Below are positions 1-64,000 of a stretch of DNA of 64,000 nt, piece after piece. The position numbers and the translations under genes are program-made. The stretch spans positions 4,242,869-4,306,868 of the forward strand of contig NZ_KV917378.1 of the NCBI RefSeq assembly GCF_002019735.1. Reading direction: 5' to 3'. The stretch is from Salipaludibacillus agaradhaerens (lineage in GTDB: Bacteria > Bacillota > Bacilli > Bacillales > Salisediminibacteriaceae). Under the pieces are notes generated by a model that saw only the letters and a list, made by a program, of their open reading frames with translations, searched no databases and had not been told where the DNA came from. How positions within the stretch are numbered: position 1 is the stretch's first letter; the number at the start of each line of letters is the position of its first letter.

Positions 1-122
1 CATAATATAACTTTAAGGAACATTAAATCTAGCTAACATTCGTGACAAAAAAGACAAGTAAAATCCTGATGGGCCGAGCTTGTGATTAATAAAACCTCGT
101 TTTCGTTCCTTTTTTATAAAGC

Positions 123-174
123 TAAACTAACAATCAGTGGGGGTTGAAGGAGACCCTCACTGATTGTTAGTTTA
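123..174. repeat. 17-bp perfect inverted repeat, lone 3' module of the dispersed repeat
   Basis: TAAACTAACAATCAGTG pairs without mismatch with its complement ending at 174, around a purine-rich loop. The core AATCAGTG...CACTGATT is the same hairpin that ends the dispersed repeat copies elsewhere in the window. This looks like a solo 3' module. It could also work as a bidirectional transcription stop. Confidence 0.6.
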
Positions 175-458
175 ACTTATCGGACTTTAGAGTGGGATAA
201 ACCTGTTCGCCTCTTTACTTTTTTAGATTAAGAAGTCGTGTCAATAATTGTGTCATTAGCGAAAGTGAAATAGACGGATATTTTTCGGTTAGATGCAGAA
301 GAGCGCTCATTTTGGGAATATAGGGGAAAATTTTCCGATTATCCAAAGTAAAACGTCCCATTTTTCAGATTTTCCGAGTCATTAGCGGAATCTCTCCGCC
401 TATTTAAGCTATTGTCATGGCTAATTAACCATTTAAAAGAATATATTCCGTCTATTTC

Positions 459-638
459 TCAGATCGGCTTCTTAATCTGATCCCAAAACTGTGTGAAGGA
501 ATCCTCATGATCCGAGAGGTCGGAACTAAGGGTAGGCTGGTCCAGGTCATCTCTGAACAATCGGCCTACCACCTGCTGAACTTCTTTAGTTATATGAGGA
601 GCTGGACAAGCATTCCTTAATGGGTATTGTCGTCGCAT
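459..638 (-). CDS. Possible small protein of 59 aa, unrecognised
   Basis: An ATG at 638 opens 59 codons ending at a TGA at 459-461. The peptide starts MRRQYPLRNACP, has an acidic middle (DDLDQP, SDLSDHED) and ends FWDQIKKPI. The composition looks protein-like rather than random, but I see no good ribosome binding site upstream of the ATG and I recognise no family. It could be a remnant of a longer gene. Low confidence. Confidence 0.25.
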   Translation of the reverse strand: MRRQYPLRNACPAPHITKEVQQVVGRLFRDDLDQPTLSSDLSDHEDSFTQFWDQIKKPI

Positions 639-843
639 TAGTATAATTGTAAATTAACGAAGCCACCTTTGATTGGGTATTTATTTAAATACTAAGAAGT
701 TTGGTTCTGAGATTTCATTTTATGGAACACTAGTGTTTATTTTTGATTGTAAAAATATTGCGGTTACTATTATTATTAAAGATAATAGATTAAAGTGTTA
801 TTTTAGTTAGTGTCATGTTTGTATTGGCAAAGAGGAGTGGTCA

Positions 844-2133
844 ATGGTGTATACGTTAAGGGAACCGATAAAAATTAGTGAAGCAATTGAAAGAGTTATG
901 AGCTTCTCAAAGGAAGGTGGAGAGGAGTGGGTCGATCTAGCAGAAGCAGAAGGAAGGTACCTTGCTAGAAATGTGACTGCTGATCATCCTGTTCCACCTT
1001 TTGATCGATCACCGCTCGATGGTTTTGCTGTCAGAAGTGCAGACACAAAATTAGCATCTACTGACAACCCAGTTTTCCTTAAAGTAGTAGAAACGGTAGG
1101 AGCAGGTCATGTATCTACTGAGACGTTACGTCCAGGTGAAGCGGTAAGGGTCATGACAGGCACTATTATGCCTGAAAATTGTGATGCAGTTGTCATGTTT
1201 GAATTAGCGGAAGAGATTGAGGAAAATGAGTTAGAATGGATTAAAATTACACGACCGTTTAAAGCAGGTGACTATGTTTCTAAACAGGGTGAAGAAACGA
1301 AAGAAGGAGATATTGTCATAAACAAAGGAGCGTGTATTACACCAGGTGTCATTGCGGTGTTGGCCACGTTTGGTTATGATAAGGTACCGGTAACAAAGCG
1401 TCCAGTCATTGGTATTTACGCAACAGGTACTGAACTTCTTGATGTAAGTGAACCATTACAGCCTGGAAAAATAAGAAATAGCAATGCATACATGGTCATA
1501 TCCCAAATTCGACAAGCAGGGGGAGAGCCTGTATATTTTGGCAAATTAAAAGACGACTTTAATCTCTGCTATCAAGCAGTGGAAGAGGCGTTAGACAAAG
1601 TGGATGCTTTGATTACAACAGGTGGGGTCTCTGTAGGTGATTTTGATTTCCTTCCTGAAATTTATAAAAAACTAGGAGCTCAGCTTTTATTCAACAAGAT
1701 TGCTATGCGTCCAGGAAGTGTCACAACAGTTGCAGAAAAACAAGGGAAATTACTATTTGGATTGTCTGGAAACCCTTCAGCCTGCTTTGTAGGATTTGAA
1801 TTATATGCTAGACCATGGATAAGAAAATGGCTCCGTTCACCAAAGCCATATTTACAAACGGTCAAGGGACGGTTAACGGTTGATTTCCCGAAGGCTAACC
1901 CATTTACCCGATTTATCCGCAGTAAAGTTGCCTTCGAAAAAGGACGCGTGATTGCAGAACCAATCGGTATGGATAAATCACAAGTTGTCACGTCTCTCGC
2001 TTATGCCGATGCTCTTGTAGCTGTCCCTGGAGGAACTCGTGGCTACGAGGCCGGAGATGACGTAGACATACTCATGTTAATGACAGAAGGTAGTAGTATG
2101 CCATTAAGAGATCCTGAAAAACAGAGGAAATGA
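844..2133 (+). CDS. moeA: Molybdopterin molybdenumtransferase MoeA
   Basis: MoeA inserts molybdate into adenylylated molybdopterin, the last step of Mo-cofactor synthesis in the cytoplasm. The 429-residue length is normal. The family motifs are present in order: PPFDRSPLDGFAVR near residue 52, TGTELLDVSEP near 194, TTGGVSVGDFDF near 259 and LSGNPSACFVGFE near 308, followed by the C-terminal beta domain. The start follows AGAGGAG. The stop overlaps the start region of mobB, so translation is probably coupled. It is the first gene of a mob/moa operon that would serve the molybdoenzyme at 16.0 kb. moaA, moaC and moeB/moaB are not in this window. Confidence 0.95.
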   Translation: MVYTLREPIKISEAIERVMSFSKEGGEEWVDLAEAEGRYLARNVTADHPVPPFDRSPLDGFAVRSADTKLASTDNPVFLKVVETVGAGHVSTETLRPGEAVRVMTGTIMPENCDAVVMFELAEEIEENELEWIKITRPFKAGDYVSKQGEETKEGDIVINKGACITPGVIAVLATFGYDKVPVTKRPVIGIYATGTELLDVSEPLQPGKIRNSNAYMVISQIRQAGGEPVYFGKLKDDFNLCYQAVEEALDKVDALITTGGVSVGDFDFLPEIYKKLGAQLLFNKIAMRPGSVTTVAEKQGKLLFGLSGNPSACFVGFELYARPWIRKWLRSPKPYLQTVKGRLTVDFPKANPFTRFIRSKVAFEKGRVIAEPIGMDKSQVVTSLAYADALVAVPGGTRGYEAGDDVDILMLMTEGSSMPLRDPEKQRK

Positions 2134-2135
2134 GT

Positions 2136-2681
2136 ATGATCATTCATCAGGTGATAGGCTATAGCAATTCGGGAAAAACGACCATAATGGCAGCACTAAT
2201 TAAAAGATTATCAGCTTCTAGTTATAAGATAGGGACGATTAAACATCATGGTAAGCCGACGGCACTGACGAGAGAAGTAGAGGATAAAGATACGTCGCAC
2301 CATCGACGTGCTGGGGCTGTCTCTACACTGGTGACGTCTGATTCAGAATTTATTTGGGACTCTCAATTAGCTTACGAATTTTCATTGAAGGATTATATTA
2401 ATCTCTATCGTCATAAAGGGGAAATAGACATTCTTTTAATTGAAGGTTATAAACATGAGACCTTCCCAAAAACATTATTAATCCGTCATGAAGAAGATAT
2501 GTCACTTTTAGAACAAGCAGTTGAGGTGAAAGCTGTCATCTGCTACGAGGAAAAATTGTTAGATGTATTAGTGAAAAGGACTAATATTCCTTTATTTACT
2601 TTTCATCGTTTAGAAGAGTACGTATCATGGTTTAGGTCAACTATTATAGGGAAGGGAGAGGATGAGAATAAATTATTTTGA
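2136..2681 (+). CDS. mobB: Molybdopterin-guanine dinucleotide biosynthesis protein MobB
   Basis: MobB is a P-loop GTPase that assists MobA in joining GMP to molybdopterin, giving the bis-MGD cofactor of DMSO-reductase-family enzymes. The Walker A motif GYSNSGKTT is at the N-terminus, followed by IKHHG and a Walker B-like DILLIEGYKHE. I place the start at the ATG at 2136 because GAGG at 2124-2127 is well spaced from it. The ATG at 2130 overlaps the moeA stop and is the alternative. The gene overlaps moaE by about 20 bases. A bis-MGD cofactor is what the NasA/NarB-type reductase in this window needs. Confidence 0.93.
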   Translation: MIIHQVIGYSNSGKTTIMAALIKRLSASSYKIGTIKHHGKPTALTREVEDKDTSHHRRAGAVSTLVTSDSEFIWDSQLAYEFSLKDYINLYRHKGEIDILLIEGYKHETFPKTLLIRHEEDMSLLEQAVEVKAVICYEEKLLDVLVKRTNIPLFTFHRLEEYVSWFRSTIIGKGEDENKLF

Positions 2682-3126
2682 GATTTGTCAAGAGCCGATA
2701 AAAATTGAGGAAGTTGTTGCGAAGGTTGAAGATAGAAATGCAGGAGCTATAACGACATTTATCGGAACAGTAAGAGAAATGACAAAAGGAAAAAAAACGG
2801 TTTTTCTAAAATACGATGCCTACATTCCTATGGCTGAAAAGAAGCTATCACAAATTGGCGACGAAATTAAAGCAAGCTTTCCAGAAGCGAAAGTAGCTAT
2901 TACTCATAGGGTTGGCTCACTAAATATATCAGATATTGCAGTCGTTATCGCAGTATCTACTCCGCATAGAGAAGATGCTTTTACAGGGAGTAAGTACGCG
3001 ATTGAAAGAATTAAAGAAATCGTTCCAATATGGAAAAAAGAGCATTGGGAGGATGGAGAAAAGTGGATTGGTGATCAACTAGAACAAACCTCTTATCCCA
3101 ATGGGAAACCTGAAAAGGAGATATAA
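2662..3126 (+). CDS. moaE: Molybdopterin synthase catalytic subunit MoaE
   Basis: MoaE is the large subunit of molybdopterin synthase, which with thiocarboxylated MoaD adds two sulfurs to precursor Z (cyclic pyranopterin monophosphate). The 154 residues match the family length. Visible signatures are GAITTFIGTVRE near residue 28, SVSTPHREDAF-type sequence (here AVSTPHREDAF) near 97 and the lysine-rich active site VPIWKKEHWEDGEKWI near 115. The start follows GGGAGAGG. Its reading frame begins inside the end of mobB and moaD follows 3 bases after its stop, so this is a tight operon. Confidence 0.95.
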   Translation: MRINYFEICQEPIKIEEVVAKVEDRNAGAITTFIGTVREMTKGKKTVFLKYDAYIPMAEKKLSQIGDEIKASFPEAKVAITHRVGSLNISDIAVVIAVSTPHREDAFTGSKYAIERIKEIVPIWKKEHWEDGEKWIGDQLEQTSYPNGKPEKEI

Positions 3127-3129
3127 ACT

Positions 3130-3366
3130 ATGATACACGTTCTACTTTTTGCGGATTTGGAAGAGAAAATAGGAAAACGTACGTTAACGATTAATGAAAC
3201 ATCGATCACATTATCAGTACTAAGGAGTAAATTGCTGGCTGAGTATCCAAATGTGACTGGACTTTCGTCAGCGGTGATGGCTATTAATGAAGAATATGCC
3301 AATGAAACAGCAGTTGCGAAAGAGGGCGATCAAGTAGCCTTTATCCCCCCAGTGAGTGGCGGATGA
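3130..3366 (+). CDS. moaD: Molybdopterin synthase sulfur carrier subunit MoaD
   Basis: MoaD is a ubiquitin-like sulfur carrier. Its C-terminal glycine becomes a thiocarboxylate and donates sulfur to MoaE. This 78-residue protein ends in PPVSGG, the required di-glycine tail. It starts MIHVLLFADLEEKIG, as usual for the family. It is the last gene of moeA-mobB-moaE-moaD, preceded by AAGGAG. An Fnr-type promoter begins 25 bases after its stop, with no terminator between them. Confidence 0.95.
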   Translation: MIHVLLFADLEEKIGKRTLTINETSITLSVLRSKLLAEYPNVTGLSSAVMAINEEYANETAVAKEGDQVAFIPPVSGG

Positions 3367-3390
3367 TGTCATTAAATGTTCACAAATTGA

Positions 3391-3433
3391 TGTGATACTT
3401 TTCACAGAATCAGTTGACCCTTTTAGCTATACT
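3391..3433 (+). promoter_or_regulatory. Perfect Fnr box and -10 element
   Basis: TGTGATACTTTTCACA at 3391-3406 matches TGTGA-N6-TCACA in every defined position. A -10 element TATACT lies at 3428-3433. The box centre (3398.5) is therefore about 41.5 bases upstream of the expected start near 3440, the classic geometry of an Fnr-activated promoter. It points rightward into a region with no convincing gene. Confidence 0.75.
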
Positions 3434-3439
3434 AAAAAG

Positions 3440-3655
3440 GTATTCGTCGGGTGAATCATAGTCGGCGAAGCATAGCTTTACTTCCTTTTTAGTAGAAAAC
3501 CCAACGTTATTTGCATATCGTTTACCCCAAAGACGGTAATGCTGCCAGATAATAACGTGGCAAACCGAAAACATGTGAATGTATGAAATTTTGTTCATTA
3601 ATGACCCCCAATCATTATGAACAGCTGCGTCTGCAATAGCAGGCGCTTTTTTTTT
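3440..3655 (+). ncRNA. Predicted anaerobic C-rich regulatory RNA
   Basis: The transcript would begin near 3440, downstream of the Fnr box, and end at an intrinsic terminator: GCGTCTGC at 3627-3634 pairs with GCAGGCGC at 3639-3646, followed by nine T. A 5' hairpin (TTCGTCG at 3443 with CGGCGAA at 3463) is followed by C runs in largely unpaired sequence: CCC at 3500, CCCC at 3525 and CCCCC at 3605. C-rich seeds that pair with Shine-Dalgarno sequences are typical of Gram-positive sRNAs such as RoxS/RsaE. Short reading frames inside it lack ribosome binding sites. The RNA class is inferred; no named family was recognised. It could also act as a long 3' tail of the moa operon. Confidence 0.55.
3627..3655 (+). 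terminator. Intrinsic terminator of the predicted sRNA
   Basis: An 8-bp stem with one G-U pair and an AATA loop is followed directly by nine T. Confidence 0.85.
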
Positions 3656-3737
3656 GCTATCTAAAGTTTTTATTTTCGTATGGTGCAAGTGAGTTTTCGA
3701 GTGAAGACTAAAGGTTATTCTCCCCTACATTTTTGTT

Positions 3738-4448
3738 TTAATTGACATTATTGGGATGTTCACGCTGTGCATACGAACGTAAGGTTTTAAAATTGTGAAT
3801 AATTAAGCGTCCTTTTTCCTGACTAATGATGCCTTTATTTTTCAATTGATTCATCATTCGCGTCACACTCTCTCTTGTAGCGCCAAAGAAATTCCCTAAT
3901 TCCTCATGAGTTAATTTTACATCAACGTAAACGCCGTTATGGTGCTCAAGGCCATAGTCGTCAGCTAAGCGGAGAAGAGTGGCACATAAGGCGCTTAACT
4001 TGTTATACAATGCTATATCTCTTAATGTTGTTTGTGCGGTACGTAAGCGTTCAGCCATGATTTGAAAAAGAGGAAAAACTAATTCTGGATGATGCGAGAG
4101 GTGCTTTTCTAAGTCATCGTTTCGTATTAATGAGACAGCACCACTCTCAATAACAGTAGCGGTTGCTGGGTATGTTTTTTCTTTGCTACAAAACAACGCC
4201 ACTTCTGCGAACAGATCTTTTGCTTGACGAAGACAAAGGACAATCTCTTTGCCGTCTTTACTACTTTTTGTAAGCTTTACTTTTCCTTCATGGATATAAT
4301 AGAGGGCTCGTGCCTGTTCGGATTCCCTAAATAACACATCTCCCTTCGTAATCGTTTTATACTGTACAATGAGTTGCAATTGCTCTTTCATATCCTCAGA
4401 TAGTGGAGCAAAGACAGGAATAGAACGCAGAAAGGTGTCCGAAGCCAT
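3738..4448 (-). CDS. Crp/Fnr-family regulator without iron-sulfur cysteines
   Basis: An N-terminal cyclic-nucleotide-binding-like beta barrel (roughly residues 10-125) is followed by a dimer helix and a winged helix-turn-helix whose recognition helix reads ATRESVTRMMNQLKNKG. Unlike the two other family members in this window it lacks the C-terminal CxxCxxxxC motif, so it is not a Bacillus-type oxygen-sensing Fnr. I chose the ATG at 4448 because AAAGGG lies at a good distance; upstream ATGs exist. It faces the predicted sRNA and may respond to another signal. The effector cannot be told from sequence. Confidence 0.85.
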   Translation of the reverse strand: MASDTFLRSIPVFAPLSEDMKEQLQLIVQYKTITKGDVLFRESEQARALYYIHEGKVKLTKSSKDGKEIVLCLRQAKDLFAEVALFCSKEKTYPATATVIESGAVSLIRNDDLEKHLSHHPELVFPLFQIMAERLRTAQTTLRDIALYNKLSALCATLLRLADDYGLEHHNGVYVDVKLTHEELGNFFGATRESVTRMMNQLKNKGIISQEKGRLIIHNFKTLRSYAQREHPNNVN

Positions 4449-4640
4449 CGTCATCATCCCTTTCAATTATTTCTTATTTTTTACTTAAGTTTAACAAATA
4501 AATTAGAATTAGGTAATATCAATTAGTCTCTCTTACTTGAAAATATGAGGCATTTCCGATAATGTGTTTCTTAACAGATAGGAATCATTAAGCCCTATTT
4601 GTATAAGTGCGCTTAGATCGAGTTATTGGAGGGAAAAGAT

Positions 4641-4928
4641 ATGAACATGACAGTGACGAATGATGCTGTTGAATGGTTTAAAAAAGAGTTAGATGTGGAG
4701 TCTGGAGATCATGTACAGTTTTTTGTCCGTTATGGTGGATGTGGAAACTTCCAATCTGGCTTCTCTTTAGGTGTCGCTGTCAAAGCCCCAGATGAAGAAG
4801 CAGTGTCTGACGACAAGGAAGGAATCCATTTTTATGTGGAGCAGAAAGATGAATGGTATTTTGACGGCGCAGATTTTGAAGTCACTTACGATAAAGAGGA
4901 GCAAGAAATTAAATATAACCACGGATAA
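4641..4928 (+). CDS. HesB-like protein, YneR family
   Basis: A 95-residue protein starting MNMTVTNDAVEWFKKEL, with the HesB/IscA-like fold signature FFVRYGGCGNFQSGFSLG and only one clear cysteine (C33 in GGCGN). This matches the YneR group, which is related to iron-sulfur carrier proteins but lacks the three-cysteine A-type site. Function is not established. The start at 4641 follows TGGAGGG. It is monocistronic and divergent from the Crp/Fnr gene on its left. Confidence 0.8.
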   Translation: MNMTVTNDAVEWFKKELDVESGDHVQFFVRYGGCGNFQSGFSLGVAVKAPDEEAVSDDKEGIHFYVEQKDEWYFDGADFEVTYDKEEQEIKYNHG

Positions 4929-5473
4929 GTAGCAAAAACCTTTAATTCTGTTTTAAGGGTTATAGACGTCCACCTTAGGCGTTTAGCTAATAGGTGAAGG
5001 CCGAGGCACTAGCTGATATCTCGATGTATCATCTTGCTGAAACCAGTTGGTAGTGTGTTTCTATAAATTGAATAAAGAACTGGAAAGACGTACGTTGAAG
5101 TTCGCTATAAGGGTGGTTGTCATATTAACGTTCAATTATTATGAGATGGCATTCGTATGTTGAAGTATCACGGTCTATCACGATATAAACGAAAGGGCCA
5201 TCGAAAGAACAATTCTGATTACCATTATCCTTATAGGTTATAAGCAGCTTAGAGATATGAAACACAAGAGGGGACTAGACTAAGAAACTGTCATATAAGT
5301 GAAAGGTCGGGGGTGTCATCCCTCCGACCTCTATTTAATGGTTTTTATTCGATTTTATTATAACTCGTTCAGCTAGTTGATGCTTGAAGAAATTTGCTTC
5401 CTTGGAGCACGTCTCACCACCTCCCAGGTTAGGTTTTGTTAGGTAAGGGAGGGGTTCTTAAGTGTTGATTTTC
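4929..5473. other. Intergenic stretch with one hairpin
   Basis: No supported gene. A 10-bp hairpin lies at 5304-5330. A 15-codon frame behind GGGAGGTG on the minus strand near 5390-5430 (starting MVRRAPRK) is too short to call. Confidence 0.4.
5304..5330. terminator. Hairpin between convergent genes
   Basis: AGGTCGGGGG pairs with CCCTCCGACCT around TGTCAT. The T tract is poor on both strands, so this is only a likely bidirectional stop between the YneR-like gene and the amylase gene. Confidence 0.5.
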
Positions 5474-7237
5474 TTAGCCTTTAGTTAATTGTAAAATATA
5501 GAAACTGTATGGTTTAAGTTGAATGTTCATTGTTGTTTTGATTTCTTGGGCACTCCACAAATCATTTATCGTTTTATTTTGAAATGCCATCGGAAGTGTT
5601 GCGTCTTTCACTTCATCATGTTTATTAATCATGATAAGAATCAGACTATCATGATCACTTTTCTGATAAGAAAGAATGTTTTCATCTTTTGAATCTGCTA
5701 TAAAAGAAAAACCCTTATTTGTTCTAAAAAGTTTGAACTGTTTTCGTAATAAGATCAATTTTTTTACAAAGTCAAACATATCTAAATCTTGATCTTCTTT
5801 GTTCCAAATCATACACTTTCTAGATTCAGGTTCCATACCGCCTGTCATAGATATCTCATCACCATAATAAATACATGGTGTGCCGGCCATTGTAAATTGA
5901 ACGAGCATTTGAAGTTTCACTTTATCTTTATTGTTTTGACTGACAGTAAGGATGCGAGGCGTATCGTGGCTTCCTAACAGGTTAAATTGAACATCATTAA
6001 TAGTTTCTGGGTACATATTAGTTATTTTTGTGACCACCTGTTCAAACTCTTGTTGACTTATTAAATCGTTTGCGAAAAAATCATTAACGGCTGCTGTTAA
6101 TGGGTAGTTCATGACTGCATCAAACTGATCACCTTGTAACCATGGCATAGAGTCATGCCAAATCTCTCCTAGAATATAAGCATCCGGTTTCACTTGTTTT
6201 ACGACTCTTCGAAACTCTCTCCAAAAAGAATGATCCACTTCATTCGCAACATCTAACCGCCAACCATCAATATTAAATTCTTCAATCCAATATCGGGCAA
6301 CTTTTAATAAATACGCTTTAACCTCTTCGTTTTCTGTGTTTAATTTAGGCATAGACGGGACATAACCAAACGTATCATAATTGGGAGAACCGGTTGTGTT
6401 TATAGGAAAGCCATGTAAATGAAACCAATCTTTATATCGTGACTTTTCTTGATTTTTAATAACATCTTGAAAGGGTTCGAAGTAAAAACCACTGTGGTTA
6501 AACACGGCATCAAGCATCACCCGAATGCTTCTTTTATGACATTGATTAACAAGTTCCTTAAATGTTTCTTTATCCCCAAACTGTGGATCAATTTCCATAT
6601 AGTCGATCGTGTCATATTTATGATTAGAATGAGCCGAGAAAATAGGTGTAAAATAAATCCCTGTAATCCCCAGTTCCTCTAAATAATCTAATTGATTCAT
6701 GACACCTTGAAAATCTCCACCAAAGAAGCTATGTTGCGTTGGTTCGGTGCTCCCCCATGGTAGAGTCCCTTTCGGGTTAATAGAAGGATCACCATTGGCA
6801 AAACGTTCGGGAAAGATTTGGTACCATACAGTAGAATTCACCCAATCAGGCGGTGAAAAAACATCGATACCATTAAGATAAGGAAAACAGAAATAGAAAA
6901 TGGCATCCCTTGGTTTGGATTGGTAGAACCCTTTCTCCGTGAAGTAAAGCGTTTCTCCGGATCCTTCCAATTGAAATCCATATCTCAGACGATTATGAGA
7001 TGGTTGTATCTCAACAATCCAATAATCATAGAGATCATCCCTTCCGTTAAAAGACATACTTTTAGTTTGGGAAATCCAACAATCTTCTTCAGGGTCATAG
7101 TCATACGGATCTCCATATATAAGCTGAGCTCTATCCACGTCATGTTTTTTCGTCTTCAGCTTAATATGAAGAGTTTTTTCGTCTACTGCATAGGCAAATT
7201 CATTTTTAGGTCGATGATAAATAGCTTCTTTAAACAT
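5474..7237 (-). CDS. Cyclomaltodextrinase / neopullulanase (GH13_20)
   Basis: This cytoplasmic enzyme would open cyclodextrins and cleave maltodextrins or pullulan. An N-terminal CBM34-type domain (about residues 1-120) precedes a GH13 barrel. The conserved regions are DAVFNHSG, GWRLDVANEVD with the nucleophile Asp, ILGEIWHDS with the acid/base Glu, and LLGSHDTPR with the third Asp. The N-domain, the 587-residue length and the absence of a signal peptide fit the cyclomaltodextrinase/neopullulanase/maltogenic amylase group, whose members are hard to separate by sequence. I start at ATG 7237 (MFKEAIYHRP) behind AGGGGCGTG. It is divergent from malEFG, and its leader carries a promoter and a terminator. 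Confidence 0.92.
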   Translation of the reverse strand: MFKEAIYHRPKNEFAYAVDEKTLHIKLKTKKHDVDRAQLIYGDPYDYDPEEDCWISQTKSMSFNGRDDLYDYWIVEIQPSHNRLRYGFQLEGSGETLYFTEKGFYQSKPRDAIFYFCFPYLNGIDVFSPPDWVNSTVWYQIFPERFANGDPSINPKGTLPWGSTEPTQHSFFGGDFQGVMNQLDYLEELGITGIYFTPIFSAHSNHKYDTIDYMEIDPQFGDKETFKELVNQCHKRSIRVMLDAVFNHSGFYFEPFQDVIKNQEKSRYKDWFHLHGFPINTTGSPNYDTFGYVPSMPKLNTENEEVKAYLLKVARYWIEEFNIDGWRLDVANEVDHSFWREFRRVVKQVKPDAYILGEIWHDSMPWLQGDQFDAVMNYPLTAAVNDFFANDLISQQEFEQVVTKITNMYPETINDVQFNLLGSHDTPRILTVSQNNKDKVKLQMLVQFTMAGTPCIYYGDEISMTGGMEPESRKCMIWNKEDQDLDMFDFVKKLILLRKQFKLFRTNKGFSFIADSKDENILSYQKSDHDSLILIMINKHDEVKDATLPMAFQNKTINDLWSAQEIKTTMNIQLKPYSFYILQLTKG

Positions 7238-7272
7238 TATTTTCACGCCCCTGTTCATTTAGTTAAATTAAA

Positions 7273-7308
7273 TAAAAAAAGGCACAACCATGATTTAGGT
7301 TGTACCTT
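7273..7308 (-). terminator. Leader terminator upstream of the GH13 gene
   Basis: Read on the minus strand, GGTACAACC pairs with GGTTGTGCC (one G-U) and is followed by seven T. It lies between the promoter and the start codon of the cyclomaltodextrinase gene, so it can only act on that gene's own leader. This suggests attenuation. A seven-codon frame (MLPKGTT, stop) runs through the 5' arm. Confidence 0.65.
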
Positions 7309-7348
7309 TGGGTAGCATTGCCTTGTTATTTAACGTATGTTCATGGTT

Positions 7349-7377
7349 AGTTTACTACCACTACATTCACATGTCAA
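7349..7377 (-). promoter_or_regulatory. Sigma-A promoter of the GH13 gene
   Basis: On the minus strand TTGACA (7377-7372) and TAAACT (7354-7349) are separated by 17 bases. The start would be near 7342, giving a leader of about 105 bases that contains the terminator above. Confidence 0.65.
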
Positions 7378-7847
7378 TTGTTAAAATGCATATGGATTAA
7401 TGATTCAGAATAGAGATTTATGAGCACATACTCTCCCTACAGTTGGGTCCCACGCTGACCTGTTTAAAGGAACGGAAGTGGCATTTCATAAAGGCAAACA
7501 GTCAATTTTTCAATTTAATAGTTAAAATTTAATGAAGGTTGCGAAAAGAGAATTTAAATATTGATGATATGGTAATGTGTTCCAGTGGAGGAAGGGAACA
7601 TTATGCAAACCACTGTCCATAAAGGGTGAGGTTAATCCTGTGGTATAATCAACAAGATATGCAAACGTAATTCAAGAAAAAAATTGAAAAATAAAATTAT
7701 TTTGGGAAAAATGAATGGAAGGTTAAAAAACGATTGTAAAAAGAATAACATCACGGAAAATTAGGCTAAAGTTCTCAAATAACAAAGGATTAACAAATTA
7801 CAAAAAATGATAAAAAGGTGAAATCGTTTTTAATTATTAAAAAAAGG

Positions 7848-7906
7848 TTGTGTTAATGTTTCGCCTAGATGTATAATAAATTTACAAAGTGATGCAAACG
7901 ATTTCA
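7848..7906 (+). promoter_or_regulatory. Promoter and LacI/CcpA-type operator before malE
   Basis: TTGTGT at 7848 and TATAAT at 7872 are 18 bases apart. TGCAAACGATTTCA at 7893-7906 lies just after the expected start and resembles a LacI-family operator or cre site (one defined position off). Similar sequences occur near 7658 (TGCAAACGTAATTC), 7946 (GCAAACGGTTGTC) and 8060-8090 (AAAACGTTTGA and TGAAAGCGATTACG, the latter one base off a cre consensus). CcpA and a MalR-like repressor are the likely readers. Confidence 0.5.
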
Positions 7907-8200
7907 CAAGATATGAATGAAGTCGTCAATGGTCATTTTTTATTGCGCAAACGGTTGTCTTATAAATCCCATCCCTCTTCTCAGTTTCTGTGACGAAGTT
8001 CATTCTTTATTAGATGAGAACCTATTTGATGCCTCAAGATAAAAATGAAAATTAACACAAACAAAACGTTTGAAAGCGATTACGTTCTGTTAGGGGATTT
8101 TTATATTTTCATATTTTTATATGAATGAGGCAGTTGAAAATAGGTTAGATAAGACACGAATTGCGCATGAAAAACTTAAAAATATTTAGGGGGAAACCAA

Positions 8201-9496
8201 ATGTTAAAAAGTAAATCTTTCTTAATGTCGTTGATTTTAGTGTCTTCGATAGGGTTGGTTGCATGTGGTGGAGGAAATAATGACGAAGTAAACGCTCCAG
8301 CGAATGATTCTGAAACAGACAATATGAATAATGAGACAGTCACTGGAGAGGGAGACGTTCCTGAAAAGCCAGAACAACTTACAATGTGGGTAAATGATGA
8401 AGATGCACAAATTGATGCTTTGGAAGAAATTACTGCAAAATTCACTGAAGAATATGGTATTGAAGTGAATCTAACTCCTTATTCAATGGTAGATCAAGTC
8501 GAAGCTATTTCATTGGATGGCCCTGCTGGTCAAGGTCCAGATCTATTCTTCCAACCTCATGACCGTATGGGGGACATTCATGAACAAGGTTTAGCGGCAG
8601 AATTAGAATTAACTGATGATCAATTAGATCGTCTATCTAAGTACAATGAAGAAGCTGTTCAATCATTCAACTATGAAGGAATTCAGTACGGAATTCCAGC
8701 TGTTGTTGAAACTTACGCTCTTTTCCGCAATACGGAACTTGTTCCAGAAGCACCGGAAACGATCGATGAATTGATGGATATTGCACGGGACTTAACAGAT
8801 GGAAACAATTATGGTTTCTTAATGGAAGCAACAAACTTCTATTTCACATATCCTTTCTTAACTTCTTCAGGTGGATATGTATTTGGTCAAGAAGAAGACG
8901 GAACTTATGATTCTGAAGATATTGGGTTGAATTCACCAGGCGCTGTTGAAGGTGCTGAAGTTATTCAATCTTGGTTTGAAGAAGATCTGATGCCTAACGG
9001 AATTGATGCAGACATCATGAATGGTCTTTTCACAAGCGGTCAAGTTGGTATGGTTGTAACAGGTCCATGGTCTATTCCTGATTATGAAGAGGCTTTAGGT
9101 GACAACTTTGAAATTTCAACACTACCTGAGCAAGATGGTGAAGTATTAAGTTCTTTCTCTGGTAACAAAGGTTGGTTAGTAAACTATTATACTGAAAATG
9201 AATACTGGGCTACAGAATTAGCGTTGTTCCTAACAAATGCTGAAAACTCAGAAACTTATTTTGACATTGCTGGAGAGCTTCCTGCTCATACCGATGTTGA
9301 AATCGAGGATGAGTTCATGAGTCCAATTTTCGAGCAAGCACAACATGCTGAGCCAATGCCTAACATTCCAGAAATGTCTCAAGTTTGGGAACCGATTGGT
9401 GATGCCCTTGAATTCATCTCACAAGGAGATGATCCACAAGAAGTTCTTGATGAGGCAGTTGAACAGATCAAAGAACAAATCTCAATTATGAATTAA
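8201..9496 (+). CDS. Maltodextrin/cyclodextrin-binding lipoprotein MalE-like
   Basis: This is the extracytoplasmic solute-binding protein of the following ABC importer. The signal peptide ends in a lipobox LVAC (Cys about residue 22). A very acidic, Asn/Glu-rich linker follows and then a family 1 binding fold, with LTMWVNDEDAQIDALEEI and the typical FTSGQVGMVVTGPWS region. Strong acidity fits an alkaliphile's exterior. The start follows AGGGGG. Similar proteins are MdxE and CycB of bacilli; the neighbouring CGTase and cyclomaltodextrinase suggest cyclodextrins and linear maltodextrins as ligands. The true specificity cannot be read from sequence. Confidence 0.9.
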   Translation: MLKSKSFLMSLILVSSIGLVACGGGNNDEVNAPANDSETDNMNNETVTGEGDVPEKPEQLTMWVNDEDAQIDALEEITAKFTEEYGIEVNLTPYSMVDQVEAISLDGPAGQGPDLFFQPHDRMGDIHEQGLAAELELTDDQLDRLSKYNEEAVQSFNYEGIQYGIPAVVETYALFRNTELVPEAPETIDELMDIARDLTDGNNYGFLMEATNFYFTYPFLTSSGGYVFGQEEDGTYDSEDIGLNSPGAVEGAEVIQSWFEEDLMPNGIDADIMNGLFTSGQVGMVVTGPWSIPDYEEALGDNFEISTLPEQDGEVLSSFSGNKGWLVNYYTENEYWATELALFLTNAENSETYFDIAGELPAHTDVEIEDEFMSPIFEQAQHAEPMPNIPEMSQVWEPIGDALEFISQGDDPQEVLDEAVEQIKEQISIMN

Positions 9497-9512
9497 TATA
9501 TAGGAGAAAGTC

Positions 9513-9547
9513 GGGGGGAGACATATTTACTCTCCCTCCTAATTTTT
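9513..9547 (+). terminator. Intercistronic hairpin between malE and malF
   Basis: GGGGGGAG pairs with CTCCCTCC (one G-U) around a short loop, followed by AATTTTT. Partial termination here would give more binding protein than permease, a usual arrangement in ABC importers. Confidence 0.65.
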
Positions 9548-9564
9548 CACAGGAGGAAGCTAAT

Positions 9565-10875
9565 ATGGCTAAGATAAACAGTCAATACGAGCAGGATACT
9601 TTAGTCAATCCCAAGCATAATCCGACTGTAGCTGCGCTGCTTTCAGTTATTCCAGGGCTAGGGCAAATGTATAACAAGCGATATATTAAAGGTGCCGTCT
9701 TGTTCATTCTCTTTGCTGCTTTTATGGTTGTGATGATAGAGTTTATAGGTTCCGGATTACAAGGGTTGGTTACACTTGGTGAAGTGCCCAGACAAGACGA
9801 TTCCAGAGTCTTTTTAAGTAACGGGATTCTTTCGTTAATTATTGTCGCCTTCTTTTTAAGTTTCTACATTTTGAATATCCAAGATGCTTATAAAGACGCA
9901 AAGAGAATTCAATTAGGTTGGAAAGTACCGAATATTAGAGAAGGGTTTCGTAATGCGTGGGATACAGGTTTTCCTTACATGCTAATCGGGCCAGGGCTAT
10001 TTCTACTAATATTTGTTGTTGTTTTCCCTTTACTATTCATGGCGTTCTTAGCATTTACTAACTATAATTTATATAATGCACCACCGCGTCATATATTACA
10101 GTGGGTTGGACTTGAAAACTTTATCAATTTATTCACCATAAATGAGTGGAGAAATACTTTTGTTAGTGTATTGTCATGGACCTTAATTTGGACGTTTGTA
10201 GCGACTACTTTGCAAATTGCCCTAGCAATGTTCTTGGCAGTTATTGTTAATGATCCAAGGTTAAAGTTTAAAAAACTGATTAGAACAGTGTTCATTTTAC
10301 CTTGGGCTGTTCCGGCCTTTGTAACAATCATTATCTTTTCAGCTATTTTCAATGACAACTTTGGCGCCATTAACTTGCAAATTATTGAACCTTTATTCAA
10401 CACACGAATTGCATGGTTACAGGATCCGTTCTGGACTAAAGTTGCTTTAATTATGATTCAAGTTTGGCTTGGTTTTCCATTTGTATTCGCTTTGTTTACA
10501 GGAGTTCTTCAAGGAATTTCCTCTGATTGGTATGAAGCAGCAGATATTGATGGAGCCAATAGAATGCAGAAATTCCGTAATATCACATTTCCGCACTTGA
10601 TGTTCGCTACTGCACCACTATTGATCATGCAGTATTCATTTAACTTTAACAACTTTAATATTATTTACTTATTTAACCAAGGTGGACCAGCTGTTCGAGG
10701 TCAAACAGCCGGTGGTACAGATATTTTGATTTCTTGGATTTACGGGTTGACGTTCGAAACCCAACAGTTTAATATGGCTGCAGCCATTTCTATTATTTTA
10801 GGAATACTTGTAGCGACGTTTGCGTTCTTCCAATTCCGTCGTTCTCGTTCCTTTAAAGAGGAGGGAACTTTCTAA
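9565..10875 (+). CDS. Maltodextrin ABC permease MalF-like
   Basis: An integral membrane subunit of the maltodextrin/cyclodextrin importer. The 436 residues carry an N-terminal extension containing GLGQMYNKRYIKGAV, as in MdxF-type permeases. The binding-protein-dependent transport domain follows, with the coupling-helix motif EAADIDGANRMQKFRNITFP near residue 325 that contacts the ATPase. About eight membrane segments are apparent. It is preceded by CAGGAGG and its stop overlaps the malG start by one base. No ATPase gene is in the cluster; a shared MsmX-type ATPase encoded elsewhere is the expected partner. Confidence 0.93.
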   Translation: MAKINSQYEQDTLVNPKHNPTVAALLSVIPGLGQMYNKRYIKGAVLFILFAAFMVVMIEFIGSGLQGLVTLGEVPRQDDSRVFLSNGILSLIIVAFFLSFYILNIQDAYKDAKRIQLGWKVPNIREGFRNAWDTGFPYMLIGPGLFLLIFVVVFPLLFMAFLAFTNYNLYNAPPRHILQWVGLENFINLFTINEWRNTFVSVLSWTLIWTFVATTLQIALAMFLAVIVNDPRLKFKKLIRTVFILPWAVPAFVTIIIFSAIFNDNFGAINLQIIEPLFNTRIAWLQDPFWTKVALIMIQVWLGFPFVFALFTGVLQGISSDWYEAADIDGANRMQKFRNITFPHLMFATAPLLIMQYSFNFNNFNIIYLFNQGGPAVRGQTAGGTDILISWIYGLTFETQQFNMAAAISIILGILVATFAFFQFRRSRSFKEEGTF

Positions 10876-11744
10876 TGAGTATAAAAACAGGAAAGAAACC
10901 AATAAGTAGCAAAAATAAAAATCTTATAGAATTAATAGGGATTTACACAGTTGTTGCAATTATGTTTGTCATCATTCTTTATCCTTTAGTTTGGGCATTT
11001 GGATTATCCCTTAATCCGGGGCGCGGACTTTATGGTGCGCAAATTATACCTGAAAACTGGTCGTTAGTGCATTATGAATGGTTGTTCTTTGATCCTAGAA
11101 GTGACTATTTAATTTGGTATAAGAACACATTAATTATTGCAGTTTCAGTTTCCTTTTTAGCCACTTTTTTTGTAGCTTTGACCGCTTACGCTTTCTCAAG
11201 ATACCGTTTCAAGGGACGAAAAAATGGTTTGTATGCGTTTTTGCTCTTGCAAATGTTCCCTATTTTAATGGCGATGGTGGCCCTATATATCTTGTTGAAC
11301 ACAATAAATTTATTGGATAGTTTGATCGGTTTAATTATTATCTATGTAGGTGGGGCTATCCCAATGAATGCCTTTCTTGTAAAGGGCTATTTTGACACAC
11401 TGCCAAGAGAGCTGGATGAATCAGCTAAAATCGATGGAGCCGGTCACTTCCGAATATTTTTTCAAATCTTGCTTCCATTAGCAAAACCAATATTAGCCGT
11501 TGTAGCCTTGTTCAACTTCATGGCACCTTTTATGGACTTTCTTTTGCCGCGAATCGTTCTGAGAAGTCCGGAAAATTACACATTAGCTCTTGGGTTGTTT
11601 AACTTTGTAAACGATGAATTTGCTAATAACTTTACTCGTTTTGCCGCAGGAGCAATTTTAATTGCTGTTCCAATTGCATTGGTTTATTTGTTCTTACAAC
11701 GCTACCTAATTTCAGGATTAGCATCTGGCGCAACCAAAGGTTAA
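10875..11744 (+). CDS. Maltodextrin ABC permease MalG-like
   Basis: The second membrane subunit of the importer, 289 residues with six likely membrane segments. The coupling motif DESAKIDGAGHFRIFFQILLP lies near residue 178. It resembles MdxG/MalG. Its start overlaps the malF stop. A strong terminator follows at 11884-11927, closing the malEFG unit before the separately regulated CGTase gene. Confidence 0.93.
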   Translation: MSIKTGKKPISSKNKNLIELIGIYTVVAIMFVIILYPLVWAFGLSLNPGRGLYGAQIIPENWSLVHYEWLFFDPRSDYLIWYKNTLIIAVSVSFLATFFVALTAYAFSRYRFKGRKNGLYAFLLLQMFPILMAMVALYILLNTINLLDSLIGLIIIYVGGAIPMNAFLVKGYFDTLPRELDESAKIDGAGHFRIFFQILLPLAKPILAVVALFNFMAPFMDFLLPRIVLRSPENYTLALGLFNFVNDEFANNFTRFAAGAILIAVPIALVYLFLQRYLISGLASGATKG

Positions 11745-11883
11745 TCGTTAAATGTTTTAAGGGTTATCCTCCACTAAGGTACGTAGCGGAGGGGAGAACG
11801 TTTAATCAGGTGACGTCGAGACGCTATCTGATTTCTCAATGCTCCAGATTGCTTAAACGAGTTCGCTTGAAAATAAGAATACT

Positions 11884-11927
11884 GAGATATGAGAAGGAGG
11901 CATGTTCCTTATCTCATATCTCTTTTT
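11884..11927 (+). terminator. Terminator of malEFG
   Basis: GAGATATGAGA pairs with TCTCATATCTC, with further pairing inside, followed by TTTTT. Confidence 0.85.
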
Positions 11928-11962
11928 AGTTAGTATTATATTGAAAAAATGGTTTAAATAGG

Positions 11963-12011
11963 TTTACATTAGTTGAATTATTTGCTATTCTTTATTGAGA
12001 AAGCGCTTTCA
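11963..12011 (+). promoter_or_regulatory. CGTase promoter with cre site on the start point
   Basis: TTTACA at 11963 and TATTCT at 11986 (17 bases apart) precede AGAAAGCGCTTTCA at 11998-12011, which is 13 of 14 to the cre consensus and nearly symmetric. The cre lies on the expected transcription start, which implies CcpA-mediated glucose repression of the CGTase gene. Confidence 0.75.
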
Positions 12012-12026
12012 TAAAATTGGAGGGCA

Positions 12027-12100
12027 ATGTCTTTGTGATTGTGTGTAATAGCGCAAAGCAACCCCGCACCTTACTGTGTAAGGTGCTTTTTGCATCTTAA
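12027..12100 (+). promoter_or_regulatory. CGTase leader: mini-ORFs over an intrinsic terminator
   Basis: After TGGAGGG there is a three-codon frame (ATG TCT TTG TGA, 12027-12038). Its stop overlaps a GTG (12035) that opens a 21-residue frame ending at 12100, running right through the terminator hairpin. Ribosome movement over these frames could set how often transcription reads on to the CGTase gene. The arrangement is seen; the regulation is inferred. Confidence 0.45.
12067..12092 (+). terminator. Terminator inside the CGTase leader
   Basis: GCACCTTAC and GTAAGGTGC form a perfect 9-bp stem with a TGT loop, followed by five T. It lies between the CGTase promoter (start near 11998) and the CGTase ATG at 12153, with no other gene for it to serve, so it marks an attenuator. 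Confidence 0.75.
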
Positions 12101-12152
12101 GAGAAAGGAGAGAAGAAAACGCACATTTAAAAATCCAAGGAGGGAAAATGAA

Positions 12153-14294
12153 ATGAGGAAAAAGACTCTAAAGAGGTTGTTAACTTTGGTAGTAGGGTTA
12201 GTTATTTTGAGTGGATTAAGTATACTAGATTTTTCTATAACAAGTGCAAGTGCACAGCAAGCAACAGATCGTTCAAATAGTGTAAACTATTCAACAGATG
12301 TCATTTATCAAATTGTAACAGATAGGTTTTACGATGGTGATGAAAGTAACAACCCATCAGGAGAACTTTATTCGGAAGATTGTAAAAACTTAAGAAAATA
12401 TTGTGGTGGAGATTGGCAAGGGATAATAGATAAAATAGATGATGGTTATCTAACGAACATGGGTGTGACGGCACTATGGATCTCACCCCCAGTTGAAAAT
12501 ATTTTTGAAACGATTGATGATGAGTTTGGGACAACTTCTTATCACGGTTATTGGGCACGAGATTATAAGAAAACGAACCCTTTTTTCGGAAGCACAGAAG
12601 ATTTTGAAAGGTTAATAGAAACTGCACATAGTCACGATATTAAAATTGTTATTGATTTAGCTCCTAACCATACATCACCTGCAGATTTTGATAATCCTGA
12701 CTATGCCGAAAATGGTGTCTTATATGATGATGGTAACTATTTGGGTTCGTATTCAGATGATTCTGATTTATTTTTATATAACGGCGGAACAGATTTCTCT
12801 AACTACGAAGATGAGATTTATAGAAATTTGTTTGACTTAGCTAGTTTTAATCATATCAACTCTGAGTTGAATAATTATTTAGAAGATGCAGTGAAAAAAT
12901 GGTTAGATTTAGGTATAGACGGGATTCGCATCGATGCTGTAGCTCACATGCCACCAGGTTGGAAAAAAGCTTACATGGATACTATATATGACCACAGAGC
13001 GGTATTTACTTTTGGAGAATGGTTTACTGGACCTTCTGGAAATGAGGATTACACTAAATTTGCAAATAATAGTGGCATGAGTGTATTAGATTTCCGCTTT
13101 GCTCAAACTACACGAAATGTCATCGGTAACAATAATGGAACGATGTATGATATTGAAAAGATGCTAACAGACACAGAGAATGACTATGATCGTCCTCAAG
13201 ATCAAGTTACTTTTCTTGATAATCATGACATGAGTCGATTTACGAATGGTGGTGAATCAACACGGACAACAGATATTGGATTAGCCTTAATGCTTACATC
13301 TCGTGGGGTGCCTACTATTTATTATGGAACAGAACAATACATGAAAGGTGATGGAGATCCAGGAAGCAGGGGAATGATGGCATCTTTTGATGAAAATACA
13401 GATGCTTATAAGCTAATTCAAAAATTAGCACCGTTAAGAAAAAGTAATCCTGCATATGGATATGGAACAACGACAGAACGTTGGATAAACGATGATGTCC
13501 TCATTTATGAAAGACATTTTGGCGAGAACTATGCTTTAATCGCCATAAATAGAAGCTTAAATACCTCCTATAATATCCAAGGGTTACAAACAGAGATGCC
13601 ATCCAATTCATATGATGATGTATTAGATGGATTATTGGATGGGCAATCAATTGTTGTTGATAACAAAGGGGGAGTTAATGAATTTCAAATGTCTCCTGGA
13701 GAGGTGAGTGTATGGGAATTTGAAGCGGAAAATGTAGACAAGCCTTCAATTGGACAAGTTGGCCCAATAATTGGTGAGGCAGGACGAACTGTTACAATAA
13801 GTGGAGAAGGTTTCGGTTCTTCGCAGGGGACTGTTCACTTTGGATCCACTTCAGCAGAAATCCTTTCTTGGAATGATACGATCATTACCTTAACTGTGCC
13901 GAACAATGAAGCGGGATACCATGATATCACTGTTGTAACAGAAGATGAACAAGTAAGTAATGCCTATGAATTCGAAGTTCTTACGGCCGATCAAGTCACA
14001 GTTCGTTTTATCATAGACAATGCAGAAACGAAGCTGGGTGAAAACGTTTTCCTTGTAGGTAACGTTCATGAATTAGGAAATTGGGATCCAGAACAATCAG
14101 TTGGGAGATTTTTCAATCAAATTGTATACCAATATCCAACATGGTATTATGATGTGAATGTTCCTGCAAATACAGACTTAGAATTCAAGTTTATTAAAAT
14201 AGATCAAGATAATAACGTCATTTGGCAGAGTGGAGCTAATCAAACCTATTCTTCACCAGAAAGTGGAACTGGTATTATAAGAGTTGATTGGTGA
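12153..14294 (+). CDS. Secreted cyclodextrin glucanotransferase, gamma-type signature
   Basis: CGTase turns starch into cyclodextrins outside the cell. A signal peptide (about residues 1-34, ending SASA) is followed by the A/B/C GH13 domains, an IPT/TIG D domain (from about 530) and a C-terminal CBM20 starch-binding domain (from about 610). Catalytic residues are Asp261 (GIRIDAVAHM), Glu289 (FGEWF) and Asp359 (DNHD); the central aromatic is Phe227. Ala264 replaces the usual Lys of the VKHMP segment, and Gly296 lies seven residues after the acid/base Glu. In B. clarkii gamma-CGTase the same two acceptor-site positions are Ala223 and Gly255. The ATG at 12153 follows AAGGAGGG; an upstream in-frame extension overlaps the leader and is rejected. 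At 713 aa it is full length. Confidence 0.93.
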   Translation: MRKKTLKRLLTLVVGLVILSGLSILDFSITSASAQQATDRSNSVNYSTDVIYQIVTDRFYDGDESNNPSGELYSEDCKNLRKYCGGDWQGIIDKIDDGYLTNMGVTALWISPPVENIFETIDDEFGTTSYHGYWARDYKKTNPFFGSTEDFERLIETAHSHDIKIVIDLAPNHTSPADFDNPDYAENGVLYDDGNYLGSYSDDSDLFLYNGGTDFSNYEDEIYRNLFDLASFNHINSELNNYLEDAVKKWLDLGIDGIRIDAVAHMPPGWKKAYMDTIYDHRAVFTFGEWFTGPSGNEDYTKFANNSGMSVLDFRFAQTTRNVIGNNNGTMYDIEKMLTDTENDYDRPQDQVTFLDNHDMSRFTNGGESTRTTDIGLALMLTSRGVPTIYYGTEQYMKGDGDPGSRGMMASFDENTDAYKLIQKLAPLRKSNPAYGYGTTTERWINDDVLIYERHFGENYALIAINRSLNTSYNIQGLQTEMPSNSYDDVLDGLLDGQSIVVDNKGGVNEFQMSPGEVSVWEFEAENVDKPSIGQVGPIIGEAGRTVTISGEGFGSSQGTVHFGSTSAEILSWNDTIITLTVPNNEAGYHDITVVTEDEQVSNAYEFEVLTADQVTVRFIIDNAETKLGENVFLVGNVHELGNWDPEQSVGRFFNQIVYQYPTWYYDVNVPANTDLEFKFIKIDQDNNVIWQSGANQTYSSPESGTGIIRVDW

Positions 14295-14377
14295 GTACAC
14301 TCGAAGACAAATAAATTCTTAAAACGAATGTATACACTTAATTAAAAAAAGCGGCTTAAATGCGAGCAATTAAACTA

Positions 14378-14429
14378 GAAGAGTGATACCTACCAACTTA
14401 TTGGTTAAGGTACCACTCTTCATTTTTCA
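14378..14429 (+). terminator. Terminator of the CGTase gene
   Basis: GAAGAGTGxTACCT pairs with AAGGTAxCACTCTTC, followed by ATTTTTCATTT. A second hairpin with a T run lies at about 14478-14521. Confidence 0.8.
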
Positions 14430-14604
14430 TTTAAGTGAGCTAAAAGGATTACTACTAATCCAGACTATAATCATCGAAAAAAGATTCCGTCCATTAAAGT
14501 AGGATGAGCGGGGTCTTTTTTGGTGAAATCCCGCTTTTTATATGCCAACTTCTCAATAGGGGGAATCCCGATCTGTGAAGTCAGTCGTAATAGTTTGCTA
14601 GAAG

Positions 14605-14722
14605 AGTTGCTGAAAAATCAGGTGGAGTTGCTGAAAATTAAGGGGAGTTACTGAAAAAATCAGAGTTAATGCTGAAGATTAAGTGTTTGTTGCTGATAAA
14701 TTGAATAGAGATGCTGAAAATG
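14605..14722. repeat. Six degenerate 21-bp direct repeats
   Basis: The unit is close to AGTTGCTGAAAATTAAGGGG. The GCTG (or ACTG) core recurs at 14609, 14630, 14650, 14671, 14692 and 14713, so the spacing is 20-21 bases, two helical turns. It lies upstream of the Fnr boxes and the nitrate operon. It is not a CRISPR array because there are no unique spacers. Confidence 0.65.
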
Positions 14723-14781
14723 CCCTTTCAATAACTTATTTAATAATTTTGTTAATAAATTTGCCATATTTACCCCTTTCG

Positions 14782-14820
14782 AGTGATAAAAATCACACAT
14801 TTGCTGTGATGAAATGCACA
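14782..14820 (+). promoter_or_regulatory. Two Fnr-like boxes before the nitrate operon
   Basis: AGTGATAAAAATCACA (14782-14797) and TGTGATGAAATGCACA (14805-14820) each differ from TGTGA-N6-TCACA at one position. They are 23 bases apart centre to centre and 68-106 bases before the first gene. The linked fnr gene at 21.1 kb makes anaerobic activation the natural reading. Confidence 0.65.
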
Positions 14821-14887
14821 GTGATGTAGAAGTACGGCACTTACAATGGGGTTAACTGACATGACGTTTTAAAAAGGAGGCACTGTG

Positions 14888-16030
14888 ATGACAGCATTGG
14901 AGAAATCTTTCTATTCTAAAGCTAGTATGTATTCATTTATTGTTGTACTCACGCTATTTGGTCTTATGTGGATTGGCACAGGACGGTTTTCACATATGGA
15001 TTGGATGCTTTTTGGTTATATGGTTTCGTCGTTTGTCTTTTTTATTGGGATGACAGTACGGTTGACTTCTTGGATGATGAGACCGGCTACACATGAAATG
15101 ATAAAACGTTCAATTGAGAATATGAAGTCAAGAAAAAGACAAAAACGGAATGCTAGAGCCATAGCTAAAACGATGGTAGTTAACATTATTTTACAAAAGT
15201 TCATTTTTAAACGAGGGGTTTATAGAGGTATTCAACATTGGCTGATTGCTTGGGGATGTATTGGATCGTTAGCTATTACATTCAGCTTAACGTTTGGATG
15301 GATGCACTTTAAACTCGTTGATCCTGAGACTTATCAAGTGGTTGTATTTAATATTCCTACCTTAAAAATGACAGCTAATGGCCTTCTAGCCAATATGTTT
15401 TACGAGGGATTAAACATTACAGCTTCTATGCTAATGATTGGCCTCGTTATGGCTTTATTTCAGCGAATTAAGAGTAAAGATCTTAAAGTCACATCTAGAG
15501 CAGAATTTGATTTATTTCCGCTATACATCTTACTTGCAGTGACGTTAAGTGGCCTTTTATTAACTGTTTCTTACAAATTGCTCGCTGGTTGGATGCATCC
15601 AGAATTGGCACTCATGCATCAGATTACAGTCGTTATATTTCTTATTTATTTTCCTTTTGGTAAGCTCTTTCATTTACCAGTAAGGCCGTTAGCGACAGCG
15701 GTTCCGATGAATTATACTGAAGCGAGAATAGGAGATACGAAAGAATGTGCAGGTTGTGCTGAACGGTATTCTACCGACGATCAAATTGCAGATGTTAAAA
15801 CGATTTTAGATAAACAAGCATTTGACCTCAAAAATGATAATGGTGACTGGCTAGCTGATTACTGCCCAGCTTGCCGCAGAAAAATTCGGGTCATGAGTCA
15901 ATTGAATCTCCCAGGTCAAAAGACTAACCCAGTGCCTGTGCAAACGAATAATGGTATACATGTTCCGGGGTTCGGACGTAAAAGGTCAGAGAGTTTTTAC
16001 TCATCTATGAACGATAAAGGGGATGTTTAA
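14888..16030 (+). CDS. NarI/DsrM-like membrane subunit with C-terminal four-cysteine domain
   Basis: An integral membrane protein of 380 residues, probably the quinol-oxidising anchor of the reductase encoded next. It has about six membrane segments. Histidines sit where NarI-like b-type cytochromes use them: GIQHWLIAWG near residue 118 and LALMHQITVV...PFGKLFHLP near 256-275. The last 100 residues are soluble and contain ECAGCAER and DYCPACRRK, two CxxC pairs that could bind zinc or an iron centre; this is not part of classic NarI. AAGGAGG supports ATG 14888 (GTG 14885 is possible). The stop abuts the next gene's start. Function as a nitrate reductase gamma-like subunit is inferred. Confidence 0.7.
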   Translation: MTALEKSFYSKASMYSFIVVLTLFGLMWIGTGRFSHMDWMLFGYMVSSFVFFIGMTVRLTSWMMRPATHEMIKRSIENMKSRKRQKRNARAIAKTMVVNIILQKFIFKRGVYRGIQHWLIAWGCIGSLAITFSLTFGWMHFKLVDPETYQVVVFNIPTLKMTANGLLANMFYEGLNITASMLMIGLVMALFQRIKSKDLKVTSRAEFDLFPLYILLAVTLSGLLLTVSYKLLAGWMHPELALMHQITVVIFLIYFPFGKLFHLPVRPLATAVPMNYTEARIGDTKECAGCAERYSTDDQIADVKTILDKQAFDLKNDNGDWLADYCPACRRKIRVMSQLNLPGQKTNPVPVQTNNGIHVPGFGRKRSESFYSSMNDKGDV

Positions 16031-18154
16031 ATGACTAAATTTGTAGTTAAACCAGGGGTGAAAAATTTACAGCATGAAGATGAAAAGCTCGTTACTACCC
16101 ATTGTTGTTACTGTGGGATGCAGTGCGGTATGCACATTCGAGTGAATAAAAAATCAGGGAATGTCGTAGGTGTTGAACCGCGCTACGATTGGCCAGTGAC
16201 AAATGGAAAAATGTGTCCAAAAGGGGTCACAGCTTACCAAACTGTTGATCATCCTAATCGTATTAAAACACCTCTCATCAAAAAGAATGGCAAATTTGTT
16301 GAAAGTACATGGGAGGAAGCGTTAGACCTAATTGAAAAAAATTATAAACGCTTGCAAAGTCATTATGGAAAGGACGCTTTGTCCGTATTTGGCGGTGTCT
16401 CCATGACAAATGAAAAGTGTTATTTAGTAGGGAAATATGCCCGTGTAGCTCTTGGGACCCGTTATGTTGATTATAATGGCCGTTTTTGTATGTCATCTGC
16501 AGCAGGAGGTTTTATGAAAACACTTGGCCTTGATAGAGGGTCTACTCTTCCTTGGCCAGAATTGGAACATACAGATTGTTTTTTTATGGCAGGGACAAAT
16601 ACCGCAGAGTGTCATCCTACAACAATCCAATGGTTATGGAAAGCAAGAGATAAAGGGGCAAAGATGATCGTAGCTGATCCCCGGGAAACACCGACTGCGA
16701 GAATTGCCGATGTTCATTTAGATTTAAAAGCTGGGACTGATTCAGCTCTTGCTAATGGTATGATGCATCTTCTGATAAAAGAAGGCTATGTGGACGAGGC
16801 ATATGTTCAGACAAGATGCCATAATTTTGAGGAATTAAAAGAAGCTGTTAAGGCGTTTACTCCTGAAAAAACTGCCATGATTACTGGGGTTGATAAAGAG
16901 AAAATAGTGAAAGCAGCCACTATTTTTGGGCGTTCTCCTCGTTCGGTCGTCATGTTTGCTCGGGGAATCGAGCAGCAACGAAAAGGGGTAGACAATGTCT
17001 GTTTATATACGTCTATGGCACTGTTAAGGGGGCAGATTGGAAAATTTGCTTCCGGTGTTGCGACTTTCACTGGTCAAGGCAATGGTCAAGGAGGGAGAGA
17101 ACATGGACAAAAAGCAGATGCCCTCCCCGGATATAGGAAAATTGATAATCCTGAACACGTCGCTTACGTGTCAGACGTGTGGGGCATTGATCCGAAGGAA
17201 ATGCCTCAAGCAGGTGTATCAGCTTATGAAATGTTTGATCACATTCAACAAGGCAAAATTAAAGCGATGCACGTCATTTGTAGTAATCCTGCAGTATCAG
17301 CTCCGAATAATCATTACATTTGGGAGGGGTTTAAAAAATTAGATTTTATGGTTGTTTCGGACTTCTTTTTATCTGAAACAGCAGAATTTGCTGATGTGGT
17401 GTTGCCTACTACAACGTGGGCGGAGGATGAAGGGACGACCACAAACCTTGAAGGTCGTGTCATTCGTATTAGAAAAGTGAAAGAACCTGTTGGAGAAGCG
17501 AAAACAGATTGGGAGATTATGCAGTTAATCGCTGAACGCATGGGAAAAAAATCGTTCTTCCCTTATACATCAGTCAGTGATATTTATGAAGAATTCCGAT
17601 TAGCATCAAAAGGTGGAAAAGCCGATTACTACGGCATTACGTATGATCGAATTGAAAAAGAAGATGGCGTATTTTGGCCGTGTCCAGATGAGAAACATCC
17701 TGGTTCACCGACGATGTTCACTGAATCATTTGCAACGGAAGATGGGAAAGCCAATTTAGCTGTTGTCGGGTGGGAAGAACCTGGTGAAACACCGTCGGAT
17801 GACTACCCACACATATTGACGACAGGTCGGGTTGTCTTTCACTACTTATCAGGCACACAAACACGAAGAACACCATTTCTCATGGAACAGTGTCCTGAAC
17901 CATATGCAGAAATACATCCGGAAATGGCTGCTAAGTATCGTTTGAATAATGGCGATCGGGTCGTATTAACAACAAAGCGTGGAGACATAACGGTTCCCGT
18001 AAAGTTGACGAAGGCCATTCGGCGTGACCACATTTTTGTCCCTTATCATTGGGGGAAAGAATTGTCTATTAATAAACTGACTAATCCTGCACTTGACCCT
18101 ACATCACGAATGCCGGAGTTCAAAGTGTGTGCCGTCCGAATGCAAAAAGCATAA
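16031..18154 (+). CDS. Molybdopterin oxidoreductase, NasA/NarB-type nitrate reductase
   Basis: The catalytic subunit, 707 residues, bis-MGD DMSO-reductase family. An N-terminal 4Fe-4S motif (CCYCGMQCG, then KMCPKG) is followed by the Mo-ligand cysteine in GRFCMSSAAGG, MGD-binding segments (ADPRETPTA) and a C-terminal dinucleotide-binding domain (HILTTGRVVFHYLSGTQTRR). GQGNGQGGREHG...LPGYR resembles the nitrate reductase signature of NasA/NarB/NapA rather than NarG, where the Mo ligand is Asp. There is no Tat signal, so it acts in the cytoplasm. No NasD/NasE-type nitrite reductase gene accompanies it; instead there is a membrane anchor, ferredoxin, Rieske protein and NarK, which suggests respiratory use. 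Formate dehydrogenase activity is a less likely alternative. Confidence 0.85.
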   Translation: MTKFVVKPGVKNLQHEDEKLVTTHCCYCGMQCGMHIRVNKKSGNVVGVEPRYDWPVTNGKMCPKGVTAYQTVDHPNRIKTPLIKKNGKFVESTWEEALDLIEKNYKRLQSHYGKDALSVFGGVSMTNEKCYLVGKYARVALGTRYVDYNGRFCMSSAAGGFMKTLGLDRGSTLPWPELEHTDCFFMAGTNTAECHPTTIQWLWKARDKGAKMIVADPRETPTARIADVHLDLKAGTDSALANGMMHLLIKEGYVDEAYVQTRCHNFEELKEAVKAFTPEKTAMITGVDKEKIVKAATIFGRSPRSVVMFARGIEQQRKGVDNVCLYTSMALLRGQIGKFASGVATFTGQGNGQGGREHGQKADALPGYRKIDNPEHVAYVSDVWGIDPKEMPQAGVSAYEMFDHIQQGKIKAMHVICSNPAVSAPNNHYIWEGFKKLDFMVVSDFFLSETAEFADVVLPTTTWAEDEGTTTNLEGRVIRIRKVKEPVGEAKTDWEIMQLIAERMGKKSFFPYTSVSDIYEEFRLASKGGKADYYGITYDRIEKEDGVFWPCPDEKHPGSPTMFTESFATEDGKANLAVVGWEEPGETPSDDYPHILTTGRVVFHYLSGTQTRRTPFLMEQCPEPYAEIHPEMAAKYRLNNGDRVVLTTKRGDITVPVKLTKAIRRDHIFVPYHWGKELSINKLTNPALDPTSRMPEFKVCAVRMQKA

Positions 18155-18182
18155 CTCACGATGAACGAAGGGGGAGTGGCTC

Positions 18183-18725
18183 ATGAAAAAAGTCATGTAT
18201 TTAGAATTTGAACGCTGCATCGGATGCAGAGCCTGTCAGGCTGCCTGTAGAGAGTGTGGTGGCCATGATGCAAAAGAAAGAAATTATGTAGAGTATGTGG
18301 ATTTTTTGGAGAATCGCCAAACGTATCCTATGCTGTGTATGCAATGTAAAGACCCAGCATGTGCAAAAGTTTGCCCTGCAAATGCCATTCAAATTACTGA
18401 AGAAGGTGTCGTTCTATCAGCGATGGAAGAAAAATGTATCGGATGCCGTAATTGTACATTTGGCTGTCCATTTGGAATTCCGAAATTCGACTTTGAAGAA
18501 AACAAAATGTACAAGTGTGATATGTGTTACGACCGTACGAAATATGATATTGCTCCTATGTGTGCGTCAGTATGTCCATCAGATGCTATTCGATTTATTG
18601 ATCATGATGAGATGATGTCATTGAGACGGCGACGAACACAACTAAATCTAATCGAAGGAAAAAAACCATCTGAACATGATAAATGGGCGTATGTTCCTGA
18701 ATTTTTCGGTGTGTATTCAGATTAA
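18183..18725 (+). CDS. Four-cluster ferredoxin subunit (NrfC/DmsB type)
   Basis: This electron-transfer subunit probably links the membrane anchor to the molybdoenzyme. Its 180 residues hold four cysteine groups, enough for four 4Fe-4S clusters: CIGCRACQAAC near residue 12, CMQCKDPACAKVCP near 57, CIGCRNCTFGCP near 88 and CDMCYDR...CASVCP near 117-133. There is no Tat signal, so it should face the cytoplasm with the catalytic subunit. The start follows GGGGGAG. It lies 28 bases after the reductase gene in the same operon. Confidence 0.9.
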   Translation: MKKVMYLEFERCIGCRACQAACRECGGHDAKERNYVEYVDFLENRQTYPMLCMQCKDPACAKVCPANAIQITEEGVVLSAMEEKCIGCRNCTFGCPFGIPKFDFEENKMYKCDMCYDRTKYDIAPMCASVCPSDAIRFIDHDEMMSLRRRRTQLNLIEGKKPSEHDKWAYVPEFFGVYSD

Positions 18726-18766
18726 AAATTTAAGTCGACCGCCTATTTTAGAAAGGAGTATGACGG

Positions 18767-19300
18767 ATGACTAATGACGATAAAAAAGGACGTAACCGGC
18801 AAAAATCAACATCAGATATGGTTAATTTAATGGGAAATGTGGAGCAAAAAGATGACTTAACATATAATCGTCGTGCCTTTTTAAAAACAGCCGCTGGCGC
18901 TTCAGTTGCGCTAGGGCTATCGACGGTTCCCTTTAGTGTAAGGGCGATGATGGGTATAGCAGAAGATGAAAGTGAGCGTGTGGAAATAGCGCATGTTGAT
19001 CAGCTACCGAAAGGGGAATCCCTCACATTTCATTATCCCACAGATAATGATCCTGCTTTACTCGTGCATACTATGTCTGGTGAACTAGTAGCCTATAATT
19101 CTGCTTGTACACATCTTATGTGTCCTGTGTTTTACAAAAAAGAAACAGATACACTCCTTTGTCCGTGTCATAAAGGCTATTTTGATGTTAATAACGGACA
19201 TCCGCTTGAAGGACCACCACAAAGAGAGCTCCCTATGATTCATTTAGAGATAGACGCTAATATTATTTATGCCGTAGGTAGGTCGTATCGCCATGAGTAA
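18767..19300 (+). CDS. Tat-exported Rieske 2Fe-2S protein
   Basis: A twin-arginine signal, YNRRAFLKTAAGASVALG (about residues 38-55), follows a charged 37-residue leader. The exported domain binds a Rieske 2Fe-2S cluster through CTHLMC and CPCHKGYF (about residues 110-140). The protein is 177 residues. An exported Rieske next to a cytoplasmic molybdoenzyme is unusual. Comparable Rieske/cytochrome b pairs accompany nitrate reductases of haloarchaea. Here it probably takes part in quinol oxidation with the membrane anchor, but its direct partner is unknown. The start follows AAAGGAG, and it overlaps the next small gene by 8 bases. Confidence 0.88.
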   Translation: MTNDDKKGRNRQKSTSDMVNLMGNVEQKDDLTYNRRAFLKTAAGASVALGLSTVPFSVRAMMGIAEDESERVEIAHVDQLPKGESLTFHYPTDNDPALLVHTMSGELVAYNSACTHLMCPVFYKKETDTLLCPCHKGYFDVNNGHPLEGPPQRELPMIHLEIDANIIYAVGRSYRHE

Positions 19301-19502
19301 AAAAATATGTTGGATCATTATTTTTATAACGATAGCTATTAATGTCGTTATGGTTCAATGGACAGTCGAATCTTATTTAGGAAGAGAGTACGAAAAAGTG
19401 ATTGTCTTTTCAGCAATAGGGGTAGTGGGGGCTTTCATCGCTTTTTTTGCTTATTTAAATTGGAGAAAGGTTGAGTACACCCATTCAAGTAAAGAAGAAT
19501 AG
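19293..19502 (+). CDS. Small membrane protein of the nitrate operon
   Basis: 69 residues with two hydrophobic segments (about 4-22 and 36-53) and a short charged tail (THSSKEE). It overlaps the Rieske gene by 8 bases and so is translationally coupled to it. No family recognised. A role as a small subunit or assembly factor of the membrane complex is inferred from position only. Confidence 0.65.
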   Translation: MSKKICWIIIFITIAINVVMVQWTVESYLGREYEKVIVFSAIGVVGAFIAFFAYLNWRKVEYTHSSKEE

Positions 19503-19624
19503 GTGTGATCAGTAATCGTGTTACTTAACCGAGGGGACAAGAAGTTCACGATAAACGAACTTATAAATGTGGTTAGTGACTTGAAAAACAATTCATTATG
19601 TCCTACTAACCTGAGCAAAACATA

Positions 19625-20935
19625 ATGTTGGGAGAGATAACGATGGCACGAATAACGAGATGGGAACCGGAAGATCCTTCTTTTTGGGAAAGTGAAGGGA
19701 AGTATCATGCACGGAGAAATTTATGGATTTCTATTACAGCTTTATTTTTAGCATTTGCTGTTTGGCAAATTTGGTCTGTTATGGCGACTAATTTGAATGA
19801 TATAGGATTTAATTATACTGAAAGTGAATTGTTTTTATTAACCGCTTTACCAGGACTGACTGGCGCAACGTTAAGAATAATATATACTTTTCTCGTTCCA
19901 ATTTTTGGCGGAAGGAATTGGACTGTCATCAGTACAGCATCATTACTAATTCCCGCAGTGGGCATTGGTTTTGCTGTTCAAAATCCTGAAACACCTTTCT
20001 GGATAATGGCTCTATTAGCGGCTTTATGTGGATTTGGCGGAGGGAATTTCGCTTCCAGTATGTCAAATATTAGCTTTTTCTATCCTAAGAAAGCAAAAGG
20101 AACGGCACTTGGATTGAATGCAGGGATAGGCAATCTCGGTGTGAGTGCTGTTCAACTATTATCCCCACTGGTCATAGCCTTTGCGCTTTTTGGTCCATTA
20201 GGGGGAGCTCCACAGTATCTTGGTGATGGGAAAGAAGTATTTATGCAAAATGCTGCTTTTATTTGGGTGTTGCCTATAGCTTTTACAGTTGTGGCTGCTT
20301 TTTTTGGAATGGATAATTTGCCGACGATGAAAACGTCGATCAAAGAACAGGCTGTTATTTTTAAAAATAAGCATACATGGATTATGACGTGGTTGTATAC
20401 GATGTGTTTTGGCTCCTTCATTGGCTATGCAGCAGCTTTTCCGTTATTGACACGTACAGAATTCCCAGAAGTTAATGTGCTTCAAATTGCGTTTATTGGA
20501 CCATTACTCGGTGCTCTCATTCGCCCGATAGGAGGTTGGTTATCAGATAAACTTGGTGGAGCATTCGTCACGTTTTGGGATATCCTCTTGTTAATCGGAA
20601 GTACTCTTGGTGTTATGTATTTTTATAACAGCGGTAACTTTACCGGATTTCTTATTATGTTTATTATCGTATTTATTGCTACTGGTATTGCTAATGGCTC
20701 AACATTTAGAATGATCCCTTTTATTTTTGAACAAAAAGAAGCTGCTTCCGTCATTGGTTTTACTTCCGCGATAGCTGCCTATGGCGCTTTTCTAATACCG
20801 AGTTTATTTGGTTGGTCAATCGATGTGACCGGTATGGCTAATTTAGCGCTAGGTATTTTTATAGTTTACTACATTGTTAGCTTAGCACTTCATTGGTACT
20901 ATTACTCTCGAAAAGGAGCAGAAGTTAAGTGTTAA
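19625..20935 (+). CDS. narK: Nitrate/nitrite transporter NarK
   Basis: A major facilitator protein of 436 residues with 12 likely membrane segments. The nitrate signature is visible in GFGGGNFASSMSNISFFYP (near residue 139) and in the second-half GIANGSTFRMIPFIF. A conserved Arg is in TLRIIYTF. It would import nitrate or export nitrite for the preceding reductase, which strongly supports nitrate as substrate of the operon. Its start follows GGGAGAG. A terminator follows at 20982-21018. Confidence 0.93.
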   Translation: MLGEITMARITRWEPEDPSFWESEGKYHARRNLWISITALFLAFAVWQIWSVMATNLNDIGFNYTESELFLLTALPGLTGATLRIIYTFLVPIFGGRNWTVISTASLLIPAVGIGFAVQNPETPFWIMALLAALCGFGGGNFASSMSNISFFYPKKAKGTALGLNAGIGNLGVSAVQLLSPLVIAFALFGPLGGAPQYLGDGKEVFMQNAAFIWVLPIAFTVVAAFFGMDNLPTMKTSIKEQAVIFKNKHTWIMTWLYTMCFGSFIGYAAAFPLLTRTEFPEVNVLQIAFIGPLLGALIRPIGGWLSDKLGGAFVTFWDILLLIGSTLGVMYFYNSGNFTGFLIMFIIVFIATGIANGSTFRMIPFIFEQKEAASVIGFTSAIAAYGAFLIPSLFGWSIDVTGMANLALGIFIVYYIVSLALHWYYYSRKGAEVKC

Positions 20936-20981
20936 AAAGATAGGTAAAAGCTTGATTATTTAAAAGATGAATGAATAGGTG

Positions 20982-21018
20982 ATCACAGGCTTGATATCAA
21001 CACTAGCCTGTGATTTTT
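20982..21018 (+). terminator. Terminator after narK
   Basis: ATCACAGGCT pairs perfectly with AGCCTGTGAT, followed by TTTT. It closes the operon that begins at 14.9 kb. Confidence 0.8.
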
Positions 21019-21148
21019 AGAAAGAATAAACGTCATAAAATAGTCAACTTATTTTACTTTAAAACTTTTAAAATAGTGTTAACATAAACTAAGAGATGAT
21101 TTTACTCACATTATTTCACTATTTTCTTTTGGCGAGGCGGGAAATGTA

Positions 21149-21859
21149 ATGGAAAAACAAAAGCTAAAAATGAAGCGTTTTTTTAATGAGATTTCTGAGG
21201 CTAATAAAGAACTGTTATTAAAAAACGGTTTAGAGATCAATGTTAAAAGCGGCACGTTTTTATTCTATGAAGGTGATTTCCCCGAGCATGTCTATCTTGT
21301 AAGATCGGGCAAAGTTAGGCTGAGCAAAATGACGTCAGAAGGTAAAGAGTTTTCTATTCATCTAAAGCAAAAAGATGAACTAGTTGGAGAAGTTGGGCTG
21401 TTCAATGAAATGTCCATTAGTGTAACTGCTGAAGTCATAGAAAATGCGTCACTTGTCCGCTTTGATCGACACACATTGGAAGCGCTATTTCGAGAAAATG
21501 GTGAAATTGCTGTGGCCTTTATGAAATGGTTTGCCCGACATACCCAATCAACACAGGCTAAATTTAGAGATTTAATTTTGTGTGGTAAAACAGGCGCTAT
21601 TTATTCAACTTTAATTCGTTTTAGTAATTCCTACGGGATAGAGAAACCAGACGGCGTTTTTATAAATGTGCAATTAACTAACCAAGATATTGCTAACTAC
21701 ATTGGTACTACAAGGGAAAGTGTCAATAGGTTGTTGAATGACTTAAAAAAAGCTGAGGTTCTTTCCATTACAAATGGTTACATCACGATTCATAGGTTGG
21801 AATTTTTAAAAGACTACTTGCACTGTGGTGACTGTCCAGTTGAAATATGCACTATCTAA
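21149..21859 (+). CDS. fnr: Oxygen-sensing regulator Fnr, Bacillus type
   Basis: A Crp/Fnr activator of 236 residues: N-terminal beta barrel, dimer helix, helix-turn-helix (IGTTRESVNRLLNDLKKA) and a C-terminal tail with CGDCPVEIC. The C-x2-C-x4-C arrangement at the C-terminus is where Bacillus subtilis Fnr binds its 4Fe-4S cluster, unlike E. coli FNR. It lies right behind narK, as in B. subtilis narK-fnr, though here it has its own terminator-separated unit. It probably acts on the Fnr boxes listed at 3.4, 14.8, 22.5 and 34.7 kb. Confidence 0.92.
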   Translation: MEKQKLKMKRFFNEISEANKELLLKNGLEINVKSGTFLFYEGDFPEHVYLVRSGKVRLSKMTSEGKEFSIHLKQKDELVGEVGLFNEMSISVTAEVIENASLVRFDRHTLEALFRENGEIAVAFMKWFARHTQSTQAKFRDLILCGKTGAIYSTLIRFSNSYGIEKPDGVFINVQLTNQDIANYIGTTRESVNRLLNDLKKAEVLSITNGYITIHRLEFLKDYLHCGDCPVEICTI

Positions 21860-21863
21860 AAAC

Positions 21864-21897
21864 GTTTCTCACGACATGCTATGTTGTGAGAACTTTT
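21864..21897 (+). terminator. Terminator after fnr
   Basis: GTTTCTCACxACA pairs with TGTxGTGAGAAC, followed by TTTTC. Confidence 0.7.
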
Positions 21898-21917
21898 CAA
21901 TTCTCTCAAAGAAGAGA

Positions 21918-22442
21918 TTATCGCTCCTCAACAGGATAAACAGTTAGTGAGTCACCGGAAAAAATCTGTTCACCTTCTGATGTGATAAGCGTGTAAGAAT
22001 CAGTGTTGTCCACAGTGGGGGGCACTAGGATACCGCGTGCTAGTCGCTTATTATATTGCCAAATTTCCACATTTGTGCCTGCCATTGATCGCTGTCGAGC
22101 TTTATCAATATAGTTAGCCCATTTTTGAAACCCATGGTATAAATAGGCTGGTTCACCTTGTTGATCATATCCTAGTAAGGCCTTTTTATCGTCTATCTTA
22201 GCGGATAAATCTGTAGCAAGTTCATCGACTAAGTAATAAAGTTCCTTACAACAGTTGAATGGAATATCATCTTCGCACGTTAATATTAAGTTATGATCAG
22301 AATTATGATGTTTAAACACGATGTCTATAGGTGCAGACGTTAATGTCTTTCTATAATGATCGTCATGGAATGTAAAGCCATGGTCAAACAATATAGGCGA
22401 AATACCGCGTATTGTTGAATAGGAAAATGTGACTGTGAGCAT
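21918..22442 (-). CDS. Unrecognised protein, 174 aa
   Basis: The start at ATG 22442 (MLTVTFSYSTIRG) follows AAGGAGGGG at good spacing, so it is a real gene. The protein is soluble, with a CCKELYYLVDEL helix in the middle and no signal peptide. I do not recognise a family. It lies between fnr and ywiC, on the opposite strand, with an Fnr box in the divergent region upstream, so redox control is possible. Confidence 0.7.
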   Translation of the reverse strand: MLTVTFSYSTIRGISPILFDHGFTFHDDHYRKTLTSAPIDIVFKHHNSDHNLILTCEDDIPFNCCKELYYLVDELATDLSAKIDDKKALLGYDQQGEPAYLYHGFQKWANYIDKARQRSMAGTNVEIWQYNKRLARGILVPPTVDNTDSYTLITSEGEQIFSGDSLTVYPVEER

Positions 22443-22538
22443 AGACTTTTTACCCCTCCTTAAGTAACACGATAAGATCATTATAGCAGGCTTCAAAAGA
22501 AGAGGCTGTGGGGAAAATCACATCACACTAATTAGTCT

Positions 22539-22576
22539 TGTGATTACCATCACATACAAAGATGTGGACATATAGT
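22539..22576 (+). promoter_or_regulatory. Perfect Fnr box before ywiC
   Basis: TGTGATTACCATCACA matches the consensus fully. A -10-like TATAGT follows at 22571-22576, close to the spacing expected for an Fnr-dependent promoter. It lies between ywiC and the divergent unknown gene. Confidence 0.7.
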
Positions 22577-22616
22577 ACACTCAGTACAATTAAGCATGAG
22601 GAAAGAAGGTGATTTC

Positions 22617-23345
22617 ATGAAATGGTATATCCCAAAGGAGCATGGGGCATGGGCGATGTTCATTATCCCATTTTGGACAGGGGCCGCCATCTCTGGCTTA
22701 TCTTGGCATCATCTTATTTTCTTTATAGGACTGACTGCGCTCTATTTTGCTCAAGCACCACTATTGACGTTTATCAGGCAGCCAAAGCATCAAGATATAT
22801 GGCCGTCCTTCTTGATATATACAGGAATTGGATTAAGTATAACAGTACCCTACATCGTCAGTGAAGTGTATTTAATTTATATCTTTTTAAGTATTTTGCC
22901 ACTATTCTTAGTGAATAGTTTGTTTGCAAAATTAAAAAAGGAACGTTTTTTTATAAATGATCTTTCAGCTATCGTAGCTTTGTCAGCTCTTCTGTTATCA
23001 GCTTATGTGATTGGATCAGGAGAATTACGGGCAGAAGCTTTTCACTATATGCTTCTTATCATTGTTTTCTTTGTGGCCAGTGTTTTTCATGTAAAGGCTC
23101 TTATACGAGAGAAGAATAATAAACCCTTTAAACTGGTGTCACTGGTATATCATATCGTTATTACGGTTTTAGCTTTTCTAACAGGCTGGCTCATGGCTGG
23201 AGTAGTCTTTTTATTAACATTAGGTAAAACGGCACTTATTCCTAAAAAATATTTAAGCAAGCCGAGGCAAATTGGGATAGTGGAAATCGTTAACAGTGCT
23301 GTTTTTCTAGTTTTATTAGTTAGTGGTTATTATGTCTTTGCCTGA
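22617..23345 (+). CDS. ywiC: YwiC-like membrane protein
   Basis: 242 residues, starting MKWYIPKEHGAWAMF, the hallmark of the YwiC family, with about seven to eight membrane segments. In B. subtilis ywiC sits beside the narK-fnr-narGHJI region and is under Fnr control, and the perfect Fnr box here agrees. Its biochemical role is unknown. I start at 22617 because GAAGGTG precedes that ATG; an in-frame ATG seven codons upstream lacks support. Confidence 0.85.
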   Translation: MKWYIPKEHGAWAMFIIPFWTGAAISGLSWHHLIFFIGLTALYFAQAPLLTFIRQPKHQDIWPSFLIYTGIGLSITVPYIVSEVYLIYIFLSILPLFLVNSLFAKLKKERFFINDLSAIVALSALLLSAYVIGSGELRAEAFHYMLLIIVFFVASVFHVKALIREKNNKPFKLVSLVYHIVITVLAFLTGWLMAGVVFLLTLGKTALIPKKYLSKPRQIGIVEIVNSAVFLVLLVSGYYVFA

Positions 23346-23397
23346 ATAAATGCTTGCCAGACCCTCATACTAAGGAAAATAACTTTGAGGTGATAGG

Positions 23398-23577
23398 ATG
23401 AGTCAGCGTCATCAATTTAAACCAGGTGATAAAGCCCCTAACAACGGAAAGTATGTGGAAATAGGGGAAACAGGAAGTATGGTACAAAACCCACAACAAA
23501 TTCATTTGGAGACAGGGGATACGTTTCCAGAAACGAGAAATCATAATCGTGTATGGACATATAAAAGAAAGCCATAA
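23398..23577 (+). CDS. yjzC: YjzC-like small protein
   Basis: 59 residues, MSQRHQFKPGDKAPNNGKY at the start and ending WTYKRKP. This is the short hydrophilic YjzC family, function unknown. TTTGAGGTG precedes the ATG. In B. subtilis yjzC also lies upstream of yjzD, med and fabHA, so the position agrees. Confidence 0.85.
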   Translation: MSQRHQFKPGDKAPNNGKYVEIGETGSMVQNPQQIHLETGDTFPETRNHNRVWTYKRKP

Positions 23578-23618
23578 TCACGAAGTTCTACTTCCTAAAT
23601 TAAGTATACAAGTGGTTC

Positions 23619-23656
23619 GGACCAGTTTCTTTACACGGAAACTGGTTTAAATTTTG
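23619..23656 (+). terminator. Terminator after yjzC
   Basis: ACCAGTTTC pairs with GAAACTGGT around TTTACACG, followed by TTAAATTTT. Confidence 0.75.
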
Positions 23657-24304
23657 CTGACTAGGAACGTCTCCTCGCTAACTCAAAGGTGCCGAGCGAC
23701 TAGACTGACATCAACTGTACACGTGTTTACAAAGGAGAGATGCTTAATCCTGCCCAAATATAAAACAATGCATCAAGGCCCATACAGTGATCTTTGGCTA
23801 AATGATGCGATATATCCTTTCGCTTACTTCATAGGATGATGGGACCTTAGGGCGCCAAGGATACTCAGACAGTCACCGTTTTTCCGCAGTCCTTGAAAAA
23901 GAGCGACCAGGTTATATCGATTAGTTTTCATTGTTCAATTTTTATGTTGAAATTTTAATCATAGCTAACGGTCGGTAATGTCCTGATTAAACTCAACTAC
24001 CAATCAGTGGGGGAAGAACCCAAACGCCCACTGATTGAAGGTTCATTATATTATGACATGCATTCATATGATTTTAAGAGAGTGAAGGTTAAATGAGGTA
24101 TGAATACACATTCGTTGGAGGCTGGATATAATGTGATACTCTATAGTGAGTTATTTAAATGAGTGTCATTGGCTTAAATACTAGTCGTTCATAGGTCATT
24201 TAAGATAGAGAGTTTTAAAGAGAAGGCGCTCACTTTACAATTAACTATTGTAATTACCTTTATTTTTTGCGATTCTTTATAATAGCCAAAGAAAGGAGAA
24301 GGTT
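23657..24304. other. Intergenic region with a partial repeat and a palindrome
   Basis: No supported gene. It contains the 3' part of a dispersed repeat (23963-24050) and an inverted repeat TTACAAT-N5-ATTGTAA at 24235-24253 followed by a TATAAT at about 24278, probably the promoter of the next gene. Confidence 0.5.
23963..24050 (+). repeat. Dispersed repeat, 3' portion (copy 2)
   Basis: It carries GCTAACGGTCGGTAATG, CTCAACTACCAATCAGTGG and ACTGATTGAAGGTTC, matching the second half of the full copy at 25616-25774. The 5' stem arm is missing. Confidence 0.75.
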
Positions 24305-24472
24305 ATGCGGTTATTATTTGGTGTAATTATTTTTTCTGTTGTTTCTTTACTTGCATTCTTCATGATAGTGAATGGCACTGATGTACCAGTTGAAGTTGCT
24401 GTTATAGTGGCATTGCTATTGGGTGGCGTGATAGAGTGGCTCTTTCATCGTTTTATAAAAGTACGTCATTAA
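24305..24472 (+). CDS. Small membrane protein, DUF2929 (YjzD)-like
   Basis: 55 residues, two hydrophobic segments and a basic end (HRFIKVRH). AAGGAGAAGG precedes the ATG. Size, topology and place between yjzC and med match B. subtilis yjzD (DUF2929). Sequence recognition alone is weak. Function unknown. Confidence 0.7.
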   Translation: MRLLFGVIIFSVVSLLAFFMIVNGTDVPVEVAVIVALLLGGVIEWLFHRFIKVRH

Positions 24473-24627
24473 GACGTTAAAGAACTTTACTTAAGATAGG
24501 AAATAGTCTTTTAAAATGAGTAAGCAGCTAAAAAGTGATTAAAGCTTACTTCTGAGAAAACTAGGATACATGGTTTTCTTTATCATGAATACATTAATTA
24601 AAAAAGGCCAGCAAGGAGGTCCTTAAA

Positions 24628-25602
24628 ATGAAATACATGAACTTATTGATTATTTGTTCCCTTTTATTCCTTTTAACTGGCTGTTCTAGTTCTGGTAGTC
24701 AAGACCTGTATACAAGTAAAATAGGTTTACTTCTACCACACACCATTGACGATCAAGGATGGAATAGCAAAGGTTACCGAGGTATGCTAAAAGTCCAATC
24801 CTCTTTAAATATGGAGATCTTAATGCGAGAGGATACAAGTACGTATGAATCTGTTAGCACAGCTGTGCAAGAGTTTGTAAGAGAAGATGTATCTTTAATC
24901 ATTGGTCATAGCCATATTTACGCTGATATTTTTATGATGTTAAAAGATGAGTACCCTGATATCCATTTTGTTAGTTTTAATGGTGATGTAGAAGGTGATA
25001 ATATTACAAGCCTTCATTTTGAAGGGTATGCAATGGGGTATTTTGCTGGAATGCTAGCTAGTGAGCTTTCCGAAACAGAGATCATTGGCGTTATTGGGGC
25101 ATTTCAATTTCAACCAGAAGTCCAAGGATTTAAAGATGGTGCAATCTTTCATAATCCTAATACCACAGTACTTGTCGATTATGTGGATAGCTGGATAAAC
25201 AAAGATAAAGCGATAACTATATTTCATGATATGAAGGAAGAAGAAAGTGATATCTTTTATCCAGCAGGAGATGGATTCCATATTGACATTATAGAGGAAG
25301 TAAAAAAAGAGGGGCTTCATGCTATCGGCTATGTAGGAGATCAACTTGATTTAGGTGAATCGGTTATCTTAACGAGTACGGTGCAAGAAGTGGAAGACTT
25401 ATATGAATATATTGCAAAACAATATTTAAGTGGTGAATTAGCCAGTGGTAATCAATACTTTGATTTTCAGGAAGGCGTTATTTCCTTAGGGGAATTTGGA
25501 CAGGAAGTACCAGAAGAGACTGTCCAATGGCTGACAGAAGTAGTTGACACTTATATTGAAACGAGTGAGCTTCCGAATGAACATACAAACGTTTCTTATT
25601 AG
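24628..25602 (+). CDS. med: Med-like BMP-family lipoprotein
   Basis: 324 residues with a signal peptide ending in lipobox LTGC (Cys about residue 19) and a basic-membrane-protein (PnrA/BMP) fold. Stretches such as IGLLLPHTIDDQGWNSKGY, YPAGDG, GLHAIGYVGDQLDLGE and VILTSTVQ closely follow B. subtilis Med, a positive regulator of comK. The start follows AAGGAGG. In B. subtilis med is followed by comZ and fabHA. Here fabH follows, but no ComZ is recognisable. How a lipoprotein influences competence is not clear. Confidence 0.88.
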   Translation: MKYMNLLIICSLLFLLTGCSSSGSQDLYTSKIGLLLPHTIDDQGWNSKGYRGMLKVQSSLNMEILMREDTSTYESVSTAVQEFVREDVSLIIGHSHIYADIFMMLKDEYPDIHFVSFNGDVEGDNITSLHFEGYAMGYFAGMLASELSETEIIGVIGAFQFQPEVQGFKDGAIFHNPNTTVLVDYVDSWINKDKAITIFHDMKEEESDIFYPAGDGFHIDIIEEVKKEGLHAIGYVGDQLDLGESVILTSTVQEVEDLYEYIAKQYLSGELASGNQYFDFQEGVISLGEFGQEVPEETVQWLTEVVDTYIETSELPNEHTNVSY

Positions 25603-25615
25603 GCTCACGCACACT

Positions 25616-25774
25616 TTATCACAGATAACCGTCCGTAAAGCTCCCGGCTCAAAATAGGGTAAAAAGAGAAAAAACGATATAGTGTGGAGCTAGCGGCCGG
25701 TAAGGTCCTGATTAAACTCAACTACCAATCAGTGATAGAAGAACAAAAATGACCACTGATTAAAGGTTCGTTAT
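25616..25774 (+). repeat. Dispersed repeat, full-length copy (copy 3)
   Basis: About 159 bp, starting TTTATCACAGATAACCGTCC and ending GATTAAAGGTTCGTTATA, 14 bases after the med stop. Stem 1: ACCGTCCG...AGCTCC pairs with GGAGCT...CGGCCGGT. Stem 2: ACCAATCAGTG pairs with CACTGATTAAAGGT. This is the reference copy for the family. Confidence 0.85.
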
Positions 25775-25921
25775 AATTAAAAGGCTATAAGAAAAATGAT
25801 TAACTCTCATGCATTAGGCAAATTATTTTCCCCTCTGCTAGTCACCTGTTAAAATAAATAAACAAGTATATAGAATTAGAAGGTTCACAAAATATGATGA
25901 TCCTATAAAGGAGACTAAAAT

Positions 25922-26263
25922 ATGTCTGAACATGAACAATCTAAAGCGATCAGAAAAATGGCAGACAGAATCGTAAAGGGCTATCAGGCTGTACATGAAA
26001 AAAACTATCAAGAAGCGAAAGAACTGTTAGAGCCGTTACTGCCATTGTTTCATCATGAAGAGAAACCTAACATAACATTACTTAGCTATACATGTATTGC
26101 ACAAATTGGGTCAAAGGATATTGACGCTTTTTTAAAGTCGTATGAAGAATTGAAGACATTTGAACCTACGACAGAAAAGGAAACGGCTTTAGTTCAACGA
26201 GTGGATGAGATGTTTGAAGAGCTTATGAGTGCGATTAGCGTTAATCGTGACGAGTCCAACTAA
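25922..26263 (+). CDS. Unrecognised 113-aa helical protein
   Basis: A soluble, highly charged protein that looks all-helical, with KALLEPLLPLF-like segments and spacing reminiscent of a tetratricopeptide-type repeat (YQAVHEKNYQEAKELLEPLL). TAAAGGAGAC precedes the ATG. It occupies the place of comZ/yjzB in B. subtilis but resembles neither. Function unknown. Confidence 0.7.
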   Translation: MSEHEQSKAIRKMADRIVKGYQAVHEKNYQEAKELLEPLLPLFHHEEKPNITLLSYTCIAQIGSKDIDAFLKSYEELKTFEPTTEKETALVQRVDEMFEELMSAISVNRDESN

Positions 26264-26380
26264 GTTGTAGAGCTTAAGGGCTCATATAAATTAAGTTGCA
26301 TGGTAATCGTTTTTTTCGGTGTCATCGTTGCACGCGCGTTTTTTATAATAAGAAGTAGAAACTTTGGCAATAAAAGAGGA

Positions 26381-26409
26381 TTGCTTTTTTTTTAGTACTA
26401 GGTCATAAT
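26381..26409 (+). promoter_or_regulatory. fabH promoter with FapR operator
   Basis: TTGCTT at 26381 and CATAAT at 26404 are 17 bases apart. TTTAGTACTAGGTCATAAT at 26391-26409 closely matches the FapR box (TTAGTACCNxxTCTTAAT type) and fills the promoter. FapR represses fatty acid synthesis genes until malonyl-CoA rises. Confidence 0.75.
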
Positions 26410-26445
26410 CATAAGTATAAATTTTAGTTTTGAGGAGGCTGCAAG

Positions 26446-27378
26446 ATGCAAGCTGGAATTTGGGGAATAGGAACATATACACCAGAACAGGTCCTCACTA
26501 ATAAAGACCTAGAGAAAAGAATTGACACATCTGATGAATGGATCAGAACACGTACAGGTATTGAGGAGCGTCGTATTGCCTCTGAGTCAATAGATACATC
26601 ACATATGAGCTTTTTTGCCGCTAAAGATGCATTAGAAAAGGCCGGTGTGAAAGCTGAAGAATTAGACATGATTATCGTAGCAACCGTCACACCTGATCAG
26701 AGCTTCCCTTCTGTATCATCAATGATTCAAGCACAGCTGGGAGCTACAAAAGCAGCAGCTATGGATGTGAGTGCGGCTTGTGCAGGATTTGTTTATGGTC
26801 TTGTAGTGGCTAAACAGTTTATTGAAACAAATACGTTTAAACATGTTCTCGTGATTGGGACTGAAAAATTATCCAAACTTGTGGATTGGGAAGATCGAAA
26901 TACAGCTGTATTATTTGGAGACGGCTCCGGAGCTGCTGTTTTGGGACCTGTTTCTGATGATAAAGGCATTCTTTCATTCGAGCTAGGTTCAGATGGAACG
27001 GGTGGCGATCATATTAGAATGGACGACTATTTATTTATGAATGGGAGAGAAGTTTTTAAATTTGCTGTCAGACAGATGGGAGAGTCATCTTTAAACGTTG
27101 TTAAAAAAGCTGGTTTGGAAAAAGAAGATGTAGATTTCCTTGTTCCACACCAGGCAAATATTCGGATTATGGAAGCTGCGAGACAACGACTTGACCTTCC
27201 AGAAGAAAAGATGTCTAAAACAGTGAACAAATATGGTAATACGTCCTCTGCTTCAATTCCGTTATCACTGGCACATGAATTAGAAGAAGGAAAAATAAAA
27301 GATGGCGATATTGTTGTCATTGTAGGTTTTGGTGCTGGTCTTGTATGGGGAGCGGCCACAATTAGGTGGGGACGATAA
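26446..27378 (+). CDS. fabH: 3-oxoacyl-ACP synthase III FabH
   Basis: FabH starts fatty acid synthesis by condensing an acyl-CoA primer with malonyl-ACP. The 310 residues contain the active-site Cys in [12 protein letters not shown] (near 112), His in [11 protein letters not shown] (near 235) and Asn in [11 protein letters not shown] (near 265). The start follows GAGGAGG. Position ahead of fabF corresponds to B. subtilis fabHA. A FapR box overlaps its promoter. Confidence 0.95.
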
Positions 27379-27538
27379 GCTAGCAAGCCATGCTAGATAG
27401 TTGAATAGGCTATATTTTAATAACAATCAATGTCTGTATGAAAAGATACCATTAATCTATTGAACAGCTTTATATAAAAGTTTTTTGGCCATTATAATTG
27501 TTTTTTTGAAGTGAGCAAAAAGAAAGGGGTAAACAATC

Positions 27539-28777
27539 GTGACAAAAAATAGAGTAGTTGTAACTGGTGTAGGTGCGGTAACACCATTAGCAAATAACAT
27601 GGAAGATACGTGGGGAAAGTTAGTAAAAGGGGAATCAGGTATTGATTATCTTTCAAAATTTGAAGAAGGTATGTTCCCTGCCACAGTGGCCGCGCAAGCT
27701 GATGATTTTGACCCAGCATTATATATGGATGTTAAAGAAGCCCGAAAAATGGATCGCTTTACACAATTTGCTGTAGCTAGTGCCCATATGGCTGTAAAAG
27801 ATGCCAATTTAACAATTGATGATTCAAACGCAGAGCGTATAGGCGTTTGGATTGGTTCGGGTATAGGTGGTATGGAAACATATGAAAAGCAGTTTCGACT
27901 TTATGAGAAGCGTGGCTATAGAAGAGTTTCACCATTTTTTGTGCCCATGCTCATCCCTGATATGGCTTCAGGTCAAGTATCTATAAGCTTGGGAGCTAAA
28001 GGGATTAACTCTTGTTCAGTGACAGCCTGTGCCTCAGGTGCTAATTCTATTGGTGATGCATTCAAAGTCATTCAACGTGGTGACGCTGATATTATGATTA
28101 CAGGGGGGGCAGAAGCACCTCTTACCGAAATGTCTTTCGCCGGTTTCTCTTCCGCACGCGCTCTATCCACCAATGGTGATCCAAAGACGGCTAGTCGCCC
28201 ATTTGATAAAAATAGAGATGGATTTGTTATGGGTGAAGGGGCAGCTATTCTAATCCTAGAATCGTTAGACTCTGCTAAAAAGCGGGGAGCGACGATAATT
28301 GGTGAAATTATTGGCTATGGTGCTACCGGTGATGCCTACCATGTGACTGCGCCAGCGCCAGAAGGTGAAGGCGCCGTTAGAGCAATGAAACAGGCTTTAA
28401 CCGATGCTGGATTGCAACCGGAGGAAGTTGGCTACCTAAACGCTCATGGAACAAGTACAGAATACAACGATAAGTACGAAACGATGGCAGCTAAAACTGT
28501 TTTCGGAAATTACGCTGCAAAACTACCGATTAGTTCAACAAAATCAATGACTGGACATCTATTAGGCGCAGCAGGTGCTTTAGAAGCCATTATTTCCTTG
28601 AGAACAATTAATGAAGGACTTATTTTACCTACAATGAATTATGAAACACCAGATCCGGATTGTGATTTAGATTATGTTCCAAATGAAGCGAGACAAGCAG
28701 ATGTCTCAGTTGCCATGAGTAATTCACTCGGCTTCGGCGGCCATAATGTATCTTTAATCTTTAAACGATATGAGTAA
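27539..28777 (+). CDS. fabF: 3-oxoacyl-ACP synthase II FabF
   Basis: The elongating ketosynthase, 412 residues, with the Cys-His-His triad: [13 protein letters not shown] (Cys near 163), [12 protein letters not shown] (His near 303) and [13 protein letters not shown] (His near 339). GTG is the start, supported by AAAGGGG. The 160 bases between fabH and fabF hold a possible extra -10 (TATAAT near 27494), so fabF may also be transcribed alone. A terminator follows. Confidence 0.95.
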
Positions 28778-28794
28778 TACACGTTTTCTCTTAG

Positions 28795-28826
28795 AGAGCT
28801 AGGATAACATTCTAGCTCTTTTTTTG
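28795..28826 (+). terminator. Terminator of fabH-fabF
   Basis: AGAGCTAG pairs with CTAGCTCT, followed by TTTTTTT. Confidence 0.85.
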
Positions 28827-29312
28827 TATGCTGTTCCCTTAAAATTTTTTATTGAATGATGTTCAACACGAATAAGCGAATAATGCTAAATAATGTCCAT
28901 CACATGGTTGATAAAAAATGGACTTGAAGTGAAAGATGATGACTCCTGAAGACGCAACGATATCTGAAGGACCAGTGGTGTCAACGTTTTATCATATTTT
29001 GTAGTCCTCTAGAAGGCGTGCTTCTGTAGCTGAGAATCAATGTGTGAGTGTTTTTTTACAGGTATTGTTTGTATGATGAAACCCAATCACTTTAATTTGC
29101 CTTGATAACGGATGAAAGGTGAGGAGACATAGTATTAGGGCGATTATTTTGTAGAGGTATTTTGATGCATTGTTTATGAGTGATGTCATTTAGTCGTTCA
29201 GTCAGTCTTTAGACTGAGGATTAAACAGCCTTCAGATCGTTCAGATTTGTCTCCTTGTTTAATACAATTAAGTTATCACATAGATAGTATGTTAGGAAAA
29301 GAGGAGATAAAC
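28827..29312. other. Intergenic region before the ABC/lia cluster
   Basis: No supported gene. The right end carries a perfect palindrome at 29202-29217 and a plausible -10 (TACAAT near 29263) for the ABC transporter genes. Confidence 0.5.
29202..29217 (+). promoter_or_regulatory. Candidate LiaR-type operator
   Basis: TCAGTCT-TT-AGACTGA is a perfect 7+7 palindrome about 60 bases upstream of the likely start of the ABC operon. ACT/AGT half sites are typical of LiaR/VraR sites, and liaFSR follows in the same direction. The assignment is inferred. Confidence 0.45.
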
Positions 29313-30263
29313 ATGGAGCCGATCTTTGAAGTGAAAAATGTTACTAAAAGCTATAAAAAAGGAAGTATTACAGCCAATTCTGATATTTCGATGTCTGTTC
29401 ATAAAGGTGAAATTCTTGGTTTACTTGGTCCAAATGGTGCAGGAAAGTCCACTCTTATTAAACAAATGGTTGCGCACACTGACTCCACAGACGGAGTGAT
29501 TACTTACAAGGGAATAAATGTTAAAAATCAGGCGAAAAGGGTTAGTCGAGAAGTGGCCTATTATAGTCAGGAACCAGCATCATTAACTAGTTTGAAAGTT
29601 AAAGAAGCCATTTATTTCTGTGGAAGGCTACGCGGGTTGACGCGAAAAAGTGCAGATGCTGAGACAGCTAAACTTATAGGGCAATTAGGCTTGGATGAGG
29701 TACAGCATAAAATGTTACAGCGAATATCAGGAGGTCAGAAACGTCTTGCCGGTATTGGTACAACGTTAATTGGAGCTTCACAGGTTCTTATACTAGATGA
29801 ACCAACAAATGAATTGGATCCGAAAAAGCGACGACTTGTATGGGATATTATTCAGGAAAGAAACCGAGATGGTGTCACAATTATTTTAGTCACTCACAAT
29901 ATTTTAGAAGCTGAACAAGTGGTGGATAGGGTAGCCGTTATCAATCATGGTAAATTGTTAGCTTTAGATAAAGTTTCTTCCTTAAAAGAACGTGTCGATC
30001 AACGGTTACGGGTCGATATCACCTTTCAATCAAATGAGGACACTCACTTTATGATGGAAGAATTAGCGACTTTTGGTGCACTTATACCTAAGACAGAGCA
30101 ACAAGCTCGTATGATGATTGAAAAGAATAATCTTGCTGACATTATTGAATTTATCCAATCTCGAGAAGATATCCATTCTTACGCGATAACACCACCGACT
30201 CTCGAAGATGTTTATTTTCATATTGATGGTGATTTAAATAAGGAGGAGCCGTCTTATGTCTAA
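29313..30263 (+). CDS. ABC transporter ATP-binding protein
   Basis: 316 residues: Walker A GPNGAGKST (near 40), ABC signature ISGGQKRLAGIG (near 138), Walker B VLILDEPTNELDP and switch His in LVTHN, then a C-terminal extension of about 90 residues as in ABC-2/CcmA/NatA-type exporter ATPases. The start at 29313 follows GAGGAG. It overlaps the permease gene by 8 bases. With the liaFSR genes behind it, drug or lipid export in cell-envelope stress is a reasonable guess; the substrate is unknown. Confidence 0.9.
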   Translation: MEPIFEVKNVTKSYKKGSITANSDISMSVHKGEILGLLGPNGAGKSTLIKQMVAHTDSTDGVITYKGINVKNQAKRVSREVAYYSQEPASLTSLKVKEAIYFCGRLRGLTRKSADAETAKLIGQLGLDEVQHKMLQRISGGQKRLAGIGTTLIGASQVLILDEPTNELDPKKRRLVWDIIQERNRDGVTIILVTHNILEAEQVVDRVAVINHGKLLALDKVSSLKERVDQRLRVDITFQSNEDTHFMMEELATFGALIPKTEQQARMMIEKNNLADIIEFIQSREDIHSYAITPPTLEDVYFHIDGDLNKEEPSYV

Positions 30264-31047
30264 TTTAGAGACTCATCAGCTCGTGTTTGAAACGTCAAGG
30301 ATTAAACAATTTTTTATAGAAGGTTGGATATTGTTTCGCATTCAACTTTCCATTATCCGTGAAAGTTGGGCACTCATCTTTATTTTGGCTTCTGTTTTCC
30401 CTTTTACGACGTTAATGTTCTTAAAGTTTTTTACGGAAAACCCTAGCGACGAGCTGATTATGCGGATGATTACTGGCAATATGTTATTTGCTTTAATCAT
30501 AATGGGGATGAATGTGATGGCCCAAGATATTTCCTCGCAGAAGCATCAAGGTCATTTTACATTTTATGCGTCGTTGCCGATCGCTAAACTTAACTTTGTT
30601 TTAGCTAATTTGTTCCGTGGCATGTTAATGAGCTTTCCATCATTTATTATTCTAGGAGTCATTGGTCAAGTCGTCTATGAGGTTCAGTTTAAGCTAAGCT
30701 TTGGCATTATCCCTGTTGCTTTCTTAACGATTATGAGTGTTGTTGGAATCGGTGTATTTCTTGGATTTTGGTCACCTAACCTTCAGCTGACGAATTTACT
30801 TGTGCAAGCATTAATGATGTTTGTCAGCTTTCTCACACCAATTATGGTGGATATGAACCAACTTCCCGTCATCTTGAAATGGGTCTCTTACATGTTTCCC
30901 ACGACATACGCTGCCACAGCGTTAAGAGAATTATTAATAGTTGGATGGACGTGGACGGTGACAGTTAATACTCTCGTACTTCTTTGCTTCACCATAGTGT
31001 CTTATATATTAATTGTGAAAAAAATTAATTGGCGAATGGAAACGTAA
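30256..31047 (+). CDS. ABC-2 type permease
   Basis: 263 residues with six likely membrane segments and an ABC-2 exporter fold (YMFPTTYAATALRELL near the end). AAGGAGGAG precedes the ATG, and it overlaps the ATPase gene. It would form the membrane channel of the exporter. liaF begins 79 bases downstream. Confidence 0.88.
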   Translation: MSNLETHQLVFETSRIKQFFIEGWILFRIQLSIIRESWALIFILASVFPFTTLMFLKFFTENPSDELIMRMITGNMLFALIIMGMNVMAQDISSQKHQGHFTFYASLPIAKLNFVLANLFRGMLMSFPSFIILGVIGQVVYEVQFKLSFGIIPVAFLTIMSVVGIGVFLGFWSPNLQLTNLLVQALMMFVSFLTPIMVDMNQLPVILKWVSYMFPTTYAATALRELLIVGWTWTVTVNTLVLLCFTIVSYILIVKKINWRMET

Positions 31048-31126
31048 AGGATACAATATAAGACAAGGGAGTTGGCTGGTGACGCCTCCGGTCGTGTCCT
31101 CCATGCTAATTGAGGTGAAATAAAGT

Positions 31127-32002
31127 ATGAAGAAGTTTATTGGAATTATCATTTTAATAACAGGTATTCTTTTTTTACTTGTAAATACTGGCACGATTGA
31201 TGCTAGTGTTACAAACATTTTAACAACATTTTGGCCGATTGTTGTGATAGTTCTAGGTATAAAAATTTTATTTGAAGGAATTGTTTTTTTCTTTCATGGG
31301 TTAAAAAGAGACCGCTGGCACATCGGTAAAATTTTATGGGGCGCTGTTGTATTGTCAGGTGGCGTTGTTTTGCTAGGTAATCAGGCGGACTGGTTTTATT
31401 ATAGCTTAAGAGATTTTTGGAGCTGGACATGGCCGATAATTATCGTTTATCTCGGCTTTAAAGTGCTGTTTGATAGAGACACGTATGTTGAAGTGTCTTT
31501 AGACAGTGATGATATGGAGAAGGTAAAAAGGCAGAAGAAACAAAAAAGGAAAAAAACGAGGGATGAGAATCGTTTTCCACCTTCATATACAACCACTAAT
31601 AGAGAACAAACAGAGGGTAAGGAGTGGACCAAAAAAAATCATCGAATCTTTATAGGAGAAATGACCTTAGGGCGTCAACCGTGGGAGCCAGATGGCGTTT
31701 ATGTCAATATGGGGATAGGAAGCATTGAGCTCGATTTGACGAAAGCGATCTTAAAAGAAGGTGATAATGTTATAGATGTCACTAATTGGATTGGCTCCGT
31801 AGAAATTTACGTTCCTAAACAAATGGCTGTTCAAGCCGATGCAGAAGTGAAACTTGGGGAAGTAACGTTATTCGATGATAACCATTCAGGTACAGGAAGA
31901 CATGCTACCTATACGAGTCCTGGCTTTCATGATGCTGAGAAGAGGCTTATTCTAAATGTTGCTCTAAGTATTGGAGATGTGGAGGTACTGACTGTTGACT
32001 AA
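31127..32002 (+). CDS. liaF: LiaF-like envelope stress protein
   Basis: 291 residues. The N-terminal half holds about four membrane segments. A basic linker (KRQKKQKRKKTRDE near 130-145) follows, then the LiaF/VraT C-terminal beta domain (GEMTLGRQPWEP, NMGIGSIELDL, SIGDVEVLTVD). LiaF keeps the LiaS kinase inactive when there is no cell-wall damage. It overlaps liaS by 8 bases, a typical lia arrangement. Confidence 0.9.
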   Translation: MKKFIGIIILITGILFLLVNTGTIDASVTNILTTFWPIVVIVLGIKILFEGIVFFFHGLKRDRWHIGKILWGAVVLSGGVVLLGNQADWFYYSLRDFWSWTWPIIIVYLGFKVLFDRDTYVEVSLDSDDMEKVKRQKKQKRKKTRDENRFPPSYTTTNREQTEGKEWTKKNHRIFIGEMTLGRQPWEPDGVYVNMGIGSIELDLTKAILKEGDNVIDVTNWIGSVEIYVPKQMAVQADAEVKLGEVTLFDDNHSGTGRHATYTSPGFHDAEKRLILNVALSIGDVEVLTVD

Positions 32003-33161
32003 GCAAAAGGGGGGAAATAAACAGCTTCGTTCAAAAGATACTAGACTTGAAGGGATGATTTGGGACCTTTTACGCATGCAGTTAAAAGTCATGTTAACCG
32101 CAGGTGGAGCCGTGTATGTCTTTATTATAATTGGTTATACATTTACGACTACGTCAGAAGAACCTATACAGGGAGGCCTTTTTCAGCCATTATTTAATCT
32201 TGGAGAAAATCCGGTTGCCTTATTCGTTATAACGAGTGCTTTAACGGCAATCTTTCTTATATCAGGGTGGTTTTATGCGTATTCATATGGATTATCATTG
32301 AAGAAAACGATTCATCACTTCATACATCAATTAAAACAATTTCACCGAGGTTCTTTAAATAAAAAAATTACCGTCCAAGGACGTGGTGAGTTACAAAAAC
32401 TTGCGAATGAAGTTAATGAATTAACCGATGATTTGGAAAGGCAGATTGTCTCAATGAGACGGCTCGTAAATGAAAATGCGAGCTTAATAGAAGAAGCAGA
32501 AAAAGGGGCAGGATTAGAGGAACGGCGCAAGTTGGCGAGAGATTTACACGATGCTGTCAGTCAAGAGTTGTTTGCTGTATCCATGTCACTAGGAGCTATG
32601 CCTAAAGTACTGGCTAAGAATAAAGAAAATGCAGTGGCTTTATTTAAACAAATTGAGCAGATGGTACACCATGCTCAGCAAGAATTAAGGGCACTTATTA
32701 TGCACTTACGGCCTGTCACGCTAGAAGGAAAATCCTTAACTCAGGCGATGGAAAGTCTTATGGAAGAATTGTGTAAAAAACATCCAGCCATGCATTTTCA
32801 TTGTAACTTAAAAGCCATTCCCCACATGGAAAAGGGAATTGAAGAGCAACTATTTAGAGTTCTTCAAGAAGGGCTATCAAATGTTATGCGCCATGCTAAT
32901 GCTAAAACAGCAACTATAGATGCGAAAATGGGCCAGCATATTTTGCTGATTGTTATGGAAGACGATGGTGACGGATTTGACTCTGAGACTATCCATCAAG
33001 AAAAAACAGGTAATTACGGCCTTCTATCAATGAAAGAACGACTAGTGGAACTCGGTGGTCACTTGACAATCGTCTCTTATCCGGGGAAAGGGACGAAATT
33101 AGAGTTTCGTGTTCCTCTAACTAAACAAATTGATGCTGAAGGGGGAAACAATCGTGACTGA
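31995..33161 (+). CDS. liaS: Sensor kinase LiaS
   Basis: 388 residues: two N-terminal membrane segments (about 32-52 and 75-97), a HAMP-like linker, the HisKA_3 helix with the phosphorylated His in ERRKLARDLHDAVSQELF, and an ATPase domain ending in GNYGLLSMKERLVELGG. It senses envelope stress together with LiaF and phosphorylates LiaR. The start is a TTG supported by GGAGGT eight bases upstream, inside the end of liaF. Confidence 0.92.
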   Translation: MTKQKGGNKQLRSKDTRLEGMIWDLLRMQLKVMLTAGGAVYVFIIIGYTFTTTSEEPIQGGLFQPLFNLGENPVALFVITSALTAIFLISGWFYAYSYGLSLKKTIHHFIHQLKQFHRGSLNKKITVQGRGELQKLANEVNELTDDLERQIVSMRRLVNENASLIEEAEKGAGLEERRKLARDLHDAVSQELFAVSMSLGAMPKVLAKNKENAVALFKQIEQMVHHAQQELRALIMHLRPVTLEGKSLTQAMESLMEELCKKHPAMHFHCNLKAIPHMEKGIEEQLFRVLQEGLSNVMRHANAKTATIDAKMGQHILLIVMEDDGDGFDSETIHQEKTGNYGLLSMKERLVELGGHLTIVSYPGKGTKLEFRVPLTKQIDAEGGNNRD

Positions 33162-33777
33162 AAAAATTAAAGTGTTAGTGGTTGATGATCATGAAATGGT
33201 GCGTATGGGGCTTGTCACATATATAAATGTTGAAGATGACATGGAAGTCGTCGGTGAGGCGGGGGATGGTAAGGAAGCCATTCAAAAGGCAGGTGAGTGC
33301 CTACCGGATGTAATTTTAATGGATTTATTGATGGATAATATGAACGGCATAGAAGCAACAAAAGTTTTATCCAAAACGACGGCTAAAGTCATTGTTTTAA
33401 CGAGTTACCTCGATGACGAAATGTTATTTCCAGTGATAGAAGCAGGAGCATTTAGTTATCTGTTAAAAACATCCAATGCAACAGAAATTGCTGCTGCTAT
33501 TCGTAAAGCTGTCAATGATGAACCAACTTTCCAGGGGCAAGTGACGCAAAAAATGATTCAGTATATGAATGAAAAACCTAAGCATACTGATTTAACAAAT
33601 AGAGAGAAGGAAGTACTTAGTCTTATAGGGAAAGGAAAATCAAACAAAGAGATCGGTGAAGAATTATTTATCGGGATAAAAACAGTGAAAACACATGTCA
33701 GTCATATTCTTTCAAAGCTAGAGCTTGAAGATCGAACTCAAGCTGCGATATATGCAAATAAACATCATTTAGTCTAA
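33154..33777 (+). CDS. liaR: Response regulator LiaR
   Basis: 207 residues: receiver domain with phospho-acceptor Asp in DVILMDLLMDN and a LuxR-type DNA-binding domain (LTNREKEVLSLIGKGKSNKEIG). GTG at 33154 follows GAAGGGGGA. It overlaps liaS by 8 bases. The palindrome at 29.2 kb is a candidate target, so the system may induce its own operon including the ABC exporter. Confidence 0.92.
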   Translation: MTEKIKVLVVDDHEMVRMGLVTYINVEDDMEVVGEAGDGKEAIQKAGECLPDVILMDLLMDNMNGIEATKVLSKTTAKVIVLTSYLDDEMLFPVIEAGAFSYLLKTSNATEIAAAIRKAVNDEPTFQGQVTQKMIQYMNEKPKHTDLTNREKEVLSLIGKGKSNKEIGEELFIGIKTVKTHVSHILSKLELEDRTQAAIYANKHHLV

Positions 33778-33851
33778 CATGTACAGATATTAAAAATGAT
33801 ATCTTAAGCCAGAGAAAACGCTATTTATAGGTGGAGATACCGGACACTTAT

Positions 33852-33924
33852 GTCTTGATTCCCGCAACGACTAATCAGGGGGGAGAAGAACAAAAAAGCC
33901 CATTGATTAAAGGCTCTTTTTATT
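33852..33924 (+). repeat. Dispersed repeat, 3' module (copy 4)
   Basis: It contains GACTAATCAGGGGGG, GAAGAACAAAAAAGCCCA and TTGATTAAAGGCTC with a following TTTT. A diverged copy of the final hairpin, downstream of liaR and ending at the stop of the convergent fnr-like gene. Confidence 0.6.
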
Positions 33925-34645
33925 ATGATAGCGTACATATTTCAACAGGACACTTGTCACATTGGAGGTGCTTTTTAAGCACCTCTATTTCTTTAATAAT
34001 CAAATGCCCTCTTTCAATTGACACAATGTTAACTTTCCTTAATTCGTTAAATAGTCTATTGACCGTTTCTCTTGTGGAACCGATAAAATGAGCGAGTTCC
34101 TGATTGGTTAATTTAATATCAATTTTTATGCCCTCTGCATGTTCAACACCATAAGAATGTGCAAGCCTAACAAGGACAGAATAAAAAGCACCATGCTTTC
34201 CGTATAGCAGCAGATCAGAAAATTTTGCTTGAGTGGACTGAGTATTTCGGGCAAATAATTTGATGAATGCCGTGGCGATGGCTCCGTTTTGTGCAAATAC
34301 CCCTTCTAATATTTCTCTTTCAAGTCTAAGAATTCGTGAGGACGTGGTGACTTCAGCTGTCATACTCGCTCTCATTTCATTGAAGAGACTGAATTCTCCC
34401 ACAACATCATAATCTCCCTTTAAATGGATAATGAATTTTTTATGATCCATTGTCATTTTACTCATTTTCACATGCCCTTTTAAAATGAGATAAATATAAT
34501 TTACGGCTTCACCTTCGTAAAAAAGAATGTGCCCACTTGGAAAAGTGATCTCTTCTCCATGGAGAAATAAATGTTGCTTGTTTTCACTAGATAACTCTTG
34601 GAAGAAAGGATTTTTAACACGGTAATTATATAAGCGGTGTGCCAT
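33923..34645 (-). CDS. Second Fnr-type regulator with C-terminal cysteine motif
   Basis: 240 residues, very like the Fnr at 21.1 kb in both domains. The recognition helix is GSTRETVNRLFNELRKV and the C-terminus holds CDKCPVEIC, so the 4Fe-4S ligands of Bacillus Fnr are kept. TTAGGAGGA precedes the ATG. It stands alone between liaR and yjaZ. An Fnr-like box 68 bases upstream suggests autoregulation or control of yjaZ. It is probably a duplicate with its own target range. Confidence 0.88.
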   Translation of the reverse strand: MAHRLYNYRVKNPFFQELSSENKQHLFLHGEEITFPSGHILFYEGEAVNYIYLILKGHVKMSKMTMDHKKFIIHLKGDYDVVGEFSLFNEMRASMTAEVTTSSRILRLEREILEGVFAQNGAIATAFIKLFARNTQSTQAKFSDLLLYGKHGAFYSVLVRLAHSYGVEHAEGIKIDIKLTNQELAHFIGSTRETVNRLFNELRKVNIVSIERGHLIIKEIEVLKKHLQCDKCPVEICTLS

Positions 34646-34712
34646 CGCTGGTTCCTCCTAACCTTTGCTAGCATATGTTAATAATACCATATCAAATGGT
34701 GTGTCATAAATA

Positions 34713-34728
34713 AGTGAGGTAAATCACG
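34713..34728. promoter_or_regulatory. Fnr-like box between the second fnr and yjaZ
   Basis: AGTGAGGTAAATCACG differs from TGTGA-N6-TCACA at the two outer positions. It lies in the short divergent region shared by both genes. Confidence 0.5.
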
Positions 34729-34748
34729 CAATTAATGAGGTGGGCGAT

Positions 34749-35564
34749 GTGACGATCCATGATTCATTTAAATGGGTACTTAATCATTATATAAAGCAAG
34801 AGTCAGTCGCAAAAACATTTGCGCCGTTATTAGAAAAACGACCTGAGAAATCTCCAGAAGAATGGTTTCATTTTCTACATGAACAAGGCTTATTACCTGT
34901 AAACAGTGAAACTAAAAAAGAATGGTTTCACTGGCGTAAAAACGTGAATGTAAAAGAATTAGAGCTATTTATAAAAAAAATGAGGAGCATTTTTCAAGGG
35001 CCAGATACAGAGATATTCATCTTTCCACTAAATAGGAACCATGGTGCTATTTTAGAAGGGCTTGATGGGAAAAACGGCATAACCTTTCCAGTGTTTATTT
35101 TGGCGTTCTGGAAAGCAACTTTACCTGAACGGGACCAAAAAGCATTGTTGCTTCATGAGTATCATCACGCCTCTAGATTATTTCATAGAGGTGAAAATGA
35201 GCGATCAGTAAGTTTGTTAGAATCGATGATTATGGAAGGGTTAGCTGAATGGGAAGTGGCGAAACAATTAGGTGAAACACATATGGCTCCTTGGACAAAA
35301 AATTATGATCGTCGCATGCTGTTAGCTTGGTGGAAGGATGTCTATCAACACTATGTTTTACTTCAAGGAAGGCATACTTATAAATCATTATTGTTTGGAG
35401 GTGAGAGACGTATTCCTCCCCTTACTGGCTATAAACTTGGGTATGATATTGTGAGGACACATTTATCTCATAAAGAAGCACCAGAAGATTCTTTAACATT
35501 ATTAAAAAAAGCACCTGAAACTTTTTTAACTGGCCCATATAAAACGAATGAATATCATAATTGA
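34749..35564 (+). CDS. yjaZ: YjaZ-like DUF2268 protease
   Basis: 271 residues with a zinc-metalloprotease-like HEYHHASR motif (near 137) and a downstream Glu-rich helix (IMEGLAEWEV) that could give the third ligand. This is the DUF2268 family, which includes B. subtilis YjaZ, a putative Zn-dependent protease also encoded near fabF. GTG 34749 follows GAGGTGG; the GTG at 34740 lies on that site. No signal peptide. Substrate unknown. Confidence 0.8.
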   Translation: MTIHDSFKWVLNHYIKQESVAKTFAPLLEKRPEKSPEEWFHFLHEQGLLPVNSETKKEWFHWRKNVNVKELELFIKKMRSIFQGPDTEIFIFPLNRNHGAILEGLDGKNGITFPVFILAFWKATLPERDQKALLLHEYHHASRLFHRGENERSVSLLESMIMEGLAEWEVAKQLGETHMAPWTKNYDRRMLLAWWKDVYQHYVLLQGRHTYKSLLFGGERRIPPLTGYKLGYDIVRTHLSHKEAPEDSLTLLKKAPETFLTGPYKTNEYHN

Positions 35565-35572
35565 CATTTCAT

Positions 35573-35613
35573 CACAAACAACGCTAAAGCCTCTACGGTT
35601 GTTTTAAAAAAAT
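35573..35613 (+). terminator. Probable terminator after yjaZ
   Basis: AAACAACG pairs with CGGTTGTTT (one bulge), followed by a short T/A tract. Confidence 0.5.
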
Positions 35614-35829
35614 GGGTTAGTGAAAGACGGAGATTCCTGATAGAGAGCTATTGGCAAAGGTCCGCCTGTAGTTGAGGAACCATAGTCGGTATTTACAAGT
35701 ATCATTTTTATAATGAGAGGTTCATTCAACTGTTTGTTGTTTAAAATTAGTCATAATCAGTCTTATTCATAGACATGCAATCATACGCTATAATAGTTAT
35801 CTTTATTTGAACAATTAAGGAGGGAGAGT

Positions 35830-36057
35830 ATGCGGCTATTACTGTTAATTATTGGTTTTAGTTTAGCGGTTTTTGGCGGAGTCAGTCTAGTGGCCTATTT
35901 AAATTTGTTAACAGTAGGTTTCTCCCTCCAAGATTATATTCTATTTCTTATTCAAAGAGTTGAAACATATATGTTTATAACCGGTTTGTTAATTATTTGG
36001 ATCATGGAATATCTGCCTCTAGTGAAGAAAAAAAGAAAAAAGAATATGAAGAATTAA
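35830..36057 (+). CDS. Small membrane protein, 75 aa
   Basis: Two hydrophobic segments (about 2-25 and 44-63) and a very basic end (KKKRKKNMKN). AAGGAGGGAG precedes the ATG. No family recognised. It lies where the app oligopeptide operon is found in B. subtilis between yjaZ and yjbA. Confidence 0.7.
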   Translation: MRLLLLIIGFSLAVFGGVSLVAYLNLLTVGFSLQDYILFLIQRVETYMFITGLLIIWIMEYLPLVKKKRKKNMKN

Positions 36058-36128
36058 CAGTTGGTGGAATAATATGGATGATATCTGCGAATACTGTTGT
36101 CAATGATGACGTATGAGGAGGTAAGTCC

Positions 36129-36887
36129 ATGCTTCATATGAAAGATGTTTGGGTCAATTGGTTTGAAGGAGAAGAGAATAGTTATAATGTTTGCGAATTT
36201 TTCGAATGGAAAAAAAGTGATAAAATTGAACTTTTAGATCAAGTAAAGGTAGTCAAAATTAATTCAGCATTACTTGACTACATTGAGAATTCATTGCAAG
36301 AATTGCCGGAAGAGCTATTAGCAGATGTCTATCGACAGAGTTTTGCACGACAGAAGAGTGAGCGGACGCCTTTAGATTATTGCTTTATTGCAACAGATGG
36401 TTTAAGGGCCATTGTAGTAGATACAATTGGTTATCATACACCCATTAGAAAAAGTAAAATGGTACCTCGCCAAGAAGAACAACTCCGACAACTTGTCGAG
36501 GGGCATCCTGAAGCTGAGTATTACATGGATTATTTAGAGTGTGAAAAAGAGTATCACATTTTATCACCAGAACCGTGTTTAATGTTGGGGTTAATTCGAA
36601 AAGAAAAACAACTAAAACAGCTACTTTTTATGGCTTTAGATCAACTTTATAGTGAGGCAGAATTAGCAGAATTGAGGTATTGGTATACTGAGTGGGCTCC
36701 GCATAAATATCACGCTATTCAATTTATGGACTTTGAGGAAGCGTGGCAAAGCCTATATGATGAGATTAAAGTAGGATGGTCAGCTAAACATGAAAACTTT
36801 TGTCATGCGATGATTAAGGGGCAACCTTTTTTTGAAAAGTTATGGGAATTACAATTTGAAGAAGAGAAACGAAAAACTAAAAAATAA
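36129..36887 (+). CDS. yjbA: YjbA, UPF0736 family
   Basis: 252 residues, soluble, starting [16 protein letters not shown] and ending with a charged tail. This matches the UPF0736/YjbA family, found next to trpS in bacilli; function unknown. GAGGAGG precedes the start. It converges with trpS, with a shared bidirectional terminator between them. Confidence 0.85.
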
Positions 36888-36916
36888 CTTCAGAGATTCT
36901 CTCTGAAGTTATTTTT
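36883..36916. terminator. Bidirectional terminator between yjbA and trpS
   Basis: AATAACTTCAGAG and CTCTGAAGTTATT form a perfect 13-bp stem with a T run on the plus strand and A/T-rich flanks on the other. Confidence 0.85.
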
Positions 36917-36943
36917 GGCGATTATTCAGTGCCCTGATAGAAG

Positions 36944-37993
<1,050 letters not shown>

Positions 37994-38049
37994 CTATCAA
38001 GGCTTAGAAATGAGTGAGTCTAAGCAATCGCTACATACCATTTCCTATT

Positions 38050-38335
38050 CTAGTTCTAAACATAAAAAAGCCCATTCATCGCCTAATAAAATAGGGACGA
38101 ATGGACCGCGTTGCCACCCTGTTTATCACCATGACAGTGATCACTCATACCCTCTCCTTGTGTCTGGAAAGGGGCCTCAATATAACGTTTGAGGAAACGG
38201 ACCTGCCTACTATCTAGTTCAGCGGGCCAGCTAGAAAGGCCATTCGTTTTCCAAGCATGATCTGCTTACAGCGACCGCAGACTCTCTGAACATGCTGTTG
38301 AAAAATTACTTCTCTTTCTCATTGCCGTTGTCATT
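38050..38335 (-). ncRNA. T-box leader of trpS, UGG specifier
   Basis: Read on the minus strand: an AG-bulge/distal-loop type segment (AGAGAG...GGTCGCTGTAAGCAG), a specifier segment GAATGGCC with TGG at 38240-38242, the T-box AGGGTGGCAACGCGG at 38106-38120, and a terminator (CCATTCGTC with GGCGATGAATGG, then TTTTTT) at about 38065-38105. UGG is the Trp codon, matching the downstream trpS. Uncharged tRNA-Trp should favour the antiterminator. Confidence 0.93.
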
Positions 38336-38668
38336 GAATTAGTGACATTATACGTCTTTTAAAAAATGATTGCAACTGAAACATATAAATGCTTCGCAGC
38401 AACTTTTTTAAAGATATTGTATGTGAGATGTGAGTTCATACAAGTATAAGATGATAACAAGTTGACAGTGTTTTAACATGACCTTGTTGTGTCTTCCAGT
38501 CCATCCAATCTTTCGGTCCTGAGAATGTGAGAAGATAGAGACAGGACAAAATGAGACGCTTGTAACAGTGAATCTTTCTTCTTCTTTTGATCCTTTGTGA
38601 CGGCGGTAACTACTGACTTTTCTCATAAAGAGAGCCTTCAAGCATATGCTTGTACGGGAGGGATTGTA

Positions 38669-39214
38669 ATGAAGCACTTACACTTAATCATATTGTGTTT
38701 TTTATTATTTATTGGCGGTGTTTTTTTCCTAAAGTCTACTAATGACCGGGTCTTAGTCGAAAAGGCAATGTCTCAAAATGGGGATGTAGAGGTTCAAAGT
38801 AGTAACGATATTTACAAATTGAGTTTGGACACTGTAGAAGGTAACAAATATTCTTTAGACGAGTTAGCAGGAAAACGAACATTTTTGTTTTTTTTCACGT
38901 CATGGTGTCATGTTTGTCAAGAACAATGGCAGCAAGTTTTGGAAGCTAAGGCAACACAACAAGATTCCTCACTAGAATTCATGGCGATTAATTTAACGAA
39001 AGAGGAATTTGGCGAAAGTGATGTGGGGAACTATTTATCACAATATATTAAGGAAAACATGACTATTTTATTGGATAAAGAAGGGGAGGCGCAACGGCAA
39101 TTTGGTGTAAAGGGTATTCCTACAAGCTTTTTCATAGGGGAGGAAGGCAACGTTATTTATAGGCAAGATGGGCTCATAATGGCAGATGACATAATTAAAA
39201 AGATGACGGAATAA
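38669..39214 (+). CDS. Membrane-anchored thioredoxin-like protein (ResA/TlpA type)
   Basis: 181 residues: an N-terminal signal anchor (about 3-20) and a thioredoxin-fold domain with the redox pair in SWCHVCQEQW (CxxC near residue 80) and the cis-Pro in GIPTSFFIG. It should act outside the membrane as a thiol-disulfide oxidoreductase, perhaps in cytochrome c maturation. ATG 38669 follows GGGAGGG; the 24 codons upstream are not supported. A hairpin overlaps its 3' end. Confidence 0.85.
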   Translation: MKHLHLIILCFLLFIGGVFFLKSTNDRVLVEKAMSQNGDVEVQSSNDIYKLSLDTVEGNKYSLDELAGKRTFLFFFTSWCHVCQEQWQQVLEAKATQQDSSLEFMAINLTKEEFGESDVGNYLSQYIKENMTILLDKEGEAQRQFGVKGIPTSFFIGEEGNVIYRQDGLIMADDIIKKMTE

Positions 39215-39237
39215 CTATTTATTTCGTCATCTTTTAT
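39202..39237 (+). terminator. Terminator overlapping the 3' end of the redoxin gene
   Basis: AAGATGACG pairs with CGTCATCTT, followed by TTATTTT. The stop codon lies in the loop. Confidence 0.7.
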
Positions 39238-39283
39238 TTTGAATAAGGCTTTATATGAATTGTGACACTGCTTCTCTCCAATC

Positions 39284-39426
39284 TTTATCACAGATAACCG
39301 TCCGTAAAACTCGCCTCTCAATGTAGAGGGGCGAGTTTTAACTATTTAGGCGTGAGCTAATGGCCGCCAAAGTTACCAATCAGTGGGAGAAGAACCGAAG
39401 CCCCGCTGATGGAAGGTTCGTTTTAT
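39284..39426 (+). repeat. Dispersed repeat, full-length copy (copy 5)
   Basis: It begins TTTATCACAGATAACCGTCC and ends GGAAGGTTCGTTTTAT. An extra strong hairpin, ACTCGCC with GGCGAGT, sits inside. It fills the space between the redoxin gene and the convergent antiporter gene, and its end overlaps the antiporter stop. Confidence 0.85.
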
Positions 39427-40421
39427 CCTAAAGTAAAAATCAAATAACTGCACATAATATACAATGATACGAGTATGAGAGAAGGAATAGGATATGTTGT
39501 GGACTTCACTAGGCGTGTTTGTGAAAAAAGCATGCCACCAATTAAAATGAGTAGTAATAATATTCCAGCAGCTACACTGATGAGCACCACAGGTGAGACG
39601 GCACTTGTTATTGGTCCGCTCGTGTAAAAAATATCGCACAGAACAAGAATCATTAAGTTAAATAAATTGCTTCCGAGTATGTTACCAACGGCTAAATGGT
39701 AATTAGCTAGTTGCAAAGCGACAATCACGGTTACCACTTCTGGTAATGATGTCGCCCCCGCAATAAGAAAAGTACCCATAAAGCTGGAGCTAAGACCAGT
39801 GGCTAACGCAATGGCGTCTCCAGAAATAGTTAATGCTGACCCTGCTATAAGAATAATGAGGGCGGCAATAAAGAAGCCGATTTGTGCTTTTCTTAAAGAT
39901 ATTGTCTGTGTATGATAGTCACTCTCATTAGTTGAAGCGACTTCAAGTACGCTGTTAGCTTCAGGGGATGTGGTCATATACTTTAACCCAAGAATATAAA
40001 ATAACACAAGTAAATAAATTTCTATCCCGATATTGAAAATAGCATATCCAGTAGGGAAAAGAATGGCGATAAACACAATCGCAGTTAAACCTACATTAAG
40101 GAAGCCTGTCAGTAAATGATCTTTACCTATATAGGAAAAGATTTTGTGCTTTCTAAAATAAATATCTCCTATAGCTAAAATAAGTAAATTAAATAAGTTG
40201 CTACCGAAAATATTGCTAACAGCAATATCTGGATTACCGACAGTGATAGCAGTTAAACTTGTGGTCACTTCAGGAAGTGACGTGGCACCAGCCAGTAAAA
40301 TCGTACCAGCCATCATACCGCCTAAACGTGTTCTTTCACCAATTATATCAGCATAATTAGACAGTTTTATAGCAGTAAAAATGGTGACAATGGCGGCGGC
40401 GATAAACACTAAATACATCAT
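39423..40421 (-). CDS. Cation antiporter, CaCA family (YrbG-like)
   Basis: 332 residues, about ten membrane segments and the two inverted alpha repeats of Ca2+/cation antiporters: AGATSLPEVTTS with SNIFGSNLFNLL in the first half and AGATSLPEVVTV with GNILGSNLFNLM in the second. This family exchanges Na+ or H+ for Ca2+. The yybP-ykoY riboswitch in its leader, which senses Mn2+, suggests that this member may export Mn2+. The start follows AAGGGGAAATG-type sequence on the minus strand. Confidence 0.88.
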   Translation of the reverse strand: MMYLVFIAAAIVTIFTAIKLSNYADIIGERTRLGGMMAGTILLAGATSLPEVTTSLTAITVGNPDIAVSNIFGSNLFNLLILAIGDIYFRKHKIFSYIGKDHLLTGFLNVGLTAIVFIAILFPTGYAIFNIGIEIYLLVLFYILGLKYMTTSPEANSVLEVASTNESDYHTQTISLRKAQIGFFIAALIILIAGSALTISGDAIALATGLSSSFMGTFLIAGATSLPEVVTVIVALQLANYHLAVGNILGSNLFNLMILVLCDIFYTSGPITSAVSPVVLISVAAGILLLLILIGGMLFSQTRLVKSTTYPIPSLILVSLYIMCSYLIFTLG

Positions 40422-40485
40422 TTAATCATTTCCCCTTATTTAGAAGGTCGGATCATAAGATCAGGTCTGGACAAGCATTAAACAC

Positions 40486-40567
40486 AAAAAAACAGACCTC
40501 TTTATGAGAAAGTGGCAACATTGAAAAAACGTGACTGTTGACACACTCTCATAAAAAGGTCTTGCAA
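40486..40567 (-). terminator. Riboswitch expression-platform terminator
   Basis: On the minus strand AGACCTTTTTATGAGA (40562-40547) pairs with TCTCATAAAGAGGTCT (40509-40494), followed by seven T. Its 5' arm includes part of the conserved GCAAGACC end of the aptamer, so metal binding should prevent termination. Confidence 0.85.
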
Positions 40568-40660
40568 ACTTCAGGATTCCCCAAAGCTTCATGAACCGAG
40601 CGGATAGAAATCCGCTGTCATGACGATTCATGAACCAGATGGTCGCTACTCCCCTTTTTA
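40556..40660 (-). ncRNA. yybP-ykoY manganese riboswitch
   Basis: On the minus strand the leader begins AAAAAGGGGAGTAGCGACC (40660-40642) and ends TTTGCAAGACC (40568-40558), the two conserved ends of the yybP-ykoY aptamer. Helices between them include GCGGATTTCTATCCGC and the paired TTCATGAA segments. The class switches on metal-export genes when Mn2+ is high, consistent with the terminator overlap. No aptamer nucleotide assignment beyond these motifs was attempted. Confidence 0.88.
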
Positions 40661-40767
40661 TTTAAAAGCGAACTTCTTTATTTTTAGTTGTTAAGTAAAG
40701 CAAAGGATGTCTCTATTTAATGTAGCACGTGCGCCTACTATTAGCAACAACTAAATTAGCAAGGAAA

Positions 40768-41307
40768 TCAGGAAGCAGGTTGTTTTTTCTTCTGAGTTTT
40801 TAAATAATTGTTGATAGCTTTATCTAGCTCATTAATGGCATGTTCAGCCTCTTCTTTACTTATCGTACGGTAATGGTGGGACCCACCTGGCTCTTCATCA
40901 GCTTCGTCAGCCAGCGCTACGACCTCCTGTAGTGGCTCGCGTCTAATACCAACATCGGGTAAATAAGAATCCGTGTGTAATAAAATAGCTAAGGCAATTT
41001 CTTTAGCAGAGACAGGATTTTCATCTAATCTAATAAGCAGTTTATGCGCTCTTTCTGCCCCTTTGATGGCATGGATGTCATTTTCTTTGTATAACGTATA
41101 ATCCCATTGACCATTGCGATACCATGTGTAATGGCCGATATCATGCAAAAAGGCAGCTTTAACGGCTAAGTCAGGGTTGACATTATGTTTTAATGCAAAG
41201 TTAAATGCATGATTTGCAGTGGAGATAGCATGCGCGAGACCGGCTCGTTTAACATATTTTTGAGCAATTGGATGTAAATAAATTTCTTTTAACGTCACTC
41301 GTTTCAT
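40768..41307 (-). CDS. HD-domain hydrolase
   Basis: 179 residues with a metal-binding HD motif: HAISTANHAFN, AAFLHDIGHYTWY (HD near residue 51), ALLHTDSYL and ALADEADEE. Members act on nucleotides or phosphate esters; the substrate here is unknown. GGAGAGGATG precedes the ATG. A basic, Lys-rich tail ends the protein. It is a single gene. Confidence 0.8.
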   Translation of the reverse strand: MKRVTLKEIYLHPIAQKYVKRAGLAHAISTANHAFNFALKHNVNPDLAVKAAFLHDIGHYTWYRNGQWDYTLYKENDIHAIKGAERAHKLLIRLDENPVSAKEIALAILLHTDSYLPDVGIRREPLQEVVALADEADEEPGGSHHYRTISKEEAEHAINELDKAINNYLKTQKKKQPAS

Positions 41308-41702
41308 AAATCATCCTCTCCTTTTTAGTCAATAATTCATTCTAAAAAAACTATTTTTAATAGTGTTCATCTTAATCAACACGGAAGAAAAATCTAAAAA
41401 AGTATATTGTTCAATATTATATAGATTGTAGGTATTTTTGTCAATGGCATTTCTCTTTATTTACATTAAATACAAAGCTTAATGAGGGGTTGTTTTGGGT
41501 AATAGTATGTAGAGAAATCAATTCACTTAGCAATTGATTGTTAATACAAAAAAATAGCTAAGGAACAAGAGGAATATGTAACAAGTATGCTATCATTAAA
41601 GAAATTCCATTTAAAATGAATGAGCGTGCTATAAGCCAGTTACGATTTCACCAGAACGATTTATATAAGAAGATTAGTTTACAAAAAGGTGGGAGATGTT
41701 TA

Positions 41703-42935
41703 ATGAAAAAAAAGATTTGTTACTCAGCATTAGCTTCCTTATTAGTAGCGGGTTTGTTGATACCAGTGGGCGTGCATGGAGATGAACCTAATACGACGGA
41801 GTCTGTTAAATTACATAACGAAAAACGGACAATTTTGGGAGAAAGGGATTGGCCAGATAGTTTTGCTCGTTTCTCATTTGATACTGGCTATACATTTGAG
41901 TATCCTGATGCCGTAAGAGGTATATTTGTTACAGGACATACTGCTGGTGGGGAACGCTTTTATGATTTAGTGGATTTAGTGGATCATACTGAGTTAAATG
42001 CCATGGTCATTGATATTAAGGAGGATCACGGCAATCTAACCTATAAGCTGGATGAAGAGGACCCTTTTTACGATATTTCTACCAACATGATATCTGATCC
42101 AGAACAGATGATGGAAACATTAGAAGAACATGGTATATACCCTATTGCAAGAATTGTCGTGTTTAAAGATACGCTATTAGCAGAACAAAAACCCGAGCTC
42201 TCATTTTTAAAAAATGGTGAAGTATGGAAAAATGGACGAGATGAAGCTTTTGTTAATCCCTTTATGGAGGAAGTGTGGGATTACAATATCGACATTGCCA
42301 AGAAAGCTGCCGAAATGGGCTTCCAAGAGATACAATTTGACTATGTAAGGTTCCCTGAAGGGTTTGAGAAGCGAGATGGCGAGCTGGAGTATGATGGGGG
42401 AGATTTTACAGATAATCCAGAAGAGAATGTTCAGCGAAGAGTGACGGCAGTGACTGACTTTGTAGCACACGCCAGAGAAGAGTTAGCACCATATGACGTT
42501 GATGTGTCTGTTGATATATTTGGTTATGCAGCGACTTTAAGTGAGGCACCTGGCATTGGGCAAAATTTTTCGAAGATCTCGGACAATGTGGATGTGATTT
42601 CGTCAATGATTTACCCGAGTCATTGGACACCTCATTTTGGATTGGACAAGCCTGACCTTTACCCTTATGAAGTAGTAGATGCTTATGCACAACTGGAAAA
42701 TGATATTTTAAACAATCTTGATGATCCACCTGTTTCTCGGCCTTGGTTACAAGATTTTACGGCACAATATTTAGGGGAAGGTAATTATTTAGAATATGGC
42801 AAAGAAGAAGTAGAGGCTCAAATCCAGGCATTGTACGACAACGATATTTATGAATTTTTATTGTGGAATGCAGGGAATACTTATAGTAAGGATGTTGATT
42901 ACATGCTTGATATTGAAGAAGAGCGTAATAATTAA
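41703..42935 (+). CDS. Secreted putative glycoside hydrolase, DUF4015
   Basis: 410 residues: signal peptide (about 1-26, ending PVGVHG) then a TIM-barrel domain of the DUF4015 family, related to GH13-like folds, with VRGIFVTGHTAGG, NAMVIDIKEDHG, EIQFDYVRFPEGF and VSSMIYPSHW. The mature protein is very acidic. AAAGGTGGGAG supports ATG 41703; 29 upstream codons are rejected. Homologues in bacilli are extracellular; the substrate is unknown. Confidence 0.82.
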   Translation: MKKKICYSALASLLVAGLLIPVGVHGDEPNTTESVKLHNEKRTILGERDWPDSFARFSFDTGYTFEYPDAVRGIFVTGHTAGGERFYDLVDLVDHTELNAMVIDIKEDHGNLTYKLDEEDPFYDISTNMISDPEQMMETLEEHGIYPIARIVVFKDTLLAEQKPELSFLKNGEVWKNGRDEAFVNPFMEEVWDYNIDIAKKAAEMGFQEIQFDYVRFPEGFEKRDGELEYDGGDFTDNPEENVQRRVTAVTDFVAHAREELAPYDVDVSVDIFGYAATLSEAPGIGQNFSKISDNVDVISSMIYPSHWTPHFGLDKPDLYPYEVVDAYAQLENDILNNLDDPPVSRPWLQDFTAQYLGEGNYLEYGKEEVEAQIQALYDNDIYEFLLWNAGNTYSKDVDYMLDIEEERNN

Positions 42936-43161
42936 AGGATATATTCTTAAAAAGCAGTAAGGATGAGGAATGAGGTAAAAGTTAAGGGAATAGATTGTCT
43001 AAAGAATCAAATCAGGACAGAACCTCCTTCAAGAGCTTTAAAGCCGGTTTATGATTTTTTTAAAAACGTTTATAATAAATACTAAGTTAAGTTTTATACA
43101 GCTATTTGAAATGAACCGGAAAGTAAGATAGGATGCGCTATAATAATAGTGGAGGTCTTAA

Positions 43162-43728
43162 ATGAATTGGTATGAAAAGTTAAATCAGTATTTTCCGATT
43201 GAAGAAATGAAATCTAAAAAGCATATGGAACTTCTTTTAAAAGAAAAAAATCAGATTTATAAAAAAGACGATAGTCCCATGCATGTTTTAATGTATGTGG
43301 CAATGGAGGATTTCATTTTTATTGATTATTTATTTGTTTCCAAAGAAGCGCGGGGACAAGGAATTGGTAAAAAGTTAATTTCAAAATTAAAAGCGGAAAA
43401 CAAACCGATCATTCTTGAAGTTGAGCCCATTGATTATGAAGATTCGGACACTGAGAAGAGACAACATTTTTATAAACGAGAAGGCTTTAAACATGCTAAA
43501 TCTATTGGTTATCGACGGCGGTCTTTAAATACCGGGAAAGTAAATGAATTGGAGATTCTGTATTGGTCGCCAACTGACGAATCAGAGGAAAGTATTTTTC
43601 AAAAAATGTGTCATACGTATGAGACTATTCATACGTATAAAGATGAAGAAATATATGGAGAATCATATGAACCTGTAGATGAAGTATTAAGTTTTGATGA
43701 CGTAATGAACAAAGAACCTACAACGTAA
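43162..43728 (+). CDS. yjbC: GNAT acetyltransferase YjbC
   Basis: 188 residues. The acetyl-CoA-binding motif is visible in LFVSKEARGQGIGKKLISKL (near 57-76), followed by the LEVEP and FYKREGFKHA segments. An extra acidic C-terminal region of about 60 residues follows, as in YjbC, which in B. subtilis lies just upstream of spx. GGAGGTC precedes the ATG. The acceptor is unknown. Confidence 0.85.
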   Translation: MNWYEKLNQYFPIEEMKSKKHMELLLKEKNQIYKKDDSPMHVLMYVAMEDFIFIDYLFVSKEARGQGIGKKLISKLKAENKPIILEVEPIDYEDSDTEKRQHFYKREGFKHAKSIGYRRRSLNTGKVNELEILYWSPTDESEESIFQKMCHTYETIHTYKDEEIYGESYEPVDEVLSFDDVMNKEPTT

Positions 43729-43810
43729 AATCGTGTTCCAGTCTAGTGAGTCACTGGACTTTAAAATAGTCTGTTGTCTGTCAAAGCACGAAGAAGGGAG
43801 AGTGTTTTGT

Positions 43811-43939
43811 GTGGGAAACAGAGAAAGAAGAAAGCAAAAGAAAAAAATTCTTTGGAAAGATCTATTGAAGCGAAAATGGGATGAAGTCAATAAAATTCCA
43901 AAGAAACAACCTGTCTCGCAATGCAAGTGGCCTGCATGA
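43811..43939 (+). CDS. Possible small basic protein, 42 aa
   Basis: A GTG behind AAGGGAG (10 bases) opens a 42-residue Lys/Arg-rich peptide (GNRERRKQKKKILWKDLLKRKW) ending CKWPA. A terminator follows 10 bases after the stop. The longer in-frame version from 43733 lacks a ribosome site. Unrecognised. Confidence 0.45.
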   Translation: MGNRERRKQKKKILWKDLLKRKWDEVNKIPKKQPVSQCKWPA

Positions 43940-43948
43940 CTGGAACAC

Positions 43949-43986
43949 AACCAGCTCTTTACATTAAAAGAGCTGGTTACTTATTT
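43949..43986 (+). terminator. Terminator before spx
   Basis: AACCAGCTCTTT pairs with AAAGAGCTGGTT, followed by ACTTATTTTT. Confidence 0.8.
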
Positions 43987-44389
43987 TTACATAGAAATGT
44001 CTAATTGATAATATTTATTTTTAATTGAAAATGTGATATGGTAAACTTATAAATTGATTAATGTTATAAATTAAGCGTACTGAAGAGGATTTCTTTAAGT
44101 GAGGGTCATGTTAAAAGAATATAAATGAGAAAAAACCTCACATATTCTCAACTAGTGAATTGTTACATAACCTAACAATATTTTTAGTTTTAGCGGTTTA
44201 GAATATTTAAAGTACGGGAATAAGTATATTACGACAAAAATAAACCCTTATTGCTGAGATCTTTGCACAATTTTACAAGATTACTACCTAGTCAAATTAA
44301 ACTTAATATTGTATAATAATAATTGTAATTACGTATGTGATAATCCAACGATATAAAATATAGGGAAATCTTGAAGGGAGAGTATTTAA
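43987..44389. other. spx upstream region
   Basis: About 400 AT-rich bases without a gene. Such long leaders fit the multiple promoters known for spx in B. subtilis. A -10-like TATAATAATAATTG lies near 44311-44325. No operator could be named with confidence. Confidence 0.4.
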
Positions 44390-44791
44390 ATGGTCACGTT
44401 GTTTACGTCTCCAAGCTGTACTTCATGTCGTAAAGCAAAAGGATGGCTGGAGGAACATGATATTGAATTTGTTGAAAGAAATCTCTTTTCAGAACCATTA
44501 TCAGTCGAGGAAGTGAAGCAAGTTATACGAATGACAGAGGACGGAACAGATGAAATAATTTCTACTCGTTCAAAAGTATTCCAAGAGTTAGACGTTGACC
44601 TTGATTCTATGCCATTACAACAGCTGTTCCAATTAATTAGTGATCATCCGGGATTACTGAGACGACCAATTATTCTCGATGAAAAACGAATTCAAGTAGG
44701 TTATAATGAAGCGGAAATTCGTCGCTTTCTACCTAGAAAAGTACGTACGTTCCAACTTCAGGAAGCTACTAAACGACTCGTTAATGAATAA
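44390..44791 (+). CDS. spx: Global redox regulator Spx
   Basis: Spx binds the RNA polymerase alpha C-terminal domain and switches transcription during thiol stress. 133 residues; the redox CxxC is in [17 protein letters not shown] (Cys10/Cys13), and [18 protein letters not shown] and [15 protein letters not shown] are close to B. subtilis Spx. The start follows AAGGGAG. Its adaptor for ClpXP degradation, YjbH/SpxH, is encoded at 51.5 kb in this window. Confidence 0.97.
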
Positions 44792-44797
44792 TTTAAC

Positions 44798-44838
44798 AAC
44801 CTTCCGTACTTAGTATTTAAGACGGAAGGTTTATTATT
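44798..44838 (+). terminator. Terminator of spx
   Basis: AACCTTCCGT pairs perfectly with ACGGAAGGTT, followed by TATTATTT. Confidence 0.75.
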
Positions 44839-44880
44839 TACGTAGACAAATAGCTACTTGCAACGGTGGAAACTAACATG

Positions 44881-45567
44881 TTAACGTTTTTGTTTAAGAA
44901 TTAAAATTTGTAAGCCGTTAATATGATGAGTAAGCCAGGCGATCAGTAATCCTCCTGTTACGAGACTAAATAGAAAAACATTTGGAGAGAGAAAGGTGCT
45001 TTGTAAAAAGGTTTGAACGAGATGTTCATGTAAAATCATTTTTCCTGCTGTGAAAAGTAACACAGCGGCGCCGATATATATAATAAGGGGAAACCGAGTC
45101 ATTAAGTAAAGAATAATTTTACTTCCCCATATGATGATAGGGACAGAAATAACAAGGCCAGTGAGTACGAGCAGTGAATTACCTTGTGAAGCACCTGCAA
45201 CAGCTAAAACATTATCAAAGCCCATGACGACATCGGCTATGACAATCGTTTTGATTGCATCACTGATCGTATAAGAACTATGGATTGATGAATGACTATC
45301 ATCTGAATTTATAAGTCTAAAAGCAATCCAAACGAGAAACACCCCACCTATTCCCATTAAATAGGGGATGGTTAATAAGTGAACGGCAAGAATTGTTAAA
45401 AGTCCGCGGGCTAAAACAGCAAGCAAGATTCCTAATACAATTGCTTTATTTCTTAAATTCTCGGGTAACCGGCGGCATGCCATGGCTACCACGATGGCAT
45501 TGTCACCACCAAGTACAATGTCTATACCGATAATTGTTAGTAGGGCCCAAATCGTTTCTGTAGTCAA
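44881..45567 (-). CDS. yjbE: TerC-family membrane protein YjbE
   Basis: 228 residues with seven likely membrane segments and TerC family acidic motifs: GIDIVLGGDNAIVVAM near the start and ADVVMGFDNVLAVAGA in the middle. B. subtilis YjbE lies between spx and mecA as here. Related TerC proteins (YceF, YkoY) load or export Mn2+, so metal export is the likely role. No yybP-ykoY motif is seen in its leader. Confidence 0.9.
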   Translation of the reverse strand: MTTETIWALLTIIGIDIVLGGDNAIVVAMACRRLPENLRNKAIVLGILLAVLARGLLTILAVHLLTIPYLMGIGGVFLVWIAFRLINSDDSHSSIHSSYTISDAIKTIVIADVVMGFDNVLAVAGASQGNSLLVLTGLVISVPIIIWGSKIILYLMTRFPLIIYIGAAVLLFTAGKMILHEHLVQTFLQSTFLSPNVFLFSLVTGGLLIAWLTHHINGLQILILKQKR

Positions 45568-45861
45568 GGTATACTCCTCCTGTATGCGGTGAAAACTGGG
45601 AACAGCATTTTACTGGCTTTTGGACAAATAGTCTTTTACAATATATACAATGTTCGTTAAAATAAGAACAAGCTATTAAGAAAAGAGGAAAAGTTTTTTT
45701 AAAAAATTAAGCAAATATATTTCATTTCAACTTCGTATACCTTAGAATAAAGGGTAAGTTAAATGTGAATGTGATCTAGGTTAATTCATAGCGGAAATAT
45801 AATCTAACACAGGTTTAATATTCAGCTATGAAGAGTTTATCTCTCGAAAGGGTGAGAGCAC

Positions 45862-46515
45862 ATGGAAATCGAAAGAATTAACGAGACGACAATTAAATTT
45901 TATATTACGTACCATGATATTGAGCGTCGTGGCTTTGATAAAGAGGAAATTTGGTATAATCGCGAACGTGGTGAAGAACTGTTTTTTGAAATGATGAATG
46001 AAGTCAATGATGACGATTCTTTTGAGATGAATGGCCCTTTGTGGGTGCAAGTACATGCACTTGAAAAAGGTCTAGAAGTTATCATTACACGCGGGCAAAT
46101 GAATGACGGTAACGTTAAACTTGAAATTCCTGTAGGGGATGATAAAGAGGACAGCCAAGTGGATAACAATATAGTGGATATGCTTGATCAGCAGTTTGTC
46201 AATAATAAAGACCATGATTTTGTCAAAGACCATTCACTAAGTGTTTTGATTGGTTTTGCTGATTTTGAAGATTTAGTATCATTAAGCCATTCATTCACTG
46301 AAGATGTCACTACGAGTTTATATCATTTTGAAGGCAGATATTATATTTTTGTGACGTTAGATGAATCATTCACTGACGAAGAACAAGATAATTTGTTAAG
46401 CAGAATGCTTGAATTTGGCTATGAATCTGATTTAACGGTTTATCGTATTGAAGAGTATGGGAAAACGATTATAAAAGACGATGCTCTAAAAGTGATAAGC
46501 GAGCAATTTAGTTAA
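45862..46515 (+). CDS. mecA: Adaptor protein MecA
   Basis: MecA delivers ComK and other proteins to ClpCP. 217 residues, starting MEIERINETTIKFYITYHD, with EEIWYNRERGEELFFEMM and the C-terminal ClpC-binding half (GFADFEDLVSLSH ... YRIEEYGKTI). AGGGTGAG precedes the ATG. A very clear terminator follows. Confidence 0.95.
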   Translation: MEIERINETTIKFYITYHDIERRGFDKEEIWYNRERGEELFFEMMNEVNDDDSFEMNGPLWVQVHALEKGLEVIITRGQMNDGNVKLEIPVGDDKEDSQVDNNIVDMLDQQFVNNKDHDFVKDHSLSVLIGFADFEDLVSLSHSFTEDVTTSLYHFEGRYYIFVTLDESFTDEEQDNLLSRMLEFGYESDLTVYRIEEYGKTIIKDDALKVISEQFS

Positions 46516-46542
46516 AAAAACCGGTCTAAGACCGGTTTTTTT
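46514..46542. terminator. Terminator of mecA
   Basis: AAAAAAACCGGTCT pairs with AGACCGGTTTTTTT; perfect and able to work on both strands. Confidence 0.9.
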
Positions 46543-47064
46543 AAGGTAAGAAAATAAAGATTTGCTGAGTAGATGACTGGCAGGCATTTTCCTTGAGACT
46601 TCTTCAACCATTCTTGCCTCAACAAAGATTTGACTGAATCGCTTTTCAGACTGCGCTGAACTGACAAGGGGTTAATCTTAATCTAAATATAATTACCATA
46701 GTCTCATTGTTGAGATCATGGTCTTTTAAACGTTCGCTGTGAAAGCGAGGTGTATTCCCCCTTTTTTTGGCCACTTAAAAAATAATCAAACAGTGATACA
46801 AAAGAAGCTTAAAAGGGCGGGAAAAGAAACGAATTTAATTCTGGCTTCTTGGGGGGACATCTTCATCACTAGAAAACAGAATCTACTCTGTGGAGATCAA
46901 AATGCCCTCTTCCAATAAATCGAACCTTCAATCAGTGGGAGTTTTGGTTCTTTTCCCGTTGATTGGTAGTTGAGTTTAATTAGAACATTACCGACCGTTA
47001 GCTCCACCCTATATCTCCTTTTTATTTTGAGCAGAGAGCTTTACGGACGGCTATCTGTGGTAAA
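46543..47064. other. Intergenic stretch ending in a repeat copy
   Basis: No supported gene in the first 370 bases. The rest is a full dispersed repeat on the minus strand. Confidence 0.5.
46916..47062 (-). repeat. Dispersed repeat, full-length copy (copy 6)
   Basis: Read on the minus strand it begins TACCACAGATAGCCGTCCG and ends GATTGAAGGTTCG. Stem 1: CCGTCCG with CGGTCGG and AGCTC with GAGCT. Stem 2: TACCAATCAACGGG and CCCACTGATTGAAGG. It starts 3 bases after the stop of the minus-strand gene at 47065. Confidence 0.85.
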
Positions 47065-47370
47065 CTAATCGACTTTATAATCCTTCCACCCATTGCTTTT
47101 AAGTTTTTTAATGTAATCTTCAGCACTCATATCTTCTATCTCAATGATCAACGGTGCAAGTGAAACAAGGCACTCATTTAAACTGTAATTAATGGTTACT
47201 TTAGCTACCTCATAACTGTTATGAAACCTTGAATCAAATCCAGGGTCTTCAATATTATCTCCGATTGCTGGTCTAATATTAGATTCAAATGATTTCATTA
47301 AAGATTTTGTGTTTTCTTCCGTGGGTTCATGATGGACAGATGTAACAAAGATGATCAAGGTTATCTTCAA
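47065..47370 (-). CDS. Unrecognised small protein, 101 aa
   Basis: Starts MKITLIIFVTSVHHEP and ends KKLKSNGWKDYKVD. The first dozen residues are hydrophobic but too short for a clear signal. Its first codon follows GGCTTGAAG-type sequence, a weak ribosome site. No family recognised. Plausible because its composition is protein-like and it has a repeat copy at its end, as many real genes here do. Confidence 0.5.
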   Translation of the reverse strand: MKITLIIFVTSVHHEPTEENTKSLMKSFESNIRPAIGDNIEDPGFDSRFHNSYEVAKVTINYSLNECLVSLAPLIIEIEDMSAEDYIKKLKSNGWKDYKVD

Positions 47371-47656
47371 GCCTTTATTCCCCCTATTTAATAATGTATC
47401 GCTCGCTGCCTTAGTACAAGTTTGAAAGAAGCTTCGTCTACCAAAAGTTTAGCTAAAGAAACATCTTTATACGCCCTGTTTTATCCAATGAAAGTGTTAT
47501 ATAGTTATCAGTTATTTCATTATACAATACTAATTTAGCTTTTACTGAGAAAAAGAAAATAGGGACAAGTCGCTTATTTAACTTACTGGTGACACAGCAC
47601 TTGAACAATTATTCATTTTTAGGTAAAATTAACTCAATATGGAAAAGAGGTGAGAT

Positions 47657-48889
47657 ATGTTTCGGGCTATATGTTCAAATGGACAAAATGTTTTTTTGAA
47701 AGATATGTATTGGTCAAAGGCATTATTGACTAAAATGAGGAATTCTTACACTTTTTATTGTCTAACATGTGCTGAAGAGGTGGTTCTTAAATTAGGAGAT
47801 AGACAAGCATGGCATTTTTCACATCGGCAAAACTCATTATGTAGTAATCGACATCACTGCAATGAATCTGCGGATCATAAAGCGGCTAAATTAGAGGTAT
47901 ATCGTTGGCTTGAGTCTTATAAACTTAAGCCTAAAATAGAACACTATTTGGAGGATGTAAGGCAGCGACCAGATGTATATGTGAAAATCAATGATCGAAA
48001 GGTGGCTTTGGAATTACAGCGCTCTTATCTTAACAGAGGGCATTTCCTAAAACGATATTTCTCTTATAAAGATCATGATTATGAAACTATTTGGATTGGT
48101 ATATTAAGTAAGCCTATTCAAAGAGCAATATACTATTACCCCTTATCTCATGTTGATTCTCTACTAATAAGACCTTCTCCTTTCCCACATGCTATATATT
48201 ACTCTCTTGTCGCCCACAGATGGATGGTTTTTTCCGATTTTTTTTATATAACGCCACGTAAAACGTTTGTTAGAGTAACCACTATTCCTCCTACTATGCC
48301 CCCCCATTGTCTATTTTTTAATCTTGACGTATTTTTAACAGAATCTAAAAAAGAAAAGAACAATAGACTAGAAGAGTGTATGTCTGTTTGGAAGCGTCAA
48401 ACAATTAAGGTGAGAGCAGCGGTACATCCTTCTCTTACAAAGGCAGAAAGAAACATCTTACACCTGTTGCAGCGTCATAACATGACCTTAAATTATTTTC
48501 CGGCAATTTGTAATATCCCATTATTATCACAATATATATGCGATAGTGCCCCTTATTTATGGCAAACGTGGGTTGTGATTGGGTATATTAATACCAAACC
48601 CTTAGGGGAAACCTTTAGTTTATCCTGGTTAACAGAATGGTTTATAAACCATCACCAGCAAATGGGTTTTTCGTTTCGACTGTCAGTCGTCCATTTAAAG
48701 CAACATATTCGTCAGCTTTTAAATGATTATCTCGATGTATTATGTCACTTTAACGTTTTAGAAAAAACAGCCCCTGGAAACTATAAACTTATTCATTCCA
48801 TTACGATTAGGAAATCTTTTCATACATTATTAGACGATGATACGTATATCACTAACCAATTGCTTAGTTATTTCAAAAATAATATTTAA
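47657..48889 (+). CDS. coiA: Competence protein CoiA
   Basis: CoiA is needed for recombination of incoming DNA in competent cells. 410 residues (B. subtilis about 386). The N-terminal zinc-binding-like CLTCAEEV, AWHFSH and the nuclease-like core (SADHKAAKLEVYRWLE, RPDVYVKINDRKVALELQRS) are clear; the D-x-ExQ arrangement is that of a PD-(D/E)XK-type nuclease. AAAGAGGTGAG precedes the start. Together with med, mecA and spx it suggests that competence genes are kept. Confidence 0.92.
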   Translation: MFRAICSNGQNVFLKDMYWSKALLTKMRNSYTFYCLTCAEEVVLKLGDRQAWHFSHRQNSLCSNRHHCNESADHKAAKLEVYRWLESYKLKPKIEHYLEDVRQRPDVYVKINDRKVALELQRSYLNRGHFLKRYFSYKDHDYETIWIGILSKPIQRAIYYYPLSHVDSLLIRPSPFPHAIYYSLVAHRWMVFSDFFYITPRKTFVRVTTIPPTMPPHCLFFNLDVFLTESKKEKNNRLEECMSVWKRQTIKVRAAVHPSLTKAERNILHLLQRHNMTLNYFPAICNIPLLSQYICDSAPYLWQTWVVIGYINTKPLGETFSLSWLTEWFINHHQQMGFSFRLSVVHLKQHIRQLLNDYLDVLCHFNVLEKTAPGNYKLIHSITIRKSFHTLLDDDTYITNQLLSYFKNNI

Positions 48890-48986
48890 AGGATTAGACA
48901 GGATTTTCGTATTATTTCCTAGAATGGATTATAAATGACACTTTTATTGATAATAAGTGTAAAAACGACAAATGGAGGTGCCGCTT

Positions 48987-50795
48987 ATGGCAACACAGGT
49001 AACATTACCTAAAAGAGAAAATATACCGAAAGATAAAACGTGGGATTTAGAAGATATTTTTGCTACAGATGATGATTGGGAACAGGCTTTTCAAGACGTC
49101 AAAAAAAACCTCTCTGGGATTAAAGCGTTTCAAGGGACATTGGGTCAGTCAGGAGAGCAGCTGTATAAAGCATTTAAATATGAGGATAGTCTTGCTGTTA
49201 CTCTTGGGAAAATTTATACATATGCCCATATGCGTTATGATCAAGATACAACAAACTCATTTTACCAAGGTTTGAATGACAGGGCAGGACAGTTGGTCAC
49301 TCAGTTTAGTCAAGCAGCTTCCTTTGTCACGCCAGAGGTACTTGCTATCCCAGAAGAAACGATTGAACAATTCATTAAAGACACACCAGAGTTAACCCTT
49401 TATGCGCATATTCTAGAAAAACTGAACAAAAAAAGAAACCATATCTTAAGTGAAAAAGAAGAATCACTGTTGGCACAAGCTGGGGAAATTACTGCCTCAC
49501 CATCATCGACATATGGGAAACTAAACAATGCAGATTTAAAATTTCCCATGATAAAGGATGAAAATGGAGAGGAAGTGGAGCTCACACATGGACGTATCGT
49601 CAGCTTTTTACAGAGTGATAATCGCGATGTTAGAAAAGAGACCTTTCATGCTGTATATGATACGTATAAAAAATATAAAAACACATTTGCCAGTACGTTA
49701 AGTGGAAACGTAAAGAAAAACATTTTTAACGCCAAGGTTCGTCATTATGAATCGCCACGTCAAGCGTCACTTAGCAAAAACCATATCCCTGAGGTCGTTT
49801 ATGATCAGCTTGTTTCAACGGTTAATGATCATCTTCATCTGTTGCATCGATATGCTGATATAAGAAAGAAAGCTCTTAATGTTGAGAAGCTTCATATGTA
49901 TGATCTCTATACGCCTATTGTCAAAAATGTAAAGATGGATATGTCGTATGAAAAAGCTAACGACTTATTACTAGAAGCTCTTTCTCCGTTAGGAGAGGAG
50001 TACGTTTCAATTGTGAATGAGGGCTTAAACAGTCGGTGGGTAGACATTGAGGAAAATGTCGGAAAGCGTAGTGGCGCATATTCTTCGGGGACTTATGGAA
50101 CAAAGCCGTATATTTTAATGAACTGGCAGAATGATGTGAACAACTTATTTACTCTAGCACACGAATTTGGACATTCTGTTCATAGTTATTATACGAGAAA
50201 GCATCAACCATATCCATATGCGAACTATTCAATCTTTGTGGCTGAAGTTGCTTCTACGACAAATGAGGCGTTACTCAACGATTATATGCTTAAAAATGAA
50301 GCAGATAAGAAGCGTAGGCTTTACTTATTAAATCAATATTTGGAAGGATTCCGCGGAACGGTTTTCAGACAGACAATGTTTGCAGAATTTGAGCAGCTTA
50401 TTCATAAGAAAGCAGAGGCAGAAGAACCGTTAACGCCTGATCTTTTAAATGATACTTACTATAGACTGAATAAAAAATATTTTGGAGAAAATGTTGCCGT
50501 AGATGATGATATCGCTCTAGAATGGGCGCGAATCCCTCATTTTTATATGAATTTCTACGTCTATCAGTATGCAACAGGCTTCAGTGCTGCTACTGCCTTA
50601 GCTAAGCAAATCTTAGAAGAAGGAAAGCCAGCTATAGATAGATTTATTACGTTTTTAAAAGCAGGGAGTTCTGATTATCCAATTGAAGTATTAAAAAAAG
50701 CAGGTGTCGATATGACATCAGCTGAGCCAATTAAACAAGCTTTTGTTGTATTTGAAAAAACATTAGATGAAATGGAAACGTTGCTTTTTGATTAA
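48987..50795 (+). CDS. pepF: Oligoendopeptidase F PepF
   Basis: A cytoplasmic M3 zinc peptidase that cuts short peptides. 602 residues with the HExxH motif in LAHEFGHSVHSYY (near 385) and the third-ligand Glu in VAEVASTTNEALL. ATG 48987 follows GGAGGTG; the ATG at 48972 lies before that site. It follows coiA as in B. subtilis (yjbG). A terminator and a shortened repeat follow. Confidence 0.95.
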   Translation: MATQVTLPKRENIPKDKTWDLEDIFATDDDWEQAFQDVKKNLSGIKAFQGTLGQSGEQLYKAFKYEDSLAVTLGKIYTYAHMRYDQDTTNSFYQGLNDRAGQLVTQFSQAASFVTPEVLAIPEETIEQFIKDTPELTLYAHILEKLNKKRNHILSEKEESLLAQAGEITASPSSTYGKLNNADLKFPMIKDENGEEVELTHGRIVSFLQSDNRDVRKETFHAVYDTYKKYKNTFASTLSGNVKKNIFNAKVRHYESPRQASLSKNHIPEVVYDQLVSTVNDHLHLLHRYADIRKKALNVEKLHMYDLYTPIVKNVKMDMSYEKANDLLLEALSPLGEEYVSIVNEGLNSRWVDIEENVGKRSGAYSSGTYGTKPYILMNWQNDVNNLFTLAHEFGHSVHSYYTRKHQPYPYANYSIFVAEVASTTNEALLNDYMLKNEADKKRRLYLLNQYLEGFRGTVFRQTMFAEFEQLIHKKAEAEEPLTPDLLNDTYYRLNKKYFGENVAVDDDIALEWARIPHFYMNFYVYQYATGFSAATALAKQILEEGKPAIDRFITFLKAGSSDYPIEVLKKAGVDMTSAEPIKQAFVVFEKTLDEMETLLFD

Positions 50796-50808
50796 AATGC
50801 TACTAAAG

Positions 50809-50838
50809 AAACTGCCTCATCATTGAGGCAGTTTTTAT
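50809..50838 (+). terminator. Terminator of pepF
   Basis: AAACTGCCTCA pairs perfectly with TGAGGCAGTTT, loop TCAT, then TTATC. Confidence 0.85.
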
Positions 50839-50886
50839 CTCAGATAACCGTCCGTAAAGCGCTCGCTGATTGCAGGTTCGTTTTAT
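50834..50886 (+). repeat. Dispersed repeat, internally deleted copy (copy 7)
   Basis: Only 53 bp. The 5' end TATCTCAGATAACCGTCCGT joins directly to the 3' end GCTGATTGCAGGTTCGTTTTAT. Both termini are kept and the middle is lost, which helps define the element's limits. Confidence 0.8.
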
Positions 50887-50919
50887 CAATGTTGAATGTT
50901 TTGGGTGGTAAATGATAAT

Positions 50920-51087
50920 TTAGAACCCTTTAAAACGATGGCGATTCGAAAAAGCATGCACGGTCAATAGTATTGAGAAAAAGAATAGTGGCCATGCAAT
51001 CCAGAGAGGAAATAAATTCATTAAGCTTAAAACAGACATTGAATAACTAACAACAATGAGAATACATCCGATCCAAAATAACGTCAT
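50920..51087 (-). CDS. Small membrane protein at the yizD position
   Basis: 55 residues, MTLFWIGCILIVVSYSMS at the start, two hydrophobic segments and a basic end (NRHRFKGF). AAGGAGTG precedes the ATG. It lies between pepF and yjbH like B. subtilis yizD, which is about the same size; equivalence is by position. Function unknown. Fnr/Rex-like boxes lie upstream, shared with RoxS. Confidence 0.65.
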   Translation of the reverse strand: MTLFWIGCILIVVSYSMSVLSLMNLFPLWIAWPLFFFSILLTVHAFSNRHRFKGF

Positions 51088-51123
51088 AGGACACTCCTTT
51101 TTAAACGGTAAACTATGGCTAAT

Positions 51124-51196
51124 TTGTGAAAAGAATCACGATTGTATTGTATGGTATAACAACGTTTGATATAGTATAAATGTGAAAGGAATCACA
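51124..51196. promoter_or_regulatory. Redox promoter region of RoxS
   Basis: TTGTGAAAAGAATCACGA at 51124-51141 resembles both a Rex box and an Fnr box. TTGTAT (51147) and TATAGT (51170), 17 apart, form a promoter with a start near 51182. TGTGAAAGGAATCACA at 51181-51196 is a perfect Fnr-type box but lies on the start and may simply be the conserved RNA 5' end. RoxS is under redox control (ResD, Rex) in B. subtilis. Confidence 0.55.
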
Positions 51197-51314
51197 TAAC
51201 TCCCCCTTAGCTTATGTGAACGTCACAAACCCCTTGACGTAAAAGGCCTTTCAAAAAATTGACAATGTTCCGAACGAAAAAAATCAGGTTACCCCACCTG
51301 ATTTTTTTCGTTCT
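51182..51314 (+). ncRNA. roxS: Small regulatory RNA RoxS (RsaE family)
   Basis: About 130 nt. The 5' region has AATCACATAAC followed by CCCCC (51202-51206), then ACAAACCCCTTGACG (CCCC 51230-51233). It ends in a long terminator hairpin whose loop again holds CCCC (51292-51295). C-rich motifs, the AATCACATAAC start and the location between pepF/yizD and yjbH are those of RoxS/RsaE, which blocks translation of metabolic mRNAs during redox or NO stress. Recognised from memory of the family and synteny. Confidence 0.8.
51273..51312. terminator. Terminator of RoxS
   Basis: GAACGAAAAAAATCAGGT pairs with ACCTGATTTTTTTCGTTC, 18 bp perfect, with a C-rich loop. Confidence 0.9.
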
Positions 51315-51491
51315 TTAAAAAGAAGAGTGGGAGCAAGTTTTATAAATTTAAAATGACGATCGCGTGTTGTTTGAATATCCCTCACTTTAAGGTATGTCCT
51401 GCTAAGCGAAAACTTGCTTATATTCTTAAAAAACTGCTTACAACTTTAAGTTAGATTTTTCTTAGCTAATCGCTCCTTGTAATGAACGGGG

Positions 51492-51525
51492 AAAGAGCCG
51501 GGATAGTCTTCTATCCCGGCTCTTT
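51492..51525. terminator. Terminator at the end of yjbI-yjbH
   Basis: AAAGAGCCGGGATAG and CTATCCCGGCTCTTT form a perfect 15-bp stem 4 bases past the yjbH stop. Confidence 0.8.
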
Positions 51526-51528
51526 AAA

Positions 51529-52455
51529 TTATTTTCCTTTATAGCGCCACAGCGATCCACGTTTTGTGCGAATTTCTTCAACCACTTGCTTTATCTGTAA
51601 CTTTTTCATTTCCTTATTTATTTGCTCCTTCGTCATATCAAAAACGACTGAAATTTCTAAGTCAGTAACAAGGGAGTAAAAAGCTACAAATTGTTCTAAA
51701 GAAACAGGAGGGCATTTTTTAGGTTTTTTACCAAGAATTTCAGAAATGATCTCCACATATATATCATATGAGTGGAGGCCTTGGACTTTTAAACCAGGTT
51801 CATCAACATCATCACCAAAGAAAATCATCGTTGGTAAAGCTTCCACATCCATTTCTTGGGCGGCTTTCATATCAGATTGAAGTGCGTTTTTTGCAACATC
51901 AGAATGTAAATCTTTTATGAATTCCTCTACATCCATTCCTTTAACATTTGAAGCACATTCGATAAGTACGTTTTCTTCTGCAATATTTTGTTTATAAAGG
52001 AATAAACTCTCTCGAACGCGCCGCAGATATTTTATACCGATTGCTTTTCCTTGTAATTCTGCCGCTTTGATAGCGAGAATCGCCACATACGGTGTTGTAA
52101 GGGTATTTTCATACCATACATCGCCATCACAGGGCATCCCAGTCCGACAAGAAGTTTCATTAAAAGATTGAGCCATTTCTTTAACCACTGCTTCATACTT
52201 TTCTCCACAATGTGTATTAAGAGATCTTATTTCATTTCTAAGAAAAGTTGTAATAGTAAAGTAATTAGAATATTCCATTTGCAGTTTCTTGATGATCGGT
52301 TCTAGTGCCCAACACTCAGGACAAAGTGGATCAATAAAAACGTAAATTTCGACGGGTTTTTTGTCACGTCCCATTACATAAAAAGAAGATGGATCGGTAG
52401 GACAGCAAATTCCCAAATCATCATAGCAAATAAAAGACCCTTCTTTTGATGTCAT
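51529..52455 (-). CDS. spxH: ClpXP adaptor SpxH (YjbH)
   Basis: SpxH binds Spx and hands it to ClpXP. 308 residues with a DsbA-like thioredoxin fold: IDPLCPECWALEPIIKK (CxxC near residue 36) and the ALPTMIFFGDD cis-Pro region. An N-terminal His/Cys-rich zinc region typical of B. subtilis YjbH is only weakly visible here (CYDDLGICCP). It overlaps yjbI by 4 bases. The linked spx gene at 44.4 kb is its substrate. Confidence 0.92.
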   Translation of the reverse strand: MTSKEGSFICYDDLGICCPTDPSSFYVMGRDKKPVEIYVFIDPLCPECWALEPIIKKLQMEYSNYFTITTFLRNEIRSLNTHCGEKYEAVVKEMAQSFNETSCRTGMPCDGDVWYENTLTTPYVAILAIKAAELQGKAIGIKYLRRVRESLFLYKQNIAEENVLIECASNVKGMDVEEFIKDLHSDVAKNALQSDMKAAQEMDVEALPTMIFFGDDVDEPGLKVQGLHSYDIYVEIISEILGKKPKKCPPVSLEQFVAFYSLVTDLEISVVFDMTKEQINKEMKKLQIKQVVEEIRTKRGSLWRYKGK

Positions 52456-52874
52456 CTGTCATACCCCTTTCGAGCTTCATAAGAGGAAGGTTTATCCTCA
52501 CTATTTATCATATGTCTTGCTGTATAGGATAACCGCTCGAATACGGCTGCTCTTAACGGTTCATCTATTGACGTCTCTTTTAATGCTTGATCCATACAGG
52601 AAAGCCAAGCATCGGCGCGGGCCGGTGTAATGGTAAATGGCATATGGCGAGCACGTAACATAGGATGGCCATGTTCTTCTGTATACAATGATGGACCTCC
52701 TAAAAATTGCGTTAGAAATTGTTTTTGTTTACGTGCTGTTTCTGTCAAATCGTCAGGAAAAATAGGTGATAATGCCGGGTGCTCTGAGACGAGTTGATAA
52801 AAGCGGTCGACGAGTTCATGTAACGTCTTCTCTCCGACTATACTGTAAACTGTCTCCTGATTCTCTGATTTCAT
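52452..52874 (-). CDS. yjbI: Truncated haemoglobin YjbI
   Basis: A group II truncated globin, 140 residues, with FYQLVSEHP, FLTQFLGGPSLYTEEHGHPMLRARHMPF (family region around the proximal His) and WLSCMDQALKE. It binds haem and O2 or NO and in bacilli is paired with the SpxH adaptor. ATG 52874 follows AAGGAGA; a longer TTG start is rejected. Its stop overlaps the yjbH start (ATGA), so the two are co-translated. Confidence 0.93.
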   Translation of the reverse strand: MKSENQETVYSIVGEKTLHELVDRFYQLVSEHPALSPIFPDDLTETARKQKQFLTQFLGGPSLYTEEHGHPMLRARHMPFTITPARADAWLSCMDQALKETSIDEPLRAAVFERLSYTARHMINSEDKPSSYEARKGYDR

Positions 52875-53002
52875 GTCGATCTCCTTCGTCAATCAAATAA
52901 AATCTGTATTATGATAGTAACTTGGTTATGATTTATAGCCCATTTTTCCAAGTCTTTGTAACTTATTGTAGCAAGGGCAGCAAGATGTAGCAACAAATGT
53001 GA

Positions 53003-53164
53003 TTTATCACAGCTAAGCGTCCGTAAAGCTCCAGCCTCAAAATAGAGCAAAGATAAATCTATATTAGTGGGAACTAGCGGACGCTCATATCCTGTGTGAC
53101 TCAACTACCAATAGCAATCAGTGGGAAAAGACGAAAACTCCTATTGATTGATGGTTCGTTTTAT
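53003..53164 (+). repeat. Dispersed repeat, full-length copy (copy 8)
   Basis: It starts TTTATCACAGCTAAGCGTCC and ends GATGGTTCGTTTTAT. Stem 1 is perfect here, AGCGTCCG with CGGACGCT. Compared with copy 3 (ACCG...CGGT) both sides of one pair have changed together (C-G to G-C), good evidence for pairing. Confidence 0.85.
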
Positions 53165-53204
53165 AGCCTTATTATTTTCACATAGAGAGGATTTATTGAT
53201 GTAT

Positions 53205-53237
53205 AAAAAAACTTGCTCCTTTTAGGAACAAGTTTTT
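53205..53237. terminator. Bidirectional terminator next to yjbJ
   Basis: AAAAAACTTGxTCC pairs with GGAxCAAGTTTTT, with A and T runs on the two sides. Confidence 0.8.
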
Positions 53238-53278
53238 AAGTCAGGCTATTTCATCTTTACGTTTAAATGAGTAGTTGT

Positions 53279-53941
53279 CTAAACTGTTTGACTAGTTAAT
53301 TGACGGAACGTACCAAGTACTTTTGGTACATAAGCGCGCGTTTCTCTAAAAGGAGGAATACCACCATGTTTATCTACATTTCCAGGTCCTGCATTGTATG
53401 CTGCTAGAGCAAGTTCTGTATTACCATTGTATTTATCAAGCATGGCTTTAATGTAGCGCGTTCCTCCGTCTATATTTTGAGCTGGGTCAAAACTGTTATT
53501 TACCCCTAAACCTCTTGCTGTTTGAGGCATTAATTGCATTAATCCTTGAGCACCAGCATGACTTTTTGCATCACTACGAAAGCCGGATTCATGCTTAATA
53601 ATGGCATAAATTAAATTCGCATCCACACCATATTTTTCTGCTGCTTGCTTTATGAGTGATAAATAGGCTTTATCATTCCCAGACTGGCTTTTCAGCTTGC
53701 TAGTGTTAGACGCCGATAGTTGTGATGTTATTTGACTTGAGGCAGTCATATTAGCTGACTGTTTGTCAGCTAACTGAGGTGCTTGTCTTATAGACGCTTC
53801 TAATTGAGATTGAAGTAATTGATTAAATGTTTTATCAACGGATGCGGAAGATGATGAATCACCTATAAGATGTGATTGTTGATTTCCCCAAGACCTTAGG
53901 ATTTGCCATTGATAATAATCAGTCATCATATTCATTTTCAT
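53279..53941 (-). CDS. yjbJ: Lytic transglycosylase YjbJ
   Basis: 220 residues. The C-terminal half is an SLT domain: catalytic Glu in [26 protein letters not shown] and [12 protein letters not shown]. The N-terminal 100 residues are Ser/Gln-rich and disordered-looking with no classic signal peptide, as in B. subtilis YjbJ. It would cleave peptidoglycan glycan strands. AGCGGGGGCGAC-type sequence precedes the ATG. Confidence 0.92.
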
Positions 53942-53983
53942 GCTCTTGTCGCCCCCGCTAAATGTTTTGACTCATCAAGAGTC

Positions 53984-54562
53984 TTATAATGGTGATGCTT
54001 CATAAAATCGCTCAATCTTATTCTTAGGCTTATTCCATGACATTTGCCACTTTTCTAAGAAGTTGAGAAAAAAAAGTTTACCTGAATCGTAGTCCTCACA
54101 CTCAAATTCCAATTCGTAATCCGTTGTATTGAAATAAGAACTTTTATCTAATACTAGAAGTCCTTCTTTGATAGGCACTTCAGAACGCTCTGTTGTTAGG
54201 TAACCTAAATAAGTGAAGTGAACGGTTTGTAAATTAAGTAAAGTACTTAATTGTTTTTTGACGGCACCTTCTGGTAAACAACCACTGTTTTTAAAGTCTT
54301 TAAAGTTTTTCTCGTCTAAATGTTGGTGGGTTTCCAATAAACTGCTGTTATGTGGCTGCTTTAATGTTAGAATATAGTCTCCTTCTTTATATCGGACTCT
54401 CAAGGCAGATTTTTTATCTTTTAATAAGAAATTTTTTGTCTCAAAATAATGATTGGTTTGGGTGATAATAGGGTGACGTCTATTTTGAAAATAAGTGAGC
54501 AATTCTTCGTACGTGTTTTTGTCAATTAATTGTTTAAATTCAATTTCTATTTCTTGTGTCAT
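53984..54562 (-). CDS. yjbK: CYTH-domain protein YjbK
   Basis: 192 residues with the CYTH/triphosphate tunnel signature EIEIEFKQ at the N-terminus, then SALRVRYKEGDYILTLKQP and YELEFECEDYDSGK. Family members are inorganic triphosphatases or adenylate/thiamine triphosphate enzymes. ATG 54562 follows TGGAGTG. In bacilli it lies beside relQ, and coupling to nucleotide alarmone metabolism has been suggested. Confidence 0.9.
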   Translation of the reverse strand: MTQEIEIEFKQLIDKNTYEELLTYFQNRRHPIITQTNHYFETKNFLLKDKKSALRVRYKEGDYILTLKQPHNSSLLETHQHLDEKNFKDFKNSGCLPEGAVKKQLSTLLNLQTVHFTYLGYLTTERSEVPIKEGLLVLDKSSYFNTTDYELEFECEDYDSGKLFFLNFLEKWQMSWNKPKNKIERFYEASPL

Positions 54563-54877
54563 GTCTATCCACTCCATGTTTATCAGGTGAAAATTTACTT
54601 GCCAACTAACGTTATGATTAGTTTAAATAATAATTTTGTCACCGACATGCTTTGTATAAAATTTATTGTCAAAATTCCTTATATTTTACTGGGCACATCT
54701 TATGTTTAAGAGTTTTTAGCACTTTTTACATGCGAAATATGTGTATCCTCTTCATTATTTCATAGGCATACATCATTTACAATGGGATTATGAAGTTTAT
54801 TGAACCAGCTTTTTCCTGTGTGAGACGAATAGCTTATGATAAAATGGTACTGATTGGTTAGATAGGGAGGATGGCAT
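54563..54877. other. Divergent region between yjbK and yjbL
   Basis: About 315 AT-rich bases. Promoters for both flanking genes are expected; I see no repeat copy or RNA structure. Confidence 0.4.
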
Positions 54878-55267
54878 ATGATAATTCTTAATGTAATAAG
54901 CATACATGCAGTATCGCATAAAGTGGTGTTAACGGTGCGAGGAGATGTTTCAGAAGAGGAATGGGGCTCTTTTGAAGCAGGAGAAAGAATGCTCGTGGAT
55001 TCAGATAATCTGGCGTTCGTTTACTTAATGGAAACAGTCGACAATTACCATCACGTAAGAATTAAGGAAGACTATTGGGCTGCATTGAAACAACATCTAA
55101 AACTGGAAGCTCCTGTTGAACTGCAGTTAGAAGATAAAGAGCAACGTAAGATTGAATTAACATATTTTTGGGAAGAGTTAAGTCTTTTGCTTGAAAATAT
55201 TCAAGGTAATCATAATTATGGGAAAGTGTTTGTTGAGAGGGTTGAGGAGATTTTTAATGATACATAA
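54878..55267 (+). CDS. yjbL: YjbL-like protein
   Basis: 129 residues, acidic, soluble, starting MIILNVISIHAVSHKVVL. The position between yjbK and relQ and the size match B. subtilis YjbL (about 122 residues); function unknown. TAGGGAGGA precedes the ATG. Confidence 0.75.
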   Translation: MIILNVISIHAVSHKVVLTVRGDVSEEEWGSFEAGERMLVDSDNLAFVYLMETVDNYHHVRIKEDYWAALKQHLKLEAPVELQLEDKEQRKIELTYFWEELSLLLENIQGNHNYGKVFVERVEEIFNDT

Positions 55268-55325
55268 GATTTAAGTGGCTATTCTTGGTTAATATAAATT
55301 TAGATGGGTACTGGTGGTGATGTAA

Positions 55326-55958
55326 ATGATGGACTGGGATGTTATGCTGACACCTTATAAACAAGCAGTAGATGAACTTAAAATTAAACTTAAGGGAATA
55401 CGAGACCAATATCAATTAACGTCCAAACATACGCCGATTGAATTTGTTACAGGAAGAGTAAAGCCTGTTTCTAGTATTTTAGAGAAAGCAAAGAGAAAAA
55501 ACATCCCGTTAAATGAATTAGAAGAGCAGATGCAAGATCTTGCAGGTGTAAGGATTATGTGTCAGTTTGTAGGGGATATTGATGCTGTGGCTGAGTTAAT
55601 TCATGCACGAACTGATTTTGATATTGTGGAAGAACGTGATTATATAAAGCATAAAAAACGTAGTGGTTACAGGTCTTATCATATGATCCTCCGTTACCCT
55701 GTTCAAACTATTGAAGGTGAAAAGCCTATTTTGGTTGAATTACAGATTAGAACGCTGGCGATGAATTTTTGGGCGACAATTGAGCATTCACTCCAATACA
55801 AGTACGCTGGGCAAATACCCGAAGAAATTGAAGAGAGATTACAGAAAGCGGCTGAAGCAGCTTTTAAGCTGGACGAAGAAATGTCAAAAATACGTGGTGA
55901 AGTTCAGGAAGCACAACAAATTATATCGAAACAGCGAGAGTCTATGCGAAAAAATTGA
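55326..55958 (+). CDS. relQ: Small alarmone synthetase RelQ (YjbM/SasB)
   Basis: It makes (p)ppGpp from GTP/GDP and ATP without a hydrolase domain. 210 residues; the synthetase motifs are [16 protein letters not shown] (near 38), [16 protein letters not shown] (near 74), [15 protein letters not shown] and [19 protein letters not shown] (near 141). It is very close to B. subtilis SasB. GGTGGTGATG precedes tandem ATGs. Confidence 0.95.
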
Positions 55959-55977
55959 AAAGAGAGGAGGGGGGCCG

Positions 55978-56772
55978 ATGAAATTTAATGTCAGAACACG
56001 CGGTGACCAAGCTTCAAATATTCTTACTCAAAAGATCAAAAATTACTTGCAAGAATTTAAACTTGACTATCACGAAGATAAACCTGACATTGTCATTTCT
56101 GTCGGTGGCGACGGGACCCTTTTAGAAGCTTTTCATCAATATACTCACAGACTTGAAGAAACATCCTTTGTAGGTGTACATACGGGGCATCTCGGTTTTT
56201 ATGCGGATTGGCAACCAGATGAAGTGGAAAAATTAGTGATACATATAGCGAAAACACCTTTTAAAATAGTGGAATATCCTTTACTTGAAGTTATTATTAG
56301 ATACCAAGGTGAAACGAAATCCAAGCGATTTCTCGCTCTTAACGAATCAACGGTAAAAAGTACGGAAGGATCTTTAGTCATGGATATCGAGATTAAAGGA
56401 GATCTCTTTGAAACATTTCGAGGGGACGGTCTTTGCATCTCGACTCCTTCAGGAAGTACAGCTTACAATAAAGCATTGGGAGGAGCTATTCTTCATCCTT
56501 CTTTAGCCTCTATCCAACTTGCTGAAATGGCTTCTATTAATAATAGAGTTTATCGTACAGTGGGATCACCATTGGTTTTACCTCAACATCATACATGTAT
56601 AATGAAGCCAAAGTATGACGCTGATTTTCAAGTAAGTGTGGACCATCTACATTTAGTCCAAAAGCAAGTAAAAGCGATTCAATACCGAGTTGCTGAGGAG
56701 AAGATTCGTTTTGCTCGTTTTAGGCCATTTCCATTTTGGAAGAGAGTAAAGGAGTCGTTTATAGCAGAATGA
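55978..56772 (+). CDS. nadK: NAD kinase NadK (PpnKA type)
   Basis: Phosphorylates NAD to NADP. 264 residues with the GGDGT motif in [15 protein letters not shown] (near 43), LNESTVKS (near 121) and the [23 protein letters not shown] block. ATG 55978 follows GAGGAGGGGGG. It overlaps the next gene by ATGA. Confidence 0.96.
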
Positions 56773-57671
56773 TGAATGAGCAATCGCCTATAGTGCTTTC
56801 ATGGCATGTGACTAGACAGTGTGATGGGGTGACTTTAAAGTCCTTTTTAAGGGAACAAAAATATCTATCACGAAAATTATTGGCTGAGATCAAGTTTCAA
56901 GGAGGAGGTCTCTTTGTTAATGGAAAGGAAGTAACGGTAAAGGAAACGATTTATGAAGATGATCATATAAAAGTTACGCTTCCGCCAGAAATTATTAGTA
57001 AAAAAATAATGAAAACGGATCTCCCGTTGGAGGTTATTTATGAAGATGATCACCTATTAGTGGTAAACAAGCCATCAGGTCTGGTGACAATCCCAACGCA
57101 TGATGTCAATGAGCCATCTCTTGCTGGTGCTGTCCTGCAGCATTATGAAAATAATGGATGGGGAGCAACTTTCCATGCAGTTAACAGGCTTGACAGGGAT
57201 ACAACAGGCATTGTTATCATAGCAAAACATCGTTACGCACATGAGGTGCTTGCTATGCAGCAGCGAACAGGAAGACTAGAGCGAGAATACATAGCGGTAG
57301 TGCATGGTATAATCCCTTGGCAGTTCGGCTCCGTTCATGCTCCCATCGCGCGAAAGCCTACGAGTATTATTGAACGCGTTGTATCAGAAAAAGGGCAACA
57401 TGCCGTAACGCATTTTGAGACGATAGCATTACATCACCATTATTCCATGGTAAAGCTTAGGCTAGAAACGGGCAGAACACATCAAATTCGTGTTCATATG
57501 GCATGGCTTGGCTACCCATTAGTAGGTGATACACTTTATGGTAGCCGATCTTCTGAGAAACGAAGAACACTGCTTCATTCTTATAAAGCGGTGTTCTATC
57601 ATCCTTTTACAGGGGAACATCACTGTTATTCTGCGCCATTACCCCCGACGTATGCTACGCTTTTAAAGTAA
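56769..57671 (+). CDS. yjbO: RluA-family pseudouridine synthase YjbO
   Basis: 300 residues. A short S4-like N-terminal part ([26 protein letters not shown]) precedes the catalytic domain with [16 protein letters not shown] (catalytic Asp near 143) and [22 protein letters not shown]. It modifies uridines in rRNA or other RNA; the exact site is not predictable. Its ATG overlaps the nadK stop (ATGA). Confidence 0.92.
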
Positions 57672-57685
57672 AGCTGTTGAGTGAA

Positions 57686-58423
57686 TCAGTGGAATTTTTC
57701 AGCTACATATGGCTGTGTTGAAGGCACTGACAGTGTGTTCATCTCAGGCCATTGTAAGGCTGTTAATTTACCACCGAATACACAGCCTGTATCAATATTA
57801 AGAGTATTTTTCAGTCGTCTAGGTTCTTTGACGGGTGTATGGCCATAAACAACAAAGGCCTCCCCGTTATAATTTTGAGCCCAGTCTCGACGGACAGGGC
57901 GTCCATCAGCATGCGTTTGTCCTGTAATGTCACCGTATAAGACAAAGGTCTTAACGCTATTGCTCTTTTTACCGATCATATCCTCTCTTATACCAGCATG
58001 TGCTACCACAAGTTTATGATCGTTCAATACGTGATAAAGAGGAGCTTGTTCATAGAGCGTGATAAATGTTTGTTGTAACTCAGTAAATTTTTCTGAAGGG
58101 AGCTCTTTCAATTCGGCAACTGTTGTTTCAAGTCCGTGCGTAATTTGAACCTTATTGCCAAGGAAATACCGATACAGTTTGTTACAATGGTTACCTGGAC
58201 AATAAAGAGCATCACCTACCATCACCCAACTTATAACTTTTCGCAACACATTAACAGAAGAAGGCCCACGGTCGGTAAGGTCACCAAGAAAAACAGGCAT
58301 GCGTTGTTCTGGATGAACAAGGCGTGATGCATGATGCTCCTGACGATAGCCGAGAGTTGTTAATAGCCTATCCATTTCTTTTTCACAACCGTGTATGTCA
58401 CCAATGATATCATATGTGTTCAT
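57686..58423 (-). CDS. prpE: Bis(5'-nucleosyl)-tetraphosphatase PrpE
   Basis: A metallophosphatase of 245 residues with [29 protein letters not shown] and [11 protein letters not shown] motifs. B. subtilis PrpE hydrolyses Ap4A asymmetrically and is needed for normal spore germination. GGAGGTAAC-type sequence precedes the ATG. It converges with yjbO. Confidence 0.94.
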
Positions 58424-58503
58424 CGTTACCTCCCATCATTTAATTAAAGACATCTTTTTTAGTATAACAGAGACTTTTTAAAATAATCTTATCTGGCGCA
58501 ATA

Positions 58504-58549
58504 TTGACGCAACTGGATTGGTAGGGTAAAATTGTGACCAAGTATTAAT
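58504..58549 (+). promoter_or_regulatory. fabI promoter and FapR-like site
   Basis: TTGACG (58504) and TAAAAT (58527) are 17 apart. TTGTGACCAAGTATTAAT at 58532-58549 matches the FapR box at most positions and lies on the expected start. fabI is a FapR target in B. subtilis. Confidence 0.6.
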
Positions 58550-58579
58550 ATCACGTATAGATCTTAAGGAGGCACCAAC

Positions 58580-59359
58580 ATGAAAATTGATTTAAGCCAA
58601 AAAACTTACGTTATTATGGGAGTTGCTAATAAACGAAGTATTGCATGGGGAATTGCTCAATCGCTTGCGAAAGCAGGGGCAAATTTAATTTTTACATATG
58701 CAGGTGAAAGACTTGAAAAGAATGTGAAGGATCTTGCAGGTTCATTGGAAGGTGGCCAACATTTAGTATTACCTTGTGATGTGACAAACGATGAGGAAAT
58801 TGCTGCGACTTTTGAGCAAATAAAAAAAGAAGTAGGAAAAATAGATGGCTTAGCTCACTGTATTGCGTTTGCAAACCGTGAAGAGTTAGAAGGAGAATAT
58901 TTAAATACGACGCGTGAAGGTTTCTTATTATCACAAAATATTAGTGCTTATTCCCTTACGGCTGTTACTAAAGCAGCTCGTCCTTTAATGACTGAAGGTG
59001 GCAGTATTGTCACACTCACTTATCTCGGTGGTGAACGAGTAGTGAAAAATTACAATGTAATGGGAGTGGCTAAAGCAAGCCTTGATGCAAGTGTAAAATA
59101 TTTAGCTAACGATTTAGGTAAGGAACAAATTCGGGTTAATGCTATTTCAGCTGGTCCTATTAGAACACTTTCAGCTAAAGGGGTTGGAGGCTTCAACGAT
59201 GTTCTTAAAGAGATGGAAGATCACGCGCCATTAAAACGAACTGTTACGCAAGAAGAAGTCGGTGATACGGCTTTATTCCTCATGAGTGACTTATCAAAAG
59301 GAATTACGGGGGAGCTCCTCCATGTCGACGGAGGTTACCACGTCACAGGATTAATGTAG
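58580..59359 (+). CDS. fabI: Enoyl-ACP reductase FabI
   Basis: The last reduction in each fatty acid elongation cycle, NAD(P)H dependent. 259 residues, Rossmann fold with GVANKRSIAWGIAQSL at the N-terminus, SIVTLTYLGGERV, the Tyr-x6-Lys pair in NYNVMGVAKASL (near 157-164) and a typical FabI end (LHVDGGYHVTG). TAAGGAGG precedes the ATG. Confidence 0.96.
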   Translation: MKIDLSQKTYVIMGVANKRSIAWGIAQSLAKAGANLIFTYAGERLEKNVKDLAGSLEGGQHLVLPCDVTNDEEIAATFEQIKKEVGKIDGLAHCIAFANREELEGEYLNTTREGFLLSQNISAYSLTAVTKAARPLMTEGGSIVTLTYLGGERVVKNYNVMGVAKASLDASVKYLANDLGKEQIRVNAISAGPIRTLSAKGVGGFNDVLKEMEDHAPLKRTVTQEEVGDTALFLMSDLSKGITGELLHVDGGYHVTGLM

Positions 59360-59385
59360 ATGTTTGTGTATAACGCGATAGAGGA

Positions 59386-59427
59386 AAGAGTAAAAATCAG
59401 TGTTTCTGATTTTTACTCTTTTTTTAC
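59386..59427 (+). terminator. Terminator of fabI
   Basis: AAGAGTAAAAATCAG and CTGATTTTTACTCTT form a perfect 15-bp stem followed by TTTTTT. Confidence 0.9.
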
Positions 59428-59494
59428 GGCCACCAGCCTATACATTATGGCTAGTCAAGCATATGAATAAGTAAATAGATAGGAGGTGGCACAT

Positions 59495-59578
59495 GTGAGT
59501 TATTATTACGGCAGCTTTGCCCTTATTGTCGTTCTGTTTATTTTACTTGTGCTTGTAGGCACTGCTTACGTCTATTAA
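59495..59578 (+). CDS. YjcZ-family sporulation micropeptide
   Basis: 27 residues from GTG 59495: SYYYGSFALIVVLFILLVLV then GTAYVY. The Tyr-rich start and single membrane segment are the signature of the YjcZ family of small sporulation proteins. AGGAGGTG precedes the start; the ATG two bases upstream meets a stop at once. It lies after fabI near yjcA, as in B. subtilis. Confidence 0.85.
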   Translation: MSYYYGSFALIVVLFILLVLVGTAYVY

Positions 59579-59658
59579 ACCGTTTAAGAAGTAGGGGGAA
59601 ACCTTTACTTCTTTTTTCATATACATATATAAATGGATCATAAGAGCGGAGGATGATG

Positions 59659-60015
59659 ATGACTTTTTCAATACTGGAATTCATTGTGATCGGTTTAGCT
59701 GTTTTTAGGCTGACTCATTTATTTGTCTACGATACGATTATGGAACCGGTTAGACGGTTATTTATAGCCGAGAAAGCCGTAACTGACGAAAACGGGCAAA
59801 CAGTTTGGACATATGTTAGTAAAGGAACCGGGGTAAAAAAATTTGTTGGCATGCTATTAAGCTGTCATTGGTGCTTTTCTGTTTGGGTGGCTGCAGGATT
59901 AATAGTAGGTCTTTTTTTAATGCCAGGCATCTTTATGATTGTCAGTTACGTATTTGCTTTTGCAGCTATCGCAGCTCTTATAGAAGAAGTAGTCATGACG
60001 TTTTTTGCGAACTAA
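59659..60015 (+). CDS. yjcA: DUF1360 protein, YjcA-like
   Basis: 118 residues with two to three membrane segments and the DUF1360 core FRLTHLFVYDT...PVRRLF and LLSCHWCFSVW (CxxC). B. subtilis YjcA is a sporulation protein of the same family and location. CGGAGG is best spaced for the third of three tandem ATGs (59659). Role unknown. Confidence 0.85.
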   Translation: MTFSILEFIVIGLAVFRLTHLFVYDTIMEPVRRLFIAEKAVTDENGQTVWTYVSKGTGVKKFVGMLLSCHWCFSVWVAAGLIVGLFLMPGIFMIVSYVFAFAAIAALIEEVVMTFFAN

Positions 60016-60175
60016 TGAGAGGCAATGTTCTTTCTGACATGTCGAACATATATTTCCTATACGCACTTCTATTTTTTTTAAAAATGGTACCGCCTAACAT
60101 GGAACAAATTAGGCAATTTTTTGAGTCATTCACATATGTATAAAGGGAGAATGGCTTTCACGAGGAGGTGTGATG

Positions 60176-60718
60176 ATGAAACAATTGAAAGAGACAAACA
60201 ATAGAGGGGATATTCAATTATACCAACAGTTGCTTCACTATAAAGCTGAGGCCTCAAAGCATTTAAAGCGACTTGAACAAATGGAAGCGACTTATAATGT
60301 GAAAAAAATTAACGAACTTATGGAACAGAAAGAATTATTGAGAAAACAAAACAAAAAATTAGAAAAAATGTGCCGTTTGCTTAAAGAAGATAAACACACC
60401 CTGAAGCAAGAACTTTCATCTAAAAAGCGTCGCATTCAGGAGTTAACAGAAACAATGTGGAAGTTAGAAGCAGGAAAACTTAAAGATGCTGACGAAGATA
60501 GTAAAAAATATATATATGATCATCGTGAAGAGATCGTGGCAAACTTAGCAACGGACTTGAACAGAGAATCAATTTCGAATCATAAAGAGAAGGGAAAAAT
60601 AGACGACACAAACCACCTAATCAAAAGCGGTGATGATCTTGCAACAGAAAATGATATTCGTAAAAAAGAGGCTCACCAGAAAATTTTTAAATCCCTCCAT
60701 TCAGAAGTCAAAAAGTGA
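60176..60718 (+). CDS. Coiled-coil protein, probably sporulation-linked
   Basis: 180 residues, Lys/Glu/Leu-rich. Heptad-like helices run from about residue 15 to 95 (LRKQNKKLEKMCRLLKEDKH), followed by a polar, probably loose tail. No membrane segment. GAGGAGG supports one of three tandem start codons; I take 60176. It takes the place of spore coat genes (cotO region) in B. subtilis but is not CotO. Function unknown. Confidence 0.65.
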   Translation: MKQLKETNNRGDIQLYQQLLHYKAEASKHLKRLEQMEATYNVKKINELMEQKELLRKQNKKLEKMCRLLKEDKHTLKQELSSKKRRIQELTETMWKLEAGKLKDADEDSKKYIYDHREEIVANLATDLNRESISNHKEKGKIDDTNHLIKSGDDLATENDIRKKEAHQKIFKSLHSEVKK

Positions 60719-60763
60719 GTAAGCACTCTGCATAGCAGAAGTTTAAATATAGGAGGAAGTGAC

Positions 60764-60925
60764 ATGCAGATGTACCCGACAAAAGTGAATCGTGTAAAAC
60801 CTGTTCCTTCTCCCATCATGTCTCTTGGTAACCGAGTAACGAAAGCATCATTTAATAAAAGTGGCTGTAATTGTAGCAGTAAAAAATACACCCATAATAA
60901 TCGGAGTAAAATAGGTTTCAGATAA
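60764..60925 (+). CDS. Small basic Cys-containing protein, 53 aa
   Basis: MQMYPTKVNRVKPVPSP at the start, then GNRVTKASFNKSGCNC and a Lys/Asn/Arg-rich end. AGGAGGAAG lies at ideal distance, so translation is likely. The CxC motif and basic, proline-containing sequence resemble small spore coat or morphogenesis proteins, but no family is recognised. Confidence 0.65.
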   Translation: MQMYPTKVNRVKPVPSPIMSLGNRVTKASFNKSGCNCSSKKYTHNNRSKIGFR

Positions 60926-60964
60926 GCTATAACAGGGTATCTATTAATAGAGAGAGGTGATCAT

Positions 60965-61213
60965 ATGGGATACATTCCACCTGTAAAAGATGAACAAATG
61001 ATCGTTTATGCTAGCAGACATACGGAACCTAAGCCAATGATTACAGGGCCTACTCCATTAGAAAATACTGAATTTTTCGATGTTCTTGCCCGCCGCTCTG
61101 AAGAAAGGAATTTTATGTTAAATTATACGAAAGAAGAACGGTTAAAACAAAAAGCTATCAAAGAAGAGCAGCGCTTTACAGGAAAAGGGACGATGTTTGA
61201 CCAAACCGTTTAA
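60965..61213 (+). CDS. Unrecognised small protein, 82 aa
   Basis: MGYIPPVKDEQMIVYASR at the start, then a charged helical end (YTKEERLKQKAIKEEQRF). GAGAGGTG precedes the ATG. I have a vague memory of Bacillaceae proteins with a similar start, without assigned function. It is the last plus-strand gene of a run of five that probably belong to sporulation. Confidence 0.65.
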   Translation: MGYIPPVKDEQMIVYASRHTEPKPMITGPTPLENTEFFDVLARRSEERNFMLNYTKEERLKQKAIKEEQRFTGKGTMFDQTV

Positions 61214-61234
61214 TAAATTAAGTGGCAAGTCACT

Positions 61235-61264
61235 AAAAAAACAGCCCAAATAGGCTGTTTTTTA
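61235..61264. terminator. Terminator after the small sporulation genes
   Basis: AAAAAACAGCC pairs with GGCTGTTTTTT. Confidence 0.85.
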
Positions 61265-61322
61265 ATGGTTTTTATTTAGTGAGCGAAACAGAGAGTGAAG
61301 TTTTAAAAAAATTGACTTAGTT

Positions 61323-61434
61323 TATATCACAGATAACCGTCCGGAAAACTCCCGGCTGAAAATAGAGAGGAGGAATAAATCTATTGAGGCGAGGGAGAGT
61401 GGACACTCATGTTCTGAATTGAAGGTTCGTTTTA
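61323..61434 (+). repeat. Dispersed repeat, shortened copy (copy 9)
   Basis: It begins TATATCACAGATAACCGTCC and ends TTGAAGGTTCGTTTTAT. Stem 1 is kept in part; the AATCAGTG arm of stem 2 is lost. The end overlaps the stop of the minus-strand gene at 61432. Confidence 0.8.
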
Positions 61435-62034
61435 TGAGTTTTCCTTGGGAGGTGAAATGTCCTCATCTTCAGAGGTAGTCAATTGGTTAATTTCTTCGGA
61501 TAATTCTTCTAATTTTCCTTCAAGAAATTGAATTAAAATCATCTTTGAATCTAACTGCTCTTCATAAGCAAATGATTTTTCTAACACATCATCCATTTGT
61601 TTTTCGATTTGTTGTAAATGAGGTGACTGAGAAGTACTAGAGTCTGTGTCTTTTAACTGCTCCAACATAGTCAGTTTTTTCTTTAATTGTTCATTCAAAA
61701 GTTTAAGGTGCTCGTTTTCTTTGTTTAATTCATCGATCTCATGATGAAGATCAGATGAGTGGAACTGCTCATTCATCTCTGTGAGCTCTTTCTTTAATTC
61801 GCTATTTTCATTGGCAAGTTGTTCTCCTTCTATTTTCAATCTATCAATTTGATTCTCTTTCATTCGTGTTTCTTCTATTAATTTACTATTTTTTTCTTTT
61901 AATTCTTCTATGAGTGAATAGTGATAATCATTTTGATAATGCTTAACTTTATTTTTAAACTTAGCCAGTTCTGATTTGAAATAAATAACTTGTTGTTGTA
62001 ATAGAACAGGATCTTTCGGTGGTTTAGGTGACAT
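61432..62034 (-). CDS. Long coiled-coil protein, 200 aa
   Basis: Almost entirely predicted coiled coil: heptads of Leu/Ile/Asn from about residue 10 to 115 (LIEETRMKENQIDRLKIEGE) and again 140-185, joined by a Ser/Thr-rich hinge, with an acidic tail (TSEDEDISPPKENS). No membrane segment or signal. AAAGGGGAG precedes the ATG. It resembles in style the coiled-coil protein at 60176 on the other strand. Probably structural, perhaps spore envelope; inferred from context. Confidence 0.7.
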   Translation of the reverse strand: MSPKPPKDPVLLQQQVIYFKSELAKFKNKVKHYQNDYHYSLIEELKEKNSKLIEETRMKENQIDRLKIEGEQLANENSELKKELTEMNEQFHSSDLHHEIDELNKENEHLKLLNEQLKKKLTMLEQLKDTDSSTSQSPHLQQIEKQMDDVLEKSFAYEEQLDSKMILIQFLEGKLEELSEEINQLTTSEDEDISPPKENS

Positions 62035-62068
62035 AAACTAACTCCCCTTTTCTTTAATTTTATAAAAA

Positions 62069-62213
62069 TAACCTTCAATCAGTGGATATTTATTCTTCAT
62101 TCACTGATTGGTCGTGCGTGAATCAGCAGAGGACATGAGCGTCCGTTATCTCTCGTCTAAATCTTCCCTGTTTTGTGTGTGGAGGGGGTTACGGATGTTT
62201 AGCTGTGATGAAT
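62069..62213 (-). repeat. Dispersed repeat, full-length copy (copy 10)
   Basis: On the minus strand it starts TTCATCACAGCTAAACATCCG and ends CCACTGATTGAAGGTT. Stem 1 uses ATCCG with CGGAC; stem 2 is ACCAATCAGTGAATG with CACTGATTGAAGG. Confidence 0.8.
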
Positions 62214-62249
62214 TAAGTTTTTTACATACCAAATGGGAAGCGGAGATAC

Positions 62250-62555
62250 TTATTTTTCTTTTAACAATTGAATGATCTCTTCCAGGTGTGATTGTTCTTG
62301 TCTAAGAATTTTTTCTAGTTCACTCGTCTCGTCTGTAACAGGGGGATCACTCGTTTCACTGACGGCGGATCGTTGATGGTCAATATAATCAATGAGACAG
62401 ATCATTAATAAGTTTAGTGTGTAACTGTCGAGAGTTAACTGGCTTGATCGTGTATCTTTGGCGTGTGTCTTTAGCATGTCTAAATGCTCACGAAGGTGGT
62501 GATAGATCACTTGTTTACTTATAAGGGTTTGATCTGTGTGATGATGCTTAGACAT
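62250..62555 (-). CDS. Unrecognised helical protein, 101 aa
   Basis: Starts MSKHHHTDQTLISKQVIYHH, with a hydrophobic helix in the middle (LNLLMICLIDYI) and a Glu/Leu-rich C-terminal helix (LEKILRQEQSHLEEIIQLL). A His-rich N-terminus may bind metal. GGGGACG-type sequence precedes the ATG. It lies 16 bases after the next upstream gene on the minus strand, so probably in one operon. Function unknown. Confidence 0.65.
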   Translation of the reverse strand: MSKHHHTDQTLISKQVIYHHLREHLDMLKTHAKDTRSSQLTLDSYTLNLLMICLIDYIDHQRSAVSETSDPPVTDETSELEKILRQEQSHLEEIIQLLKEK

Positions 62556-62571
62556 GTGGACGTCCCCCTTT

Positions 62572-63102
62572 TTACGGTGTCATTCCGCTAATATTAATTT
62601 GATTCACAGCTTCCTGGCCTTCCTGTATTTCTTCACTATAAATAAAGCCCTTGATTGTACCATTGTAATTTTTTTGTGGCGTCCACTCCACTTGGAAATT
62701 AGAAAATGATAGGCTATCGTTTGCTGCGATATTTGGTGCAGCTTTATATTTGAGCCAATACTCATCTTGGTTGGACGTCTTGCTAATACGCTCCCATACA
62801 CTTGGTGTCACCTTATTGCTAGACGCCTTATGCGTAAATTTCCCACTAAACTTAAAGAGGGAACTATCTGACAATGTGATACAAATGATAGGGTGCTGAA
62901 GGGGCTTTTGACCAAGATTTAAGATAGTAAATGAACCGAGCAGTAAATTATCGCCATCGATGGAGTGGTTTAAGCTGAGGGAATATGTAAAGTAACAGAG
63001 TACGTGGCTATTTATATGAAATGTTTTTTTAGCAATCAATTTTTTAATTTCCTTAAAATAGGATTGATTTTGTTTTAATAAATGGTTAACGTGGTCATTC
63101 AT
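62572..63102 (-). CDS. Unrecognised protein, 176 aa, likely spore-envelope
   Basis: A helical N-terminal 30 residues (MNDHVNHLLKQNQSYFKEI) is followed by a beta-rich domain (FTILNLGQKPLQHPIICI, NFQVEWTPQKNYNGTIKGF) of immunoglobulin-like or C2-like appearance. GGAGGT lies upstream. The stop of a 31-codon frame overlaps its start (ATGA). No family recognised. The neighbourhood of Cys-rich and coiled-coil proteins suggests a spore surface role. Confidence 0.6.
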   Translation of the reverse strand: MNDHVNHLLKQNQSYFKEIKKLIAKKTFHINSHVLCYFTYSLSLNHSIDGDNLLLGSFTILNLGQKPLQHPIICITLSDSSLFKFSGKFTHKASSNKVTPSVWERISKTSNQDEYWLKYKAAPNIAANDSLSFSNFQVEWTPQKNYNGTIKGFIYSEEIQEGQEAVNQINISGMTP

Positions 63103-63194
63103 GTGGTTGAAATACCTCCTATCCTTGCTTTTATCTCATAATGATAAGATGCTTTTTCTATTCTTATGCTGGGAGATGCCCAGTTAGTCGTCAT
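63099..63194 (-). CDS. Possible 31-aa micropeptide
   Basis: An ATG at 63194, 5 bases after a run of nine G, opens MTTNWASPSIRIEKASYHY and ends at a TGA overlapping the next start. The G run could act as a ribosome site, but there is no independent support. Confidence 0.25.
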   Translation of the reverse strand: MTTNWASPSIRIEKASYHYEIKARIGGISTT

Positions 63195-63254
63195 AAATTC
63201 CCCCCCCCTAAAAAATTCATTCTTGTTAGGCGATAACTTAAATCAACAACGATA

Positions 63255-63291
63255 AGCCCCCTTTGTGATAGAGCGTCACAATAAAGGGGCT
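63255..63291. terminator. Terminator after the Cys-rich gene
   Basis: On the minus strand AGCCCCTTTxTTGTGA pairs with TCACAAxGGGGGCT; it follows the stop at 63349. Confidence 0.65.
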
Positions 63292-63348
63292 CACTAATTT
63301 CGTCATAAGCTTAATGAAAAGATGAAGGGCATTCATCGCATAAACAAA

Positions 63349-64000
63349 CTAGTCGTCAATTTGATTGCCTGGGAACAAGACAGGGCACTGTGGCGGAATA
63401 CTTGGAGTAGGGCATTGTTCAACTAATATGTCTCTAGGCTCACAGAAATCAGCTGTTAATTCGAGCGTCACATCAGCAACTGATTGAACACTTTGACAAA
63501 TACTCAAATTAATATCAATGCTTTGTAAAACGTTAGCTACACAGTTAGGACTAGCGCTACATTCAACGTCAGTCAGTCTGACAACAAGACGTGTGCCTAC
63601 CGGAGCGCAAAGGAAAATGGATTCTGGAATTTCAAACACGATCGGGGTCGTTTGCACGACAAATGGTGTTGTACCATCAATACCACTAAATTGAACGACA
63701 ACACTCAGTGGTTTAGTGAATGAAACCCGTTGTAGCGTTATTGGCTCACCGTCAATATTAAATGTCCGGTCTTCTCGTTGACCAAGCTCCTCTACCTCAA
63801 TCTCTGCATTAGGTGGTAGTGGATCACCTGTAAGGGGATCTACTAGAAAGCAAGTTGTGACTAAATTTGTAACTGTACCTGCACACGGGTCAATTGGAAG
63901 AGGATCGAAACCTGTTGCTGGAATTGTTTGATTTTCAGTGGCCTGTAAAATAACCCAATCGTATACTTTTTCGGCGTTTATACAAAGGAGTTCAGGTTGT
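63349..64000 (-). CDS. Cys-containing surface protein, 5' end outside window
   Basis: The frame is open from the right edge (64000) to the stop at 63349, at least 216 residues, so the start is not seen. An internal GTG near 63657 is not a real start because the frame reads on upstream. The visible N-part has CINAEKVYDWVI; the rest is beta-rich with scattered cysteines (VECSASPNCV, SICQSV, ADFCEPRD, VEQCPTP, PPQCP). This looks like an exposed, disulfide-rich protein of the spore coat or exosporium. I do not recognise a named family. Confidence 0.7.
   Translation of the reverse strand, partial: QPELLCINAEKVYDWVILQATENQTIPATGFDPLPIDPCAGTVTNLVTTCFLVDPLTGDPLPPNAEIEVEELGQREDRTFNIDGEPITLQRVSFTKPLSVVVQFSGIDGTTPFVVQTTPIVFEIPESIFLCAPVGTRLVVRLTDVECSASPNCVANVLQSIDINLSICQSVQSVADVTLELTADFCEPRDILVEQCPTPSIPPQCPVLFPGNQIDD

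Follow-up and report, generated by a model that had tools for sequence, protein, structure and literature searches.

A conserved gene cluster for a probable respiratory nitrate reductase with a NasC-type enzyme and a Rieske protein

Five adjacent genes of Salipaludibacillus agaradhaerens probably encode a membrane-bound respiratory nitrate reductase that stands apart from both Nar and Nap. The genes lie at positions 14888-19502 of the 64,000-nucleotide stretch of DNA that we analysed (the window). By computation we established the gene set and its conservation, the kinship of the proteins, the fold of the membrane anchor, a twin-arginine motif, Fnr boxes and the genomic setting. The open-access literature, which leaves subscription journals outside its coverage, yielded no earlier description of the set. 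The parts are known, as is the modular quinol-linked molybdoenzyme in general; no account of this combination was found in the accessible literature.

Gene layout and distribution

A first-pass annotation of this DNA had reported six open reading frames for this region, and all were found at their coordinates on the plus strand. The first encodes a membrane anchor of the NarI/QmoC/DsrM superfamily with six modelled helices (14888..16030, the start being ambiguous between GTG at 14885 and ATG at 14888). It is followed by a molybdopterin catalytic subunit of 707 aa with an N-terminal 4Fe-4S motif and the pair Cys153-Met154 (16031..18154), and by a ferredoxin with 16 Cys in four 4Fe-4S motifs and no signal peptide seen in its sequence (18183..18725). 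The name NrfC-like given to this ferredoxin proved loose, as NCBIfam matches it best to FDH-beta, HybA and DmsB and less well to NrfC. A Rieske 2Fe-2S protein with the twin-arginine signal NRRAFLK and the ligand motifs CTH..C and CPCH comes next (18767..19300). Its gene is overlapped by 8 bp by that of a 69-aa protein (19293..19502), whose two hydrophobic helices agree with its description as a membrane protein. The sixth gene (19625..20935) encodes a NarK-family nitrate/nitrite transporter, an assignment upheld by a TIGR00886 score of 320.7 bits against a cut-off of 311.7.

The cluster extends past 20935 with an Fnr-type regulator carrying a C-terminal C-x2-C-x4-C motif (21149..21859, plus strand), a minus-strand gene for a 174-aa protein (21918..22442) and a gene for a YwiC-like membrane protein (PF14256; 22596..23345, plus strand). 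The 174-aa protein evolves fast. Besides the window, 54 of 80 loci have it with the operon, almost always encoded on the other strand; it gave no Pfam match and no convincing NCBIfam or PDB match. Since no NarJ was seen, it may be a dedicated assembly factor. Elsewhere in the window we observed a starch/maltodextrin block (5474-14294): besides a gene resembling those for maltogenic amylase, it holds what look like sugar ABC transporter genes and a gene for a CBM20-containing enzyme of the alpha-amylase family. The stretch 844-4466 holds genes for molybdenum cofactor synthesis (moeA, mobB-like and moaE-like), followed by a Crp/Fnr-like minus-strand gene with an exact Fnr-type box at 3391-3406.

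A contig scan with the catalytic subunit as query returned 105 relatives, the best 80 of which were retained as loci. The survey of gene order that the first-pass annotation had proposed found anchor, catalytic subunit, ferredoxin and Rieske protein in this order on one strand in 76 of the 80 loci, the remaining four being contigs that end within the cluster. The gap between the ferredoxin and Rieske genes exceeds 500 bases in 17 of the 76, and at locus L043, the one gap examined, it holds a gene for a NUBPL-type P-loop NTPase. A homologue of the 69-aa protein is present in 64 of the 80 loci. Its slot is taken by a small two-helix protein, unmatched by BLAST, in Brevibacillus and by DUF6755 in Bacteroidota and Deinococcus.

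The gene cluster occurs in three bacterial phyla. By record title, Bacteroidota account for 8 of the 80 loci, all with a diverged form, and the anchor was detected in 4 of 247 sampled genomes of this phylum, in which it is therefore rare. A ninth record, titled Chryseobacterium sp. ISL-80 (L045), holds a Mesobacillus-type operon, so that the genome is probably contaminated or mislabelled. Of 72,556 plasmid records, four contain the anchor; all four are from Deinococcus and have the full gene set, and the transporter directly 3' of the set is annotated as a nitrate transporter in two and as MFS in two. In these four records (L104, L162, L163, L164) the anchor, too, carries the annotation 'MFS transporter'. 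The subunits appear in public records as 'molybdopterin oxidoreductase family protein'. Within the family of the window, 22 of 35 genomes contain the Rieske gene (E < 1e-60), and within its order a close anchor (E < 1e-140) is present in 26 of 120 genomes, with a paralogous form alone in five more. The carriers include Mesobacillus selenatarsenatis and Anaerobacillus species, which respire selenate or arsenate.

A paralogous form of the operon was seen at L153, L154 and L155, with an anchor 36-40% identical to the window's; narK comes next at L154 and L155, and after it lie genes for a short HisKA_3 kinase and a response regulator. The L154 paralogous operon has no Fnr box nearby, and no assignment of its two-component system to NreBC was reached. 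In four Bacteroidota (L075, L077, L078, L080) a gene of one cluster lies directly upstream of the anchor; the member scanned (L075) belongs to the SLAC1 family of anion channels and may conduct nitrate or nitrite. A radical SAM/SPASM gene, seen at L007 and L146 among others, is present in 16 of the loci, and a TIGR04053 look-alike of it adjoins narGHJI in the relative G031.

Fnr boxes, genomic setting and nitrogen physiology

Fnr-like boxes had been noted in front of the operon, and two lie 5' of the anchor (14782-14797 and 14805-14820, plus strand), each with one mismatch to TGTGA-N6-TCACA. Two more were found upstream of ywiC on the same strand (22507-22522 with one mismatch, 22539-22554 exact). 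A box with at most one mismatch within 250 bp 5' of the anchor is present in 66 of 78 loci and in the window (versus 1.1% of dinucleotide shuffles) and is exact in 55 of these 67, counts that overstate independence because many loci are close kin. It is absent upstream in all 8 Bacteroidota loci and in 4 Bacillota loci. Among 45 Fnr-like open reading frames from the loci and the window (> 38% identity), 42 have the C-terminal Cys motif. This motif fits the C-terminal cluster that passages of a 2021 review describe for B. subtilis Fnr (PMC8139620). A second Fnr-type regulator in the window (33923-34645, minus strand) is 52% identical to that at 21149, has a C-terminal Cys motif and adjoins plus-strand genes for a HisKA_3 kinase and a LuxR-type response regulator (31995-33777). 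At 51125-51196, two Fnr-type boxes, one of them exact, lie in the gap past the 3' end of genes for a DsbA-like thioredoxin and a truncated globin, with no sizeable plus-strand gene closely after them.

The neighbours of the operon have a parallel in G031, a relative with NarG and without the operon. There, ywiC (54% identical) and a Crp/Fnr gene (31% identical, same Cys motif) precede narGHJI, a narK 68% identical to the window's follows, and Fnr boxes lie 5' of narG and 5' of ywiC. Five other narG loci were compared, narJ being recognised by position. L149 has more distant homologues of ywiC, fnr and narK, L147 has narK only, L148 contains a distant narK-type gene only, and L150 and L156 have none. 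The parallel is thus real but not general, since it is full in one of six narG loci. In B. subtilis the full order is narK-fnr-ywiC. Co-transcription of fnr with narK in this species is described in part of the same review (PMC8139620).

Two PF00384 proteins are encoded in the genome of S. agaradhaerens, the operon enzyme and NasC, and neither NarG nor NapA was found in it; in Exiguobacterium profundum the operon enzyme is the sole PF00384 protein. Across the order, 19 of 120 genomes have NarG, 5 have NapA and 10 have NrfA. One of the 26 close carriers has NarG, a weak avoidance (one-sided P=0.046, kinship ignored in the counts), and 22 of the 26 lack both NarG and NapA. Strict replacement of NarG by the operon is contradicted by G015 (the genome of locus L005), the L012 genome and G106, each of which contains both.

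Homologues of NrfHA are encoded at 2.84 Mb, with scores under the curated cut-offs (NrfA 320.8 vs 595, NrfH 126.8 vs 134.2); the NrfA matches of all 10 NrfA genomes in the order also fall below. An Fnr-type box lies about 355 bp 5' of nrfH. Four more matches occur in the 16-kb stretch, two of them inside nrfA, so that single matches are weak evidence. All 10 NrfA genomes have NarG or the operon (P=2e-5, kinship ignored), an apparently strong co-occurrence that is cut down by the presence of NapA in 5 of the 10. Three NrfA genomes have neither NarG nor NapA, and each of them contains the operon (P=0.010, kinship ignored), but these represent two genera only.

The first-pass annotation had reported no assimilatory nitrite reductase. 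This holds within the window but not genome-wide, as NirB and a NirD-like open reading frame adjoin NasC at 2.29 Mb, in a cluster with a NarK-type transporter and neighbours resembling sirohaem synthesis genes. The operon might therefore encode a quinol-fed assimilatory enzyme, performing the same chemistry for nitrogen supply at low oxygen: its nearest kin is the assimilatory NasC, and NirB could receive the nitrite. However, the separate NasC-NirBD cluster serves assimilation, and no assimilatory nitrite reductase was seen beside the operon, NirB sitting with the other NasC. The 17 kb around NasC-NirBD contain no Fnr box, an absence of little weight since chance alone gives 0.8, whereas the operon has Fnr boxes and narK, fnr and ywiC alongside. 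We consider an assimilatory role unlikely.

Membrane topology and kinship of the subunits

The first subunit had been described as a NarI/DsrM-like anchor, and it does have the NarI fold and belong to the superfamily of QmoC and DsrM. H117, H244 and H262 are invariant in it. Of the four His haem ligands of NarI, H187 and H205 have invariant equivalents in the anchor, and H117 is a candidate counterpart of H56. The fourth lacks a counterpart: if H117 corresponds to H56, the position of NarI H66 is Ser or Ala in 46 of 46 anchors. From the charge pattern, the H117/H262 end and a C-terminal domain with two CxxC motifs are predicted to lie inside; this is the side on which NarI carries NarGH. Strands predicted at residues 139-162 of the anchor may be a contact for the Rieske protein. 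The catalytic, four-cluster and anchor genes occur together in the operon in 76 of 80 loci, an association known from gene order, and we take a quinol-linked respiratory complex of three such subunits to be of the CISM type.

The Rieske protein had been called Tat-exported, a prediction favoured by the twin-arginine motif in 80 of 82 homologues (the other two are short at the start). Its ligand motif and both extra Cys are present in all 82. In a tree of Rieske proteins, those of the operon group together as a single clade (91/93), with both AioB and the family's QcrA outside it. All 82 operon proteins have Gly, as has the organism's own QcrA, at a position that is Ser in bc1 Rieske proteins. 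Passages on bc1 hold this Ser and a Tyr to raise the potential (PMC3758308), and with Gly in its place the operon protein likely has a middling potential suited to menaquinone.

Could this Tat signal carry the whole catalytic module out of the cell, so that nitrate would be reduced outside, as by Nap? Such hitch-hiking export is known for AioB/AioA. The signal sits on the Rieske protein while none was seen on the catalytic subunit and ferredoxin, 17 of the 25 listed plasmid matches of the Rieske protein are annotated as arsenite oxidase small subunits, and the catalytic subunit lies within the wider group that holds AioA. But a single signal would have to export three proteins, and the charge pattern puts the CxxC domain and the H117/H262 end of the anchor inside. 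Moreover, NarK is encoded beside the operon, and NarK-type genes lie near 40 of the 80 loci and on the Deinococcus plasmids. A crude pattern search found no TatA/TatC-like open reading frame near the operon. An exported reductase is thus quite improbable.

Two further statements on the catalytic subunit, a Cys ligand to Mo and no Tat signal, agree with our data. The motif GRFCMSSA is there, its Cys153 being the presumed ligand. A search for a twin-arginine motif over residues 1-45 of 81 catalytic subunits, some with uncertain starts, found none. Each of the 81 operon enzymes, from 80 loci and the window, has Cys-Met at the Mo ligand site, as do aligned NasC, NasA and NapA; formate dehydrogenases have Cys/Sec-His or Cys-Gln, and the Streptomyces nitrate reductase has Cys-Thr. 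Scores for NarG (TIGR01580, 77.9 bits, cut-off 1084) and the NapA family (300.9 bits, cut-off 930.55) are far too low, so that, with no Tat motif found, the enzyme is neither, as had been claimed. It also falls below the cut-offs for AioA (148.1 bits, cut-off 359) and NasC (924.6 bits, cut-off 1100), and above that for formate dehydrogenase alpha (TIGR01591, 674 bits, cut-off 666.25). Against the NasC model, the proteins of 35 family genomes fall into groups without overlap: NasC at 1172-1326 bits, operon enzymes at 888-928, and a rest of at most 531 that resembles formate dehydrogenases.

Two trees were calculated, both without cyanobacterial NarB. In the first (56 rows, including E. coli NarG and the Streptomyces nitrate reductase as long branches), all 29 operon rows group in a single clade (84/97), with Bacillus NasC next to it. 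For the second, these two long branches were omitted, 20 rows were thinned (13 operon, 6 NasC, 1 formate dehydrogenase) and four AioA, two Deinococcus and three paralogue rows were added; long branches were still flagged, and the AioA row L165 was identified from its neighbour AioB only. Here the 21 operon rows form a clade at 100/99, which joins NasC and a Deinococcus gobiensis enzyme adjoining NirBD at 100/100. Formate dehydrogenases lie outside at 100/99, and AioA forms a separate clade. The tree that the first-pass annotation had suggested as a check thus groups the enzyme with NasC, NarB being absent from it. As far as its sequence tells, the catalytic subunit is a clade sister to Bacillus NasC, not inside it. 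Of the earlier idea that an assimilatory-type enzyme had turned respiratory, the kinship stands; as to the direction, the trees give two sister clades and do not show which way of life arose first. An identity as formate dehydrogenase, to which both the TIGR01591 cut-off and the closest PDB sequences pointed, was rejected because of the Cys-Met motif and the trees.

That the complex is such a dehydrogenase, or acts on chlorate, selenate, iodate or arsenite, is very unlikely: besides the TIGR01591 score, the arsenite oxidase annotations among the Rieske matches and the selenate or arsenate respiration for which M. selenatarsenatis and Anaerobacillus are known (PMC11944866) speak for it, but the Mo ligand pair is not Cys/Sec-His, the trees separate both formate dehydrogenases and AioA, and NarK-type genes lie near the operon in Bacillota, in 5 of the 8 Bacteroidota loci and in Deinococcus.

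Proposed mechanism and comparison with known systems

For the respiratory nitrate reductase that we favour, we infer nitrate as substrate and quinol as donor, as well as the haem content, the stoichiometry, the electron path and the role of the Rieske protein. At its outer face, the NarI-like anchor would oxidise menaquinol jointly with the Tat-exported Rieske protein, maybe the first acceptor at the quinol site. From there, b-type haem in the anchor (with H117/H262 towards the inside and H244 further out) would lead electrons across the membrane to the four-cluster ferredoxin, which would be docked on the inner side and pass them on to the 4Fe-4S/Mo-bisMGD centre of the NasC-type subunit. NarK would bring in nitrate, to be reduced to nitrite by this subunit in the cytoplasm. 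Since protons would be released outside, energy would be conserved as by NarGHI. Fnr would turn the operon on without oxygen, and NrfHA could carry nitrite on to ammonium in this organism.

A more tentative and, on balance, doubtful extension is a third class of nitrate reductase, in which the exported Rieske centre assumes part of the work of the outer NarI haem. Menaquinol would then be oxidised in a bc1-like manner at the outer face by the Rieske protein and a NarI-fold cytochrome b, with electrons passing inward to the NasC-type enzyme and perhaps with bifurcation and extra energy conservation. An outward Rieske centre combined with an inward-facing Mo enzyme poses a clear bioenergetic puzzle, and the complex would be a new class if the Rieske role were shown.

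According to the 2021 review, a part in nitrate respiration has been demonstrated for two types of enzyme, Nar and Nap (PMC8139620). A survey of the DMSO reductase family assigns NasC and NasA to assimilation alone and associates canonical four-cluster or anchor subunits with no member of the clade to which they belong (PMC7331816). If the complex works as proposed, both statements need a third case. A survey of nitrate ammonification, in the part concerned, names narG and napA alone for the nitrate step (PMC10716430). With 22 of 26 carriers lacking NarG and NapA, surveys of narG and napA would then miss nitrate respiration.

Among known systems, NarGHI resembles the operon in its NarI-like anchor, four-cluster Fe-S subunit, presumed cytoplasmic catalytic subunit and Fnr boxes, and in one relative also in its narK/fnr/ywiC-type neighbours. 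It differs in that NarG has an Asp ligand to Mo, whereas the operon enzyme is NasC-type with a Cys ligand. Furthermore, no narJ was found among the open reading frames scanned beside the operon, the operon adds the Rieske and small membrane proteins, and the fourth NarI haem His is unmatched. Bacillus NasC is the sister clade and shares the Cys-Met motif; the operon enzyme differs as a discrete score group with anchor, ferredoxin and Rieske partners and Fnr boxes. QmoC, DsrM, TcuB and EtfD belong to the same superfamily as the operon anchor and have other redox modules as partners. In AioAB and IdrAB, too, a Mo subunit from the wider Nas/Nap/Aio group is paired with a Rieske protein that has a Tat signal, as is known for AioB. 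At four aio loci, however, ferredoxin and anchor genes are not annotated within 3.5 kb, and trees separate both subunits from those of the operon. AioA has, according to part of the DMSO reductase family survey, no amino-acid ligand to Mo, unlike the operon enzyme (PMC7331816). Finally, in Caldithrix abyssi, as in the operon, a Rieske protein is encoded in a nitrate reductase cluster; there, as passages of one paper describe, NapA is periplasmic and accompanied by NapM, NapG, NapH and a bc-type cytochrome b (PMC5317091).
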